From Pseudomonas sp. C2B4 (GTDB lineage: Bacteria > Pseudomonadota > Gammaproteobacteria > Pseudomonadales > Pseudomonadaceae), in contig NZ_JABFMU010000009.1 of the NCBI RefSeq assembly GCF_013359695.1, forward strand, positions 38,735-102,734: DNA of 64,000 nucleotides, in the 5' to 3' direction. Under the pieces are notes generated by a model that made no database searches, was not told the origin of the DNA, and saw only the letters and a program-made list of their open reading frames with translations. Positions 1 through 64,000 of this stretch are shown piece after piece. The position numbers and the translations under genes were made by a program. How positions within the stretch are numbered: position 1 is the first letter of the stretch; each line of letters starts with the position of its first letter.

Positions 1-114
1 AGGGCGGTATGTCCGGCATGGCCGGCATGGACCACAGCAAGATGGCTGGTATGGACCAGGGCGGTATGTCCGGCATGGCCGGCATGGACCACAGCAAGAT
101 GGCTGGTATGGACC
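1..114 (+). repeat. Two perfect 57-bp tandem repeats inside copA
   Basis: Bases 1-57 and 58-114 are identical. The period of 57 bp is 19 codons, so the repeat stays in frame and duplicates a Met-rich block containing MDHSKM. A third, diverged unit follows to about 160. More copies probably lie upstream of the window edge. Such arrays in CopA bind copper and vary in length between strains. Confidence 0.95.
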
Positions 115-689
115 ATGGTGACATGTCAGGAATGGCTGGCATGGGTGGAATGGATGGCATGGAGATGCAGTCGCACCCAGCCTCCGAGACCAATAACCCA
201 TTGGTCGATATGCAAGCCATGAGCACTACGCCGAAGCTTAACGACCCGGGTATTGGCCTACGGAACAACGGCCGTCGCGTGCTCACTTACGCGGATCTGA
301 AGAGCACTTTCCAGGACCCTGATGGCCGCGAGCCCAATCGGACGATCGAGTTGCACCTGACTGGCCATATGGAGAAGTTTTCCTGGTCATTCAATGGCAT
401 CAAATTCTCCGACGCCGAGCCATTGCGCCTCAAGTATGGCGAGCGCCTGCGCATCACGCTGGTGAACGACACCATGATGACCCACCCCATCCACCTCCAC
501 GGCATGTGGAGCGACCTCGAGGATGAGCACGGAAAATTCATGGTGCGCAAACACACGATCGACATGCCACCCGGTACCAAACGCAGCTATCGCGTCACCG
601 CCGATGCCCTGGGACGCTGGGCCTATCACTGCCACCTGCTGTTTCACATGGAAATGGGCATGTTCCGTGAAGTACGGGTTGATGAGTAA
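3..689 (+). CDS. copA: CopA multicopper oxidase, C-terminal part (cut by window edge)
   Basis: This is the C-terminal 228 codons or so of the periplasmic copper-resistance oxidase CopA; the reading frame is open to the left edge, so the true start is outside. The visible part begins with Met-rich repeats (MDHSKM, GGMSGMAGM) that bind copper. It ends with the third cupredoxin domain, which holds the copper ligands HPIHLHGMW and HCHLLFHMEMGM, giving both trinuclear-centre histidines and the type 1 Cys-His-Met set. It heads the cluster with the Met/His-rich protein, copB, cytochrome c and DUF411 genes. The family oxidises and sequesters Cu(I) in the periplasm. Identity is near certain; only the N-terminus is unseen. 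Confidence 0.96.
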   Translation, partial: GGMSGMAGMDHSKMAGMDQGGMSGMAGMDHSKMAGMDHGDMSGMAGMGGMDGMEMQSHPASETNNPLVDMQAMSTTPKLNDPGIGLRNNGRRVLTYADLKSTFQDPDGREPNRTIELHLTGHMEKFSWSFNGIKFSDAEPLRLKYGERLRITLVNDTMMTHPIHLHGMWSDLEDEHGKFMVRKHTIDMPPGTKRSYRVTADALGRWAYHCHLLFHMEMGMFREVRVDE

Positions 690-701
690 GGGAAACGGAT
701 T

Positions 702-968
702 ATGAGCAGATATCTGAATCGTCAGTCATTGATTGGTTGCGCCCTTGCCATCGGCATATTGAGTGGAGTGCCCTTGGTACAAGCTGGGGAAGGCAATGCC
801 GAGCACGCTCACGCTGCTGCCGACACAGACAAGTCAGCAACAAAGCATAAGACCAAGACAAGTGAGTCCAAGTCTGATCACGGTTCTATGGACCATGGAA
901 CGATGGACCACAGCAAAATGAATCACGAGTCGATGGATCATGACTCAAACACTAAAAAAGCGGATTGA
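702..968 (+). CDS. Small secreted Met/His-rich copper-binding protein
   Basis: The 88-residue protein starts 12 bases after copA. Residues 1-28 form a Sec signal peptide ending VQAGE or close to it. The mature part is short, charged and unstructured, with four MDH/MNH-type repeats ([19 protein letters not shown]) like those in CopA and CopB. Position between copA and copB and the repeat type suggest a periplasmic copper chaperone or buffer. I do not recognise a named family; no enzyme motif is present. It ends 4 bases before the copB start, so it is very likely co-transcribed with it. Confidence 0.8.
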
Positions 969-972
969 GACC

Positions 973-1926
973 ATGACCCTTAAGCTTTTACGTCCGACCC
1001 TGATGGCGTTGACGGTTTCAGTCAGCTCTGTGTTTGTTGGTATCGCTACCGCGGCTGAAGAGATGGATCACTCCAAGATGGATCATGGTTCGATGGGAGC
1101 CATGGACCATAGCAGCATGGGGGCGATGGATCACGGCAATATGAACATGGACCAAGGCCAAATGGAGGGCATGGATCACAGCACCATGAATATGGATGCT
1201 GGGGCAACCACCATGAGTCGGACGCCCATTCCTGTATTGACCGATGCTGATCGTAAGGCCGCCTTTCCGCCTGTCGCAGGTCATGGCGTTCATGACAAGA
1301 AACTCAACTCTTTCGTCCTCCTGGATAAATTTGAATATCAAGACGCGGATAACGGCAGCGCTCTGAGTTGGGATGCCAAAGGTTGGATCGGAGGCGACGT
1401 CGATCGTTTGTGGCTACGCTCGGAAGGTGAGCGTACTAATGGTGTGACGGAAGATGCCGAACTCCAGGCGCTGTGGGGCCATTCCATCGGTCCATGGTGG
1501 GATGTTGTCACCGGTGTGCGCCAGGACTTCAAACCCGGTTCACCGCAGACGTGGGGGGCTGTTGGGATCCAGGGCATGGCCCTCTACAACTTCGAAACTG
1601 AAGCAACCGCTTTCATAGGCGAGAACGGCCAGACCGCCGCTCGACTAGAAGGTGATTACGACATTCTGCTCACCAACCGCTTAATCTTGCAGCCGACCGC
1701 CGAAGTGAACTTCTACGGGAAAAACGACCCACAGCGCGGCATTGGCTCTGGATTAGCCAATACCGAAGTGGGCTTGCGGTTGCGCTATGAGATTGTTCGT
1801 GAGTTTGCCCCTTATATCGGGGTTACCTGGAATCGCTCCTACGGCAAGACCGCCGACCTGGCCAGCGATGAAGGGGAAGATACCAACGAGGCTCGCTTTG
1901 TAGCCGGTATTCGCATGTGGTTCTAA
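973..1926 (+). CDS. copB: CopB copper-resistance outer-membrane protein
   Basis: The 317-residue product has a signal peptide (residues 1-27), then a Met/His-rich stretch of MDHSKM/MDHGSM repeats to about residue 75, then a beta-barrel domain with alternating polar and apolar strands ending in an aromatic residue (MWF), the usual C-terminal signature of outer-membrane barrels. CopB is thought to bind copper and lower its entry across the outer membrane. I chose ATG 973, because the open frame from 940 overlaps the previous gene and only residue 12 onward gives a proper signal peptide. It lies 9 bases before the cytochrome gene. Confidence 0.93.
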
Positions 1927-1935
1927 GGGGCCGAC

Positions 1936-2751
1936 ATGAAAAGAACAATAAAAACGTTGACTGCTGCCAGTGTGGTCGCCGCCATTGTAGGCGCCGGTGT
2001 CGTGTATTTCGGGGTGTTTAATGTGGGCGCCGATGACCCCCATTCGCAGGCCGTGCACTCCCTACTCTCAACCGCTCGGGATCGATCAATCGAAGTACGC
2101 TCCCGAGACATTGAAGTCCCCGACCTGACAGACGAAGCGCTCATTCGTGCAGGTGCTGGCAACTACAATGCTATGTGCATTGGTTGCCACTTGGCTCCAG
2201 AGCTCGCGCAAACCGAGTTGAGTAAGAGCCTCTATCCGGCACCTCCCAACTTGTCGAAGCTTGGTGTCGATGGAAACCCAGCAGCAGCGTTCTGGATCAT
2301 CAAGCACGGTATCAAGTCCACGGGCATGCCTGCCTGGGGTAAAAGCATGTCCGATCCCTATATTTGGGGAATGGTTGCTTTTCTTCAGCAGCTTCCGGGT
2401 ATGGATGCTCAGGAATACAGAGCGTTAGCCGCGAGCAGCGGTGGCCATCAGCACGGTGGGGGTGAGTCCATGATGCATAACCATGAAGGTCAGCATGATG
2501 GTCAAGAAGAAGCGACTTCTTCACATCACCATGATGCAGGCGGAGCTGAAGAGCTCGCCGAAGCTGACGTTCACCACGGCGACACAATTGGCGCCCATGC
2601 ACATGGTGATGTAACACCTTCTCGGGATGATGGTGTCGAACACGCCCATCCTGACGGTGTGGGGGCTTCACATGACGCTCCTGCAACATCAGCCGCTCAG
2701 CCAAAGACTCATACCCATGCCGATGGTAAGGAGCACACTCATGCGCAATAA
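1936..2751 (+). CDS. Membrane-anchored cytochrome c with His-rich tail, copper cluster
   Basis: The 271-residue protein opens with an uncleaved or cleaved N-terminal hydrophobic segment (residues 7-30). A single class I cytochrome c domain follows, with haem motif CIGCH near residue 77 and likely axial Met in TGMPAW near residue 133. After about residue 170 comes a long His-rich tail (HQHGGG, HNHEGQH, HHHDAGG, HTHADGKEHTHAQ) that should bind metal. Such cytochromes recur in Pseudomonas copper clusters and may take electrons from CopA or reduce or oxidise bound copper. The partner and direction of electron flow are inference. Its 3' end overlaps the DUF411 start by 11 bases. Confidence 0.85.
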   Translation: MKRTIKTLTAASVVAAIVGAGVVYFGVFNVGADDPHSQAVHSLLSTARDRSIEVRSRDIEVPDLTDEALIRAGAGNYNAMCIGCHLAPELAQTELSKSLYPAPPNLSKLGVDGNPAAAFWIIKHGIKSTGMPAWGKSMSDPYIWGMVAFLQQLPGMDAQEYRALAASSGGHQHGGGESMMHNHEGQHDGQEEATSSHHHDAGGAEELAEADVHHGDTIGAHAHGDVTPSRDDGVEHAHPDGVGASHDAPATSAAQPKTHTHADGKEHTHAQ

Positions 2752-3214
2752 TTTTCGTCGTTCCGGCCGGGCACTTCGCCTCGCGACATTTGCGGTTCTG
2801 TTTATCGGCTCGGCTGCCCACGCTGCTGAACCTCTGACGATTGATGTCTATCGAGAGCTTTACTGCGGATGCTGCAAGAAGTGGATTAAGCACCTTGAAG
2901 CGAACGGCTTCACCGTCATTGATCATGTAGAAACAAACATAAACATGAGCGCGGTCAAGCAGGAGCTGGGCGTCGCTCCGCGTCTCTCGTCCTGCCACAC
3001 TGCGGTGATCAATGGGAAATTTGTTGAAGGCCACGTGCCTGCCGAGCAAATAGTCGAGTTGACTAAGCGCACCGACCTTCTCGGGATTGCTGTCCCCGGC
3101 ATGCCGGCAGGCTCGCCTGGGATGGAGGGCGAGGGACCGGAGGAAGTCTACCAAGTCATCGGCCTGACCAAAGCAGGTACTGATGAAGTACTCGCCGAGT
3201 ACCCAGCACACTAG
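2741..3214 (+). CDS. DUF411 metal-binding periplasmic protein (CopG-like)
   Basis: The 157-residue product has a signal peptide (to about residue 29, cleavage after AHA) and a DUF411 domain. The family's paired-cysteine motif CGCCKKW lies near residue 42, followed by the SSCHT motif near residue 83. DUF411 proteins are periplasmic thioredoxin-like metal binders found in copper and silver clusters. The start ATG 2741 overlaps the cytochrome stop codon and has AAGGAG eight bases upstream. A longer in-frame start at 2627 exists but would put 38 out-of-place residues before the signal peptide. It is the last gene of the copper operon before the hairpin at 3235. Confidence 0.9.
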   Translation: MRNNFRRSGRALRLATFAVLFIGSAAHAAEPLTIDVYRELYCGCCKKWIKHLEANGFTVIDHVETNINMSAVKQELGVAPRLSSCHTAVINGKFVEGHVPAEQIVELTKRTDLLGIAVPGMPAGSPGMEGEGPEEVYQVIGLTKAGTDEVLAEYPAH

Positions 3215-3234
3215 TTTTCAAACTGCCCGTCATC

Positions 3235-3265
3235 CTTGCATGGTTACTGCTCGTGACCATGCAAG
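3235..3265 (+). terminator. Hairpin after the copper operon
   Basis: CTTGCATGGT pairs with ACCATGCAAG around a short loop, giving a 10-bp perfect stem extended by two weaker pairs. It lies 20 bases after the last stop codon of the copper cluster. There is no T tract, so it may be a stability hairpin and not an intrinsic terminator. Confidence 0.5.
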
Positions 3266-3996
3266 TGAAGCGAACCCTTACCCAAGAACGCAGAACGCTG
3301 TGTGATGGAAAGCATGAGCAAGCGTAAGGGCGCATGCCGAATGTCCGATTCTGGCCGGAACGTCCGCTTGTGGCCGTTTTCTGCCTGTCGCCAACGTCAG
3401 CTTTGGGTCTTTCTCTGCCGGTCATGCACACAGCGAAATGGTCAAATTCGATGCAAATGATTGGTCAGGTCGAATGCAAAATGGGTGGGAAAGTCAGTGC
3501 GATTACCATCTAGATGCTGAGATCGTATCTGCGCGCGGTTGACCTAGCGTGCTAATCAATACAGCCAGGGAGTGTTTTCTTCGCGAGATGCTGGACAATG
3601 CATATGGCTTATCGATCAGTTCCTCAAGGATGCGGAAAAGCCGCATCCCGAGTACAAGCGAACCTGGCATTAGACCAAGTCAATTTCATGCTGGCTAGAA
3701 GTTAAAGCTTCAGTGACTCCCTGCGATGATGGTATTGCCCAGGTAGGTCGAATCGACTGTAGAGCAAGTCCAGCATCCTTTGCCTTGGATGCTTGCCGGC
3801 TGTTGAACGAGCCAATCGCGAAGACTCTCGCCATGCACAGGAGGCAAACGGTCGTTAAGCCGTCTCAATGTCCGGTGTCGCAGGCATCGTCTGACGTGCC
3901 AGTCGATATAGACGTCCCATACTTGCCTCTTGAGCGTTTCCTGCAAGGCCTAGGCGAGCGGTGCATCCTGGTGGCTATGGCTCAGGAAAGCGGTAG
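3266..3996. other. Decayed island DNA without an intact gene
   Basis: No convincing intact gene is seen in these 730 bases. Near 3337-3395 there are two similar units of the form GTCCGNTTNTGGCCG, a motif often seen as intergenic litter in Pseudomonas islands. A short coding-like tail ending EKPHPEYKRTWH and a stop lies at about 3560-3673 on the plus strand. A 78-codon open frame lies on the minus strand at 3710-3946 and begins MQETLKRQVWDVYIDWHVRR; it may be a fragment of a lost gene, but I cannot assign it. The stretch reads as debris between island modules. Confidence 0.5.
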
Positions 3997-4275
3997 GTTG
4001 AACGAGTTATCGGTGCAACGTGGCACAGCTCGATGGCCAGAGGCTGGGCGGATGAAAACCAATGGGACGGGAAGACTAGATACGACCAGATCTGCCGCTA
4101 CGCTGCCCGCTCACAGCTTCGGCATTGGATCGCCCTTGATGACGATGTACAAGGATGGGCAGAGGGTTCGGCTCAACAGCTCATTGCCTGCGTACCTGAT
4201 TTTGGACTCGGCTCCCCCCAGACCCAAGCGGAGCTTCAAAGACGTCTGGAGGAAATGTGCTCACCCCATGGGTAA
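3997..4275 (+). pseudogene. Remnant of a HAD-domain protein (C-terminal half only)
   Basis: Read in one frame from 3997, the product begins VERVIGATWHSSMARGW, continues through TRYDQICRY, WIALDDDVQGWAE and FGLGSP, and stops at 4275. This is the C-terminal half of a family of small HAD-domain proteins common in Pseudomonas islands, in which WIAIDDD holds the acidic metal-binding cluster. The N-terminal half, which would carry the DFDGVL nucleophile motif, is not found upstream; the frame is closed by stops at 3994 and 3931. The gene is therefore broken and non-functional. The family call is from memory of its conserved pattern and was not searched. Confidence 0.65.
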
Positions 4276-4379
4276 TGAGCGCCGGGTAAAGGAGAGAGCG
4301 TGAAGCTATCGTCGATGCGATGCAGGTACCAGCAAGGGCATGTGTTGGCGCCAAAACCCTATAGCCTATGCTGCATGCA

Positions 4380-4808
4380 TTAACTCAAATGGCGGTTACG
4401 AAAGTCGTCCAGCCCTGTCACGTTACCTCGCTGCTCGCTTGCTTGCTCAATGAGCTGTTGCTGCAGCATGTAGTTCTCATGGACCAGCGACACAATCTTG
4501 CTGAGGGCTAGCTCATAATCCTTCCGGAGACTCGTAATCTGCCCATGTGCGGCCTTCTTAAGCGACTTTTGCTTTTCAACCTCCTGGGCAGCGCTTGGCT
4601 TTATTTGCGCGCTCTGATTGGCGGCAGCGGCTTCGATCTCAGCGATCAGCTCCGCGTTTTCAGCGCGACTTTTTTTGATGGAGCCGCGCTTACGGCCAGC
4701 TTCAAGAGCCACAGTATCCTTGTTGATCGCAGAGCCCTTCGGGACAATCTGTGGCCTCCCATTCATTAACCGATGCAGCGCCGCCCGGTAGTTTTCAAGC
4801 GCACTCAT
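4380..4808 (-). CDS. ginD: GinD-like small coiled-coil protein of the GInt module
   Basis: The 142-residue product is the fourth and last gene of the recombinase operon. Its ATG overlaps the ginC stop codon (ATGA). The N-terminal third is basic with a possible helix-turn-helix (residues 25-55, AGRKRGSIKKSRAEN). The rest is rich in Ala, Glu, Gln and Leu with heptad spacing, as in a coiled coil (about 50-125). GInt islands carry such a small protein after three recombinases, and TnpC of Tn554 holds a similar place. It is needed for recombination in that family and probably binds DNA or bridges the recombinases. Confidence 0.8.
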   Translation of the reverse strand: MSALENYRAALHRLMNGRPQIVPKGSAINKDTVALEAGRKRGSIKKSRAENAELIAEIEAAAANQSAQIKPSAAQEVEKQKSLKKAAHGQITSLRKDYELALSKIVSLVHENYMLQQQLIEQASEQRGNVTGLDDFRNRHLS

Positions 4809-6814
4809 GTCATCGCCTCCATTTTTTCCAGCAGCCCCCGATTCTCCAGCTTTTCGTAAATCGCATTGATTTCAGATTCAATCTGTTTGTACTGAGGATT
4901 CCTCGGCACGAACAGGGATTGTCCACGCTTCAGATTGTTCACGCCACGCTTGATATTCTTCAGGCTGCGGTCTTCATCGAGAAGGGATTTATCGCAGTCG
5001 AGACAGACGAATATGCTGGTGAAGGAAATTTTGTCGCAAGGTTCGAGATTCGTGCAGCCGCCCAGCGGGCTGGGCTTATAAACCATTTCGCCTCGCACGA
5101 ACTTCTTTTGTGTGAAAGCGCGATCCGTTGTGATGATCAACGGCTTACCCTGATCTCGGGACACTTGAATGCGATGTCCCTCGCCACCCCAAAGCCGGCT
5201 CGTGCTGTTGATAACATCTTCCTCGTAGTTGAGAAATTGTGCTTTGCGGCGCTCGTGCTCCAATTCATCCAGCCAACGCTGCGATTCTTCGCTTTGGAGG
5301 AAATTTGTGGCAAATGCACTGCCCCTACGATAGTACGAGGCCATAACCTCTGTCAGGTGCTTAAATTGCAGCCCCAACGAACCCACGGAAACCATTCCAG
5401 AGCGCGCTGAATAGACTGCGAGGGAACGCCTGCACTGGTGAGTTGCCAAAGGCCAAAATTGACCCACTTTAACGTCAGGATCGGTCCGCCAATCCCGAAA
5501 ACCATCAAACTGCTCCAACTCACGAATATCTGATTCCTGAACCACCAACCCGGGCCATCGGCTTGTTATTCGATCTATCTGGTCTTTACTAGTCATTCTT
5601 GTAACAGGAGCACCCTTAAATGCCTGGTGAGGGGCGCCGCACTTTTTTCGCGCCGCGAAGAGTGGATACTGGCTCAAGTCGGATTCATCATGTTCGAACA
5701 ACAGCGCAGCAATCTGTCCAGCGGTCCGGGCCGCGATCACGCCTTTCTCGACAATGGGCGCTGTGACCCAGAATGTTTCAGTATGATTCTGGCCTGCAAT
5801 CTTCGACGTATAGCCGCGCAATATACTAATAATGGCGCCGCCCGCGCTTATCGTAGTATATGTGTCGGCAGGTAGGTGCCGGGCTTCATTTTCGCGCATG
5901 CCGGAGAACAAATGAATCCAGTATTTCGCAGCCTGTTGAATTTCACCAAGATAGGCGTTGAGTTGTATCCAGCTCGTAATAGATAATTTCTCAAAAACCG
6001 AACCAAGTCCGTTCTGGGCGACTGCGTCGCGCCATGCAATGCTATTTTTGTAGTCGCGTGCACGAGTTACGGAGAGACCGAATTTTGGGTTTTCTTTCCT
6101 CCGCCGGTAAAGCCCCATTATCGCTTCGCCGTTGGTATTGAAGGCATCTAACTCAGCATTGAGTGCAGTTATGATCTCAGCGTAGAGGCGCGATGGAATA
6201 AGCTTGGTTTGTTGTGGGTCATTTTTTTGTAGTTTTGGATGTTTGTCGTACATATCTTGCATACGTTTAACAATGGTGTAGCTCGATGGCGCAAACTCAA
6301 AGTTCGGGTGAGCTATCCTTAGATCAAAGACTTCTTTTATAAGATTAAGCATGCTGCGCATTTGATTTTGGCCTAACTCGGAAAAGCCTCGCAATAGCAA
6401 GCGATTGATGTTTGCTTCTTCGAACAATTGAAGCAGTGAAAGGTCGCTATTGAGCGCTAGGCGCGCTAGCCTGTTAATCTCAGTAATTCCAATGGAATTA
6501 GGCTTGCGCGGTACGGGAAACAAATACATCCGCGCCAGTTGAATGCGCTTCATTTCATCGGCAATGACTATTACCAGCGGACTGCTCTTCGAGTTCTCTG
6601 CCCAACTATAGAAGTTGTATATGCATCTGCCTTGTGCGCAGTACATTTTCATATTCCAAGAGTCATCTTGGTAGCGCGAAACGATCTCTCCAGTCGCCGT
6701 GCGTGAAACAACAAAGCTCCCATCAACGGTAAAGTAGTGCGATGCATCAGCGCAGCTATCAGGCAGCTGGTGAGCTTGATACTGATTGAGTTTGAGATTT
6801 GTAAGAATGCTCAC
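4805..6814 (-). CDS. ginC: Third large tyrosine recombinase of the GInt module (GinC)
   Basis: With the GTG start at 6814 the product has 669 residues. That start overlaps the ginB stop as GTGA, matching the coupling of the other pairs; an upstream start at 6880 would overlap ginB by 70 bases and is less likely. The C-terminal half shows tyrosine-recombinase marks: an Arg in FSGMRENEARHLP, the second Arg in HQCRRSLAVY, and a C-terminal pair of tyrosines in MASYYRRGS. Four cysteines between about residues 585 and 625 (GGCTNLEPCDK, CLDCDK) may bind zinc. The N-terminal half is a long helical domain typical of these oversized recombinases. Confidence 0.85.
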   Translation of the reverse strand: MSILTNLKLNQYQAHQLPDSCADASHYFTVDGSFVVSRTATGEIVSRYQDDSWNMKMYCAQGRCIYNFYSWAENSKSSPLVIVIADEMKRIQLARMYLFPVPRKPNSIGITEINRLARLALNSDLSLLQLFEEANINRLLLRGFSELGQNQMRSMLNLIKEVFDLRIAHPNFEFAPSSYTIVKRMQDMYDKHPKLQKNDPQQTKLIPSRLYAEIITALNAELDAFNTNGEAIMGLYRRRKENPKFGLSVTRARDYKNSIAWRDAVAQNGLGSVFEKLSITSWIQLNAYLGEIQQAAKYWIHLFSGMRENEARHLPADTYTTISAGGAIISILRGYTSKIAGQNHTETFWVTAPIVEKGVIAARTAGQIAALLFEHDESDLSQYPLFAARKKCGAPHQAFKGAPVTRMTSKDQIDRITSRWPGLVVQESDIRELEQFDGFRDWRTDPDVKVGQFWPLATHQCRRSLAVYSARSGMVSVGSLGLQFKHLTEVMASYYRRGSAFATNFLQSEESQRWLDELEHERRKAQFLNYEEDVINSTSRLWGGEGHRIQVSRDQGKPLIITTDRAFTQKKFVRGEMVYKPSPLGGCTNLEPCDKISFTSIFVCLDCDKSLLDEDRSLKNIKRGVNNLKRGQSLFVPRNPQYKQIESEINAIYEKLENRGLLEKMEAMT

Positions 6815-8769
6815 GACACGGTTCCTATTGTAACCAATGTATCGAAGTGAATGGCCCAAAATGGGTCGAGCGCACCGCATTCGATCTCATCGCGCACCCG
6901 GTTGATAATTGACTCGTAACTTGCATCAATGTCTTGAATGGCCGAGAGCACTTCGTCGATACGATGGACAGTCGGTCCAAATTTGCTTTGCCAATGGTCA
7001 GAGGGTTGTTTTGCTTTAATGGCCTGGATTAGATAGCGCAACGACAGCAGGCGACGAAGATCCTCTTCATCTGCGTGAACGGCGTAGTGCGCGCAAAACA
7101 AGCAGGATTCCGGGTCAACGCAGGAGGGTGTGGGAGCCCGCGCAGTAAAGCCTTGGGCGTGCTGAGGTTGCGATTCAGGCGGTTTCTCACACGACCCTGT
7201 GCATGTAGTAGTTATCTCATCTTTCTTTTTGTCAAGAATACGCACCGGGATTAGCTCTACAGTACGCGTGCGTGTGATGGCGGATTGGTACTGTGCTTCT
7301 AGGAAGTGACTGATTTCCGTCGCGTAGTCTTCCAGTGCAGGCCGACTGTAGCTCTGCCGCAAAGTCGCTTCGGTGTTGCTCAGCTTTTCCGCAGTGACTG
7401 ACATATCGCTACCACTCAACTTCACATATTGATAGCTGACATTTTTTCGCCATTGCGTTGGAGTTACCCAAATTGTTTTGGGTAACGCTCTAGAGAGAAG
7501 CCTTTTGAAACCATTTATACTGGAGCCACCCACTGGTGCTACTCCATATCCGTTTGAGACAACAGGAAACACCAAAGTACTGTGTGCGCCATTCAAAACC
7601 CACGTCCGTAATTCAAGGTACTTTTTGAATACAGGAGCAAAACGAGCTCCAAACTCCGGCTCAACGGTTTTCCCGCCAGCCCGTGCCTTAGTTCCCGAGA
7701 AACGCTGACCTTGTGTGCTGGATACAATTTTTAGTGTGCCGACTGCGAGATTTTGAGCCACTTTGAGATTGCAGCCTGTAGCGGCGATAAATGCCAGCAT
7801 GCCTGCGACCACAGCATGAGCACCGATTCGAATCCTTAGCCATGAGCGTGAATTATTGTTGTTTTTTTCATGCCGCTGCCTTGTGTCGTCATAGTTGGCT
7901 CTCATATTTTGCAGTTCTGCGCTATCACCCATCAAACCGAAGTGTCCTTTTACTTCTTCCCAAGTAGGAAACGTCGGTAACTCAACTAATATGGATGAGG
8001 TACTAAATTCTGCGGACTGAGATTTTACGCTATTGAGGTGCAATGAATAGAGATAACAAAGCTCGTCTTTAGGCGATCTGAGATGAAGCGGGAGAGCATC
8101 GCCCTTAACCAGGGCGCGATGCGCTTCATCAATGTAGTTGATCAGTACGGCAAATGTCTGTGCTTGAGTGTCGGCATTCGGTAACTTCAAATTTACATGG
8201 TTCGCGTGCGTGCTTCTTCGTGGGATATATGTCGCGATGCTGTTGACTTCTGGCTCGCTCAGGTCAGTTGTTGTAATCACTAATTTTCGAGCAGCGGCCT
8301 GATAGGACGAAGCAGTAGTTTGTTTAATCGACTGTCCACTGATCCCCGAGCTATTCATTCGATGCAGTAAATATCCGGTATAGTCGCTATAAGCTTGTTT
8401 CATAGACTGCATGTCATCAAAAGCGTAGTGGGACTCCTGCGTGTCAATCCAGTCAACAAATATTTTATATGTATCGAAGTCCTTAGCTATTACGGGACGA
8501 CTATCCCCAGCACTCAATTGCTCTATTAAAGCTTGCGCGAAAGGAGTTCGTGATTTATCGAGGGATGACAGATCTACTGGGCAGCCTATTTTGGTGTGCA
8601 GTTGCTTACCCCGACGCGTATAGCAAAGCGATCCGATATCTAAGTATCGCTTGCCGATGTCGGCACCATTATTAATCATCAAGACAGCCAGTTGCGGATG
8701 AATTACCTCAACATTTGTATCTTTCGCGTCAATAACTACGACCTGGCGATGAATGAAGTTGCTGCTCAC
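6811..8769 (-). CDS. ginB: Second large tyrosine recombinase of the GInt module (GinB)
   Basis: The 652-residue product starts at an ATG that overlaps the ginA stop (ATGA). It is a diverged tyrosine recombinase: the usual catalytic block I reads AATGCNLKVAQNL, where the Arg is replaced by Asn, block II reads WRKNVSYQYVKLS, and a Tyr follows in LRQSYSRP. The Arg loss suggests a reduced or structural role, as proposed for one member of such trios; this is inference. A cysteine cluster lies near residues 545-570 (TCTGSC, CVDPESCLFCAHY) and could hold zinc. Neighbours ginA and ginC make the assignment firm. Confidence 0.82.
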   Translation of the reverse strand: MSSNFIHRQVVVIDAKDTNVEVIHPQLAVLMINNGADIGKRYLDIGSLCYTRRGKQLHTKIGCPVDLSSLDKSRTPFAQALIEQLSAGDSRPVIAKDFDTYKIFVDWIDTQESHYAFDDMQSMKQAYSDYTGYLLHRMNSSGISGQSIKQTTASSYQAAARKLVITTTDLSEPEVNSIATYIPRRSTHANHVNLKLPNADTQAQTFAVLINYIDEAHRALVKGDALPLHLRSPKDELCYLYSLHLNSVKSQSAEFSTSSILVELPTFPTWEEVKGHFGLMGDSAELQNMRANYDDTRQRHEKNNNNSRSWLRIRIGAHAVVAGMLAFIAATGCNLKVAQNLAVGTLKIVSSTQGQRFSGTKARAGGKTVEPEFGARFAPVFKKYLELRTWVLNGAHSTLVFPVVSNGYGVAPVGGSSINGFKRLLSRALPKTIWVTPTQWRKNVSYQYVKLSGSDMSVTAEKLSNTEATLRQSYSRPALEDYATEISHFLEAQYQSAITRTRTVELIPVRILDKKKDEITTTCTGSCEKPPESQPQHAQGFTARAPTPSCVDPESCLFCAHYAVHADEEDLRRLLSLRYLIQAIKAKQPSDHWQSKFGPTVHRIDEVLSAIQDIDASYESIINRVRDEIECGALDPFWAIHFDTLVTIGTVS

Positions 8770-10232
8770 GCAAGTCCACCCGTGTTGGCTGATGTATTGA
8801 TGTGGCTGAATAGCTGGTTTTCAAATTCATGCTGCACGCTGTTTTTCCACTTCAAGCGAGACTTATACTTCAAGTACTGCATGGTCGTTTCTATATTGGC
8901 GTGCCCCATGCGCTGTCTAACGTACTCCACCGCAGCTGTGATATTTTGGTCGCCCATGTGTTGCAATTGGCTTTCGAGCAAGTTCATACCGAATGTGGCG
9001 CGTAGGTCATGAAAGGTAAAGTCCTGAAAACTAGGACTATCACAACGAATACGCGGGAAGAGTATCTGTTGGATATGTGTCCGCAAAGCTGCACCATCTT
9101 GTATGGCGACGTCACGCGCTCTGTCGATCATTCCCGCGCTTTCGCTAATACGGCTATCTGAGTGATCGAATATTTCCTTTTTGCTGGTGTAATAAGGAAC
9201 ACCACTTTTACTCAAAAATACATAGTTATCCTCAGTGGCTCCGTAATAAGATCGATCGCGACGCTTTCTAGCTTCGTCACTGTCTACATAAATTCGCATA
9301 TCCTGCACAAGCCAACCAGGGACAAGCAGCGTCATACGTTTGCCGCGCTTCGTATCAATTTGTGAACCAGCGCCTATGGGAAGTCGCAGATAGCCATTGC
9401 TGTCAAAGTGGCCTTTAAGGTGCGTAAGTCGTAGGGTTCCGATAGTCTGGACTCTTGCACCTGTAAATAAGGCAAAATAGAACATAAGCTGATATTCGCG
9501 AGACGATTTAAGCAGGGCTTTTAATACGCATGATTGTTCGTCAACGGTAAGCGGACGAAGCATTCCGCCATCGTTGATATACTCGCTCTGGCGCTGTTTT
9601 TTTTGATTCGGAATAGCTAGGTTGTGCGAATTAACTTTGAGATTTTTCTGGATGCCATAGCTCGACGTTACGCTGATATATTTTTTTATCTCTGTAAACG
9701 CAATTCCATAGAGTTTGTCACCGTCAATGAGATTCCAGTTGATTATTCCGCGATAAAAGTTGACCACGGCATTGATTCTGGCGCTGGCTGTGCTTGCAGA
9801 AAGTTGCCCATCATTAACAAACTCGATCAGTCGTTGTCGGTAGCGAAATGTGACCTTAAGGCGGTCATTCTTAGGGAAAAACAAATAATCTAGCTTTTCC
9901 TCTTCAATAAAACGCAAATAGTCGAGTAGATGATCGGCAATCCCTCGGAATGTTTTTGATTCATAACTGACTTCTTTATGGAGTTTCGTAATTAGGTAAA
10001 GGTTTCCGATGGTCCACGGTTCACCGTCGCTCTGAATGAGTACGGGAAAATTTGGTAGGTATCCCTTCTCACCCTCTACGAATTCATAATCCGGCAGGCT
10101 GTTCGAAGCCCTGCAATCACCTATTTCTAGGAAGCACAATGTTACAGGCCTGAACTCGGAAATGAGGATTCTCCGTGCGGTTGAGTCGTAGCGCCCTTGC
10201 CCGGTTTTGCTTCTAATCTGATTTCTCGCCAC
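8766..10232 (-). CDS. ginA: First tyrosine recombinase of the GInt module (GinA)
   Basis: The 488-residue protein has a full tyrosine-recombinase C-terminal domain: Arg in FTGARVQTIGTLRL, HDLRATFGM (His-x-x-Arg), and RMGHANIETTMQYL with the nucleophile Tyr near residue 453. An N-terminal core-binding domain with helices around residues 110-170 precedes it. It starts with GTG at 10232, the first gene of the operon, about 85 bp from the island end. The DNA-proximal position and intact catalytic set mark it as the most active recombinase of the trio. It is AT-richer than the chromosome to its right. Confidence 0.9.
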   Translation of the reverse strand: MARNQIRSKTGQGRYDSTARRILISEFRPVTLCFLEIGDCRASNSLPDYEFVEGEKGYLPNFPVLIQSDGEPWTIGNLYLITKLHKEVSYESKTFRGIADHLLDYLRFIEEEKLDYLFFPKNDRLKVTFRYRQRLIEFVNDGQLSASTASARINAVVNFYRGIINWNLIDGDKLYGIAFTEIKKYISVTSSYGIQKNLKVNSHNLAIPNQKKQRQSEYINDGGMLRPLTVDEQSCVLKALLKSSREYQLMFYFALFTGARVQTIGTLRLTHLKGHFDSNGYLRLPIGAGSQIDTKRGKRMTLLVPGWLVQDMRIYVDSDEARKRRDRSYYGATEDNYVFLSKSGVPYYTSKKEIFDHSDSRISESAGMIDRARDVAIQDGAALRTHIQQILFPRIRCDSPSFQDFTFHDLRATFGMNLLESQLQHMGDQNITAAVEYVRQRMGHANIETTMQYLKYKSRLKWKNSVQHEFENQLFSHINTSANTGGLA

Positions 10233-10257
10233 GATGACTCATCCGCAAAAATGATCG

Positions 10258-10273
10258 CTGTATGGGCATACAG
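10258..10273. promoter_or_regulatory. Short palindrome between ginA and the island end
   Basis: CTGTATG and CATACAG form a perfect inverted repeat with a 2-base spacer, 26 bases upstream of the ginA start. It may be a recombinase arm-binding site or an operator for the ginABCD promoter. Which of the two cannot be told from one end of the island. Confidence 0.45.
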
Positions 10274-10286
10274 TGATTCACTCGGA

Positions 10287-11279
10287 TTATGCTGTCAATA
10301 GGGCTACGTTCGGACTATCGTCGAAAATCATCAGCGTCGGCAGGTGCGCCAATGCCCGGGCGACCTTGCCCAGCCCGGCCTTGAAACCGTCGATGCGCGT
10401 CTGTTCCAGCGCATAACGCTCGCGTCTTTGCGGCGTCAGCACTGGCGCCTGTGGCGCAATCAAGGTCCAGGGCGTCGGCGACCAGACCAGCAGGTACATG
10501 GCCATGACTTCGGCGAAGGTCACCAGATGGTTGTCGGCACTGCTGCTGGTGAAAATCGGCTTGCGCGCACCGCCGAAAAAACGCTCGCGCAGGGTTTCGT
10601 TGCTCTCCAGCGCCGGCAACAAATCCGCACGGTGGTAGTAGCTGGCGGGGTGCTCGTAGAGTTTGGCGCTGTCGCTGACCACCGCGCCTTCCAGATGCTC
10701 GCCGAACAACCCCAGACGCTCGATCAAGTCATGAATCGCCCGCAGCGTCGGCCCGGCCACATCGTCGGCGTAGACCTGATCGCCGCTCATCATCAGCAGT
10801 GCCGGGCGATCACAGGCGTCATGGTCTTGCGCCAACAGCGCATCGACACAGAGCAAGCCATCCGTCGCCGGGTGATGCGGCTTGCGGCAGGAACCGTGGA
10901 GCAATTGATCGATCCGTGAGCGCAGGACAAAGTTCGGTGCACGCGCATCGCCGTACAACAGGTGCGGTGCCCAGTCGGCGATGCCGATGCCGTCATCGAT
11001 CAACAGGTCATATTCGATCCGCTCATCGCAGGGCAGGGCGGTTTCCAGTGACACATCGATCAGGTGCACAAACGCCTGCGTGCCCACCGCAATCACCGTG
11101 CATTGCCCGGCATCCAGGCGAATATCGCCCACGTTCTGCAACCGCAGCGTCAGCTCCAGCGCCCGGGTCCCCACCAGCCACAGCACCAACCGCGTGGGTT
11201 CCAGCCGTCGCAGCAGCGGGCCGGTCAGCACGGGGGGCAAAACTTGATGAGCGTCGGGCAATGGCAAGGTTACGGACAT
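10287..11279 (-). pseudogene. PhoD-like alkaline phosphatase gene, truncated by the island
   Basis: The 330-residue frame is the N-terminal part of a PhoD-like metallophosphatase. It holds the first metal-binding motif MMSGDQVYADDV (near residue 175) but stops just where the second one, of the WDDHE type, begins: LMIFDD is followed by SPNVALLTA and a stop in place of the expected His-Asp. The last nine residues come from island DNA. The 3' part, with the remaining metal ligands, is outside the window or lost. The product should be inactive. Codon use and GC content match the chromosome to the right, so the gene is old and the break recent. Confidence 0.82.
10310..10335. other. Island-chromosome junction (attachment site)
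   Basis: Right of about 10317 the minus strand encodes the chromosomal phosphatase up to Met-Ile-Phe-Asp-Asp (bases 10317-10331). Left of it the reading frame runs into island DNA and stops after nine unrelated codons. The family's next residues should be His-Asp, which are missing. The crossover therefore lies at or just inside this Asp-Asp codon block. The matching other junction, with the rest of the gene, must be left of the window. Confidence 0.75.
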
Positions 11280-11342
11280 CCGGGTTCAAGCTCTTGGGGC
11301 ACAGAGGCGGGCGATGATAGCGCAGGTCATCGCCGCTGCCTG

Positions 11343-11900
11343 TTAAGCCTTGTGAGCGTTGATGTGTTGAAACTGCTTGATCCGGGCTCGGTAGCGAATG
11401 GCAATCACATCCAGCTCCGCGACCGACAGCTTGTTGGCGCGATACACCTGGAACGGCTCATGCCACGACCACTGGCAGCGGTGCGCCGTGGCGCGCAATG
11501 GATGCATCAATTGCTCAAGGTCGAAGCCATTCGACCCGCTCTCGGAGTAGGACTCGGGGGTGTTGCCGGCGGTGGCCACCAGCATCACGGGCAGCCCTTC
11601 AAGTCGGCGGCCCTCGTTTTCATACGCGATGTAATACATGCGCGTCAGGACGCTGTCTTGCCAGGTCTTGAGCAGCGCCGGCGTCGAATACCACTGCACG
11701 GGAAATTGCAGCACCAGCCGTTGCGCTGACAACAGGCGTTGCACCTCCAGCCGGGTGTCCACCTGATCGCTGGGGTAAGTGCCATACAGATCGACGATGT
11801 CGATTCCGGGCAGGTCTTTCACCGACTCCAGCAAGGTGCGGTTGGTGCAGGAACGGCCAAGGTCGGGGTGAAAGCACAGAATCAGGGTGGTGTCGGTCAT
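11343..11900 (-). CDS. NAD(P)H-dependent flavin oxidoreductase (flavodoxin-like fold)
   Basis: From ATG 11900 the product has 185 residues and begins MTDTTLILCFHPDLGRS, a flavodoxin-like first strand and phosphate loop. It has FPVQWYSTPALLKTW, the signature of the KefF/MdaB quinone-reductase-like family, and a glycine-rich VATAGNTPESY loop. These enzymes move hydride from NAD(P)H through FMN or FAD to quinones. The longer frame from 11993 adds 31 residues that do not fit the fold. The gene diverges from a LysR regulator over a 92-base gap with two ATTG-N3-CAAT sites, so it is a likely target of that regulator. The natural substrate is unknown. Confidence 0.85.
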   Translation of the reverse strand: MTDTTLILCFHPDLGRSCTNRTLLESVKDLPGIDIVDLYGTYPSDQVDTRLEVQRLLSAQRLVLQFPVQWYSTPALLKTWQDSVLTRMYYIAYENEGRRLEGLPVMLVATAGNTPESYSESGSNGFDLEQLMHPLRATAHRCQWSWHEPFQVYRANKLSVAELDVIAIRYRARIKQFQHINAHKA

Positions 11901-11951
11901 GGCGAACCCGGCATGAGTGAAAGGGAGCCCAAGCGTGCCAGCGTGGTGTAA

Positions 11952-11994
11952 ATTGCTCCAATGGATGGTTTGTCTAGTTAGGTATTGATTCAAT
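11952..11994. promoter_or_regulatory. Paired ATTG-N3-CAAT operator candidates between oxidoreductase and LysR genes
   Basis: ATTGCTCCAAT (11952-11962) and ATTGATTCAAT (11984-11994) are two copies of the same inverted repeat, 32 bases apart, about three helical turns. The second overlaps the LysR start codon. The layout matches LysR-type recognition and activation sites and would also let the regulator repress itself. Confidence 0.55.
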
Positions 11995-12895
11995 GAATCT
12001 GCGTTCGGTGGATCTCAACCTGTTGACCGTGCTCGACGCGTTGCTCGACGAAGCCCACGTCTCCCGCGCCGCCGAGCGTGTCGGCTTGTCGCAACCGGCG
12101 GCATCCAATGCATTGGAGCGCTGTCGCCACCTGTTCCAGGATCGCCTGCTCGAACGGGTACCGGGCGGGATGCTGCTGACCCCCAAGGCCCAGGCCATGC
12201 GCGGGCCGTTGAAACAGATTTTAGGGTCGGTGAGTGATTTGGTGGGCGCTGCCAGTGCCGACCTGGGCACCCTGCGTCAGACCGTGCGGGTGGTGATGGC
12301 GGATTTTCCGGCGATCATCGTCGCGCAACCGCTGCACCATCGACTGGCACAACTGGCGCCGGGCATCGACCTGGTGATTCAGCCCTGGCAGGGCGGTGAG
12401 GCCGCGCAGGAAAGCCTGAGCCGTGGGCAAAGCGATCTGGCCATGTCCGTGTTCCCCAGCCTCGGCCCCGATTTCACCCGACGCCTGCTGCTGCACGAAT
12501 ATTTCGTGGTGGCGATGCGTCCCGGCCATCCGGCGATCCCGGACTTCGATCTGCACCGCTGGCTGAGTTATCCACATGTGCTGGTGTCGGGGCAGGGCGC
12601 CACCTGGGGCCCGCTCGATGAAATGTTGAAGGGCAAAGGCCTGTCGCGACGGGTTGGCATTGTCGTGCCCAGCTTCGTCATGGTGCCGGATCTGCTTATG
12701 GGGTCTGACTTGATCTCGCTCTTGCCCAGCCGCTGTTTGTCGATGCCAATGGCCAAAACCCTGCACACCCAGGAGCCGCCGATTGAGGTGGAAGGTTTTC
12801 CACTGCACCTGGCCTGGCATAGACGGCGGGATGAAGACGTGGCCGTGCAATGTGTGGCGCGGGCGTTGGAAGAGGTGATTAGCGAGCTACAGTGA
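11993..12895 (+). CDS. LysR-family transcriptional regulator
   Basis: The 300-residue protein has an N-terminal winged helix-turn-helix (MNLRSVDLNLLTVLDALL, then SRAAERVGLSQPAASNALERCR at residues 24-45) and a C-terminal periplasmic-binding-like effector domain. The sequence of the helix resembles the NodD/SyrM-like branch of LysR proteins (ALDVLLEERNVTRAA type). It is divergent from the NAD(P)H oxidoreductase, so it probably controls that gene in response to an unknown quinone or aromatic compound. A LysR-type protein usually also represses itself, which fits the operator-like site over its start codon. Confidence 0.92.
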   Translation: MNLRSVDLNLLTVLDALLDEAHVSRAAERVGLSQPAASNALERCRHLFQDRLLERVPGGMLLTPKAQAMRGPLKQILGSVSDLVGAASADLGTLRQTVRVVMADFPAIIVAQPLHHRLAQLAPGIDLVIQPWQGGEAAQESLSRGQSDLAMSVFPSLGPDFTRRLLLHEYFVVAMRPGHPAIPDFDLHRWLSYPHVLVSGQGATWGPLDEMLKGKGLSRRVGIVVPSFVMVPDLLMGSDLISLLPSRCLSMPMAKTLHTQEPPIEVEGFPLHLAWHRRRDEDVAVQCVARALEEVISELQ

Positions 12896-12928
12896 ACGCG
12901 GTACGTCATTGATCAGAAGGGAGCCCAC

Positions 12929-13381
12929 ATGAACAGAATCATCCTGCCGGCACTGGCCATTTTCATCGCGGCGCAATCCCCTGCGTACGCCATCAACGAC
13001 AAGTACCGCCAGCAACTTGACCAGTCCGGCTGCACCCAGGTCAGCGAGACCCAAGGCTGCGATATCCACAAGAGCAAGGCGGAAAACGCCAAGGCCGGGT
13101 TCACCAACCCGGCCGCCGAGAGCACAACCACCCAGACGCCTTATGCCGGGCAGTGGGTTGCCAAAAGCGATGCCGGCGCGACCGTCGCCACCATTCGTAT
13201 CGATGCCAAGGAGCAGGTGTGGGTCAATGGCAAGCGGGTCAACGCCAAGCGCACCGACGGCACACTGCAATTTCGCCAGGGCAAGCTGACCTTCACGATT
13301 CAGGGCGATCGGCGGTTGCAGAATGAGGACTATTGGACCGACAGCGATGCCGGGACCAAGGGGCCGATTCAGATCGAGTAG
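12929..13381 (+). CDS. Secreted protein of unknown function
   Basis: The 150-residue product has a signal peptide (residues 1-21, cleavage after AYA). The mature part has two Cys residues in SGCTQVSETQGCD that could form a disulfide, and a C-terminal half of short beta strands with Lys-rich turns (VWVNGKRVNAKRTDGTLQF). AAGGGAG lies 8-9 bases upstream of the ATG. No family is recognised with confidence. The gene lies 33 bases after the LysR gene on the same strand and may be read through from it. Confidence 0.75.
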   Translation: MNRIILPALAIFIAAQSPAYAINDKYRQQLDQSGCTQVSETQGCDIHKSKAENAKAGFTNPAAESTTTQTPYAGQWVAKSDAGATVATIRIDAKEQVWVNGKRVNAKRTDGTLQFRQGKLTFTIQGDRRLQNEDYWTDSDAGTKGPIQIE

Positions 13382-13539
13382 CGTGATCGGGAGTTTGAAT
13401 ATGGGCGTCTTTAGAGTCGGACCATTGCCGCTTAATCGCTGTTCTGCACGCGCACCGATCCGTTGGCCCGCCTTCATATTCCAGAACTTGTGCCAAGCTG
13501 ATGGGACGCCAATTCGCCGGTCGTTCTGGAGGCCATGAC

Positions 13540-13881
13540 ATGACGCACGCCCCTACGTCGCACATCCGTCGAGAGTTCTACAAATCCGTCGGCTTCTACC
13601 TTCGACTGGCCTGGCCGATCTTTTCCGCGATGCTGGTCGTCATCGTTACGGTTGGCTTGATCATCAGCTATCTGGAGGGCTGGGACGCGTTTGACGGCAT
13701 CTATTTTGGCTTCGTGACCGGCTTGACCATTGGTTATGGCGAGCTGGTGCCGAAACTGCCGCTGTCGCGGGTATTGGCGATATTGCTTGGGTTCAATGGT
13801 GTGCTGCTGACGGCGATCTTTGCGGCCATCAGTGTGCGGGCGATCGAGACGGCGGTTCGGGTGACGGGGGGAGATAAGTAA
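13540..13881 (+). CDS. Small two-helix potassium channel-like protein
   Basis: From ATG 13540 the product has 113 residues. It has two hydrophobic helices (about 22-44 and 82-102) on either side of a pore loop whose selectivity filter reads LTIGYGELVP; TIGYG is the classical K+ filter. It lacks any cytoplasmic regulatory domain, as in other minimal ion-channel (Ion_trans_2) proteins of Pseudomonas. I chose 13540, because GGAGG lies 9 bases upstream; the frame from 13501 adds a non-conserved 13 residues. A minimal channel of this kind would need to form tetramers in the inner membrane. Function in this strain is not known. Confidence 0.85.
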   Translation: MTHAPTSHIRREFYKSVGFYLRLAWPIFSAMLVVIVTVGLIISYLEGWDAFDGIYFGFVTGLTIGYGELVPKLPLSRVLAILLGFNGVLLTAIFAAISVRAIETAVRVTGGDK

Positions 13882-13905
13882 GGCGGGCAAACACAACACA
13901 CCACC

Positions 13906-13998
13906 CCTGTGGGAGCGAGCCTGCTCGCGAAAGCGGTGTGTCAGCCACATTAATGTCACCTGACACTCCGCATTCGCGAGCAGGCTCGCTCCCACAGG
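13906..13998. repeat. REP pair (inverted)
   Basis: GTGGGAGCGAGCCTGCTCGC appears on the plus strand at 13910 and as its reverse complement ending near 13996, with about 45 bases between. This is the typical paired REP (BIME-like) arrangement of P. fluorescens-group genomes, sitting between convergent genes. Confidence 0.9.
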
Positions 13999-14017
13999 TT
14001 TTACACAGTTCTCTACA

Positions 14018-14239
14018 TCAAGCCTCCCACCCCGCCCCGCTGACCGCCTCTTGCGCCAGCGGATGCAAATCCGCCCCCTGATGCTCCGTCTGCCAGGCCA
14101 GTAATTCCTTGCGCATGCCCGGCGTCCAGTACATCTGCAGATGGTTACGCACACCGAGCACGGCCTGCTTCTTGTCCGGTTCGCTGGCGAAGTACTGGGC
14201 GATCTGGTTGGCCATCTTGATCAGGTTCTCAGTGCTCAT
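14018..14239 (-). CDS. fdsD: Formate dehydrogenase delta subunit FdsD
   Basis: The 73-residue protein matches FdsD, the small accessory subunit of NAD-dependent formate dehydrogenase: it starts MSTENLIKMANQIAQYFAS and contains GVRNHLQMYWTPGMR, the family core. FdsD is thought to help assembly or stability of the FdsGBA complex. Its start overlaps the fdsA stop by 4 bases (ATGA), so it is translated from the same messenger. No fdhD-like sulfurtransferase gene (fdsC) lies between fdsA and fdsD, where many operons have one. Confidence 0.9.
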   Translation of the reverse strand: MSTENLIKMANQIAQYFASEPDKKQAVLGVRNHLQMYWTPGMRKELLAWQTEHQGADLHPLAQEAVSGAGWEA

Positions 14240-17112
14240 CGGCGCACCTCCGCTTTGGCACCTTGACGACGTTCCTTGAGCAAGCGGTGCTGTTCGTCAC
14301 TGAATTCCTGATAGCGTTTTTGCCATTCGGATGGGTGATAGACGCGGCTGACTTCCACGGCGGTGACCTTGTACTCCGGACAGTTGGTGGCCCAGTCGGA
14401 GTTGTCGGTGGTGATCACGTTGGCCCCCGATTCAGGGAAGTGGAAGGTGGTGTACACCACGCCCGGCGCGACCCGTTCGGTGACCTTCGCACGAAGTACG
14501 GTCTGGCCGGCACGGCTGCCGATGCCGACCCAATCGCCTTCGTTGATACCACGGCTCTCGGCGTCGGTCGGATGGATTTCCAGGCGGTCTTCGTCATGCC
14601 AGGCGACGTTCTCGGTGCGCCGGGTCTGCGCGCCGACGTTGTACTGGCTGAGGATGCGCCCAGTGGTGAGCAGCAGCGGATAACGGCTGTTGACCTTCTC
14701 CTCCGTGGGCACATAACCGGTGAGCATGAAGCGCCCCTTGCCCCGCACGAATTGCTCGATGTGCATGGTCGGTGTGCCATCCGGAGCGGCGGCGTTGCAC
14801 GGCCATTGCAGGCTGCCGTGGCGTTCCAGTTCGGCGTAGCTGACGTTGGTGAAAGTCGGCGTCAGGCGGGCGATTTCATCCATGATTTCCGATGGATGCT
14901 TGTAGTTCATCGGGTAGCCCAGGGCATTGGCCAGGGCCACGGTGCCTTCCCAGTCGGCCTTGCCGCCCAGGGGATCCATGACCTTGCGAACCCGCGAGAT
15001 GCGGCGCTCGGCGTTGGTGAAGGTGCCGTCCTTTTCCAGGAACGAGGCGCCCGGCAGGAACACGTGGGCGAACTTGGCGGTTTCGTTGAGGAAGATGTCC
15101 TGTACCACCACGCATTCCATGGCCGACAGGGCCGCGGTCACGTGCTGGGTATTCGGGTCGCTCTGGGCGATGTCTTCGCCCTGGCAGTACAGGCCCTTGA
15201 AGCTGCCGGCCAGCGCCGACTCGAACATGTTGGGAATGCGCAGGCCCGGATCGGGTTGCAGGGTGACGTTCCAGGCCTGTTCGAACTCGGTCCGTACCGC
15301 CACGTTGGAGATGTGCCGGTAACCGGGCAACTCGTGGGGGAAGGAGCCCATGTCGCAAGAGCCCTGCACGTTGTTCTGCCCGCGCAACGGGTTTACGCCC
15401 ACGCCTTCGCGGCCAATGTTGCCGGTGGCCATGGCCAGGTTGGCGATGCCCATGACGGCGGTGCTGCCCTGGCTGTGCTCGGTGACGCCCAGGCCGTAGT
15501 AGATCGCGGCGTTGCCGCCGGTGGCATACAGGCGAGCGGCGGCGCGAATATCGTCAGCGTCGACCCCGCAGACCGGGGCAAGGGCTTCCGGCGAGTTCTC
15601 CGCACGGCTGACAAATTCGCTCCAGCGGGCGAAGTCATTGCCCTCGCAACGGGCGTCGATAAAGGGCTGGTCTTGCAGGTTTTCGGTGATGATCGTGTGG
15701 GCCAACGCGTTGAGCATGGCGACGTTGGTGCCGGGGCGCAGGGCCAGGTGATATTCGGCGCGGGCGTGCACCGAATCCACCAGATCAATACGCCGTGGAT
15801 CGATGACGATCAGCCGTGCGCCTTCACGCAGGCGACGTTTGAGCTGGGAAGCAAACACCGGGTGCGCATCGCTGGGGTTGGCGCCCATCACCAGAATCAC
15901 GTCAGCCTGCATCACCGAATCGAAACTCTGGGTACCGGCGGACTCGCCCAAGGTTTGTTTCAAGCCATAACCGGTCGGCGAATGGCAGACCCGCGCACAG
16001 GTGTCGACGTTGTTGTTGCCGAACGCGGCGCGTACCAGTTTTTGCACCAGATAGGTTTCTTCGTTGGTGCAGCGGCTGGAGGTGATGCCACCGATGGAGT
16101 CGCGGCCGTATTTCTGCTGCAAGCGACGGAATTCGCTGGCGGCGTAGGTCACCGCTTCGTCCCAGCTGACTTCCTGCCACGGGTCGTTGATGTGCTGGCG
16201 GATCATCGGCTTGGTGATGCGATCCGGGTGGGTGGCGTAGCCCCAGGCAAAGCGGCCCTTGACGCAGGAGTGGCCGTGGTTGGCCTGGCCGTTCTTGTCC
16301 GGAACCATGCGCACCAGTTGGTCGCCTTTCATCTCGGCGCGGAACGAGCAGCCCACGCCGCAATAGGCGCAAGTGGTGATCACGCTGCGTTCCGGCTGGC
16401 CCAGCTCGACCACGCTTTTTTCCATCAGGGTCGCGGTCGGGCAGGCTTGTACACAGGCGCCGCAGGACACGCATTCCGAGTCGAGGAAGTTCTCGCCACC
16501 GGCCGCTGCCACCCGGGATTCGAAACCGCGACCGGTAATAGTCAGGGCAAAGGTGCCCTGGGTTTCTTCACAGGCGCGCACGCAGCGGTTGCAGACGATG
16601 CACTTGCTCGGGTCGTAGTCGAAATAAGGGTTGGAGGTGTCTTTCACGTCCTGCAGATGGTTCTCGCCTTCATAGCCGTAGCGCACTTCCCGCAGGCCGA
16701 CCTGGCCGGCCACGGTTTGCAGCTCGCAGTTGCCGTTGGCCGAGCAGGTCAGGCAGTCCAGCGGGTGATCGGAGATGTACAGCTCCATGACGTTGCGGCG
16801 CAGGGTCGCGAGCTTGGGCGTCTGGGTGTGCACCGTCATGCCTTCGGTGACAGGCGTGGTGCAGGACGCGGGGTAGCCACGCATGCCGTCGATCTCCACC
16901 AGGCACATGCGGCAGGAGCCGAAGGCTTCCAGGCTGTCGGTGGCGCAGAGCTTGGGAATGGTGGTGCCCATCAGCGCCGCGGCGCGCATCACCGAGGTGC
17001 CTTCAGGCACGGTGATGCTGCGGCCGTCGATGTTCAGGGTGATCTGCACATCGCTTTCGCGGGCCGGCGTGCCCAGATCCATATCGGTTTTCGGATCGAA
17101 TACAGTGATCAT
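14236..17112 (-). CDS. fdsA: NAD-dependent formate dehydrogenase alpha subunit, FdsA
   Basis: From ATG 17112 the protein has 958 residues, the usual FdsA length. It carries an N-terminal [2Fe-2S] ferredoxin domain (CATDSLEAFGSCRMC), a His-Cys cluster (HPLDCLTCSANGNCEL), two 4Fe-4S pairs (CIVCNRCVRACEE and CVSCGACVQACP) and a further 4Fe-4S site (CAYCGVGCSF). The molybdopterin domain follows, with active-site Cys in TCARVCHSPTGYG; it is Cys and not selenocysteine. It oxidises formate to CO2 and passes electrons through FdsB and FdsG to NAD+. The start overlaps the fdsB stop (ATGA). A 972-codon frame on the other strand is only its antisense shadow. Confidence 0.96.
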   Translation of the reverse strand: MITVFDPKTDMDLGTPARESDVQITLNIDGRSITVPEGTSVMRAAALMGTTIPKLCATDSLEAFGSCRMCLVEIDGMRGYPASCTTPVTEGMTVHTQTPKLATLRRNVMELYISDHPLDCLTCSANGNCELQTVAGQVGLREVRYGYEGENHLQDVKDTSNPYFDYDPSKCIVCNRCVRACEETQGTFALTITGRGFESRVAAAGGENFLDSECVSCGACVQACPTATLMEKSVVELGQPERSVITTCAYCGVGCSFRAEMKGDQLVRMVPDKNGQANHGHSCVKGRFAWGYATHPDRITKPMIRQHINDPWQEVSWDEAVTYAASEFRRLQQKYGRDSIGGITSSRCTNEETYLVQKLVRAAFGNNNVDTCARVCHSPTGYGLKQTLGESAGTQSFDSVMQADVILVMGANPSDAHPVFASQLKRRLREGARLIVIDPRRIDLVDSVHARAEYHLALRPGTNVAMLNALAHTIITENLQDQPFIDARCEGNDFARWSEFVSRAENSPEALAPVCGVDADDIRAAARLYATGGNAAIYYGLGVTEHSQGSTAVMGIANLAMATGNIGREGVGVNPLRGQNNVQGSCDMGSFPHELPGYRHISNVAVRTEFEQAWNVTLQPDPGLRIPNMFESALAGSFKGLYCQGEDIAQSDPNTQHVTAALSAMECVVVQDIFLNETAKFAHVFLPGASFLEKDGTFTNAERRISRVRKVMDPLGGKADWEGTVALANALGYPMNYKHPSEIMDEIARLTPTFTNVSYAELERHGSLQWPCNAAAPDGTPTMHIEQFVRGKGRFMLTGYVPTEEKVNSRYPLLLTTGRILSQYNVGAQTRRTENVAWHDEDRLEIHPTDAESRGINEGDWVGIGSRAGQTVLRAKVTERVAPGVVYTTFHFPESGANVITTDNSDWATNCPEYKVTAVEVSRVYHPSEWQKRYQEFSDEQHRLLKERRQGAKAEVRR

Positions 17113-18665
17113 TGCTCGGCCTCCGAGGCTTGCAGACCGAAGTCGGCGGGGAAGTACTTGAGGGCGCTGGCGACCGGATAGGAAGTCATGCCGCCCAATG
17201 CGCAGAGCGAACCGTATTGCAGCGTGTCGCACAGGTCCTTGAGGATGATCACCTGCTGATCGCGAGCGGCTTGATCCGGCGCGGCGAGCAGGCGGTCGAT
17301 CACCTCCACGCCACGGGTCGAGCCAATGCGGCACGGCGTGCATTTACCGCAGGATTCCTCGGCGCAGAACTGCAAGGCGAAGCGTGCCATGTGCGCCATG
17401 TCGAGGCTGTCGTCAGCCACCACCACGCCACCGTGACCGAGCATCGCGCCGATGGCGGCGAAGGCTTCGTAATCCAGCGGGGTATCGAATTGCGAAGGCG
17501 GCACCCAGGCGCCCAGCGGACCGCCCACCTGCGCAGCCTTCAGCGGACGGCCACTGGCGGTACCGCCACCGTAGTCTTCCACCAGCTCGCGCAGAGTCAG
17601 GCCAAAGGCCCGTTCCACCAGCCCACCGTGACGGATATTGCCCGCCAGCTGGAAAGGCATGGTGCCCAGGGAGCGGCCCATGCCGTAGTCGCGATAGAAC
17701 TGCGCGCCCTTGGCCAGAATCAGCGGCACCGAGGCCAGGGTCAGCACGTTGTGCACCAGCGTCGGCTGGCCGAACAGGCCCTGCAACGCAGGGATCGGCG
17801 GCTTGGCGCGGACGATCCCACGTTTGCCTTCGAGAGAGTCCAGCAGCGCGGTTTCTTCACCGCAGATGTACGCACCGGCGCCGACCCGCACTTCCATATC
17901 GAAAGCCAGACCGCTGCCGCCGACATTGGCGCCTAGGTAACCGGCTTCACGGGCGATGTTGAGCGCCTGGCGCAGGGTGGCCACGGCGTCGGGGTATTCC
18001 GAACGCACATAGATGTAGCCGAAGGTGGCGCCGGTGCAGAGCCCGGCAATGGCCATGCCTTCGATCAGCAGGAAGGGGTCGCCTTCCATCAACATGCGGT
18101 CGGCGAAAGTGCCGGAGTCGCCTTCGTCGGCGTTACACACGACGTATTTCTGCGCCGCCTGGGTGCCACGCACCGTGCGCCATTTGATCCCGGCGGGGAA
18201 GGCCGCGCCGCCACGGCCACGCAGGCCTGAATCGAAGACTGCGGTGGCGGTTTGTTCGCCGCCAATAGCAACGGCTCTTGTCAGGCCTTCGAAACCGCCG
18301 TGGGCGCGGTAATCGTCCAGCGACAGCGGCCGGGTGATGCCGGCGCGGGCGAACAGCAGGCGTTGTTGGGATTTCAGGTAAGGCAGTTCTTCCACCAGGC
18401 CCAAGGCCAGTGGGTGTGCTGTTGGGCTTTGGAGGGCTTCTAGTACGGACGGTACATCGTCTGCGGTCAGCGGACCGAAGCCGATTCGGCCTTGAGGAGT
18501 GTCCACTTCCAGCAACGGCTCCAGCCAGTACAAACCGCGCGAGCTGGTGCGTTGTAGCTCCAGCGGCAGATTAAGTGCTTTGGCCTGAGTGATCAGCGCC
18601 GTGGACACCTCATCGGCGCCCACGGCACGGGCCAGCGAATCACAGGGCAAATAAAGAGTCGGCAT
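17109..18665 (-). CDS. fdsB: Formate dehydrogenase beta subunit, FdsB (NuoF-like)
   Basis: From ATG 18665 the product has 518 residues. It starts with a short thioredoxin-like domain (to about 110). The NuoF-like flavin domain follows: RGRGGAAFPAGIKW and the NAD/FMN loops, with YICGEETALLDSLEG. At the end is the 4Fe-4S site ESCGKCTPCRIG (about residue 430). It carries FMN and passes electrons to NAD+. The start overlaps the fdsG stop by one base (TGATG). A longer frame from 18779 would lie within fdsG and is rejected. Gene order fdsG-fdsB-fdsA-fdsD is standard apart from the missing fdsC. Confidence 0.95.
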   Translation of the reverse strand: MPTLYLPCDSLARAVGADEVSTALITQAKALNLPLELQRTSSRGLYWLEPLLEVDTPQGRIGFGPLTADDVPSVLEALQSPTAHPLALGLVEELPYLKSQQRLLFARAGITRPLSLDDYRAHGGFEGLTRAVAIGGEQTATAVFDSGLRGRGGAAFPAGIKWRTVRGTQAAQKYVVCNADEGDSGTFADRMLMEGDPFLLIEGMAIAGLCTGATFGYIYVRSEYPDAVATLRQALNIAREAGYLGANVGGSGLAFDMEVRVGAGAYICGEETALLDSLEGKRGIVRAKPPIPALQGLFGQPTLVHNVLTLASVPLILAKGAQFYRDYGMGRSLGTMPFQLAGNIRHGGLVERAFGLTLRELVEDYGGGTASGRPLKAAQVGGPLGAWVPPSQFDTPLDYEAFAAIGAMLGHGGVVVADDSLDMAHMARFALQFCAEESCGKCTPCRIGSTRGVEVIDRLLAAPDQAARDQQVIILKDLCDTLQYGSLCALGGMTSYPVASALKYFPADFGLQASEAEQ

Positions 18666-19141
18666 CACGCGTCCTCCCGGCAAGCATCGAGCAAGGCATC
18701 CAGACGCTCTGCACTGAGCCGCGCATGCACCCGGCCATCCAGCTCCAGAGCGGGCGAACAGGCGCAGGCACCCAGGCAATAAACGGGACGCAAACTGATG
18801 CTGCCATCGGCGCTGCTGCCGTGGTCATCCAGTTGCAGGCGATCGCGCAACTGCGCGGCCAACTGCTCGGCCCCGCGGCTCTGGCAAGACTCGGCGCGGC
18901 ACAAACGCAGAATATGGCGGGCCGGCGGCGAGGTACGGAAATCATGGTAAAAACTGATCACCCCGCGAACCTCGGCCTGACTCTGGTTCAGCGCATGGGC
19001 AATCTCGGGGATGGCCGCATCGGGGATATAGCCGATGCGCTCCTGAATATCATGAAGAATCGGCAACAGCGCGCCGGGAGTGCCCTTATGGCGCTCCAGC
19101 AGAGTGTTGACCACAGACAGGTGCAAACTCTCATCAGGCAT
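18665..19141 (-). CDS. fdsG: Formate dehydrogenase gamma subunit, FdsG (NuoE-like)
   Basis: The 158-residue protein is NuoE-like. It has the thioredoxin-like fold with a [2Fe-2S] site: CRAESC (near residue 85) and CLGACACSPA (near residue 124). It bridges electron flow with FdsB. It is the first gene of the operon. The upstream gap holds a 7-base inverted repeat, CGGACAA/TTGTCCG (19161-19190), 20 bases before the start, whose role is unknown. Formate dehydrogenase of this type gives the cell NADH from formate made in one-carbon metabolism. Confidence 0.94.
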   Translation of the reverse strand: MPDESLHLSVVNTLLERHKGTPGALLPILHDIQERIGYIPDAAIPEIAHALNQSQAEVRGVISFYHDFRTSPPARHILRLCRAESCQSRGAEQLAAQLRDRLQLDDHGSSADGSISLRPVYCLGACACSPALELDGRVHARLSAERLDALLDACREDA

Positions 19142-19600
19142 TCAGCAATCCTCACGGTCACGGACAAACCTGGTGGTTGTCGGTTGTCCGAAAGTGTCGG
19201 CTGCGGCATTCACACCACGTCACGGTATCGTGGCAGGCCGTTGGCCAGGGCACCCTTGGCGGGCATCTTGTTGCGCCCGATGCGATCTGCGTCGCACCTC
19301 TACCGGGCATAAAGGGCAGCTTGCCACGCGGCTATTGATTGAACTGCACCAAAGCGACGTGCTCGGTTCTGCCTACGACTCTCCATTAAGTCTAGTTGAG
19401 CGGGGCACGGGAGCCTCGGCCAGTGGCTTAATGCCGCTATGGGCTTGTCGTGGTGGATGTATAGCAAGCATTACAGGTGGGAAGAAGCATCAGAACCATG
19501 GGCAAATCTACGGAGCAGATGCAGGGGGGGCTGACTCTGCAATCCCGATCGAGTATGAAGTCAGGCACAAGCCGTTCATTTGATAAACAGGGAAAGACCG
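19142..19600. other. Intergenic region between fdsG and the PH-domain gene
   Basis: These 459 bases lie between divergent genes and hold no gene I can support. They contain the CGGACAA/TTGTCCG inverted repeat near fdsG and an AT-poor middle. Promoters for both genes must be here, but no strong -35/-10 pair can be called by eye. The overlapping open frames read as random. Confidence 0.5.
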
Positions 19601-19969
19601 ATGATTGATTTCAACAACAAGGGATTCTTCAAACTCAAGCAAAACGACGAATACGCCGAACGCGTTTCCGCCCTGTTGATCGACGGCGAACACGTCATCG
19701 ACGCCTACAAATCCATGCGCGACGGCGTGGTGTTCACCAACAAACGCATCATCTCGGTCAACGTCCAGGGCATCACCGGCAGCAAAAAAGACTTCACCTC
19801 ATTGCCCTACAAAAACATCGTCGCGTACTCGGTCGAAACCTCAGGCACGTTCGACCTGGATTCCGAGCTGGAGATCTACTTCTCATCGTTGGGCAAAGTA
19901 AAATTCGAATTCACCGGCAAGACGTCGATGGTGGAAGTTTCGAAGCTGATTTCCCAACATCTGCTTTAA
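19601..19969 (+). CDS. PH-domain (bacterial pleckstrin-like) protein
   Basis: From ATG 19601 the product has 122 residues. It is a single bacterial PH-like domain: LIDGEHVIDAYKSMRDGVVFTNKR followed by IISVNVQGITGSKKDFTSLPYKNIVAYSVE, and a C-terminal helix. The pattern DGVVFTNKRII is the family hallmark. It is a soluble cytosolic protein. Function is unknown; such domains often oligomerise or bind lipid. The start at 19601 is preceded by GGGAAAG; the frame from 19580 adds seven residues and lacks a site. It stands alone between the divergent fds operon and the DUF3077 region. Confidence 0.85.
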   Translation: MIDFNNKGFFKLKQNDEYAERVSALLIDGEHVIDAYKSMRDGVVFTNKRIISVNVQGITGSKKDFTSLPYKNIVAYSVETSGTFDLDSELEIYFSSLGKVKFEFTGKTSMVEVSKLISQHLL

Positions 19970-20035
19970 CCACCCCCCAACAAAAAGCCCCGGAAACCCC
20001 GGGGCCAAACCAAATACCCACCAACACACAAACCC

Positions 20036-20185
20036 CCTGTAGGAGCGAGCCTGCTCGCGATAACGCCAGCCCAGCCAACACCAATCCCGAATGCAGAACT
20101 GCATAAGCAGCCCACCCACCCAAGCCAAACAATGCCAGCCAACTCACCCCAACCCCTGTGGGAGCGGGCTCGCCCGCGATAGCGC
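20036..20185. repeat. Two REP units in the same orientation
   Basis: TAGGAGCGAGCCTGCTCGCG (about 20040-20060) and GTGGGAGCGGGCTCGCCCGC (about 20158-20178) are two REP units, here in direct and not inverted order, about 115 bases apart. They separate the PH-domain gene from the convergent DUF3077 gene. Confidence 0.8.
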
Positions 20186-20255
20186 CAGCCCAACCAACAT
20201 CAATCTGAACCAGCCACCAAAATCACAAGCAACCCAACCCCACAGACATCAACAA

Positions 20256-20567
20256 CTACTCTCCAGCCTTCGCCGCCGCCCGCTCGGATACCTGCCCAGA
20301 AGCCCGATCCCGAGTCAGCACCTTAACCGCATCATCCACCACCGCCTTACTCATCGCCGTCAAATAATGCGCGGCCCAAGCGTGGTAATCCGTGTCCCTG
20401 ACATAGGCCGCATCCTTGGTCAGCGCCTTGGCGAGAAACAGAAAATCAGAAGCCATGGCCAATGCATCGTCCAACGGGACATCGCGGGTGACGTGGAATA
20501 GAGGTTGATCGGAGCAGTAGATGGCGGGGGTTAAACCGATGGTTTTGAGTTCGGGCTGTTCGGTCAT
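20256..20567 (-). CDS. DUF3077 family protein
   Basis: From ATG 20567 the product has 103 residues. It has the DUF3077 pattern common in Pseudomonas: LFHVTRDVPLDDALAMASDFLFLAKAL. These are small acidic cytosolic proteins of unknown function that occur in several paralogues per genome. The start with MTEQPELKTIGL fits better than the frame from 20594, which adds nine unusual residues. Upstream lies the candidate structured RNA and minus-strand terminator. Confidence 0.8.
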   Translation of the reverse strand: MTEQPELKTIGLTPAIYCSDQPLFHVTRDVPLDDALAMASDFLFLAKALTKDAAYVRDTDYHAWAAHYLTAMSKAVVDDAVKVLTRDRASGQVSERAAAKAGE

Positions 20568-20723
20568 TGGCCACCTCCGAGGAGGGAGAGGCAATGGGGG
20601 AGGGTGTTATGCGATTGGGAGTTGCGTAGAGGGAACAGCCAAATTTCAAACGGATTGATACTGCGCATTATCCAACTCCTTGATATGAGGAGCTGCCACG
20701 TTCGTTTCCACACGAATGGGTGA

Positions 20724-20794
20724 CAGCTGTGCGCAGGGTGGAAAACCGGGAATCAAGGAAACCGGCACGCCCGAAGACGTCCCACGCACAGCCG
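20724..20794 (+). ncRNA. Candidate structured RNA element upstream of the DUF3077 gene
   Basis: GCTGTGCG (20726-20733) pairs perfectly with CGCACAGC (20785-20792), and GGG/CCC inside extends the stem. Within it, two CCGG blocks can close an inner hairpin around GAATCAAGGAAA. From memory, near-identical blocks stand beside other DUF3077 genes in Pseudomonas, as in a repeated RNA or antisense element. The strand is not certain, and no protein in this window explains the pattern. C4-type antisense RNAs are one family to test. Confidence 0.4.
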
Positions 20795-20816
20795 CCATAA
20801 CTCACGCCGCAGGCAT

Positions 20817-20849
20817 AAAAAAAGCGCCGGCAGACGTGATGGGGGCGCT
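20817..20849 (-). terminator. Intrinsic terminator on the minus strand
   Basis: Read on the minus strand, AGCGCC and GGCGCT enclose a loop of 15 bases and are followed by a run of seven T. It would stop minus-strand transcripts coming from the 21-kb side, ahead of the DUF3077 region. Confidence 0.6.
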
Positions 20850-21335
20850 GTTGCGCCTTGAATTACACGGGTTTCCACACCCGGTCGCTGAATTGGCAGC
20901 GACGGTAGGAGGGTATCGTGCAGATTTAGATCCTGCAACCTTGGAGGGATTCGATCACAAGCACAGATGGCGAAAAATTTAGTCTGTTCCGATTTCGGTC
21001 CGTATCAGCATCATCGAAAAGATGCAGGAATGCATCATAAAGGCATCGCAGACATCCTAGCCTCTTCTCCAAGATAGCGAAGCTATTGTTGCCGATGCCC
21101 CGCATTAACCAGCTATTCCCTACGCTAGGAATAAATCTCCTAGCCGAAGGCTGACCCTGACGAGGAAACAGGATTGATGTAACCTACCGTGCTAGCCGGC
21201 CTTTTGCCATAAACCTAGTACCCAAGTCACGTGAAGACACCGACACCTCTCTCGCCCGACGATGTTATGAGGGATGCAGCTGAGAAGCTTCGCAGTTGGG
21301 AATGCGCCAGCAAGAATAGAACAAGGAAGCTTCGG
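20850..21335. other. Gap leading into the defence operon
   Basis: No gene is supported in these 486 bases. A GCTAGGA/TCCTAGC hairpin with a 7-base loop sits at 21124-21144. Composition changes here from GC-rich chromosome to AT-rich insertion, so the left border of the inserted defence locus lies somewhere in 20980-21300. A GTG at 21231 opens the frame of the MBL gene early but lacks a ribosome site. Confidence 0.45.
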
Positions 21336-22391
21336 ATGAGCGTTCGAGTGACTGTTTTACAGGCTGACCATGGAGATTGCCTACTGGTCTCTTATCTGGG
21401 AGACGGAGGGCCCTTCAACATATTGATTGATGGGGGAACGGTCAATACTTTTAGGCGGCCCAATGGGGCGCCCGGCCCATTGAGGCTAATCCTTGATAAT
21501 CTTAAAACAAGCGGACAGTCAATTGACCTCTGTGTACTAACTCACATTGACAGCGATCATATTGGTGGAATGAAGCGAGCTTTCGAAACCGATGGGTATC
21601 TTGGAACTATTACCAAGAAGCTCTGGTATAACTCATCCGTTCTAATTACTGATGCAGCTGGTGTCCCTGACATTATTGAAAATCATGTCAAGTTTGATAA
21701 GGATGAAAATCCGCAAACCAGCTTTCGACAAGCATTTACCCTAGAAAGTAAAATCATGTCGGGAAACTATTGGCATAAAAATTTAATATTGACAGGGCAG
21801 AAACATACAGAAGGACCATTCACATTAACAGTGCTCTCTCCTTGTAAAGGCGATATTCTTAAGCTGGCGAACAAATGGCCGAAAGAGTTCATAAGTCCTT
21901 ATACTTCCGGAAAGCGCAAGGATGTCAATGAGTCCTTTGTAAACTTACTAAGTAAAGATTTATTTGTTGATGATGACGCGCCAGCAAATCGCAGCTCCAT
22001 TTCATTTCTTTTGGAGCTAGGAAGCTTTAGAGCACTCTTTTTGGCCGACGCACCCGATGATGTGGTGCGACAGTCTCTGACATCCCTGGGATACAGCGAT
22101 TCTAATAAGATAAAAGTTGATTTCGTTAAGGTATCTCACCATGGAAGCCAGAGCAATACGAGCCAAGAGTTTCTCTCGATGATAGATAACTCGGGGTTCT
22201 TTTTTTCCACAAACGGTTTGGTACACCAGCATCCCGACAGACTGACCATAGCCAGGATTCTCAAGCAACATCCACAAGCTAAACTGTATTTCAACTACCA
22301 AGAAGTAATAAGCCAGACCTTTAGCTATGCTGAGCTTACCAAATACGCCTCAAACATATCCACAATACAAAGTTTGGATTTTTACCCGTGA
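21336..22391 (+). CDS. MBL-fold hydrolase of a Lamassu-like defence operon (ComEC/Rec2-type domain)
   Basis: From ATG 21336, with AAGGAAG nine bases upstream, the product has 351 residues. It is a metallo-beta-lactamase-fold hydrolase of the ComEC/Rec2 branch: ADHGDCLLV and ILIDGG, then the metal motif HIDSDH (His70, Asp72, Asp74, His75), LADAPDDV, and KVSHHGSQSNTS. All ligands look intact. There is no signal peptide or membrane segment, so it acts in the cytosol. It is the first of four coupled genes; its stop overlaps the protease start by 4 bases (GTGA). By context it is a co-effector, probably a nuclease or phosphodiesterase; the substrate is inference. Confidence 0.88.
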   Translation: MSVRVTVLQADHGDCLLVSYLGDGGPFNILIDGGTVNTFRRPNGAPGPLRLILDNLKTSGQSIDLCVLTHIDSDHIGGMKRAFETDGYLGTITKKLWYNSSVLITDAAGVPDIIENHVKFDKDENPQTSFRQAFTLESKIMSGNYWHKNLILTGQKHTEGPFTLTVLSPCKGDILKLANKWPKEFISPYTSGKRKDVNESFVNLLSKDLFVDDDAPANRSSISFLLELGSFRALFLADAPDDVVRQSLTSLGYSDSNKIKVDFVKVSHHGSQSNTSQEFLSMIDNSGFFFSTNGLVHQHPDRLTIARILKQHPQAKLYFNYQEVISQTFSYAELTKYASNISTIQSLDFYP

Positions 22392-23713
22392 ATTTCTCAC
22401 AAGACACGACCGCTTTGCAGTGCGTCAATCAGTACGCAGTAAAGGTTAACGGAGGAAGCGGGGTTTTAGTAAGTTCTCTGCACCCCGACGTAGCATATGT
22501 CTTAACTGCTCGGCATGTTGCTGAAAAAAAGCAAGTGGTAGAGAGTTACGACGGCTTGAAGATAAAGGTAAAAAAATGCCTCACATTTCCTGATCGGGGG
22601 AAAACCAAAGGCTTAGATTGTGCAATTTTAGTAATTGATCCAGTCGAAGGTTTAAATTATGCACCGGTGACAACATCTGCCATTAGGCCAGGAATGCCTT
22701 GCTGGATGATTGGTTATCCTGAAAGTCGGGCTCAGATGGTTGGTAATGCCAAGCAGATCAAAAATCAAGACTGTACCGTAGGCTCTGCAGAGAGCCATAA
22801 GTTCATCATAAACGCCACAAATGGCCCTCAGAAAATATATATTAATGGATTTTCTGGTGCGGGTGTTTTTATCGATTCAAATGGGCGGCTCGAGCTTTTA
22901 GGGATAGAGTATGGAGTAGATGAGGCGCCGATTGATTATAATGAACAAGCTGGACGTTTAGTTTGCTACACAATGAATCATTTCATACAGCTTTTGGCGG
23001 ATAAAAAACTCCCGCCACTTGCGCCGGATTATTTAGGGTGTTTCTCCCGCATAAGTAATCTGATTTTTAATCTAAACTTCATAAATAACACAACCCTTGC
23101 AGAAGTCCAAGTCTACTTAAATCGAATCTCTCAGAACCTAATCGACAACGGCCTTCCTAAGCCTTTTCAAATGGTGGAAAAATATGGCTCCCATCTCTTG
23201 ATCCCAAGCACAGATCCTGGGGCAATAATGGATCGAAACCTCTGGGTCGGACTTTTGGAGTTTTACGTAATTTGCAGTGCAATTGATTCCGTGCAATGTC
23301 TTGCAAGTGAATACATTGAGGACTCAGCTAAAACTCGAAGATTTTTGTATCACAACTCAAGCCAGAGTTGGCTCGCTAAACTCAGGGAAATATTGGATTT
23401 TGCAAACCAAACAATGAGCTCCCACGGTGTAGTTGTTGTAGGCTCGCCAGAAGGTAATCCCTTGATAGAGCCTGACGAAATCCATCTAAGCGACATAATA
23501 ACCGACATTGCTTCTCCTAACCCTGTTGCACAAAAGCAAGAAATAGATGCTCATACGGTGAGCAAGCTTGAAAGCCTTTCAGTGCACCACCTTACTGCAC
23601 TTAATAGCAAATGCTTAGTTAAGAATGAGTATCGACTCAGAGGTAAGAGCCAAATCGAATTCGTAAAACTATTTAAGGAGTACTATGGAGAGTTTATTAA
23701 GGGCAGACCTTAA
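22388..23713 (+). CDS. Trypsin-like serine protease effector of the Lamassu-like operon
   Basis: The 441-residue product, read from a GTG, has a trypsin-like domain in its first 200 residues: His43 in LTARHVAEK, Asp77 in LDCAILVID, and Ser156 in NGFSGAGVF form a complete triad. There is no signal peptide, which is unusual for trypsin-like proteins and points to a cytosolic role. The C-terminal 240 residues are a separate helical domain without a recognised family; it likely docks on the ATPase complex. The 3' end overlaps the next gene by 29 bases. Lamassu systems with paired hydrolase and protease have this order. Confidence 0.85.
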   Translation: MNFSQDTTALQCVNQYAVKVNGGSGVLVSSLHPDVAYVLTARHVAEKKQVVESYDGLKIKVKKCLTFPDRGKTKGLDCAILVIDPVEGLNYAPVTTSAIRPGMPCWMIGYPESRAQMVGNAKQIKNQDCTVGSAESHKFIINATNGPQKIYINGFSGAGVFIDSNGRLELLGIEYGVDEAPIDYNEQAGRLVCYTMNHFIQLLADKKLPPLAPDYLGCFSRISNLIFNLNFINNTTLAEVQVYLNRISQNLIDNGLPKPFQMVEKYGSHLLIPSTDPGAIMDRNLWVGLLEFYVICSAIDSVQCLASEYIEDSAKTRRFLYHNSSQSWLAKLREILDFANQTMSSHGVVVVGSPEGNPLIEPDEIHLSDIITDIASPNPVAQKQEIDAHTVSKLESLSVHHLTALNSKCLVKNEYRLRGKSQIEFVKLFKEYYGEFIKGRP

Positions 23714-24200
23714 TCTTCGAAGCTTGGAGGCTGAATTTCCAAACTTCAAATTTTACGCATATGCCTCAAGTGATCAGTCGATTGTTTGCTTTGCATGTTT
23801 TAATAGCAATAAGGAAAATATACTATCCAATTGGGAAGGGATACAAGGCATCATAGCCGGAAAATTTCAAGCCACAGATGATCGCGCAAAATGGAATTAT
23901 TATCTTGCATTTTTCACCCCTGAAAAGTTACCAATAACAGAAATTTATCGCATCCAGAACGACAGATTTTGTAGTCGTAAATTGATATTTGATAAACATG
24001 TGTACCCCTTCGATGCTGAGCACATCCAGCAAGTTTTGAGCAGGGATATACTGGGGTCGTCACTTAAACTAGACCTACGACAAATACCAGAACAATTTAA
24101 CAGTTCTCTGTCCGAAGTATTGACGTCCGTTCCATTGAGCCACAATCCGATAGACAAAGACAAAAGGCGCGCAATTTTAAGTAGCTTGATAGGTGCATAA
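23685..24200 (+). CDS. lmuC: Middle component of the ABC three-component system (LmuC-like)
   Basis: The 171-residue protein begins 29 bases before the protease stop and has TAAGGAG seven bases upstream of its ATG. It ends 3 bases before the ATPase gene. It carries no catalytic motif; the sequence is compact alpha/beta (WNYYLAFFTPEKLPITEIYRIQND) followed by helices, as for the small middle proteins that link effector and ATPase in ABC three-component systems, called LmuC in Lamassu. Assignment rests on size, place in the operon and this general pattern. Confidence 0.75.
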   Translation: MESLLRADLNLRSLEAEFPNFKFYAYASSDQSIVCFACFNSNKENILSNWEGIQGIIAGKFQATDDRAKWNYYLAFFTPEKLPITEIYRIQNDRFCSRKLIFDKHVYPFDAEHIQQVLSRDILGSSLKLDLRQIPEQFNSSLSEVLTSVPLSHNPIDKDKRRAILSSLIGA

Positions 24201-24203
24201 TAG

Positions 24204-27200
24204 ATGAAAATCAAGAACGTTAAGATTCAGGCTTTTCGCGCTTACAATAGCATTGAAAATGGTACTTTCGACTTTTTACTTAACGATGGTGAGCCTGCAA
24301 AATTTGTCGCTCTCTATGCGCCTAATGGCTTCGGCAAAAGCTCTTTTTATGATGCTGTAGAATGGGCGCTCACTAAGAGCATAGGTCGATATGTTCGTGC
24401 CTCAACCAAAACAAACAACGTGGCGGCAGCAGACAACAGCAAAGACCCGGAGTCTCCTCAATACATTTTACGCAACCACGATGCTCCCCTTGAACTTAAG
24501 ACATCTGTCAGTGTTCTCACAACTATAAGTAAAAAGCCATTTACGCGAAATCTATCGCCTGCCGTAGATGGAGCAAGAGATTTTTCATTCACTGGAAAAG
24601 TCGCCAAGGGGCGAGCAGCATTCAGAGATATATTTTTATCCCAAGAAGGTGTGGATGCCTTCATTCGAGAAAGCAAGCCAGCTGATCGCTATGAACGCTT
24701 CATGGATACGTTCTCCGTGGATGCGGAAGACACTCGCAAGAAGCTCTATGCCCTCAGGGCTGAAAATACACAGATGCTGGATGAGATTAGAAATGAGATT
24801 TCTAAACTAGAGGAACTGATAGCTAAACCTGTAAATCTTACGGCCTTTGAGCAATATAATTTAGCCGTGAACTCACTAGGTGATGAAGGCCAGTATCTTA
24901 AGGTATCAGAAAGCAATTTAAATCAAGCCTCGGAAGGCAATCTCAAGTTTATGATTGCGGAGGTGATTCGACGCTTCGAACGTCTTGCTGAGTTTAAAAA
25001 CTCGGAAATTGAGTTATTGAAAAATCTCATACTAGACTCCGAAATTGCGTATGACTCAGAAAGAAGCCTGGCTGACTCAGTCGAGACTTACAGCCACCTT
25101 TCGATGGCAGTTGCAAAAAGCAGGAGGTGTAAAGAGCTCAGCACGCAAATTGAGAATCAACAAGCTGTACTGACCGACCTAAATTCACAGGTTAGCGAAT
25201 TGAAACAGCTTGCACAGTCGCTGCCACCCTTTGATGTTGCAACTAAAAGCATTGCAATCTTAGAGCAGAGCCTATCGGAAGAACTACTATCTCTTAAAAA
25301 TGAAGAGTCCACGCACAAGGTCATCAGTATTGCGCTTGAAAAATTATCTAAGAGTATCACTGACGCAGATACTCTGTTACACCAGTGGAGATCATACCAA
25401 GACGCCGCAAAAAATAGTTTTCTGATAATTCAGACAGAGTCTGAGCTAATCCAACAGATCAACCTTAAGATTCAAGATTTAGAGTCGCGACTTTCTGCAC
25501 TAAACATAAGTGAGCTCGCACTTTCTGAGCGCATCAACAAACTTAGCATCTCTGGTCTAGATCGGCACAATGTCATATCGAACATAACAGGGCTCATCCC
25601 CATATCTGAAGACGTATCTATTAGGTTGTCCTCAGCAAATCGAAGAATTGTTCAGCTGGAGGCTCAATTATCTGAAAACGCCTTGGCTTTAAAGGCTGTC
25701 AATGATCAGTCCGGGCTATTTGGGCAACTGGTAAACCTTGGGCAAACACTAATTTTAGAACACAAGGGGGCGAATTGCCCCTTGTGCAACCACCCATATG
25801 ATGATCATGAAAAACTTCTAGCAGCCATTGCTAAGAACGATGCGATCCCTTCTTTACAGAGCTATTTGCAGCAGCAGGCGCAGAGTATTTCCTCTGAGAG
25901 AGAAACCACCGTTAACGAAGCTGACGAACTACTTCGGCGTATTCTACAGTTTGTCGATGAAGCCCTGGCCTCTGTACGGCTGACGTTGGCTCAGGTAACA
26001 AAAAATAAACTTATAACTAACTCAGAGCTTAATACTCTTCGCTCACAGCAGATCACTGCTACGGGGAAGCTGAATGCAGCTAGAGAATACACTCTGCAAA
26101 TGGACGAGCCGGCACTTGTTAATCATATAAACTCACAAATAGCTATTATTGAGGAAAATAAGAAAAGCTACGTATCTCTCCGCGAAATTGAAGAGCGGGG
26201 GTTTCGTCGATGCTTATCTCTTATCGAGCAATCACAAAAAAATATACAAGAACTCCGTTCATCCGTAGACGCACACAAAGGGCAACCGGCTTATCTATTT
26301 GTTGCTCAGTATGCGAGTAAAATAGGACTCCCATTGGGGGCAGGACTTCATGAACACTGCAAAACTAAGCAGGAAGAGTTAATTCAAAAATTAAGTGATG
26401 CTGAAACCTTGCTGAACCAAGCACTCACCGAGACCTCCACTCTCCAAAGTTGGATGATTCAATCGAAAATTTGGCTAAAAGATTCGGACGTCGAACAAGC
26501 TTATACCGAACTCCATGATTCAAGGGCGACTTGGCTCGGTCTGCAGTCTAATTTTGGAAAAAGATTCTCAGAAATTTTTAATATACCTGCACCTAGCGCT
26601 CTAAATATAACTAACGGTCTACTAAATGGAAAAATTTCTGAGTGCTTGGCAGAGTGCGCAACGCTCAGAAAAAAAATAGATACGTGCTCTACATTGCAGG
26701 AATTGCTTCCTGTTCTTCTGCCTTATATTGAGCATCTGACACATAAGCGAAACCTCTCACCCTTGATGCTGCTTAAAACACAGCATGAAGCTTTACAGGA
26801 GAGGTTGGAAAATGAAATATCCGAGGTCGTATCATATTTAGAATCAAAAATATCTGGCTTTTTCTATAACGACCTCATAAACGAGATTTATAAAAAAATA
26901 GATCCACATCCTAATTTCAATACTGTCGAATTTGTTCCTACTTTTTCGCAAGATGAGCGACCTAGCTTGCATATAGTAGTGGTGGATGAGAAAAATAAAC
27001 GAGTCCCGCCGACTTTGTATTTCAGTGCCGCCCAGCTTAACATCCTAAGTCTCAGTATATTCTTAGCAAAGGCTATTCACGCTACTTACGAGGGTGCTCC
27101 AGTCGACGTGATATTCATCGATGATCCGATGCACTCTATGGACTCCATCAATATCCTATCAACCATTGATTTGCTCCGAAACATCAGTCGCCAACTTAAT

Positions 27201-27335
27201 AAGCAGATCATAATCTCTACTCACGATGAGAATTTCTACAAACTACTTCAAAAGAAAATTCCACTTGATAATGGATCTAAATTTTTGAGGCTTGAGTCAT
27301 ACGGCGTAGTCCGCGTCGAGCCAGCGCAACTGTAA
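24204..27335 (+). CDS. lmuB: Rad50/SMC-like ATPase with zinc hook (LmuB-like), sensor of the defence operon
   Basis: The 1043-residue protein has an N-terminal ATPase half with Walker A (NGFGKSS, Lys45), then about 800 residues of coiled-coil-forming sequence broken at Cys525/Cys528 (CPLCNHPYDDHE), a Rad50-type zinc hook. The C-terminal ATPase half has an ABC signature-like YFSAAQLNILSLS, Walker B (FIDDPMHSMD, Asp973-Asp974) and H-loop ISTHDENF. This is LmuB of Lamassu by domain order and by its partners. Such proteins sense foreign DNA, for example DNA ends or palindromes, and then release the effector; that part is family knowledge. The gene is clearly AT-richer than the core genome around it. 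Confidence 0.87.
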   Translation: MKIKNVKIQAFRAYNSIENGTFDFLLNDGEPAKFVALYAPNGFGKSSFYDAVEWALTKSIGRYVRASTKTNNVAAADNSKDPESPQYILRNHDAPLELKTSVSVLTTISKKPFTRNLSPAVDGARDFSFTGKVAKGRAAFRDIFLSQEGVDAFIRESKPADRYERFMDTFSVDAEDTRKKLYALRAENTQMLDEIRNEISKLEELIAKPVNLTAFEQYNLAVNSLGDEGQYLKVSESNLNQASEGNLKFMIAEVIRRFERLAEFKNSEIELLKNLILDSEIAYDSERSLADSVETYSHLSMAVAKSRRCKELSTQIENQQAVLTDLNSQVSELKQLAQSLPPFDVATKSIAILEQSLSEELLSLKNEESTHKVISIALEKLSKSITDADTLLHQWRSYQDAAKNSFLIIQTESELIQQINLKIQDLESRLSALNISELALSERINKLSISGLDRHNVISNITGLIPISEDVSIRLSSANRRIVQLEAQLSENALALKAVNDQSGLFGQLVNLGQTLILEHKGANCPLCNHPYDDHEKLLAAIAKNDAIPSLQSYLQQQAQSISSERETTVNEADELLRRILQFVDEALASVRLTLAQVTKNKLITNSELNTLRSQQITATGKLNAAREYTLQMDEPALVNHINSQIAIIEENKKSYVSLREIEERGFRRCLSLIEQSQKNIQELRSSVDAHKGQPAYLFVAQYASKIGLPLGAGLHEHCKTKQEELIQKLSDAETLLNQALTETSTLQSWMIQSKIWLKDSDVEQAYTELHDSRATWLGLQSNFGKRFSEIFNIPAPSALNITNGLLNGKISECLAECATLRKKIDTCSTLQELLPVLLPYIEHLTHKRNLSPLMLLKTQHEALQERLENEISEVVSYLESKISGFFYNDLINEIYKKIDPHPNFNTVEFVPTFSQDERPSLHIVVVDEKNKRVPPTLYFSAAQLNILSLSIFLAKAIHATYEGAPVDVIFIDDPMHSMDSINILSTIDLLRNISRQLNKQIIISTHDENFYKLLQKKIPLDNGSKFLRLESYGVVRVEPAQL

Positions 27336-27350
27336 AAAGTCTCTTACGAA

Positions 27351-27380
27351 TTCATCATAGCTCGCTTGAGCTATGATGAA
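27351..27380 (+). terminator. Perfect 13-bp stem-loop closing the defence operon
   Basis: TTCATCATAGCTC (27351-27363) and GAGCTATGATGAA (27368-27380) pair without mismatch around GCTT, 15 bases after the ATPase stop codon. No T tract follows. It probably protects or ends the operon messenger; it may equally mark a mobile-element border. Confidence 0.65.
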
Positions 27381-27693
27381 ATGAGTCGCCCATCGTTTCG
27401 TAGGCACCTCCAAGCCTTGTAATGAAGCGCCTTAGGGGATGTCATGAGCAACCAGCGCTTTCCAAACAATTCAGAATCCAGGCGGTCAACCAAGTGACTG
27501 AAAAGGCGCTCTTTCTCAGACGTGACTACGCGATTGGGCGTGTCCGCCGTGTAGAATCCCAACTCCCCCAGCCCATGAGCCAATCGCGGACTGCCAAATA
27601 AGGAGTAACAACTTGCTTACCCGTCCCGATAAGGAGAAAGGGGATAGATTTATTATTGGTTAAATTTCCGCTTTATATGCCGCCAGCCCGTAT
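27381..27693. other. Gap with an unassigned minus-strand coding fragment
   Basis: On the minus strand, from about 27610 down to 27371, an open frame reads LFGSPRLAHGLGELGFY and later FSHLVDRLDSELFGKRWLLM. The amino-acid make-up looks like real protein, but there is no start with a ribosome site and I do not recognise the family. It may be the tail of a gene cut when the defence locus inserted. Near 27637-27660, AGGGGATAGATTTATTATT resembles the AGGGGACAGATTTATTTT litter found beside REP-associated transposase genes. No intact gene is called. Confidence 0.4.
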
Positions 27694-28023
27694 TCATTGA
27701 ATGGCTTTCAGATAATCCCGCAGGGCAATGAGTGGGCCATTCAGCTCCCTAATAGCCTGAATCCCAGCAAACTCCCCCGCCAACTTCCCCAACTCCCGCC
27801 CCAACGGCTTATCCACACCCCCAACAGCCTCCAACGCCAACCCTACACACTCATCCACCTTCACCTGAATCCCCTCAACATCCCCCCGGCGCACCAGCAA
27901 CTCAAACACATCCCGCTGGTAATCACCCATCACCAAATCATCCCGCAAAATCGGGCTTGAACCTTCCGTTTCATAAGCGAGTTTGAGAGAGAAGAGGGCG
28001 ACGGTTTCCAGTTGCGATTCCAT
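27694..28023 (-). CDS. Conserved hypothetical protein
   Basis: The 109-residue product is helical and acidic, with no signal peptide or membrane segment (ETVALFSLKLAYETEG, VFELLVRRGDVEGIQV, LALEAVGGVDKPLGREL). I do not recognise a family. A GGACTCACC spacer precedes the ATG. It stands alone between the defence insertion and the REP fragment before tRNA-Leu. Codon use is chromosomal. Confidence 0.65.
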   Translation of the reverse strand: MESQLETVALFSLKLAYETEGSSPILRDDLVMGDYQRDVFELLVRRGDVEGIQVKVDECVGLALEAVGGVDKPLGRELGKLAGEFAGIQAIRELNGPLIALRDYLKAIQ

Positions 28024-28075
28024 GGGTGAGTCCTTGTGAAAGGGTCAGGCGGGGTGAAGGGTAAAAAAGGTCAAA

Positions 28076-28106
28076 AGATCGCAGCCTTCGGCAGCTCCTA
28101 CACGGG
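28076..28106. repeat. Single short repeat of Pseudomonas intergenic type
   Basis: The block GATCGCAGCCTTCGGCAGCT followed by CCTACA is a second class of short palindromic repeat known in P. fluorescens-group intergenic DNA. Only one unit is present. Confidence 0.6.
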
Positions 28107-28138
28107 ACGGTGGGGTGTCAGGTGCTTTTCTATAGGCG

Positions 28139-28169
28139 AAAAAAAAGGCCTTGCTAAGCAAGACCTTTC
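28139..28169 (-). terminator. Intrinsic terminator of the tRNA-Leu gene
   Basis: On the minus strand, GGTCTTGC and GCAAGGCC pair around TTA and are followed by eight T. It lies 8 bases past the 3' end of the tRNA. Confidence 0.85.
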
Positions 28170-28176
28170 TTAATTT

Positions 28177-28261
28177 TGGTGCCCCGAGGGAGACTCGAAC
28201 TCCCACTCCTTTCGAAAACGGATTTTGAATCCGCCGCGTCTACCAATTCCGCCATCAGGGC
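28177..28261 (-). tRNA. tRNA-Leu (anticodon CAA)
   Basis: The minus strand reads GCCCTGATGGCGGAATTGG with an anticodon arm GGATTCAAAATCC, giving anticodon CAA. It has a long variable arm as expected of leucine tRNA, a GTTCGAGTC T loop, a 7-bp acceptor stem closing with TCGGGGC, discriminator A and an encoded CCA. The total is 85 bases. Confidence 0.97.
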
Positions 28262-28368
28262 TCAATGGCGGCGAAGTATAGAGAGGTGAATACCGCTGGT
28301 CAATCAGGTACATGGAGAATTTTTGATATTTCCGCTAGACTTCCCGGCCCTGCTAGACGAACCCCATC

Positions 28369-30548
<2,180 letters not shown>

Positions 30549-30591
30549 GTTTTCTGACCCCAAGATTCAACATTTGCAACTGGAGTGCTAA

Positions 30592-30927
30592 ATGAGCTTT
30601 TTTATCTCTAATGCCATGGCAGACGCTGCAGCACCTGCTGCAGCCCCGATGGGCGGCGGCTTTGAGTGGATTTTCCTGGTCGGCTTCCTGGTCATCTTCT
30701 ACCTGATGATCTGGCGTCCACAGGCCAAGCGCGCCAAAGAGCAGAAGAACCTGCTGAGCAGCCTGCAGAAAGGCGACGAAGTTGTGACCACCGGCGGTAT
30801 CGCTGGCAAGATCACCAAAGTGGCTGACGATTTCGTCGTTCTGGAAGTTTCCGACACCGTCGAAATGAAATTCCAGAAGGGCGCCATCGCCGCCACGCTG
30901 CCTAAGGGCACGCTGAAAGCGATCTAA
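30592..30927 (+). CDS. yajC: Preprotein translocase accessory subunit YajC
   Basis: The 111-residue protein has one N-terminal membrane helix (WIFLVGFLVIFYLMIW, residues 24-40) and a basic cytosolic tail with GDEVVTTGGIAGKI, the YajC hallmark. It forms a complex with SecD and SecF beside SecYEG. ATG 30592 follows CTGGAG by six bases. A GGGGCGC/GCGCCCC hairpin without T run sits at 30951-30969, between yajC and secD, and may tune their relative levels. Confidence 0.95.
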   Translation: MSFFISNAMADAAAPAAAPMGGGFEWIFLVGFLVIFYLMIWRPQAKRAKEQKNLLSSLQKGDEVVTTGGIAGKITKVADDFVVLEVSDTVEMKFQKGAIAATLPKGTLKAI

Positions 30928-30987
30928 GTTTCAACTTCTACTCAATCGACGGGGCGCGCAAGGCGCCCCGCGTCATAAGCGGGCGGC

Positions 30988-32859
30988 GTGATGCTGAACA
31001 AATACCCTCTGTGGAAATACATTCTGATCCTGGCGGTGCTGGCGATCGGTCTGATTTATTCCGCTCCCAATCTTTATCCTGATGACCCGGCCATTCAGGT
31101 CAGCGGTGCAAGCACTGCGCTGCAGGTCAATCAGGCAGATCTGGACCGTGTGAGCGCTGCGCTCAAGGAATCCGGGATCGACGTCAAGGCTGCCACCCTG
31201 GCTGCCGGCGGCAAGGGCGGTCTGATTCGCCTGGTCAAGGCTGAAGACCAGTTGCCTGCCAAGGACGTTGTGCGCAAGGCGTTGGGTGATGACTACGTCG
31301 TCGCGCTGAACCTGGCACAAACCACCCCGCAATGGCTGCGCAGCCTGGCCGCGCACCCGATGAAGCTGGGCCTGGACTTGTCCGGTGGTGTGCACTTCCT
31401 GCTTGAAGTGGACATGGACAAAGCCCTGGATGCACGCCTGAAAGTCTACGAAGGCGACGTCAAGAGCCTGTTGCGTAAAGAGAAACTGCGCTATCGCAGC
31501 CTGCCGCAACTGGGCGGTGCCATTCAGCTGGGCTTCACCGATGAAGCGACCCGCGAACAGGCCCGTACCATCATTCGCAAGAACTTCAACGATTTCGACA
31601 TTGTTCCGGCCGACCTCAATGGCCAACCGGTACTGCGTCTGGCGATGACCCCGGCGAAGCTGGCGGAAATCCGCGAATACTCCATCAAGCAGAACTTGAC
31701 CACGGTACGTAACCGCGTCAACGAGCTGGGTGTTGCTGAACCGATCGTCCAGCGTCAGGGCGCCAACCGTATCGTGGTTGAGCTGCCGGGCGTACAGGAC
31801 ACCGCAGAAGCCAAGCGTATCCTCGGCAAGACGGCCAACCTCGAGTTCCGTCTGGCGGCTGAGCCTGGTGCTTCGAAAGCCACTTCCGAAGAATTCGAGT
31901 TCCGTGAAGGCAAGCGTCCTCCTGCGTTGATCGAGCGTGGCCTGATCATCACGGGCGACCAGGTGACTGACGCCAAGGCTGGTTTCGGCGAGCACGGCAC
32001 GCCAGAAGTGAACATCCGTCTGGACGGTCACGGCGGCGAGCTGATGAGCCGTGCGACCCGTTCGAACGTCGGTCGCAGCATGGCGGTGATCTTCATCGAG
32101 CAGCGTCCGGTCACCACTTACACCAAGCAAGTGGTCGACGGCGTCGAGAAAGAAGTGCCGGTGCAGTCGTTTAAAGAAGAGAAGAAGATCATCAGCCTGG
32201 CGACCATTCAGTCGCCGCTGGGTGCTCAGTTCCGCATCACCGGCCTGAACGGCCAGGGCGAATCGTCCGAACTGGCGCTGCTGCTGCGTGCCGGTGGTCT
32301 GGCGGCGCCGATGTACTTCGCTGAAGAGCGCACCATTGGTCCTAGCCTGGGTGCCGACAACATCGTCAAAGGTGTTGATGCATCCCTGTGGGGCATGTTG
32401 TTCGTTTCGCTGTTCATCATTGCCATCTACCGCTTCTTCGGCATCATCGCCACCGTCGCGCTGGCGGTGAACATGGTGCTGCTGCTGGCCCTGATGTCGC
32501 TGCTGGGTGCAACGCTGACCCTGCCAGGTATCGCCGGTATCGTGTTGACCATGGGTATGGCGGTCGACGCCAACGTACTGATCTTCTCGCGGATACGTGA
32601 AGAGATCGCGGCGGGCATGAGTGTGCAGCGGGCAATCAACGAAGGTTTCGGTCGCGCATTCACCGCGATTCTCGACGCCAACCTGACCACCTTGCTGGTG
32701 GGCGGGATCCTGTTTGCCATGGGTACAGGTCCGGTCAAGGGCTTCGCCGTGACCATGTCCCTCGGGGTTCTGACCTCGATGTTCACGGCCATCATGGTCA
32801 CCCGCGCGATGGTCAACCTGATCTTCGGCGGTCGTGACTTCAAGAAGTTGTGGATTTAA
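30988..32859 (+). CDS. secD: Protein translocase subunit SecD
   Basis: The 623-residue membrane protein has an N-terminal helix (residues 9-28), a large periplasmic region (about 30-440) with LGLDLSGGVHFLLEVDM, and five further helices in the last 170 residues with the RND-type LTMGMAVDANVLIFSRIREE motif. With SecF it uses the proton gradient to pull proteins out of the Sec channel on the periplasmic side. Length and order are normal. It is 9 bases upstream of secF. Confidence 0.97.
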   Translation: MMLNKYPLWKYILILAVLAIGLIYSAPNLYPDDPAIQVSGASTALQVNQADLDRVSAALKESGIDVKAATLAAGGKGGLIRLVKAEDQLPAKDVVRKALGDDYVVALNLAQTTPQWLRSLAAHPMKLGLDLSGGVHFLLEVDMDKALDARLKVYEGDVKSLLRKEKLRYRSLPQLGGAIQLGFTDEATREQARTIIRKNFNDFDIVPADLNGQPVLRLAMTPAKLAEIREYSIKQNLTTVRNRVNELGVAEPIVQRQGANRIVVELPGVQDTAEAKRILGKTANLEFRLAAEPGASKATSEEFEFREGKRPPALIERGLIITGDQVTDAKAGFGEHGTPEVNIRLDGHGGELMSRATRSNVGRSMAVIFIEQRPVTTYTKQVVDGVEKEVPVQSFKEEKKIISLATIQSPLGAQFRITGLNGQGESSELALLLRAGGLAAPMYFAEERTIGPSLGADNIVKGVDASLWGMLFVSLFIIAIYRFFGIIATVALAVNMVLLLALMSLLGATLTLPGIAGIVLTMGMAVDANVLIFSRIREEIAAGMSVQRAINEGFGRAFTAILDANLTTLLVGGILFAMGTGPVKGFAVTMSLGVLTSMFTAIMVTRAMVNLIFGGRDFKKLWI

Positions 32860-32868
32860 GGGGCTGCC

Positions 32869-33783
32869 ATGTTACGTACAATCAACTTCATGGGCGTTCG
32901 CAACTTCGCGTTCGGCGTCACATTGTTCCTCACGGCCCTGGCATTGTTCAGCTGCGCCACCAAAGGCATGAACTGGGGCCTGGACTTCACCGGCGGTACG
33001 CTCATCGAGCTGACCTACGAGCGTCCGGCTGATGTGACCAAGGTACGTGAGCAACTGGTTACGGCCGGTTATCACGAAGCCGTGGTACAGAACTTCGGCG
33101 CCACCACTGATCTGCTGGTGCGCATGCCTGGCGAAGACCCGCAACTGGGCCACCAGGTGGCTTCGGCGTTGCAGAAGGTCGGCGGCGAAAACCCGGCGAC
33201 GGTCAAGCGCGTCGAGTTCGTCGGCCCGCAAGTGGGTGAAGAGCTGCGCGACCAGGGCGGCCTCGGCATGCTGATGGCGCTGGGCGGCATCCTGATCTAC
33301 CTGGCCTTCCGCTTTCAGTGGAAGTTCGCGGTCGGTGCAATCGTTTCGCTGATCCACGACGTGATCGTGACCATCGGTATCCTGTCGTTCTTCCAGATCA
33401 CCTTCGACCTGACGGTGCTGGCGGCGGTACTGGCGATCATCGGTTATTCGCTCAACGACACCATCGTGGTATTCGACCGGGTTCGTGAGAACTTCCGCGT
33501 ACTGCGCAAGGCCAGCCTGATCGAGAACATCAACATCTCGACCACCCAGACCCTGCTGCGGACCATCGCGACGTCGGTTTCGACCTTGCTGGCCATTGCC
33601 GCGCTGCTGTTCTTCGGTGGCGACAACCTGTACGGCTTCTCCCTGGCGCTGCTGGTGGGTGTTCTGGCGGGTACTTATTCGTCGATCTACATCGCCAACG
33701 TGGTGCTGATCTGGCTGAATCTGAGCTCCGAAGACCTGATTCCGGTAGTCAACACCGAGAAGGAAGTCGACGACCGTCCTTGA
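32869..33783 (+). CDS. secF: Protein translocase subunit SecF
   Basis: The 304-residue protein has a first helix (residues 14-31), a periplasmic part with NWGLDFTGGTLIELTYE, and five helices carrying IIGYSLNDTIVVFDRVREN. It pairs with SecD. The stop codon sits in a perfect 18-base palindrome (33781-33798) whose centre is AAGCTT. The operon ends at the intrinsic terminator at 33811. Confidence 0.97.
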   Translation: MLRTINFMGVRNFAFGVTLFLTALALFSCATKGMNWGLDFTGGTLIELTYERPADVTKVREQLVTAGYHEAVVQNFGATTDLLVRMPGEDPQLGHQVASALQKVGGENPATVKRVEFVGPQVGEELRDQGGLGMLMALGGILIYLAFRFQWKFAVGAIVSLIHDVIVTIGILSFFQITFDLTVLAAVLAIIGYSLNDTIVVFDRVRENFRVLRKASLIENINISTTQTLLRTIATSVSTLLAIAALLFFGGDNLYGFSLALLVGVLAGTYSSIYIANVVLIWLNLSSEDLIPVVNTEKEVDDRP

Positions 33784-33810
33784 AGGAAGCTTCCTTCAGC
33801 GATGTAGTCC

Positions 33811-33844
33811 AAAAAGGCGCGAGTTGAACTCGCGCCTTTTTTTA
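33811..33844 (+). terminator. Intrinsic terminator after secF
   Basis: GGCGCGAGT and ACTCGCGCC form a 9-bp stem with a 3-base loop, flanked by five A on one side and seven T on the other. It works in both directions in principle. Confidence 0.92.
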
Positions 33845-33902
33845 TGCTCCAAGGCTGGGAGAAGCGCGGGTTTATCCCGCATTTGATGGTCAGGAGGTTC
33901 AT

Positions 33903-34454
33903 GTGAACAAGTCGATGCTGGTTGGTGCTGTTCTGGGTGCTGTCGGTGTGACTGCCGGGGGTGCTGTGGCCACCTACAGCCTGGTTAAAAATAACGGCCC
34001 CGAGTATGCGCAAGTACTCGCCGTTGAGCCGGTCAAGACGCAAATCAAGACTCCACGTGAAGTGTGCAAGGATGTAGCTGTCACCCGGCAAGCGCCGGTG
34101 AAAGATCAACACCAGATCGCCGGTACCGTGGTAGGTGCGCTGGCGGGTGGTCTGCTGGGTAACCAGATCGGCGGCGGCACCGGCAAGAAAATTGCCACGG
34201 TGGCGGGCGCGGTCGGTGGCGGTTATGCCGGCAACAAGGTTCAGGAGGGCATGCAAGAGCGTGACACCTACACCACGACGCAGACCCGTTGTAATACGGT
34301 GAATGACATCAGTGACAAGGTCGTGGGCTACGATGTGCGGTACTCGCTGGATGGCAAGGAAGGTAAGGTCCGGATGGATCGCGATCCGGGTAACCAGATT
34401 CCTGTGGATAAAGAGGGCAAGTTGATCCTGTCGGAGAATCAGCAGGCTCATTGA
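33903..34454 (+). CDS. Glycine-zipper 2TM-domain outer-membrane-type protein
   Basis: The 183-residue product starts with GTG (CAGGAGG nine bases before). It has an N-terminal hydrophobic segment (5-27) and a glycine-zipper domain in the middle (GTVVGALAGGLLGNQIGGGTGK, residues 77-99, then AGAVGGGYAGNKVQEG). It matches the small family of periplasmic/outer-membrane 2TM glycine-zipper proteins that include SlyB/PcpY-like members. The C-terminal third carries a YDVRYSLDGKEGKVRMDRDPG motif common in the family. Function is stress-related envelope upkeep at most; not known. Confidence 0.85.
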   Translation: MNKSMLVGAVLGAVGVTAGGAVATYSLVKNNGPEYAQVLAVEPVKTQIKTPREVCKDVAVTRQAPVKDQHQIAGTVVGALAGGLLGNQIGGGTGKKIATVAGAVGGGYAGNKVQEGMQERDTYTTTQTRCNTVNDISDKVVGYDVRYSLDGKEGKVRMDRDPGNQIPVDKEGKLILSENQQAH

Positions 34455-34471
34455 TCGGCTCAAGACGATTC

Positions 34472-34502
34472 AAAAAGAAGCACCCTGCGGGGTGCTTTTT
34501 TT
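34472..34502 (+). terminator. Intrinsic terminator after the glycine-zipper gene
   Basis: GCACCC and GGGTGC pair around TGCG, followed by seven T. Confidence 0.9.
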
Positions 34503-34536
34503 GTGCCTTAAATACTGATTTGAGGCCTCTGATAGA

Positions 34537-34631
34537 CCCTGTGGGAGCGGGCTTGCCCGCGATAGCGATCTGTCTGGCACATTGATGTTGTGTGTGCCGA
34601 CGCTATCGCAGGCAAGCCAGCTCCCACAGGG
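34537..34631. repeat. REP pair (inverted)
   Basis: CCTGTGGGAGCGGGCTTGCC and its mirrored mate (GGCAAGCCAGCTCCCACAGG) enclose about 45 bases. The right-hand unit has one change in the palindrome. It lies between convergent genes. Confidence 0.9.
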
Positions 34632-34646
34632 ATTTGTGGTGTTTTC

Positions 34647-34657
34647 GGGGGGGGGGG
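34647..34657. repeat. Run of eleven G
   Basis: An 11-base G tract lies in the gap between the REP pair and the suhB terminator. It is far from any start codon or promoter, so a phase-variation role is unlikely. It may also be a sequencing or assembly artefact. Confidence 0.8.
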
Positions 34658-34670
34658 CAAATTCCAGGCA

Positions 34671-34698
34671 TAAAAAAAGCACCCCGAAGGGTGCTTTT
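34671..34698 (-). terminator. Intrinsic terminator of suhB
   Basis: On the minus strand, AGCACCC and GGGTGCT pair around a TTCG-type loop and are followed by a run of seven T. It is 17 bases past the suhB stop codon. Confidence 0.88.
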
Positions 34699-34714
34699 CT
34701 CTGTCGCTGGAGGC

Positions 34715-35533
34715 TTAGCGCTTCAGCGAGGCCGGCAGGTGCGGCTGGATGGCCGTCAGGACTGCCTTGAAGCATTTGGTGTTGCCGGCAACGACGTGGC
34801 CTTTTTCAAGGAAGTCGTGACCGCCGGTGAAGTCGCTCACCAGACCGCCTGCTTCCTGGATCAGCAGGGCGCCTGCCGCCATGTCCCACTCGGATAGGCC
34901 CGACTCCCAGAACGCATCGAAACGACCGGCGGCCACGTAGGCCAGGTCCAGGCTGGCGGAGCCGGCGCGGCGGATGCCGGCGGTCTGGCCAACCAGGGCG
35001 CGGAACATGCCCAGGTAGTTGTCGAGGTTGTCCATCTGGTCGTCACGGAACGGGAAGCCGGTACCCAGCAGGGCGCCGTCCAGGCTGGTGCGGCCGCTGA
35101 CGCGCAGGCGACGACCGTTCAGTTGAGCGCCGCGACCACGGCTGGCGGTGAATTCTTCCTGGCGAACCGGGTCCAGAACAACAGCGTGTTCCAGGCGACC
35201 GCGGTATTTGCAGGCGATGCTGACAGCGAAGTGAGGAATGCCGCGCAGGAAGTTGGTGGTGCCGTCCAGCGGATCGATGATCCACAGGTATTCTTCGCCT
35301 TCGATCCCGGTACCGGCGTGCAGACCGGTCTCTTCACCCATGATCGAGTGATTCGGGTAAGCCTTGCGCAGCGCGTCGATGATTTTCTGTTCGGCGGCGC
35401 GATCCACCTCGGATACGTAATCCTTGGCGTCTTTTTCGTCGACCTTGATGGTATCCAGGCGCTCGATGGAGCGGAAGATCAATTCACTGGCGCTGCGGGC
35501 GGCGCGCAGCGCGATATTCAGCATGGGCTGCAT
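34715..35533 (-). CDS. suhB: Inositol-1-monophosphatase family protein SuhB
   Basis: The 272-residue protein is of the inositol monophosphatase family. It has IMGEETG and IDPLDGTTNFLRGIPHFAVSIA with the metal-binding Asp residues, and WDMAAGALLIQEAGG near the end. In Pseudomonas, as in E. coli, SuhB is known also as an rRNA antitermination factor and virulence regulator. The gene is divergent from trmJ, with 146 bases between the starts. Confidence 0.96.
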   Translation of the reverse strand: MQPMLNIALRAARSASELIFRSIERLDTIKVDEKDAKDYVSEVDRAAEQKIIDALRKAYPNHSIMGEETGLHAGTGIEGEEYLWIIDPLDGTTNFLRGIPHFAVSIACKYRGRLEHAVVLDPVRQEEFTASRGRGAQLNGRRLRVSGRTSLDGALLGTGFPFRDDQMDNLDNYLGMFRALVGQTAGIRRAGSASLDLAYVAAGRFDAFWESGLSEWDMAAGALLIQEAGGLVSDFTGGHDFLEKGHVVAGNTKCFKAVLTAIQPHLPASLKR

Positions 35534-35679
35534 GGATGTGTCACCTAAGGTTGTTAAAGAAAGCCGGGCATTCTATCAGAAAGTTTCTACAGGTGAAGGA
35601 CGACGTTCGCTTTCATGGCTTAACGGTAGTTTGAGCTGTAAGATTCTGCTCCCCCTATATATGTTCGAGAGCGCCTCCC

Positions 35680-36450
35680 TTGCTGCAAAACATTCGTGTC
35701 GTCCTGGTCAATACCAGCCATCCGGGCAATATCGGCGGGACTGCGCGCGCCATGAAAAACATGGGCCTGTCGCGGTTGGTGCTGGTCGAGCCGCGCCTGT
35801 TTCCGCATCACGAGGCTGATGCCCGTGCATCCGGTGCCGGGGACATCCTTGAAAAAGCGCAAGTCGTCGCCACCTTGGAAGATGCCTTGGTCGGCTGCAA
35901 TCTGGTGCTGGGCACCAGCGCCCGCGACCGTCGGATTCCCTGGCCGCTGCTCGATCCCCGCGAATGCGGTGCGAAAGTGGTCGAGGAAGCCGCGCAGGGC
36001 GCCGAGATCGCCTTGGTGTTCGGTCGCGAAGATTCCGGCCTGACCAACGAAGAGCTGCAGCGATGTCACTATCACGTGCACATCCCATCCGACCCTGAGT
36101 TCAGCTCGCTGAACCTTGGGGCGGCGGTGCAGGTGTTGAGTTATGAAGTGCGCATGTCCTGGCTGGCGGCCGAAGGTCAGCCGAGCAAGGTCGAAAAGGA
36201 AGAAGTGGCATCGGTCAAAAGCGCTGAGCTGGCGACCATGGATGAGCTGGAACGATTCTATGAGCACCTGGAGCAAACCCTGGTGGCCATTGAATTTCTC
36301 GATCCGGAAAAGCCACGGCACTTGATGGCGCGCCTGCGCCGGTTGTACGGACGCAGCTCGGTCAGCCGGGCGGAAATGAATATATTGCGTGGCATCCTCA
36401 CGGAAACCCAAAAAGCGGCCCGTGGTGAGCTTCTTAAGCGGAAGGATTAA
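35680..36450 (+). CDS. trmJ: tRNA (cytidine/uridine-2'-O-)-methyltransferase TrmJ
   Basis: The 256-residue SPOUT-class enzyme methylates ribose at position 32 of tRNAs. It begins [20 protein letters not shown] and has [16 protein letters not shown] and [14 protein letters not shown], the knotted SAM-binding motifs. The start is a TTG at 35680, which yields the family's usual N-terminus; no ATG fits upstream. The stop overlaps the first of two ATG codons of cysE, so the two genes are likely co-transcribed. Confidence 0.95.
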
Positions 36451-36452
36451 TG

Positions 36453-37229
36453 ATGTTCGAGCGTTTGCGTGAAGATATCCAGAGTGTTTTCCATCGTGAT
36501 CCGGCGGCGCGTAATGCTTTTGAAGTCCTGACCTGCTACCCCGGCATGCATGCCATCTGGATCCATCGCCTGTCTTCGATGCTGTGGCGTGCCGACCTGA
36601 AATGGCTGGCGCGGCTGGTGTCGAACTTCGGTCGCTGGCTGACCGGGATCGAGATTCATCCGGGCGCCAAGGTCGGTCGGCGTTTCTTCATCGACCATGG
36701 CATGGGCATTGTCATCGGTGAAACCGCCGAGATCGGTAATGACGTGACCCTGTATCAGGGTGTGACCCTGGGCGGGACCAGCTGGAACAAAGGCAAGCGT
36801 CACCCGACCCTGGGTGATGGTGTGGTGGTTGGGGCGGGCGCGAAGGTGCTCGGTCCGTTCACTGTTGGAGCTGGCGCCAAGGTGGGCTCCAATGCCGTTG
36901 TGACCAAAGAAGTGCCGCCGGGCGCCACTGTGGTGGGTATTCCGGGGCGGATCATCGTCAAGCCTGACGAAGAGCAGGACGCCAAGCGCAAGGCCATGGC
37001 CGAGAAGATCGGCTTCGATGCTTACGGTGTGACTGAAGACATGCCGGATCCTGTGGCTCGCGCCATCAACCAACTGCTGGATCACCTGCAAGCAGTGGAT
37101 GGTCGCCTGGAGGGAATGTGCGGGGCGTTGAAGGATCTGGGCAGTAATTACTGTGCGAAAGATCTGCCTGAGCTGCGCGAAGAAGATTTCGCCTGTGTGA
37201 AGGACAAGGATCAGAGCCAGGCCAGTTAA
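36453..37229 (+). CDS. cysE: Serine O-acetyltransferase CysE
   Basis: The 258-residue enzyme makes O-acetylserine from serine and acetyl-CoA, the first step of cysteine synthesis. Its hexapeptide-repeat left-handed helix domain carries [18 protein letters not shown] with the catalytic His near residue 87, and [16 protein letters not shown]. Start ATG 36453 has AAGGA six bases upstream; ATG 36450, which overlaps the trmJ stop, is possible too. Cysteine is the sulfur source of the isc system just downstream. The placement of cysE before iscR is standard in Pseudomonas. Confidence 0.95.
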
Positions 37230-37322
37230 TGCCTTTATAGGTCGTATTCAGGCAATGGCACAGCGCTAAGCGGTGTGCCATTAAGCCGCAGACCCTGATA
37301 TCATGCGCCCGCTCTTTGCGGG

Positions 37323-37381
37323 TAATCCTGACTAAAGTACTAGGTCTTATAGTTGACTTAAATACTCAGGAATTGCATACT
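37323..37381 (+). promoter_or_regulatory. iscR promoter with two IscR-type sites
   Basis: TTGACT (37353-37358), a 17-base gap and CATACT (37376-37381) make a good sigma-70 promoter. It overlaps an IscR type 1-like site, ATAGTTGACTTAAATACTCA (37349-37368). A second, weaker copy with GACTAAAGTACTAG lies just upstream at 37323-37348. Two sites fit self-repression of the isc operon by IscR bound to its [2Fe-2S] cluster. Confidence 0.75.
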
Positions 37382-37412
37382 CGCCCCATTCCGAACTCCG
37401 TGGTAATTGTCC

Positions 37413-37904
37413 ATGCGACTGACTACAAAAGGCCGATACGCCGTGACCGCCATGCTTGATCTGGCGTTGCACGCGCAGCACGGGCCCGTGTCCCTGGCCG
37501 ATATCTCCGAGCGCCAAGGCATCTCCCTGTCCTACCTCGAACAGCTTTTCGCCAAGCTGCGCCGCAGCAACCTGGTGTCCAGCGTTCGCGGTCCAGGCGG
37601 CGGCTACCAGCTGTCACGCGACATGCAGGGTATCCAGGTCGCCCAGGTGATCGATGCGGTGAACGAATCGGTCGATGCCACCAAATGCCAGGGGCAGGGT
37701 GATTGCCATCAAGGCGACACCTGCCTGACCCACCACTTGTGGTGCGACCTGAGCCTGCAGATTCACGAATTTCTGAGCGGTATCAGCTTGGCTGACCTTG
37801 TGACTCGCCGTGAGGTGCAAGAAGTAGCCCAGCGCCAGGATCAACGCCGTTGCAACAGCAAGGTGCCACGCCTGGACAAGATTGAAGCGTCCGCCGTCGA
37901 ATGA
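37413..37904 (+). CDS. iscR: Fe-S cluster regulator IscR
   Basis: From ATG 37413 the product has 163 residues. It is an Rrf2-family repressor: [20 protein letters not shown], a winged helix ([18 protein letters not shown]) and three conserved Cys ([13 protein letters not shown], residues 91-103) that with His bind a [2Fe-2S] cluster. Holo-IscR represses the operon that follows. The frame from TTG 37407 adds two residues and is not needed. The start has a weak ribosome site. Confidence 0.96.
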
Positions 37905-37954
37905 CAGCCACAGAGCTAACGGCGCGCCAGCCAGCCTGATTTAGGAGATAGTCC

Positions 37955-39169
37955 ATGAAATTGCCGATTTACCTTGATTACTCTGCGACTACCCCGGTTG
38001 ATCCGCGTGTCGCGCAAAAAATGAGTGAATGCCTGCTGGTCGACGGAAACTTCGGTAACCCGGCGTCCCGTTCCCACGTGTTTGGCTGGAAAGCTGAAGA
38101 GTCCGTCGAAAACGCCCGTCGTCAGGTGGCCGACCTGGTCAATGCCGATCCGCGTGAAATCGTCTGGACCTCCGGTGCCACCGAATCCGACAACCTGGCA
38201 ATCAAGGGTGCGGCACATTTCTACGCCACCAAAGGCAAACACCTGATCACCACCAAGATCGAGCACAAGGCTGTCCTGGACACCATGCGCCAACTGGAGC
38301 GTGAAGGTTTCGAAGTCACCTACATCGAACCTCGCACCGATGGTCTGGTGACCCCGGAAATGATCGAAGCTGAACTGCGTGACGACACCATCCTGGTGTC
38401 GGTCATGCACGTGAACAACGAAATCGGTACCGTCAACGACATCGCCGCCATCGGCGAGCTGCTGCGTTCCAAAGGCATCCTGTTCCACGTCGACGCCGCT
38501 CAGTCCACCGGCAAGGTCGAAATCGACCTGCAGAAGCTGAAAGTTGACCTGATGTCGTTCTCCGCTCACAAGACCTACGGTCCTAAAGGCATCGGCGCCC
38601 TGTACGTAAGCCGCAAGCCGCGTGTGCGCATCGAAGCGACCATGCACGGTGGCGGTCATGAGCGCGGCATGCGCTCCGGCACCCTGGCGACTCACCAGAT
38701 CGTCGGCATGGGCGAAGCTTTCCGGGTGGCCAAGGAAGACATGGTTGCCGAGAATGCACGCATCAAAGCCCTGAGCGACCGCTTCTACAAGCAGGTCGAG
38801 CACCTGGAAGAGCTGTACGTCAACGGCAGCCTGACCGCCCGCGTTCCGCACAACCTGAACTTGAGCTTCAACTACGTTGAAGGCGAGTCGCTGATCATGG
38901 CGCTCAAGGATCTGGCGGTTTCGTCCGGTTCGGCCTGCACCTCGGCATCGCTGGAGCCTTCGTACGTGCTGCGCGCCCTGGGCCGTAACGACGAACTGGC
39001 ACACAGCTCGATCCGTTTCACCTTCGGCCGCTTCACCACCGAAGAAGAAATCGACTACGCCGCGCAGAAAGTCTGCGAGGCCGTTACCAAGCTGCGCGCT
39101 CTGTCGCCGCTGTGGGACATGTACAAAGACGGTGTCGACATTTCGAAAATCGAGTGGGCGGCACACTGA
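37955..39169 (+). CDS. iscS: Cysteine desulfurase IscS
   Basis: The 404-residue PLP enzyme takes sulfur from cysteine to feed cluster assembly and tRNA thiolation. PLP Lys lies in [12 protein letters not shown] (near residue 206) and the catalytic persulfide Cys in [10 protein letters not shown] (near residue 328). The usual N-terminus [19 protein letters not shown] and full length are present. It follows iscR by 50 bases. Confidence 0.98.
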
Positions 39170-39252
39170 TTTCAAGTCGCCGCGAACCAGCCCCGAGGAC
39201 TCAGGTCCCGGGGCCCAAAGAGCGACTCTCTGATGAGTGAGGATTAAGAACC

Positions 39253-39639
39253 ATGGCTTACAGCGAAAAGGTCATCGACCACTACGAAAACCCGCGCAAC
39301 GTCGGCAAGATGGACGCGGAAGATCCTGATGTCGGCACCGGCATGGTCGGCGCTCCGGCATGCGGCGACGTGATGCGCCTGCAGATCAAGGTCAACGACG
39401 CCGGCATCATCGAAGATGCCAAGTTCAAGACCTATGGCTGCGGTTCCGCCATCGCTTCCAGCTCCCTGGCCACCGAGTGGATGAAGGGCAAGACGCTGGA
39501 CGAAGCAGAAACCATCAAGAACACCCAGCTGGCTGAAGAACTGGCCCTGCCGCCAGTGAAAATTCACTGCTCCGTGCTCGCTGAAGACGCCATCAAGGCG
39601 GCCGTTCGCGACTACAAGCAGAAGAAAGGCTTGATCTGA
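39253..39639 (+). CDS. iscU: Fe-S cluster scaffold IscU
   Basis: The 128-residue scaffold receives sulfur from IscS and builds a [2Fe-2S] cluster. Its three cysteines stand in [19 protein letters not shown] and [10 protein letters not shown], and the HscA-binding LPPVK loop is intact at residues 99-103. Length is normal for the family. Confidence 0.98.
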
Positions 39640-39673
39640 CTTTCAGGATTTGGCGACGAGTAAGGAGTCACCG

Positions 39674-39997
39674 ATGGCTATCAGCATGACAGAAGCGGCT
39701 GCTCGACACGTGCGACGCTCCCTCGACGGGCGCGGCAAAGGTGAGGGGATTCGCCTGGGTGTTCGCACCACAGGCTGTTCCGGCCTCGCCTACGTGCTGG
39801 AGTTTGTCGACGAGGTGGTTGCAGAGGATCAGGTGTTCGAAAGTCACGGCGAGAAAGTGATCATCGACCCGAAAAGCCTGGCCTACCTGGACGGCACCGA
39901 GCTCGATTTCGTCAAGGAAGGGTTGAACGAAGGCTTCAAGTTCAACAACCCCAACGTGCGCGGTGAATGTGGCTGCGGCGAAAGCTTCAACATCTGA
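39674..39997 (+). CDS. iscA: Iron-sulfur assembly protein IscA
   Basis: From ATG 39674, with AAGGAG 8 bases upstream, the product has 107 residues. It is an A-type Fe-S carrier with the three conserved cysteines in TTGCSGLAY and CGCGESF. The frame from 39650 adds eight residues without need. It delivers clusters or iron to target proteins, mainly under aerobic growth. Confidence 0.97.
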
Positions 39998-40005
39998 GGC
40001 TGCTC

Positions 40006-40527
40006 GTGGGTACTCCTTGTCATTTCGCTTTATTTGAGCTGCAACCGAGTTTCAATCTGGACCTCGATCAGCTGGCTTCGCGCTACCGCGAGTTGGCGCG
40101 CAGCGTTCATCCGGACCGCTTTGCTGACGCCTCCGAGCGTGAGCAGCGGCTGGCGCTAGAGCAATCCGCGAGCCTCAACGAGGCCTACCAGACGCTCAAG
40201 AGTCCCCCCAAGCGCGCGCGTTACCTGCTCGCCTTGAGTGGTGGCGAGCTGCCGCTGGAGGTCACGGTGCATGATCCGGAATTTCTTCTGCAGCAGATGG
40301 AGTTGCGCGAAGAGCTCGAGGATCTGCAGGACAGCGCCGATTTGTCGGGCGTTGCCGCGTTCAAGCGCCGCCTGAGGGCCGCCCAGGATGAACTGAACCA
40401 AAGCTTCGCAGCTTGCTGGAACGATGCCGCGCAACGTGAACGGGCCGAACGCCTGATGCGGCGCATGCAGTTCCTCGACAAGCTCACCTACGAAGTGCGC
40501 CAGTTAGAAGAGCGCCTCGACGATTAA
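40006..40527 (+). CDS. hscB: Co-chaperone HscB
   Basis: From GTG 40006 the product has 173 residues. It starts with a J domain ([19 protein letters not shown], with the HPD motif in VHPDRF near residue 31) and ends with a three-helix bundle that binds IscU. HscB delivers holo-IscU to HscA. The longer frame from 39967 lies within iscA and is not used. Confidence 0.96.
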
Positions 40528-40578
40528 CCCAGTGCCGCTCCGGTCGCACGCCTGATATACAGATAAGTCCTGATAACG

Positions 40579-42441
40579 ATGGCCCTACTGCAGATCGCCG
40601 AACCCGGCCAAAGTCCTCAACCGCACCAGCGTCGTCTGGCTGTGGGGATCGACTTGGGCACTACCAATTCGCTGGTCGCTGCATTGCGCAGTGGTCTTTC
40701 CGAGCCTCTGGCCGACGCAGAAGGGCGGGTTATCCTGCCGTCTGCCGTGCGCTACCACGCCGATCGCGTCGAAGTGGGCGAGTCGGCCAAGCTGGCTGCC
40801 GCCACCGATCCCTTGAACACCGTACTATCGGTCAAGCGCCTGATGGGTCGTGGTCTGTCCGACGTCAAGCAATTGGGTGAGCAGCTGCCGTACCGCTTCG
40901 TCGGTGGCGAGTCGCACATGCCGTTCATCGACACGATCCAGGGCCCGAAAAGCCCGGTCGAAGTGTCGGCGGATATCCTCAAGGTCCTGCGCCAACGCGC
41001 TGAAGCCACCCTCGGTGGTGAGTTGGTGGGTGCGGTCATCACCGTTCCGGCCTATTTCGATGACGCTCAGCGCCAAGCCACCAAGGATGCGGCCAAACTG
41101 GCCGGTCTCAACGTGTTGCGCCTGCTCAACGAGCCGACCGCCGCGGCGGTAGCTTATGGTCTGGACCAGCACGCCGAAGGCCTGGTGGCGATTTATGACT
41201 TGGGCGGCGGCACCTTCGATATCTCGATTCTGCGCCTGACCGGCGGCGTTTTCGAAGTATTGGCCACTGGCGGCGACAGCGCCCTGGGCGGCGATGACTT
41301 CGATCACGCGATCGCTGGCTGGATCATCGAGAGCGCCGGCTTGTCCGCCGACCTCGATCCGGGTGCGCAACGCAATCTGCTGCAAACCGCTTGCGCGGCC
41401 AAAGAGGCGCTGACTAACGCGGCGTCGGTTGAAGTCGCTTATGGCGACTGGAAAGCCGAATTGACCCGCGAAGCCTTCAATGCGCTGATCGAGCCAATGG
41501 TTGCCCGCAGTCTGAAGGCCTGCCGTCGTGCCGTTCGTGATTCCGGTGTCGAGCTGGAGGAAGTTCACGCCGTGGTCATGGTCGGCGGTTCGACTCGCGT
41601 CCCGCGTGTTCGCGAAGCTGTTGCCGAAGCCTTCGGTCGCCAGCCGCTGACCGAAATCGATCCGGATCAAGTGGTGGCCATCGGTGCCGCGATCCAGGCC
41701 GATACCTTGGCCGGCAACAAGCGTGACGGCAGTGAATTGCTGTTGCTTGACGTGATTCCGTTGTCCCTGGGGCTGGAAACCATGGGTGGCCTGATGGAGA
41801 AGGTGATTCCACGCAACACCACCATCCCTGTCGCCCGCGCCCAGGACTTCACCACCTATAAAGATGGCCAGTCAGCCATGGCGATCCATGTGCTGCAGGG
41901 TGAGCGCGAGCTGATCAGTGACTGCCGCTCCCTGGCGCGTTTCGAATTGCGTGGCATTCCGGCGATGGTCGCCGGCGCCGCGAAGATTCGCGTGACTTTC
42001 CAGGTCGATGCCGATGGTCTGCTGAGTGTTTCCGCCCGTGAGTTGGGTTCGGGTGTCGAAGCCAGCATCCAGGTCAAGCCGTCCTACGGTCTGACCGACG
42101 GCGAAATCGCCAAGATGCTCAAGGATTCGTTCCAGCACGCCAACGATGACAAGGTTGCCCGCGTGCTGCGTGAGCAGCAGGTCGATGCCCAGCGCCTGAT
42201 CGAAGCGGTGCAGGCCGCCCTGGAAGCTGACGGCGAGCGTCTGCTGGACGCCGATGAGCGCATGGTCATCGAGCTGCAGGTGCAGGAACTGACCGAACTG
42301 ATGAAAGGTACCGATGGTTACGCCATCGAGCAGCAGACCAAGCGTCTGTCGCAAGTGACCGATGCCTTTGCTGCCCGCCGCCTGGACTCGACGGTGAAAG
42401 CCGCGCTGGCGGGGCGCAACCTGAATGAGATTGAGGAATAA
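40579..42441 (+). CDS. hscA: Fe-S chaperone HscA (Hsp70 family)
   Basis: The 620-residue Hsp70 has the ATPase motifs [27 protein letters not shown] and [16 protein letters not shown], then the substrate domain (about 390-610) with a variable lid. It binds the LPPVK loop of IscU and helps to hand over clusters. It starts at ATG 40579, 51 bases after hscB, and ends 2 bases before fdx. Confidence 0.98.
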
Positions 42442-42443
42442 CG

Positions 42444-42785
42444 ATGCCGCAGGTCATTTTTCTGCCACACGAAAAGTTTTGCCCGGAAGGCATGGTCGTG
42501 GAGGCTGAGACCGGTACGTCCATCCTCGAGCTGGCCCATGAGCACCATATCGAGATGGAAAGTGCCTGTGGCGGTGTCTGCGCCTGCACCACTTGCCACT
42601 GCATCATCCGTGAGGGTTTTGACTCGCTGGAAGAGGCCGATGAGCTGGAAGAAGACTATCTTGACAAGGCCTGGGGGCTGGAAGCTCAGTCGCGCCTGGG
42701 CTGTCAGGCCAAGGTCGGGACTGAAGACCTGACCGTCGAAATTCCGAAATACTCGCTCAACCACGCAGCCGAAGCGCCGCACTGA
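42444..42785 (+). CDS. fdx: [2Fe-2S] ferredoxin of the isc operon
   Basis: The 113-residue adrenodoxin-type ferredoxin has the four cluster cysteines in CGGVCACTTCHC (near residues 42-51) and GCQAKVG (near residue 87). It gives electrons for cluster assembly. It lies in tight order after hscA. Confidence 0.98.
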   Translation: MPQVIFLPHEKFCPEGMVVEAETGTSILELAHEHHIEMESACGGVCACTTCHCIIREGFDSLEEADELEEDYLDKAWGLEAQSRLGCQAKVGTEDLTVEIPKYSLNHAAEAPH

Positions 42786-42799
42786 TTCAAGGAGCTTTC

Positions 42800-43000
42800 A
42801 TGAGCCTGAAATGGGTTGATGTGCTGGAAATCGCGATCCAGTTGTCTGAATCCAAGCCGGATGTGGACCCGCGTTACGTGAATTTCGTCGATCTGCACCA
42901 GTGGGTGTTGGCATTGCCGGAGTTCAGTGATGATCCGACACGCGGTGGCGAGAAGGTGCTTGAAGCCATTCAGGCCGCCTGGATCGAAGAAGCAGACTGA
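42800..43000 (+). CDS. iscX: Fe-S assembly protein IscX
   Basis: The 66-residue acidic protein is IscX: MSLKWVDVLEIAIQLSESKP, DPRYVNFVDLHQWV and AIQAAWIEEAD. It binds IscS and tunes its activity, with iron. It closes the isc operon, before the terminator at 43034. Confidence 0.97.
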   Translation: MSLKWVDVLEIAIQLSESKPDVDPRYVNFVDLHQWVLALPEFSDDPTRGGEKVLEAIQAAWIEEAD

Positions 43001-43017
43001 GTCTGCACCGTACGCAG

Positions 43018-43064
43018 TTAGGCATTACCCGAGAACCCGCGTATAATTCGCGGGTTTAATTTTT
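43018..43064 (+). promoter_or_regulatory. isc terminator with a ndk -10 box in its loop
   Basis: AACCCGCG (43034-43041) and CGCGGGTT (43049-43056) pair around TATAATT, and ATTTTT follows: an intrinsic terminator. Its loop TATAAT (43042-43047) is a perfect -10 box, with TTAGGC (43018-43023) 18 bases upstream as a weak -35. The ndk messenger could start about 43 bases before its ATG. The terminator is the surer call. Confidence 0.6.
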
Positions 43065-43092
43065 CGTAAATTACCGTTTCTGGAGTTACACC

Positions 43093-43518
43093 ATGGCTGT
43101 TCAACGTACTTTCTCCATCATCAAGCCTGACGCCGTTGCTAAAAACGTGATCGGCGAGATCACCACTCGTTTCGAAAAAGCTGGCCTGCGCGTTGTAGCT
43201 TCGAAACTGAAGCAACTGTCCAAAGCCGAAGCCGAAGGCTTCTACGCTGAGCACAGCGCTCGTGGTTTCTTCAACGACCTGGTTGCTTTCATGATCTCCG
43301 GTCCGGTTGTCGTTCAGGTTCTGGAAGGCGAAAACGCTATCGCTCTGAACCGTGAGCTGATGGGCGCTACCAACCCTAAAGAAGCTGCTGCCGGCACCAT
43401 CCGCGCTGACTTCGCTGACTCCATCGACGCCAACGCTGTACACGGTTCGGACTCCGAAGCCGCTGCCGCTCGCGAAATCTCGTACTTCTTCGCAGCTACT
43501 GAAGTAACCACTCGCTAA
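43093..43518 (+). CDS. ndk: Nucleoside diphosphate kinase Ndk
   Basis: The 141-residue enzyme moves phosphate between nucleoside di- and triphosphates. It begins [18 protein letters not shown] and has the catalytic His in [12 protein letters not shown] (near residue 116). Codon use is strongly biased, as for highly expressed genes. It has its own promoter, or is read at a low level from isc. Confidence 0.98.
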
Positions 43519-43546
43519 GCATTGGCTTAAGAGTGAAGGTGAATCC

Positions 43547-44692
43547 ATGACGACATCGACTGTTAAAACCAACCTGCTGGGGCTCACCCAGCCGGAAATG
43601 GAAAAATTCTTCGACTCAATCGGGGAGAAGCGTTTCCGTGCCGGTCAGGTAATGAAATGGATTCACCACTTTGGCGTCGATGATTTCGACGCCATGACGA
43701 ACGTCAGCAAGGCCTTGCGCGAGAAGCTCAAGGCTGTTGCTGAAGTTCGCGGTCCGGAAGTGGTCAGCGAGGACATCTCCAGCGACGGCACCCGCAAGTG
43801 GGTGGTGCGCGTGGCGTCCGGCAGCTGCGTCGAGACCGTGTACATTCCCCAGGGCAAGCGCGGCACCTTGTGCGTTTCGTCCCAGGCAGGCTGTGCCCTG
43901 GACTGCAGTTTCTGCTCCACCGGCAAGCAAGGCTTCAATAGCAACCTCACCGCCGCCGAAGTCATCGGCCAGGTGTGGATTGCCAACAAATCCTTTGGCA
44001 GCGTCCCGGCAACCGTCGACCGTGCGATCACCAACGTGGTGATGATGGGCATGGGTGAGCCGCTGCTGAACTTCGACAACGTCATTGCCGCCATGCACCT
44101 GATGATGGATGACCTGGGCTACGGCATTTCCAAGCGCCGCGTGACCCTCTCCACTTCGGGCGTGGTGCCGATGATCGATGAGCTGTCCAAGCACATCGAC
44201 GTCTCCCTGGCGTTGTCCCTGCACGCACCGAATGACGCATTGCGTAACCAATTGGTGCCGATCAACAAGAAGTATCCGCTTAAGATGCTCCTCGAGTCGT
44301 GCCAGCGCTACATGTCGTCCCTGGGCGAAAAGCGCGTGCTGACCATCGAGTACACCTTGCTCAAGGACGTGAACGACAAGGTCGAGCATGCGGTCGAGAT
44401 GATCGAGTTGCTCAAGAACATCCCGTGCAAGATCAACCTGATTCCGTTCAACCCGTTCCCGCACTCCGGGTACGAGCGGCCGAGCAACAACGCCATTCGT
44501 CGGTTCCAGGATCAGCTTCATCATGCCGGTTTCAACGTCACTGTCCGCACCACCCGTGGTGAAGACATCGACGCCGCTTGTGGTCAACTGGTAGGGCAGG
44601 TGCTGGATCGCACCCGTCGCAGCGAACGTTATATCGCCGTGCGCGAACTGAGCGCCGACAACGATATTGCTTCGAGCGCCGCGAATAAGTAA
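43547..44692 (+). CDS. rlmN: Dual-specificity 23S rRNA/tRNA methyltransferase RlmN
   Basis: The 381-residue radical-SAM enzyme makes m2A at position 2503 of 23S rRNA and at position 37 of some tRNAs. The 4Fe-4S motif is [11 protein letters not shown] (near residues 121-128), and [16 protein letters not shown] and the C-terminal Cys in [12 protein letters not shown] are present. It needs an Fe-S cluster, so its place next to isc is apt. It stands 17 bases upstream of pilW. Confidence 0.97.
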
Positions 44693-44708
44693 TCAAGAGA
44701 GGATCTCT

Positions 44709-45467
44709 ATGTCCCTGCGCTTTGCGCTGCTTTTGTTGTTGGCCAGCCTCTGTGCTGGCTGTGTTCTTTCGGGCGATTACAACCCGATGAAGACCAGCAA
44801 GGGCAGAGACGAAGCGCGTGAGGCGTATGTGCAATTGGGCATCGGTTATTTGCAGCAGGGCATGACCGAGCGGGCAAAAGTGCCATTGAAGAAAGCGCTG
44901 GAACTGGATGATGCCGATCCGGACGCCAACGCGGCGCTCGGGCTGGTGTTCCAGGCCGAGATGGAGCCGGAACTGGCCGACCAGCATTTTCGCAAGGCGC
45001 TGTCCTCCCGTCCTGCCGATGCGCGAATCCTCAACAACTACGGCAGTTTTCTTTTCGAGCAAAAACGTTACAAGGAAGCCTACGAGCGCTTTGAACAGGC
45101 CGCTGCCGATACCCTGTATCCTGAGCGTTCGCGTGTGTTCGAGAACCTGGGCATGACCGCTTCGATGCTTGGCCAGCGCGACCTGGCCCAGCAGCAACTG
45201 GAAAAAGCCCTGCGTTTGAATCGCCAACAACCACGTGCATTGCTGGAAATGGCTGAGTTGTCTTACGAAGACAGGCATTATGTGCCCGCGCGTGACTACT
45301 ACGATCGTTTTAGCCTGCTCGCCGAGCAAAATGCACGTAGTCTATTGCTCGGCGTTCGGCTGGCAAAAGTGTTTGAAGATCGCGACAAGGCCGCAAGTGC
45401 AGGCCTGCAATTAAAACGACTCTATCCCGGTACACCGGAATATCAGCAATACCTGTCGGAGCAATGA
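44709..45467 (+). CDS. pilW: Type IV pilus biogenesis lipoprotein PilW/PilF
   Basis: From ATG 44709, with AGAGAGGA upstream, the product has 252 residues. It has a lipoprotein signal (LLASLCAGC, Cys18) and about six TPR motifs (YLQQGMTERAKVPLKKALEL; DAALGLVFQAEMEPELA). It is an outer-membrane pilotin that helps PilQ secretin assemble. It lies between rlmN and rodZ, as in other pseudomonads; the rodZ start overlaps its stop. Confidence 0.93.
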   Translation: MSLRFALLLLLASLCAGCVLSGDYNPMKTSKGRDEAREAYVQLGIGYLQQGMTERAKVPLKKALELDDADPDANAALGLVFQAEMEPELADQHFRKALSSRPADARILNNYGSFLFEQKRYKEAYERFEQAAADTLYPERSRVFENLGMTASMLGQRDLAQQQLEKALRLNRQQPRALLEMAELSYEDRHYVPARDYYDRFSLLAEQNARSLLLGVRLAKVFEDRDKAASAGLQLKRLYPGTPEYQQYLSEQ

Positions 45468-46525
45468 TGAAAGCGGCGCATCCCGAAGTTGTAGCAGCGA
45501 ATCGCGTAAACCCCGGTGAGACCTTGCGCCAGGCCCGCGAAAGCAATGGCTGGTCGCTGGCTGAAGTGGCGCTCAAGCTCAACCTCACCGTCAATTCCCT
45601 GAGCAATCTGGAAGCCGGCGAGTTCGACAAGCTGCCTGGGCACACCTTTGCTCGCGGCTATATTCGCGCCTACGCCAAGTTGCTCGGCATGGACCAGGCC
45701 GTTCTGGTCCAGCAGTTCGATCAATCCACCGGCACCGACTCCCAAGGCAGCAGTGTGCATAGCCTGGGTCGTATCGAAGAGCCGGTCCGGGTTTCCCACA
45801 CCATCTTGCGCATTGTCAGCCTGTTGTTGCTGGTTGCAGTGATTGGCGGTGGCTTTGTCTGGTGGCAGGATCAGACTTCGCTGCGCACCAAGGACTTGAT
45901 CAGCCTCAGCCCTGAACACGTTGAAGTCGAAGGCGCCGACGGGACCACCCAGATTCATCCGCTGGACGAGCCGGAAGATCAGGCGGTCGTGGAAGGTCAG
46001 GCTGAAAACGCGACTGCATTGGCATTGCCGCAAGCCGAGACTTCGACTGAAACGTCGGATGAAGCTCAAGAGGCTGCACCTGCAGCGGCCCCAGCTCCAG
46101 CCGCGCCAACGTCAGCGCCCGCTGCACCGGCGCACAGCACTGCTCCAGTAGTGGTCGCGACACCAGCGACTCCGGCCCCGGTTGTTCCGGTGGTGCCAGC
46201 GCCGACTGTGACCGCACCGATTGCTCCGGCCGCTCCAGCACCAGCCACTGCGGCGCCAGCTCCGGCAGCTGCTCCAGTTGCCGGCCAGGGCCAGGTTCAA
46301 CTGCAATTCACCGCGGATTGCTGGACGCAAGTGACCGACGGCAGCGGCAAGGTGCTGTTCAGTGGTCTCAAGCGTAAAGGCGATAGCCTTTCCGTCAGCG
46401 GCAAGCCGCCGTTTGCCGTACGCCTGGGCTTTGCCCGTGGCGCGCAGGTCAGCTACAACGGCCAAGCGGTCGATGTTGCTCCGTTCACCAGTGGCGAGAC
46501 AGCTCGCCTGAAGTTGGGTCAATAA
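45464..46525 (+). CDS. rodZ: Cytoskeleton/cell-shape protein RodZ
   Basis: The 353-residue protein has an N-terminal helix-turn-helix (GETLRQARESNGWSLAEVAL, residues 18-37), one membrane helix (about 108-128), a low-complexity Ala/Pro linker (about 205-275), and a C-terminal DUF4115 domain (FTADCWTQVTDGSGKVLF). RodZ ties MreB to the membrane to keep rod shape. The start (ATG ATG) overlaps the pilW stop. The linker is rich in short Ala-Pro repeats whose length may vary between strains. Confidence 0.94.
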   Translation: MMKAAHPEVVAANRVNPGETLRQARESNGWSLAEVALKLNLTVNSLSNLEAGEFDKLPGHTFARGYIRAYAKLLGMDQAVLVQQFDQSTGTDSQGSSVHSLGRIEEPVRVSHTILRIVSLLLLVAVIGGGFVWWQDQTSLRTKDLISLSPEHVEVEGADGTTQIHPLDEPEDQAVVEGQAENATALALPQAETSTETSDEAQEAAPAAAPAPAAPTSAPAAPAHSTAPVVVATPATPAPVVPVVPAPTVTAPIAPAAPAPATAAPAPAAAPVAGQGQVQLQFTADCWTQVTDGSGKVLFSGLKRKGDSLSVSGKPPFAVRLGFARGAQVSYNGQAVDVAPFTSGETARLKLGQ

Positions 46526-46528
46526 GTC

Positions 46529-47638
46529 ATGCACGGCGAATCTCCAATCAAACGTCGCGAATCACGCAAGATCTGGGTCGGTAACGTGCCTGTTGGCGGC
46601 GATGCGCCTATCGCTGTGCAGAGCATGACCAACAGCGACACCAATGATGTCGCGGCCACCGTGGCGCAAATCAATCGTCTGGAAGCCGCTGGCGTCGATA
46701 TCGTGCGGGTGTCCGTGCCAGATATGGACGCCGCCGAAGCCTTCGGCAAGATCAAGCAACTGGTCAAGGTGCCATTGGTGGCCGATATCCATTTCGACTA
46801 CCGTATTGCATTGCGCGTCGCCGAATTGGGTGTCGACTGCCTGCGTATCAACCCGGGCAACATCGGTCGCGAAGACCGCGTTCGCGCCGTGGTCGATGCC
46901 GCTCGTGATCGCGGCATTCCAATTCGCATCGGCGTCAACGCCGGTTCCCTGGAAAAAGACCTGCAGAAGAAATACGGCGAGCCGACCCCGGCCGCACTGG
47001 TCGAGTCTGCCCTGCGTCACGTCGAGCACCTTGAGCGCCTGAATTTCCAGGACTTCAAGGTCAGCGTGAAAGCCTCCGACGTGTTCATGGCCGTCGAAGC
47101 CTATCGCCTGCTGGCCAAGGAAATCGTCCAGCCGCTGCACCTGGGCATCACCGAAGCCGGTGGTTTGCGTTCAGGCACAGTGAAATCCGCGGTGGGCCTC
47201 GGTATGCTGCTCGCCGAAGGGATTGGCGATACTATTCGCATCTCGTTGGCGGCCGACCCGGTCGAGGAAGTGAAAGTCGGCTACGACATTCTCAAATCCC
47301 TGCACCTGCGTTCCCGTGGCATCAACTTCATCGCCTGCCCGAGCTGCTCGCGGCAGAACTTCGATGTGGTCAAGACCATGAACGAGCTGGAAGGGCGCCT
47401 CGAAGACCTGCTGGTGCCGCTGGATGTCGCGGTCATCGGTTGCGTGGTCAACGGGCCGGGCGAAGCCAAGGAAGCCCATATCGGCTTGACCGGCGGCACG
47501 CCAAACCTGATTTACATCGACGGCAAGCCGTCGCAGAAACTGACGAATGACAATCTGGTGGATGAGCTTGAACGCTTGATCCGCCAGAAAGCGGCCGAAA
47601 AGGTCGAAGCTGACGCTGCCGTTATCGCGCGCGGCTGA
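46529..47638 (+). CDS. ispG: Hydroxy-methylbutenyl diphosphate synthase IspG (GcpE)
   Basis: The 369-residue 4Fe-4S enzyme carries out the next-to-last step of the MEP isoprenoid pathway. It has [15 protein letters not shown], an 8-stranded barrel and the cluster cysteines in [12 protein letters not shown] and [16 protein letters not shown]. It starts 3 bases after the rodZ stop. It is another Fe-S user next to isc. Confidence 0.98.
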
Positions 47639-47660
47639 TCGAACGAATTAAGGAATTTTT

Positions 47661-48950
47661 GTGAGCAAGTCTCTGCAAGCCATTCGTGGCATGAACGACA
47701 TCCTGCCCGAACAGACCCCGCTGTGGCGTCATTTCGAAGGCAAAGTTGCGCGCCTGCTGGATAACTACGGTTACAAGCAGATCCGCATGCCGATCGTCGA
47801 GTTCACCGAGCTGTTCAAGCGCTCCATCGGTGAAGTGACCGACATCGTCGAAAAAGAGATGTACACCTTCGACGACCGCAACGGCGATTCCCTGACTCTG
47901 CGTCCTGAAGGCACGGCGGCCTGTGTGCGCGCGGTGCTTGAGCACGGCATCACGGGTGGTGGCCAGGTGCAGAAGCTCTGGTACATCGGCCCGATGTTCC
48001 GCCACGAGCGCCCGCAGAAAGGCCGTTATCGCCAGTTCCACCAGATCGGTGTCGAGGTGTTCAACCTCGACGGTCCGGACATCGATGCCGAGCTGATCGT
48101 GCTGACCTGGCGCCTGTGGGGCGAGCTGGGTATCCGTGATGCGGTCAAGCTCGAGCTCAACAGCCTCGGTACCAGCGAGTCCCGCGGCCGTTATCGCGAC
48201 GCGCTGGTCGAGTTCCTGTCCAAGCATTTGGACAAGCTGGACGAAGACAGCCAGCGTCGCCTGAAGACCAATCCGCTGCGGGTACTGGACACCAAGAACG
48301 CCGATACACAGGCGATTTTGGTGGATGCGCCGAAAATGGCCGACTACCTCGACGAAGAGTCCCGCGTGCACTTCGAGGGCCTCAAGGCGCGTCTGGATGC
48401 CGCCGGCATTCCTTATGTGATCAACCCGAAACTGGTTCGCGGCCTGGATTACTACAGCAAGACCGTTTTCGAATGGGTCACCGACAAACTGGGCGCCCAG
48501 GGCACCGTGTGTGCCGGTGGTCGTTACGACGGTCTGGTCGAGCAGATGGGCGGCAAGCCAACCGCAGGTGTCGGTTTCGCCATGGGCATCGAGCGCCTGG
48601 TCCTGCTGCTGGAAACCCTGGAGCAGATCCCGGAAGAGATTTCCCGTCAGGTCGACGTCTACCTCTGTGCCTTCGGCGAAGAAGCCGAGCTGGCCGGCCT
48701 GGCCCTGGCCGAGCGTGTGCGTGACCAATTACCCAACCTGCGCCTGCAAGTGAATGCCGGCGCCGGCAGTTTCAAAAGCCAGTTCAAGAAAGCCGACAAG
48801 AGCGGTGCGCTGTATGCACTGATCCTCGGTGACGACGAGATGGCCCAGCAAGTGGTAGGTTTCAAACCCCTGCGTGGCCAGGGCGAACAACAAAGCATTG
48901 CCTGGGATGCGCTTGCTGCACACCTGGCCACCTGCGTCGTGCAGGGTTGA
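47661..48950 (+). CDS. hisS: Histidyl-tRNA synthetase
   Basis: The 429-residue class II enzyme charges tRNA-His. It has motif 2 ([21 protein letters not shown]), [15 protein letters not shown] and the class-specific [13 protein letters not shown], then the anticodon domain (about 330-429). The ATG at 47661 was not used: the frame starts with GTG at 47661 with AAGGAA upstream. It heads hisS-yfgM-bamB-der. Confidence 0.97.
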
Positions 48951-48991
48951 AGCTGTCATAACAGCCGATTTAGCGATTAAGGAGTATTGGG

Positions 48992-49633
48992 GTGTCGAGT
49001 ACCGAAGACGAACAGCTGGCGGATTTGAAGGAATGGTGGTCACGCAACGGCAAGCCCCTGGTCACTGGTGGCCTGTTGGCGCTGGTTATCGTGTTCGGCT
49101 GGCAGGCGTTCCAGAAGTATCAGAACAATCAGTCGCAAGGCGCCTCGGTGCTCTATCAGCAATTGCTGGAAACCACGCTGACGCCTGATGGCAAGCCTGA
49201 TGCGGCACGTGTTTCGGACCTGGCGGCCAAGCTCAACAGCGAGTTCGGCGGCAGCGCCTATGCGCAGTACGGCAGCCTGTTCGTGGCGAAAGTCGCTGTC
49301 GACAGCGGCAAGCTGGATGACGCAGCCAACGAGCTGAAAGCCATTGTCGCCAAACCGGCCAACCCGGCACTGGGCGAAATTGCCCGTCAGCGCCTGGCGC
49401 AGGTACTGGGTGCGCAGAACAAGGCCGACGAAGCCCTGAAACTGCTGGAAGGCGATGCCGACAAGGCCTTCCTGGCCACTCGCGAAGAACTCAAGGGCGA
49501 CCTGCTGGTGCAGCTGGGTCGTACCGACGAAGCGCACGCGGCGTATCAAAAAGCCAAGGCGGCACTGTCGGATGAAGCGGCGGTCGGTGGCCTACAAATC
49601 AAGCTGGACGACCTGGCCAAAGGGGATGCGTGA
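48992..49633 (+). CDS. yfgM: Ancillary SecYEG translocon subunit YfgM
   Basis: The 213-residue protein starts with GTG (AAGGAG 10 bases upstream). It has one membrane helix near the N-terminus (LVTGGLLALVIVFGWQAF, residues 24-41) and TPR repeats in the periplasm (RQRLAQVLGAQNKADEALKL). It works with PpiD at the Sec channel. It lies between hisS and bamB, the usual place. Its stop codon lies inside the start region of bamB. Confidence 0.92.
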   Translation: MSSTEDEQLADLKEWWSRNGKPLVTGGLLALVIVFGWQAFQKYQNNQSQGASVLYQQLLETTLTPDGKPDAARVSDLAAKLNSEFGGSAYAQYGSLFVAKVAVDSGKLDDAANELKAIVAKPANPALGEIARQRLAQVLGAQNKADEALKLLEGDADKAFLATREELKGDLLVQLGRTDEAHAAYQKAKAALSDEAAVGGLQIKLDDLAKGDA

Positions 49634-50777
49634 CGTGATCCGTTGGAAACATGCAGCATTGCTGGCTCTGGCCATTATGGCCGCGGGTTGCAGCAGCAAC
49701 AGCAAGAAAGAACTGCCACCGGCCGAGTTGACCGATTTCAAGGAAGAAGTGGTTCTGCAAAAACAGTGGAGTCGTTCGATCGGTGACGGTCAGGGCGAAA
49801 CCTACAACATGCTGGTCCCGGCGATCGATGGCGACACCATCTACGCCGCCGACGTGACCGGCGTGGTGATGGCGCTGGATCGCAGCAACGGCGACGTCAA
49901 GTGGAAGAAAGATCTCGAACTGCCTGTTTCCGGTGCCGTTGGCGTCGGTTACGGTCTGCTGACGATCGGTACGATCAAGGGTGAAATCGTAGCCCTGGAC
50001 GCCATCAACGGCGAAGAGAAATGGCGCGCTCGCGTGTCCAGCGAAGTACTCGCACCACCTGCCAACAACGGTGATGTGATTGTGGTTCAGACCCAGGATG
50101 ACCGTCTGATCGGTCTGGATGCCGCGACCGGCAACCAGCGCTGGTTGTACGACAGCACGCCTGCCGTACTGACCCTGCGTGGCACCAGTGCTCCGATTGT
50201 CACCAACCGCCTCGCGGTGGCTGGCCTGTCGACCGGTAAAGTGGTCGCTCTCGACATTTCCAACGGCGTGCCGGTGTGGGAACAGCGCGTAGCGATTCCA
50301 CAAGGTCGTTCGGAGCTTGAGCGTGTGGTCGACATCGACGGCGGCCTGCTGCTGTCCGGCGAGACGATTTATGTCGCGAGCTATCAGGGTCGCGTTGCGG
50401 CACTGGACCTGCAAAGCGGTCGTCAGCTGTGGCAGCGTGATGCTTCCAGCTACGCCGGTGTTGCACAGGGTTTCGGTAGTGTCTACGTGAGCCTGTCTTC
50501 GGGCACCGTTGAAGGCGTCGACGAGCGTTCCACCACGGCACTGTGGAGCAACGATTCGCTGGCGCGCCGTCAACTGTCGGCACCGGAAGTGTTCTCCAGC
50601 TACGTTGCAGTCGGTGACATGGAAGGTTACCTGCACCTGCTGAGTCAGGTGGACGGTCGTTTCGTCGGCCGCGAGCGCATCGACAGCGACGGCCTGCGTG
50701 CCCGTCCGCTGGTGGTGGGTGACACGATTTATGCATATGGCAACAGCGGCAAACTGGAAGCCCTGACCATTAAGTAA
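49626..50777 (+). CDS. bamB: Outer-membrane assembly lipoprotein BamB
   Basis: From ATG 49626 the product has 383 residues. It has a lipoprotein signal (LALAIMAAGC) and an eight-bladed PQQ-type beta-propeller with repeats like VVMALDRSNGDVKWKKDL, IVALDAINGEEKWRAR and LIGLDAATGNQRWLYD. It is a part of the BAM complex that folds outer-membrane barrels. The GTG at 49635 is a possible start with better ribosome-site spacing. It ends before two palindromes and a terminator. Confidence 0.96.
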   Translation: MRDVIRWKHAALLALAIMAAGCSSNSKKELPPAELTDFKEEVVLQKQWSRSIGDGQGETYNMLVPAIDGDTIYAADVTGVVMALDRSNGDVKWKKDLELPVSGAVGVGYGLLTIGTIKGEIVALDAINGEEKWRARVSSEVLAPPANNGDVIVVQTQDDRLIGLDAATGNQRWLYDSTPAVLTLRGTSAPIVTNRLAVAGLSTGKVVALDISNGVPVWEQRVAIPQGRSELERVVDIDGGLLLSGETIYVASYQGRVAALDLQSGRQLWQRDASSYAGVAQGFGSVYVSLSSGTVEGVDERSTTALWSNDSLARRQLSAPEVFSSYVAVGDMEGYLHLLSQVDGRFVGRERIDSDGLRARPLVVGDTIYAYGNSGKLEALTIK

Positions 50778-50784
50778 CGTCTAT

Positions 50785-50822
50785 GCTTGGGGTTAACCCC
50801 AAGCAGCCCCGTAATTACGGGG
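50785..50822 (+). repeat. Two adjacent perfect palindromes
   Basis: GCTTGGGGTTAACCCCAAGC (50785-50804) and CCCCGTAATTACGGGG (50807-50822) are perfect palindromes 2 bases apart, right after the bamB stop. They may form a double hairpin in the messenger that slows read-through from bamB into der. No T tract follows directly. Confidence 0.85.
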
Positions 50823-50855
50823 TTTGCAGCGCCTTAAAGTGCTGCCCCGAGCACC

Positions 50856-50880
50856 AGCCGCTGCCTAGCAGCGGCTTTTG
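50856..50880 (+). terminator. Intrinsic terminator between bamB and der
   Basis: AGCCGCTG and CAGCGGCT pair around CCTAG and run into TTTTG. It lies 32 bases upstream of the der start and may limit der transcription from the hisS operon. Confidence 0.8.
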
Positions 50881-50911
50881 TATTTTCTGAAATAACGAAG
50901 TGGAGAGCCGC

Positions 50912-52381
50912 ATGGTTCCCGTAATCGCCCTGGTGGGCCGACCGAACGTCGGCAAGTCCACCTTGTTCAACCGCCTGACCAGGACTCGCGACGCCATCGT
51001 CGGCGACTTGTCCGGTCTGACCCGTGATCGCCAGTACGGTGAGGCCAAGTGGCAAGGGCGTTCCTACATTCTGATCGACACCGGCGGTATCTCCGGTGAC
51101 GAACACGGTATGGACGAAAAAATGGCCGAGCAGTCGCTGCTGGCCATTGAAGAAGCGGATGTCGTTCTGTTCCTGGTAGATGCCAAGGCCGGTTTTACCG
51201 CCGCCGACCAGATGATCGCCGAGCATTTGCGCAAGCGTAACAAGCGCTCCCACGTGGTCGCCAACAAGGTCGACAACATCGACCCTGAAATGGCCCGCGC
51301 CGAATTCGCTCCGTTGGGCATGGGCCACGCGATCCCGATCGCCGGCGCCCACGGTCGCGGCATCACCCAGTTGCTGGAAGTGGCGCTGAGTGATTTCCCG
51401 AAAGACGAAGACGAGCCGGAAGAGGGCGAGGAAGAGGATGTTGCGGAAGGCGAGGAAGCCAAGCGCATTCCTGGTCCGAGCGAAAAGGATGGGATCAAGA
51501 TCGCCATCATCGGCCGGCCGAACGTCGGCAAGTCGACCCTGGTGAACCGCATGCTCGGTGAAGACCGGGTGATCGTGTATGACCAGCCGGGTACTACCCG
51601 CGACAGTATCTACATCCCGTTCGAGCGTAACGACGAGAAGTACACGCTGATCGACACCGCCGGTGTGCGCAAGCGCGGCAAGATCCACGAAGAAGTCGAA
51701 AAGTTCTCCGTGGTCAAAACCTTGCAGGCGATCAAAGACGCCAACGTGGTGATCTTCGTGATGGACGCCCGCGAAGGCGTGGTGGACCACGACCTCAACC
51801 TGCTGGGCTTCGCCATTGAGTCGGGTCGTGCGCTGGTCATCGCGATCAACAAGTGGGACGGCATGACGCCGAGCGAGCGCGACTTCGTGAAGGTCGAGCT
51901 GCAACGTCGACTGTTCTTCGTTGACTACGCCGATATCCACTTCATCTCGGCCCTGCACGGTACCGGCGTGGGCAACCTCTACGCTTCGGTACAGAACTCG
52001 TTCAAGTCCGCGGTCACCCGCTGGCCAACCAACCGCCTGACCCAGATCCTGGAAGACGCGGTCGGTGAGCACGCGCCACCGATGGTCAACAACCGTCGGA
52101 TCAAGCTGCGTTATGCCCACCTGGGTGGCGCGAACCCGCCGATCATCGTGATTCACGGTAACCAGATCGAGAAGGTGCCGAAGTCTTACGTTCGTTACCT
52201 GGAAAACACCTATCGCCGTGTCCTGAAGCTGGTCGGCACACCGATCCGCATCGAGTTCAAGGGCGGCGAGAACCCGTACGAAGGCAACAAGAACTCGCTC
52301 ACCGACCGCCAGGTCAACAAGAAGCGTCGCTTGATGTCGCACCACAAGAAGGCCGACAAAAAGCGTCGCGACAAGCGCTGA
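50912..52381 (+). CDS. der: Ribosome assembly GTPase Der (EngA)
   Basis: From ATG 50912 the product has 489 residues. It has two GTPase domains in a row, each with [10 protein letters not shown], and a C-terminal KH-like domain. The linker between them is very acidic ([17 protein letters not shown], near residue 165). Der helps the large ribosomal subunit assemble. The frame from GTG 50900 adds four residues; ATG 50912 has GGAGAG at proper spacing. Confidence 0.97.
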
Positions 52382-52400
52382 TTCAAGGCTTGCCTCACCC

Positions 52401-52493
52401 TCGTGGGAGCGAGCCTGCTCGCGAATGCAATCTGTCAGTCAACGTTTATCGCGGCTGACACACCGCCTTCGCGAGCAGGCTCGCTCCCACAGG
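52401..52493. repeat. REP pair (inverted)
   Basis: GTGGGAGCGAGCCTGCTCGC and its reverse complement, 45 bases apart, stand between der and the aminotransferase gene. Confidence 0.9.
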
Positions 52494-52506
52494 GTAGGTC
52501 GAGAAG

Positions 52507-52530
52507 AAGGGCGCCAATGGCGCCCTTTTT
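52507..52530 (+). terminator. Intrinsic terminator after der
   Basis: AAGGGCGCC and GGCGCCCTT pair around AAT and are followed by further T. Confidence 0.88.
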
Positions 52531-52604
52531 CATGCCTGCGGTTTGGGCTATCCTCGGGCTCTCCCGTGCCGCCGTAGAGCCGGGTGTAGAGCAGGGAATC
52601 ACCG

Positions 52605-53753
52605 ATGATCACCAGTAAGCTGCCGAATGTCGGCATCACTATTTTCACTCAGATGTCTCAGCTCGCGGCTCAGACCGGCGCGCTCAATCTGTCCCAGGGT
52701 TTTCCCGATTTCGCGGCCCCGCAGGCCCTGTGCGATGCGGTCGGCCGGCATATCGCCAGCGGCCATAATCAATACTCGCCAATGACCGGGCTGCCGGTGT
52801 TGCGTCAGCAGATCGCGGCGAAGATCGCCCGCAGTTATGGCGCGCAGGTGGATGTGGATACTGAAGTGACGGTCACCCCCGGCGCGACCGAGGCGATTTT
52901 CTGTGCCATTCAGGCGGTTATCCACAGCGGTGACGAAGTCATCGTATTTGACCCGGCATACGACAGCTACGAACCTTCGGTAGAGCTGGCCGGTGGTCGT
53001 TGCGTGCACGTGCAACTGGGGCTGAACGATTTCAGTATCGACTTCGAGAAGCTTGCTCAGGCACTGAGCCCGCGCACGCGGATGATCATTCTCAACACCC
53101 CGCACAACCCTAGTGGTGCGCTGATCAGCCGTGCCGAACTCGATCAGTTGGCAGCGTTGATCCGTGATCGCGACATTTATGTGATCAGCGACGAAGTCTA
53201 CGAGCACCTGGTGTATGACGGCGTGCCTCACGTCAGCGTGCTGGCCCATGAAGAGCTGTATCAGCGTGCTTTCGTAGTCAGCTCGTTCGGCAAGACCTAC
53301 CACGTCACCGGCTGGAAAACCGGTTATGTGATCGCACCGCCGGCCCTGACGGCGGAATTACGCAAGGTGCACCAGTACGTCAATTTCTGTGGTGTGACGC
53401 CGCTGCAATATGCCTTGGCCGATTTTATGGCCGAGCATCCCGAGCACGTCGAAGAGCTGCCGGGTTTCTATCAGGCCAAGCGTGATCTGTTCTGTGATCT
53501 GCTGGCGCCGTCGCGCTTCAGTTTCACCCGGGTGACCGGCACCTATTTCCAGTTGGTCGATTACTCGCAGATCCGCCCGGACCTCAATGATGTCGAGATG
53601 GCCCTGTGGATGACTCGCGAGCATGGCGTTGCCAGCATCCCGATCTCGGTGTTCTACCAGACGCCACCGGTCGGCCAGCGCCTGGTGCGGCTGTGTTTTG
53701 CCAAACGCGAGGAGACCCTGCGTGAAGCGGCGGAGAAACTATGCGTGATTTGA
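52605..53753 (+). CDS. Methionine aminotransferase (YbdL-type)
   Basis: The 382-residue class I/II PLP aminotransferase has LNLSQGFPDFAAP, LNTPHNPSGALI, YVISDEVYEHLVYDG and the PLP Lys in SSFGKTYHVTGWKTGY (near residue 233). The branch (YbdL/KAT-like) takes methionine and some aromatic amino acids with 2-oxo acids. Its stop overlaps the start of an omega-amidase-like gene by 13 bases; the pair together recycles keto-methylthiobutyrate in methionine salvage, a known pairing. The call of YbdL branch is by sequence look and partner gene. Confidence 0.9.
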   Translation: MITSKLPNVGITIFTQMSQLAAQTGALNLSQGFPDFAAPQALCDAVGRHIASGHNQYSPMTGLPVLRQQIAAKIARSYGAQVDVDTEVTVTPGATEAIFCAIQAVIHSGDEVIVFDPAYDSYEPSVELAGGRCVHVQLGLNDFSIDFEKLAQALSPRTRMIILNTPHNPSGALISRAELDQLAALIRDRDIYVISDEVYEHLVYDGVPHVSVLAHEELYQRAFVVSSFGKTYHVTGWKTGYVIAPPALTAELRKVHQYVNFCGVTPLQYALADFMAEHPEHVEELPGFYQAKRDLFCDLLAPSRFSFTRVTGTYFQLVDYSQIRPDLNDVEMALWMTREHGVASIPISVFYQTPPVGQRLVRLCFAKREETLREAAEKLCVI

Positions 53754-54532
53754 GTGCGTTGCCGAAGCTGACGGTTGCACTGGTCCAGACGACCCTGGCC
53801 TGGCACGACCGGCAGGCTAACCTGGAGCATTTCGAGCCGCTGCTGGAGCAGGCGCGTGGCGCGGATCTGATCATCCTGCCGGAGATGTTCACCACCGGGT
53901 TCTCCATGGAGTCCGAGACGCTGGCGGAGGCGGAAAACGGCCCCGCCAGTAAATGGCTGCGGACTCAAGCGGCCAAGCTTGATGCAGTGATCACCGGGAG
54001 CGTGATCATTCAGGCCGCCGATGGCAGCCATCGTAATCGTCTGTTGTGGGCGCGGCCGGACGGCGAGGTGCTGCATTACGACAAGCGTCACCTGTTCCGC
54101 ATGGCCGGCGAACACAACCACTACACCCCCGGCGAGCGTCAGGTGCAGTTCGAACTCAAGGGCTGGCGAGTGCGACCACTGATTTGCTATGACCTGCGCT
54201 TCCCGGTGTGGAGCCGCGACGCCCAGGACACGGACCTTCTCCTGTATACCGCCAACTGGCCGGGCGCACGACGCCAGCACTGGAACCGTTTGTTGCCGGC
54301 ACGGGCGATCGAGAACCTTTGCTACGTCGCGGCGGTGAATCGCATCGGGACTGATGGCAAAGGCTTTGCCTATACCGGTGACAGTCAGGTGCTGGATTTC
54401 CAGGGTGAGACATTGCTCAGTGCGGGGGAGGCGGACGGTGTGTTCAAGGTGGTGCTGGATGCGGCGGAATTGGCGGCGTATCGCACAAGGTTTCCGGCGA
54501 ATCTGGATGCGGATACTTTCGAATTTACCTGA
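53741..54532 (+). CDS. Carbon-nitrogen hydrolase, omega-amidase-like (YafV-type)
   Basis: The 263-residue nitrilase-superfamily enzyme has the Glu-Lys-Cys triad: Glu in LIILPEMFTTGFSM (near residue 45), Lys in LHYDKRHLFRM (near residue 112), Cys in RPLICYDLRFPVW (near residue 148). It splits 2-oxo-glutaramate or 2-oxosuccinamate, the products of glutamine/asparagine transamination. It overlaps the aminotransferase gene, which supplies such substrates, so both are translated together. Confidence 0.92.
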   Translation: MRDLSALPKLTVALVQTTLAWHDRQANLEHFEPLLEQARGADLIILPEMFTTGFSMESETLAEAENGPASKWLRTQAAKLDAVITGSVIIQAADGSHRNRLLWARPDGEVLHYDKRHLFRMAGEHNHYTPGERQVQFELKGWRVRPLICYDLRFPVWSRDAQDTDLLLYTANWPGARRQHWNRLLPARAIENLCYVAAVNRIGTDGKGFAYTGDSQVLDFQGETLLSAGEADGVFKVVLDAAELAAYRTRFPANLDADTFEFT

Positions 54533-54552
54533 GACTTCCGCTGCCTGAGCGG

Positions 54553-54625
54553 GCCCCTTCGCGAGCAGGCTCGCTCCCACATTGGAATGCGTTCACCTGT
54601 GGGAGCGAGCCTGCTCGCGAAGAGG
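54553..54625. repeat. REP pair (inverted)
   Basis: GCGAGCAGGCTCGCTCCCAC and the mirror GTGGGAGCGAGCCTGCTCGC are separated by only about 25 bases. The pair lies between convergent genes. Confidence 0.9.
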
Positions 54626-54657
54626 GCATGATAGGCACTACAAAAAATGACAGGCAA

Positions 54658-54695
54658 ACAAAAAGGCCCCGAGGTTCGCACCCCGGGGCCTTTTG
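54658..54695 (-). terminator. Intrinsic terminator of leuA
   Basis: On the minus strand, GGCCCCG and CGGGGCC pair around a loop of 10 bases and T run follows (four to five T). It is 16 bases past the leuA stop. Confidence 0.87.
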
Positions 54696-54710
54696 CATTG
54701 CAGCGAAGAC

Positions 54711-56390
54711 TTACGCCGCTTTCGCTTCCGGCTGGCTCAGGGAGCGGTTCAGCGCGCTGAACAGGGCCTTGAAGCTGGCGGTGGTGATGTTTTCGTCGAT
54801 GCCGACGCCGTGTACCGCACGCTCGCCGTTCACACGCAGTTCAATGTAGGCCGCGGCCTTGGCATTGGTGCCTGCGCCGATGGCGTGTTCGTTGTAGTCC
54901 ATGATCTCCACCGGAATCGGCAGACCCGCGACCAGGGCTTCCAGGGCGCCATTGCCCTTGCCGCGCCAGTGCAGGTTGGTTTCGCCCTGGCCTTTGCTGG
55001 CCACTTCCACTTCGACGGCGCTGTGGCCGTTTTCTTCCTGCAGGCGATGGCTGACCAGCGCGTACGGGGTGTTGGCCTGCAAGTACTCGCTGTGCAGCAG
55101 GGCATGGATTTGCTGGGCAGTCATTTCCAGGCCCAGACGATCGGTTTCACGCTGCACGACCTGGCTGAATTCGATCTGCATGCGACGCGGCAAGCTGATG
55201 CCGTATTCCTGTTCCAGCAGGTAGGCGATGCCGCCCTTGCCCGACTGGCTGTTGACGCGGATGACCGCCTCGTAGCTGCGGCCGATGTCGGCCGGGTCGA
55301 TCGGCAGGTAAGGCACTTCCCACAGGGCATCGGATTTCTGCTGGGCGAAGCCCTTGCGGATCGCGTCCTGGTGGGAGCCGGAGAACGCAGTGTGAACCAG
55401 GTCGCCAACGTATGGGTGGCGTGGGTGAACCTGGATCTGGTTGCACTCTTCGACGACCTTGCGCACGCCGTCGATGTCGGAGAAGTCCAGTTGCGGGTCA
55501 AGGCCCTGGGTGTACATGTTCAGGGCTACGGTCACCAGGTCGACGTTACCGGTGCGCTCGCCGTTGCCGAACAGGCAGCCTTCGACACGGTCGGCGCCGG
55601 CCATCAGGCCCAGCTCGGTGGCGGCTACGCCAGTGCCACGGTCGTTGTGGGTGTGCAGGCTGATGATCACGCTGTCACGACGGTTGATGTGACGGCCGAA
55701 CCATTCGATCTGGTCGGCATAGATGTTCGGGGTCGCGCATTCGACGGTGGCCGGCAGGTTGAGGATGATCTTGCGCTCGGGCGTCGGGTTCCAGACTTCG
55801 ATCACGGCGTCGCAGACTTCCTTGGCGAACTCCAGTTCGGTGGCGCTGAAGGTTTCCGGGGAGTACTGGAAGGTCCACTCGGTTTCCGGCTGCTGGGCGG
55901 CATATTTGACGAACAGCTTGGCCGCGTTCACGGCGATTTCCTTGACCCCTGCATAGTCTTGATTGAAGACGATGCGGCGGAAAGAAGGAGAAGTGGCGTT
56001 GTACAGGTGAACGATGGCTTTTTTCGCGCCACGCAGGGATTCGAAAGTACGCGCGATCAGATCTTCACGTGCCTGGGTCAATACCTGGATGGTGGTGTCG
56101 TCCGGGATATGGCCGTCTTCGATCAGGGTGCGGACGAAGTCGAAATCGGTTTGCGAAGCGGACGGGAAAGAGGCTTCGATTTCTTTCACGCCGACCTGCA
56201 CCAGGGTTTTCCAGAAGCGCAGCTTCTTGACGGCGTCCATCGGTTCGATCAGCGACTGGTTACCGTCACGCAGGTCGGAGCTGCACCAGATTGGCGCGGC
56301 GGTGATGGTTTTCGACGGCCAGGTGCGGTCCGGGATATCGATGGTCGGGAACGCGCGGTATTTCGAAGACGGGTCTTTGAGCATGCTCAT
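54711..56390 (-). CDS. leuA: 2-isopropylmalate synthase LeuA
   Basis: The 559-residue enzyme joins acetyl-CoA and 2-oxoisovalerate, the first step of leucine synthesis. It has the HMGL-like barrel with [16 protein letters not shown] and [19 protein letters not shown] (metal His pair), and the C-terminal regulatory domain (about 430-559) that binds leucine. This is the longer LeuA type seen in Pseudomonas. It is read alone, from a 390-base upstream region holding a possible leader peptide. Confidence 0.97.
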
Positions 56391-56480
56391 CGGGAAATCC
56401 TTATTGTGTGGGCCGAAAAAAGGCGGCCTGCCGGTGGATCAAATGTTCTTGGGGAAACGCGTAGGACGAGGCACCAGGAT

Positions 56481-56558
56481 TCAGCCCGGCAGTCGTGCGC
56501 TGACAAGGCACAAACTGCGGTGCTGACGGAGCTGAATGAGGGTGTGAGAGGTTTTCAT
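56481..56558 (-). promoter_or_regulatory. Possible leader-peptide ORF upstream of leuA
   Basis: A 25-codon frame begins MKTSHTLIQLRQHRSLC and ends VSARLPG, 90 bases upstream of leuA on the same strand. Five of 25 codons are Leu. Further down, GC-rich DNA and a TTTTTT run (56422-56433) precede the leuA start. A leucine-sensing attenuator would look like this, but the stems are not clean by eye. No other gene lies in 56391-56783. Confidence 0.4.
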
Positions 56559-56783
56559 GCCTTCAACCCTAACCGCCGAGGGATAGGATGGCAAGCAGTC
56601 GAAAAAAATTGAGAGGAATACTCGCCAGCGTCTGTTTATCGAGATTTTATTGCTCTGTGCGAGCCTGATCTTCAGGTTGTTTGCGCAAGGTTTGAGCGAT
56701 GCGCAATCGGCGGTTTGAGCGCCGGCTCCTCGCGGCGGGGGCTATTCTTCTTTAAAGCCTCGACTGGCAAGTGGGAGACGGCG

Positions 56784-57140
56784 ATGAACGAGTCCGATTG
56801 GAAACAGTATTGCGTATTACGTCCGGTGGCCCATGAGCGGATGTGCACGCGGATCATGACCGACGTCGAAAAAATCGTGCTGGACAAGAATATCGCGCCT
56901 TACGAACGGATCGACGCCAGCGAGGAGTTACTGAAGGCTGGGCAAAAAGAGCTGTATTGGGCGTTTGGCGTCTTCAGGTTTTCACGCCATGAGGCTCGGT
57001 CGCACTTGCTTGGGTTGTGTGCGCGGGAATTGATCACGGCGGAGGAGTTGACCTGGTTTTCAGTGGAGACTCAGGAGTGGGTCAGGCATTGTCTGGCGGA
57101 CCGGGAAGTCCATGGAATTCAGGACTTGGAAGCTGAATAG
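56784..57140 (+). CDS. Conserved hypothetical protein
   Basis: From ATG 56784 the product has 118 residues. It is a small soluble protein with a helical look (DVEKIVLDKNIAPYERIDAS, ELLKAGQKELYWAFGVFRFS). I do not recognise a family; no catalytic motif is seen. GGGAGA stands upstream of the ATG; the frame from 56715 adds 23 residues that look random. It diverges from leuA. Confidence 0.7.
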   Translation: MNESDWKQYCVLRPVAHERMCTRIMTDVEKIVLDKNIAPYERIDASEELLKAGQKELYWAFGVFRFSRHEARSHLLGLCARELITAEELTWFSVETQEWVRHCLADREVHGIQDLEAE

Positions 57141-57160
57141 GCGGCGTCAGTGCTGCCGTC

Positions 57161-57226
57161 TTCGTGAGCAGGCTCGATCCCACAAGGATCACCGAAAACC
57201 TGTGGGAGCGGGCTTGCCCGCGAAGA
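57161..57226. repeat. REP pair (inverted, short spacer)
   Basis: GTGAGCAGGCTCGATCCCAC and GTGGGAGCGGGCTTGCCCGC face each other with about 15 bases between. The first unit is diverged. It lies between convergent genes. Confidence 0.85.
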
Positions 57227-57248
57227 GGCCATCAGCCTCTCCGAAAAC

Positions 57249-58070
57249 CTAAGGCTGAAACGCCCCGATAAAAATCGCCGGATCCACCCGAGCATCATTC
57301 AGGCTGACATTCCAGTGCATATGCGGTCCGGTCGCCCGGCCAGTGGCGCCGACCTTGCCAACCACCGCACCTCGAGCCAATTGCTGCCCAACTTTCACAT
57401 CAATCTTCGACATGTGGCAAAACATGCTGATGAAGCCCTGACCGTGGTCGACGAACACGGTATTACCGTTGAAGAAGTAATTGCCGATCAGGATCACCTT
57501 GCCCGTCGCTGGAGTCTTGATCGGCGTACCCGCTGGCACGGCGAAATCAAGGCCCGAGTGAGGATTGCGCTCTTCGCCATTGAAGAAACGACGCACGCCG
57601 AACTTGCTCGACAACGGGCCGTTGACCGGTTTGTCCAACAGCAGGTTGCTCGGGGTGTTCGGACTGAATGTGCGGTAGGCGGCGATTTGCTCGGCGAGTT
57701 CACGCTCGATGCGCTTGAGATTGTCCGGGTCAGGATTGACCTGCTGGGTGTTTTTCAGGGTGATGCGCTGTTCCGGGTATTTCTTGTTACCGACGGTGAA
57801 CCCCAGGCTGCGACCGCCGCTGCTGATGGACTGGGCCCCCGGCTTCACCGTCAGCGGCACGCCGACAATCGCCAGCCAGTTGTTCTGTTCTTTGACGACC
57901 AATACCGGTTTGCCCTGATAGCTGGCCTTCGGCGCTTGCGCGGCGGCGCCAAGGTCCACCACGGCCACGCCGCCCGGCACGGGTTTGTTCAACAGGCGCG
58001 TGATGTAACTGTCGGCGTGGGCGTTGAACGTCAGGCACAACAACAGCAGCGAAGCTAAAAGGCGCGGCAT
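57249..58070 (-). CDS. M23-family peptidoglycan endopeptidase
   Basis: The 273-residue protein has a signal peptide (residues 1-19, cleavage after AHA) and a C-terminal LytM/M23 domain (about 150-265). The zinc ligands are intact: His and Asp in NPHSGLDFAVPAGTPIK, His in GPHMHWNVSL. It should be an active periplasmic endopeptidase that opens cross-links in cell-wall peptidoglycan. The N-terminal half has an immunoglobulin-like look. It follows xseA by 3 bases in the same operon. Confidence 0.92.
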   Translation of the reverse strand: MPRLLASLLLLCLTFNAHADSYITRLLNKPVPGGVAVVDLGAAAQAPKASYQGKPVLVVKEQNNWLAIVGVPLTVKPGAQSISSGGRSLGFTVGNKKYPEQRITLKNTQQVNPDPDNLKRIERELAEQIAAYRTFSPNTPSNLLLDKPVNGPLSSKFGVRRFFNGEERNPHSGLDFAVPAGTPIKTPATGKVILIGNYFFNGNTVFVDHGQGFISMFCHMSKIDVKVGQQLARGAVVGKVGATGRATGPHMHWNVSLNDARVDPAIFIGAFQP

Positions 58071-58073
58071 GGA

Positions 58074-59453
58074 TCAATCCAGTAGAGAAAGGGTGACGGG
58101 TGTCAGGTGATTGTCTTCGACCCGCACTTGCAGTTCGCCTTCACCCAATTTGGCCTTCAGGCGCTGGCCAGTATGGGTTTGACTGGCGCTGCGGATCGCG
58201 TTGCCGCGCTCGTCCAGCAAAATGCTGTAGCCACGACCGAGGGTCGCCAGGGGACTGACCACATGCAGCGTCTGCATCTGGCTTTGCAGTTGCAGGCGAC
58301 GACTTTTCAAACCCTCGCGCATGGCCCGGGGCAAGCGTTCAGCGAGGCTGTCGAGGCGTTGGCGGAGCATCGCCAGTTGGCGGCCCGGATGCTGGCCGGC
58401 GAGACGGGTTTCCAAGCGGATCAGCCGTTCGCGGCGGGTGTTGAGGCTGCGTTCGAAGGCGCGACGCAGGCGCATGTCCAGGTCGTCCAGGCGTTGCGCT
58501 TGCTGACGCAGGCGTTCACCAGGATGACGCAGGCGGCGAGAGATGCCCTCCAGGCGCAGCCGATCACGCATCAGGCGGTCGCGCATGCGCATCACCAGTC
58601 GGCGATGCAGGCTCTCGACCCGGCGCACCAGATCGCTGGAATCCGGTGCCAGCAGTTCGGCGGCGGCAGAAGGCGTGGGGGCGCGAACGTCGGCGACGAA
58701 ATCGCTGATCGACACATCGGTTTCATGGCCGACGGCGCTGACGATCGGCGTCACGCAGGCGTCCACGGCGCGGGCCACGGCTTCTTCGTTGAAGCACCAG
58801 AGGTCTTCCAGGGAGCCGCCGCCACGGGCCAGGATCAATGCATCGAAACCACGGGCATCTGCCAGTTTCAATGCGCGGACAATCTGCGCGGTGGCTTCGC
58901 GACCCTGCACGGCGGTGGGAATCAGCGTCAACTGCACCTGCGGTGCGCGACGGCGGAACACACTGATGATGTCGCGGATGACTGCGCCGGTGGGCGAACT
59001 GATGATGCCAATGCGTTGCGGATGCGCCGGCAGCGGAACTTTGCGCTCGGCACTGAACAGGCCTTCGGCGCTGAGCTTTTCCTTCAAGGCATCGAAGGCC
59101 AGGCGCAACGCGCCATCGCCGGCCGGCTCCACGGTGTCGAGGATCAGTTGGTAATCGCCGCGTCCTTCGAACAGCGAGACCTTGCCCCGCACCTTGACCG
59201 CCAGGCCGTCCTTCAGCGCCTGACGTACCCGTGCGGCGTTCTGCCGGAAGAGTGCGCATCGCACTTGGGCGCCGCTGTCCTTGAGGGTGAAATACACATG
59301 GCCGGATGCCGGGCGGGCGAGGTTGGAGATTTCGCCTTCGACCCAGATATTGCTGAACACGTCTTCAAGCAACACCCGCGCACGGCCGTTGAGCTGGCTG
59401 ACGGTCAGTACTTCGCGGTCCAGGCCGAGTCTTGCAAAGGGATCTTTAATCAT
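58074..59453 (-). CDS. xseA: Exonuclease VII large subunit XseA
   Basis: The 459-residue subunit has the OB-fold DNA-binding domain at the N-terminus (LTVSQLNGRARVLLEDVF), a catalytic domain with GIISSPTGAVIRDI and ARGGGSLEDLWCFNEEAVARA, and a long helical tail. With XseB it degrades single-stranded DNA. Its stop is 3 bases upstream of the M23 gene. A 457-codon frame on the other strand is only its shadow. Confidence 0.97.
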   Translation of the reverse strand: MIKDPFARLGLDREVLTVSQLNGRARVLLEDVFSNIWVEGEISNLARPASGHVYFTLKDSGAQVRCALFRQNAARVRQALKDGLAVKVRGKVSLFEGRGDYQLILDTVEPAGDGALRLAFDALKEKLSAEGLFSAERKVPLPAHPQRIGIISSPTGAVIRDIISVFRRRAPQVQLTLIPTAVQGREATAQIVRALKLADARGFDALILARGGGSLEDLWCFNEEAVARAVDACVTPIVSAVGHETDVSISDFVADVRAPTPSAAAELLAPDSSDLVRRVESLHRRLVMRMRDRLMRDRLRLEGISRRLRHPGERLRQQAQRLDDLDMRLRRAFERSLNTRRERLIRLETRLAGQHPGRQLAMLRQRLDSLAERLPRAMREGLKSRRLQLQSQMQTLHVVSPLATLGRGYSILLDERGNAIRSASQTHTGQRLKAKLGEGELQVRVEDNHLTPVTLSLLD

Positions 59454-59508
59454 GGGACGCAGTTTAAAGGCATTCGATGATCAATCTCCATGAGTCCGCG
59501 CAAATCCC

Positions 59509-59599
59509 TTGTGGGAGCGAGCCTGCTCGCGAAAGCGTAGTGCCGGTCGCTGCAGTGTTGAAGGTTAATCCGTATTCGCGAGCAGGCTCGCTCCCACAG
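59509..59599. repeat. REP pair (inverted)
   Basis: GTGGGAGCGAGCCTGCTCGC and its reverse complement with about 45 bases between stand between the divergent xseA and TauE/SafE genes. Confidence 0.9.
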
Positions 59600-59629
59600 G
59601 GGTAAAGTCGTCGGCGGTATTCAAGGAAG

Positions 59630-60406
59630 ATGGGGGAATTGAACGTGCTTGAGTTGTTGAGCCAATGGCCCTTTGGCGCAGTGGACTGGCTGGTGATCGG
59701 GGCCGGCATCGCCCTGGCGTACATCGTGTTCGGCATCGCCGGGTTCGGTACGGCATTGGTGGCCGGGCCGATTCTTATCCTGTTCATACCATTGTCGAAA
59801 ATCGTGCCATTGCTGGTGCTGCTGGATTTCATCGCGGCGTTCGGCAATCTGCTGCCATCGCGAAAGGATGTGGCGAGGCCGGAGCTGTTGCGGCTGCTGC
59901 CTTGCATGGCGGTGGGGTGCACTCTGGGGGTGATTTTCCTCCTGAATCTGAAATCCGATTTGTTACTGCTGTTGATGGGGCTGTTTATCAGTGCCTACGC
60001 GATTTACAGCCTGTGGATAAAGACCCGGCCGGCGCAACTGTCCTCCGGTTGGGCGTTGCCGATGGGCACCGTGGGCGGGATGTTCGGTGCGTTGTTTGGC
60101 AGTGGTGGTTTTTTGTATGCGATCTATCTGAACAGTCGACTACCCAAGGATGAAGCGCGGGCGACCCAAAGCGCGCTGATCAGTTGCAGCACGGTGGTGC
60201 GGTTGAGTCTGTTTGCTGTTGCGGGGGTGTACGCCGAGTTGCCTTTGCTGATGCTGGCGCTGTGCTTGCTGCCGGCCATGGCGCTGGGGCTCTGGGTCGG
60301 CCGGCGGTTGACCAGGCGTTTATCGCGCGAGGCCTTTGTGCGGTTGGTGACGTGGTTGGTGTTGGCGAGCGGGATTGCGTTGATTGGGCGCTACATGAGC
60401 ACCTGA
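59630..60406 (+). CDS. TauE/SafE-family membrane transporter
   Basis: The 258-residue protein has about eight hydrophobic helices and matches the TauE/SafE (DUF81) family: YIVFGIAGFGTALVAGP early and GTVGGMFGALFGSGGF in the second half, the family's repeated signature. It is an inner-membrane exporter, usually of sulfite or organosulfonates; the substrate is not clear here. A start at GTG 59645 is an alternative. The gene lies alone. Confidence 0.9.
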   Translation: MGELNVLELLSQWPFGAVDWLVIGAGIALAYIVFGIAGFGTALVAGPILILFIPLSKIVPLLVLLDFIAAFGNLLPSRKDVARPELLRLLPCMAVGCTLGVIFLLNLKSDLLLLLMGLFISAYAIYSLWIKTRPAQLSSGWALPMGTVGGMFGALFGSGGFLYAIYLNSRLPKDEARATQSALISCSTVVRLSLFAVAGVYAELPLLMLALCLLPAMALGLWVGRRLTRRLSREAFVRLVTWLVLASGIALIGRYMST

Positions 60407-60438
60407 GCACCGAGGGTTTCCATCTGATGGGGACTTCT

Positions 60439-60530
60439 GTGGCGAGGGGATTTATCCCCGTTGGGCTGCGTAGCGGCCCCAAAAGATGGGACTGCTGCGC
60501 AGTCCAACGGGGATAAATCCCCTCGCCACA
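60439..60530. repeat. Large inverted repeat of a second intergenic class
   Basis: The block TGTGGCGAGGGGATTTATCC and its reverse complement at the other end enclose about 45 bases that contain GACTGCTGCGCAGTC. It is a different repeat family from the GTGGGAGCGAGCC REP and lies between convergent genes. Confidence 0.9.
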
Positions 60531-60564
60531 AACCCTCAATAAAAGCGGCCCAATCCAACAGGCT

Positions 60565-60954
60565 TCAGTCGTTGTACTGACTCAACAACCGCTCAAGCCG
60601 CGCGCTGAGGCGGCGTTTGATTTCGGTTTCGATGTGGGGTGCGAAGTCGTCGATCACGTCTTGCATGATCAATTGCGCGGCGGCGCGCAGTTCGCTGTCG
60701 AGGTACAGCAAGGCGTCGGCGTTCTTGCTGGCGCTCGGCGCCGGTTCGGCGGCGGGCTTGGGAGGTGTCGGCTCGACGGTCAGCACAGGTTCGCTGACGG
60801 TGTCGAACAGCATGGGAATCTGTTCCTGGTCACCGGTTTCGACCGTGTCGGTCAGCAGCGGCGGTTGCAGGTTTTCATCGCCGAGCAATTGGCGGATCGA
60901 CTCAAGGTCGTCCAGCAGTTGCGCAGGCTTTTGCAGCGGTTTTGGAGTGTCCAT
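60565..60954 (-). CDS. Conserved hypothetical protein downstream of holC
   Basis: The 129-residue acidic protein has a long Pro/Ala-rich middle and a C-terminal helix (AAQLIMQDVIDDFAPHIETEIKRRLSARLERLL). It follows holC by 8 bases and is always found there in Pseudomonas (the PA3833-type gene). No function is known. In P. aeruginosa valS comes next; here a repeat and a convergent TauE/SafE gene stand instead. Confidence 0.82.
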   Translation of the reverse strand: MDTPKPLQKPAQLLDDLESIRQLLGDENLQPPLLTDTVETGDQEQIPMLFDTVSEPVLTVEPTPPKPAAEPAPSASKNADALLYLDSELRAAAQLIMQDVIDDFAPHIETEIKRRLSARLERLLSQYND

Positions 60955-60962
60955 CGGAATGC

Positions 60963-61391
60963 TCAGAGTCGCTGTAAACGGTGATCTTGCAGAGGATAGC
61001 CCTGTTCGCGGTAGAAACGGAAACTCTCCCGCGCGGCCTGGCGGATCACCGGGTCCTCGACCACCACTTCCGCCACGCGGGCGAAGCGTTGGGCAAATGC
61101 CGGGATCTTCAGGTCGAGGTTGACCAGCAAATCCTGGTGTTGACCGCAGTCATCGCCAACACCCAGCACGATCAAGCTGTCCGGTTCGCTTTCGGCGGGA
61201 CCGTGGGGCACGAAGCTTTCGCCCTTGAACGCCCACAGGCGTGCATCGAGATCGTCGCGCTGGGCGGCATCGCTGCAGTGCAGGTAGACGCGGTGGCCCA
61301 TGCGCCAGGCTTTTTCGGTGAGCTTGCAGGCGAAATCCAGGCGTGCCGAAGGATCGGCGCTGGGCAGGATATAAAAGTCGACTTTGGTCAT
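60963..61391 (-). CDS. holC: DNA polymerase III chi subunit HolC
   Basis: The 142-residue protein is HolC: TKVDFYILPSADPSARLDFACKLTEKAW and RVYLHCSDAAQRDDLDARLW. Chi connects the clamp loader to SSB at the replication fork. It lies between pepA and the hypothetical gene. A terminator-like stem stands between it and pepA, so it may have its own promoter. Confidence 0.95.
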   Translation of the reverse strand: MTKVDFYILPSADPSARLDFACKLTEKAWRMGHRVYLHCSDAAQRDDLDARLWAFKGESFVPHGPAESEPDSLIVLGVGDDCGQHQDLLVNLDLKIPAFAQRFARVAEVVVEDPVIRQAARESFRFYREQGYPLQDHRLQRL

Positions 61392-61410
61392 TGCGGTTCC
61401 TGAGCCTTGA

Positions 61411-61436
61411 ACGGCGTCGCCCGCAAGCGACGCCGT
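61411..61436 (-). terminator. GC-rich stem-loop between pepA and holC
   Basis: ACGGCGTCGC and GCGACGCCGT form a 10-bp perfect stem around six bases, 16 bases past the pepA stop. No T tract follows on the minus strand, so it may attenuate and not fully end transcription. Confidence 0.65.
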
Positions 61437-61451
61437 CCAGGTTCATCGGTT

Positions 61452-63059
<1,608 letters not shown>

Positions 63060-63088
63060 CTACCGGCGCCTGACAACCCTCGGGCGTA

Positions 63089-63197
63089 CGATTGTAGGAG
63101 CGAGCCTGCTTGCGAAGAACCCGAGACCGCCGCGGGGTTTCAGGCTTTGCGCGTTATCGTTGACGACCATCGCGAGCGAGCTCGCTCCTACAGGCGT
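63089..63197. repeat. Diverged REP pair in the pepA-lptF gap
   Basis: TAGGAGCGAGCCTGCTTGCG and the mirror GCGAGCGAGCTCGCTCCTAC are about 60 bases apart, in the 392-base gap between divergent genes. The rest of the gap holds no gene; promoters for pepA and lptF must be here but are not plain by eye. Confidence 0.8.
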
Positions 63198-63333
63198 TTC
63201 CATGCATTGCGCAGTGACAGGCGGACGCAATCACAGGATAATGCGCCATCTTTTTCGGCAGCCCTGCCTTGCGGGCTGTCTGATGTGCTTGCTTGTTTGG
63301 CCGCCTTAGCCTGACAACCCTGGAGTGTCTGGT

Positions 63334-64000
63334 TTGATCGTCTTCCGTTATCTATCCCGCGAAGTCCTGTTGACCTTGAGCGCCGTCAGTGCCGTGTTGC
63401 TGGTCATCATCATGAGCGGACGTTTCATCAAGTACCTCGCGCAAGCAGCCTCGGGCCAACTGGATCCGGGTTCGCTGTTCCTGATCATGGGCTTTCGCCT
63501 GCCGGGCTTCCTGCAACTGATCCTGCCTCTGGGCCTGTTTCTCGGGATCCTGCTGGCCTACGGTCGCCTGTACCTCGAAAGTGAAATGACCGTGCTCTCG
63601 GCCACTGGCATGAGTCAGCAACGCCTGTTTCGCATGACGCTGTTCCCGGCCACACTGGTTGCACTGGTGGTTGCATGGTTGAGCCTGAGCCTGGCGCCAC
63701 AAGGTGCCAATCAATTCCAGCTGCTGCTGAACAAGCAGGATGCCCTGACCGAGTTCGATACCCTGGAGCCAGGTCGTTTCCAGGCGCTGCGCGACGGTAC
63801 CCGGGTGACGTATACCGAGCAGTTGTCGGATGACCGCATCAATCTGGGGGGCGTGTTCATTTCGCAAAAGAACGTCAGTTCCGACAAGAAAGACCGCGGG
63901 ATCTCTGTGCTGGTGGCAGAAAAGGGTCGTCAGGAAATTCGCCCTGACGGCAATCGCTACCTGATTCTCGACAACGGCTACCGTTATGACGGCAATCCGG
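63334..64000 (+). CDS. lptF: LPS export permease LptF (cut by window edge)
   Basis: The first 222 codons of LptF are visible from a TTG start that gives MIVFRYLSREVLLTLSAVSA; GGAG lies 8 bases upstream. Two hydrophobic helices are seen (about 13-31 and 55-75), then YGRLYLESEMTVLSATGMSQ, the family's coupling-helix motif, then another helix and the start of the periplasmic domain. With LptG and LptB it pulls lipopolysaccharide from the inner membrane. The rest is outside the window. Confidence 0.96.
   Translation, partial: MIVFRYLSREVLLTLSAVSAVLLVIIMSGRFIKYLAQAASGQLDPGSLFLIMGFRLPGFLQLILPLGLFLGILLAYGRLYLESEMTVLSATGMSQQRLFRMTLFPATLVALVVAWLSLSLAPQGANQFQLLLNKQDALTEFDTLEPGRFQALRDGTRVTYTEQLSDDRINLGGVFISQKNVSSDKKDRGISVLVAEKGRQEIRPDGNRYLILDNGYRYDGNP

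Follow-up and report, generated by a model that had tools for sequence, protein, structure and literature searches.

Within a 64,000-nucleotide stretch of the Pseudomonas sp. C2B4 genome (the window), an open reading frame at positions 10287-11279 of the minus strand encodes about 330 amino acids and ends in ...LPTLMIFDD-SPNVALLTA-stop; this is a truncated PhoD-like gene, host DNA through LMIFDD and island DNA from there on. This raises the question of which kind of element splits a phosphatase gene inside a conserved motif, and whether the codons of that motif are its regular landing site. An earlier note on this DNA had placed the break at LMIFDD, followed by island DNA and a stop, and both the open reading frame and intact relatives bear this out. 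The features of the locus are as follows.

3..3214, plus strand: presumed cargo, comprising part of a multicopper oxidase, CopB, cytochrome c and DUF411 genes (Pfam)
4380..4808, minus strand: srap-like small protein, 142 aa (41% identity over 75 aa, 3.5e-13, to the SE srap-position gene)
4805..6880, minus strand: intB-like large tyrosine recombinase, 691 aa as listed (22.7% identity, 1.6e-13, to the SE intB-position gene)
6811..8769, minus strand: tfp-like protein, 652 aa (24.5% identity over 322 aa, 8e-12, to WP_034039553.1)
8766..10232, minus strand: intA, tyrosine recombinase, 488 aa (PF00589 Phage_integrase, 3.6e-8; 24% identity, 9e-24, to the SE intA-position gene)
10287..10317, minus strand: left end of the element (TAGTCCGAACGTA...), encoding SPNVALLTA-stop in the phosphatase frame
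10318..10323, minus strand: attL six-base spacer CGACGA, taken as host bases (register from the terminal inverted repeat)
10324..11279, minus strand: 5' half of the PhoD-like gene, host DNA, from Met1 to the Phe codon of LMIFDD (open reading frame and intact relatives; PF09423)

The interrupted gene was detected in 19 of 38 searched genomes, C2B4 among them, and its open frame spans 638-918 aa in the 18 others, which lack the island, versus 332 aa in C2B4; in a wider sample of 398 Pseudomonas genomes, 299 had it. At the motif, intact relatives (about 640 aa) carry LMIFDDHDITDDW, and FDDHD[IV]T was found in all 19 full-length relatives (the 18 from the 38-genome search plus genome G101), so that the His reported as the missing next residue is indeed expected at this point. 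The 3' part, predicted to lie at the other end of the island, was recovered from the same assembly at C125:1674-2636, where it starts with HDITDDW, i.e., with the missing His, and directly abuts non-host DNA. It was the single match to the second half of a relative in the C2B4 genome and sits on another contig, the two island ends being on C132 and C125. Searching this genome with each half returned the split copy only and no second copy of the phosphatase, indicating that the island supplies no replacement within the assembled sequence. Homologues ending naturally at FDD were not seen among the matches listed, in which only carriers of the same element end there.

Functional assignment of the target was based on several lines of comparison. 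An intact relative matches PF09423 (PhoD) at 2e-9, with the best stretch at 488-553, and its FDDHDITDDW aligns on LDDHEIEDNW of another PF09423 protein, from C2B4 (hhalign E 1.7e-5; BLASTP 7e-6). Alignment of the target to a second PF09423 protein of C2B4 with hhalign gave nothing useful, and a PDB search with the intact target gave no direct match; the WDDHE of that second C2B4 protein aligns with the solved alkaline phosphatase D 2yeq. A search of plasmid DNA with the junction yielded short distant pieces only, mostly named alkaline phosphatase family protein. As judged from these similarities, the target is a PhoD-like phosphatase, and the cut motif is the equivalent of the DDHE of PhoD, whose residues we take to be metal-binding. 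The phosphatase is halved inside this conserved DDH motif and is probably inactive.

Comparison with genomes lacking the island, as the earlier note had proposed, and the register of the element ends place the crossover at the six-base spacer at 10318-10323. This CGACGA comprises the third base of the Phe codon, the first Asp codon, and two bases of the second Asp codon. The element starts at 10317 and already contributes the last base of that second Asp codon. On the intA side, C2B4 reads ATTTT-CGACGA-TAGTCCGAACG, the six bases corresponding to window positions 10323 to 10318, and on the far side CGACTA-GGATGA-CCACGAT. The intact site is ATGATNTT-YGAYGA-YCAYGAY in all 19 relatives, where YGAYGA follows from the invariant Phe-Asp-Asp (TTY-GAY-GA) and does not constitute separate evidence. 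With attB written as ATGATNTT[YGAYGA]YCAYGAY, its split halves are kept in attL and attR, with six host bases beside intA and six foreign bases at the far end. The register was set by the element ends: with YGAYGA as the spacer, 18 of 20 positions (the terminal five bases in each of four elements) pair as an inverted repeat, compared with 0-9 of 20 for eight other registers and with none of 20000 shuffles reaching 18, although the four elements are related and thus do not represent four independent tests. With gaps allowed and 13 positions considered, per-element repeat tests gave a weak signal for two elements out of three (1039 and 992 of 20000 shuffles as good). A spacer on the two Asp codons (GAYGAY) was also considered, and dropped in favor of YGAYGA after the register scan.

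The four genes behind the left end identify the element. Their products match, in the same order, four genes of one P. aeruginosa plasmid, the second of which, WP_034039553.1, is the published Tfp of SE-PaeBT2436 as described in the main text of PMC10214605. Pfam recognized intA alone, with no match for the tfp-like, intB-like and srap-like proteins, and NCBIfam returned nothing useful for any of the four. When inspected by eye, neither the first catalytic Arg nor the HxxR box is present in the tfp-like protein, although it has a Tyr near the usual place, while the intB-like protein, whose real start may lie further downstream than listed, has all of the Arg, HxxR and Tyr boxes. The copper-resistance type genes at 3-3214 are presumed, from their position, to be cargo of the same element. 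About 49.1 kb separate the junction from the start of C132, and the footprint on C125 is preceded by 1,675 bases; this whole span may belong to one element or to more than one.

Insertions at these codons were seen in five species, four of Pseudomonas and one of Stutzerimonas. Among the 398 genomes of the genus, IntA matches of at least 72% identity came from C2B4 (G000), G053, G118 and G247, and all four loci abut the phosphatase at the same codons, IntA being partial in the latter two. A scan of GTDB r220 contigs returned two loci, both in the phosphatase, from P. lurida 114A4 (taken as G053) and Stutzerimonas sp. S1, and of 390 genomes from the order, two showed the junction pattern, C2B4 and G247, both Pseudomonas. 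G118 and G247 have the same left end as C2B4, and closely similar versions of it occur in G053 and Stutzerimonas sp. S1. Elements with both ends on one contig measure 10,280 bp (G053), 8,261 bp (Stutzerimonas) and 29,031 bp (G247), and the first two of these include all four genes. The elements of G118 and G247 (two of the five) look incomplete: in G118, the first 100 aa of IntA adjoin a contig end and the 3' half of the phosphatase was not found in the assembly, while in G247 intA is reduced to its first ~90 aa and the other three genes had no match. This last locus (L061/L062 on contig C77) has the appearance of a decayed copy, with 29 kb between two ends and only the start of intA left. Each of the four readable far ends displays a different footprint, namely GGATGA (C2B4), CCTTGG (G053), CGATGG (G247) and CTTGCG (Stutzerimonas sp. 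S1), and these four footprints, from two genera, argue for repeated site-specific integration at the phosphatase codons.

Taken together, the island is very probably an SE-type element (intA-tfp-intB-srap) integrated site-specifically at the Phe-Asp-Asp-His codons of the PhoD-like gene. The order of its genes, its two junctions, the pattern of the six-base exchange, and the recurrence of the same target codons across five species were all seen directly. Other explanations were weighed against the same evidence. A GInt (ginABCD) was considered before an SE, and was rejected since the catalytic residues are distributed as in SEs, with the second protein lacking them and the third having them. 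According to the description in PMC5385486, GInts share this plan, i.e., a recombination operon of three recombinase-like genes and a small protein at one end with cargo behind, and also display six-base staggered cuts and imperfect repeats. In GInts as described, however, it is the second protein that is catalytic and the third that lacks the first Arg, the reverse of the C2B4 element (by eye). Moreover, all four C2B4 element proteins match SE proteins, GInts being set apart here by published description rather than by sequence, and the main text of PMC10214605 reports no BLAST similarity between SE and GInt genes. A GInt is thus an improbable identity for this island.

A single old insertion inherited by descent, with no repeated targeting, would fit the relatedness of the elements, whose intA genes are 72-84% identical to that of C2B4. 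Such an event is difficult to reconcile with the four readable far ends, each of which has its own footprint, with differences in element length and cargo, with an occurrence in two genera, and with a gene that is intact in most of the relatives examined, and we consider it very unlikely. Finally, C2B4 is a draft genome of 132 contigs, with the gene halves on different contigs, as might also result from an assembly artefact or a chance frame break. The same junction recurs in four other genomes, three of which have both ends on one contig, so that this last explanation is hardly credible.

For an SE-type element, the junctions can be read along the published SE model (PMC9345347, PMC10214605, as far as described there). 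IntA and IntB would cleave the DNA on either side of the six-base spacer, and a circular copy bearing six bases from its previous home would enter the target. The six bases of the target would then remain beside intA, in attL, and the imported six would be left at the far end, in attR, as a footprint. This corresponds to the rule given in these two papers, in which the target's six bases lie beside intA and those of the previous home at the other end. The likeness to SEs as described extends to the order intA-tfp-intB-srap, the attL spacer, the attR footprint, a small number of selected targets, and, from the by-eye alignment of the C2B4 proteins, catalytic residues in IntA and IntB but not in Tfp. 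In contrast, the C2B4 proteins are only 23-41% identical to those of the compared SE, the target is a PhoD-like gene, and the end repeats are shorter than the imperfect 13-19 bp terminal inverted repeats published for SEs. SE-6283-like elements are all located in one coding gene, bcp (same sources), and SE-6283 carries a bcp homologue, whereas no replacement copy of the target was found on the C2B4 island. GInts are similar in inserting site-specifically into protein genes (ABC transporter and ssb genes in PMC5385486); the known GInt sites described there are near gene ends, while the C2B4 site is mid-gene. Tn554 and its relatives (in part after PMC10214605) likewise combine a six-base footprint and target specificity with two tyrosine recombinases, one ordinary and one large, and with a small auxiliary protein, but have no tfp counterpart and are hosted by staphylococci and enterococci.

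The SE class is already known; what is new is the target, together with its precise boundaries and its repeated use, and the phosphatase landing site appears to be previously undescribed. Our literature search recognized no paper linking this phosphatase to SE or GInt integration, and the main text of PMC10214605 contains no mention of phoD, hrpB, mechanosensitive, helicase or umuC. The survey in PMC10214605 states that for most SEs no ends could be identified, and other Pseudomonas SEs with defined ends include SE-PaeBT2436 (PMC10214605) and SE-PaeJB0032 (PMC11064530). Both ends and the landing site are now defined for one Pseudomonas SE lineage, a clear case of a recombinase whose site consists of codons for a conserved protein motif. 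Resistance genes have been reported on SEs, and knowledge of their sites and footprints may help trace their movement.

The earlier note had suggested that the codons of an active-site motif offer a target conserved across species, as tRNA genes do for many integrases. The first part stands insofar as the same codons are used in five species, and since selection on the protein maintains Phe-Asp-Asp-His, variation of the DNA site is confined to third codon positions, which makes it available in many species. The site is highly, though not maximally, conserved: a 24-base window around the spacer has a mean identity of 0.921 across the 19 relatives vs a median of 0.833, with 6.0% of windows equal or better (8.9%, 6.8% and 10.1% for 18, 30 and 40 bases), and the best-conserved windows of the gene are located elsewhere in it. 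It is plausible that the site was chosen owing to its conservation. The tRNA analogy holds for the conserved site but not for its outcome, as the gene is broken here and the island supplies no replacement in the assembled sequence.

We extended the survey to more distant relatives of IntA, which yielded 78 matches in 71 of the 398 genomes of the genus. The 71 surveyed loci consist of 70 of these matches (30 + 40, with 8 left out) and L064, and an interrupted coding gene was assigned for 36: phoD (5), HrpB (21), MscS (7), YifB (2) and DUF808 (1), the other 35 being without assignment. These names derive from Pfam and NCBIfam searches of single representatives. Insertions are located after KGRYPK near the end of HrpB, after VQN in the MscS-type channel, and at NPCPC in the YifB-type ATPase; comparison with intact copies covered the HrpB and MscS sites, in five genomes each. 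The four genes were in SE order in all seven loci tested. Those without assignment include L084, where the HrpB end is intact, and L072, which gave no BLAST match. The 21 HrpB loci have 18 different 60-base element starts, so that some of these elements are near-identical.

Tentatively, and with somewhat less than even confidence, we suggest that every Pseudomonas SE lineage has its own conserved protein motif in whose DNA it lands, i.e., PhoD-like Phe-Asp-Asp-His, HrpB Lys-Gly-Arg-Tyr-Pro-Lys, MscS-type Val-Gln-Asn-Phe-Asp-Lys, YifB-type Asn-Pro-Cys-Pro-Cys, or the DUF808 site. Codons under selection could then serve as portable landing sites, and footprints would record previous homes. The pattern across HrpB, MscS, YifB and DUF808 makes target choice testable.

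Several further loci add detail to the survey. Many elements at the HrpB site (among L043-L094) begin with a common in-frame tail (LFHKLDPWVESLN...) that replaces the HrpB C-terminus, and others begin with CTATCR-type DNA; these two kinds of element start suggest that at least two element families share one site. A sister element on the P. aeruginosa plasmid NZ_CP093017.1 (L106, 8309-14476), with an IntA 71% identical to that of C2B4, uses another site, after CCCTA-TGACAC in a small gene that is lipoprotein-like by eye and had no match in Pfam; the annotation of this element splits the intB region into two genes. The element at the YifB-type site of L112 (G070:C3) is 40-52% identical to SE-PaeBT2436 in all four proteins, much nearer than to the C2B4 element. 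The main text of PMC10214605 reports no Tfp or Srap homologues outside Gammaproteobacteria. On plasmid NZ_AP028999.1 of the betaproteobacterium Paraburkholderia sp. 22B1P (L108, 3585-9387), four genes match those of C2B4 in order, with identities of 32%, 25%, 28% and 44%. In the remainder of the window, a second stretch of low G+C content (0.40-0.57) at 19001-28261 ends near a tRNA-Leu(caa) gene at 28177-28261 and is possibly another island.
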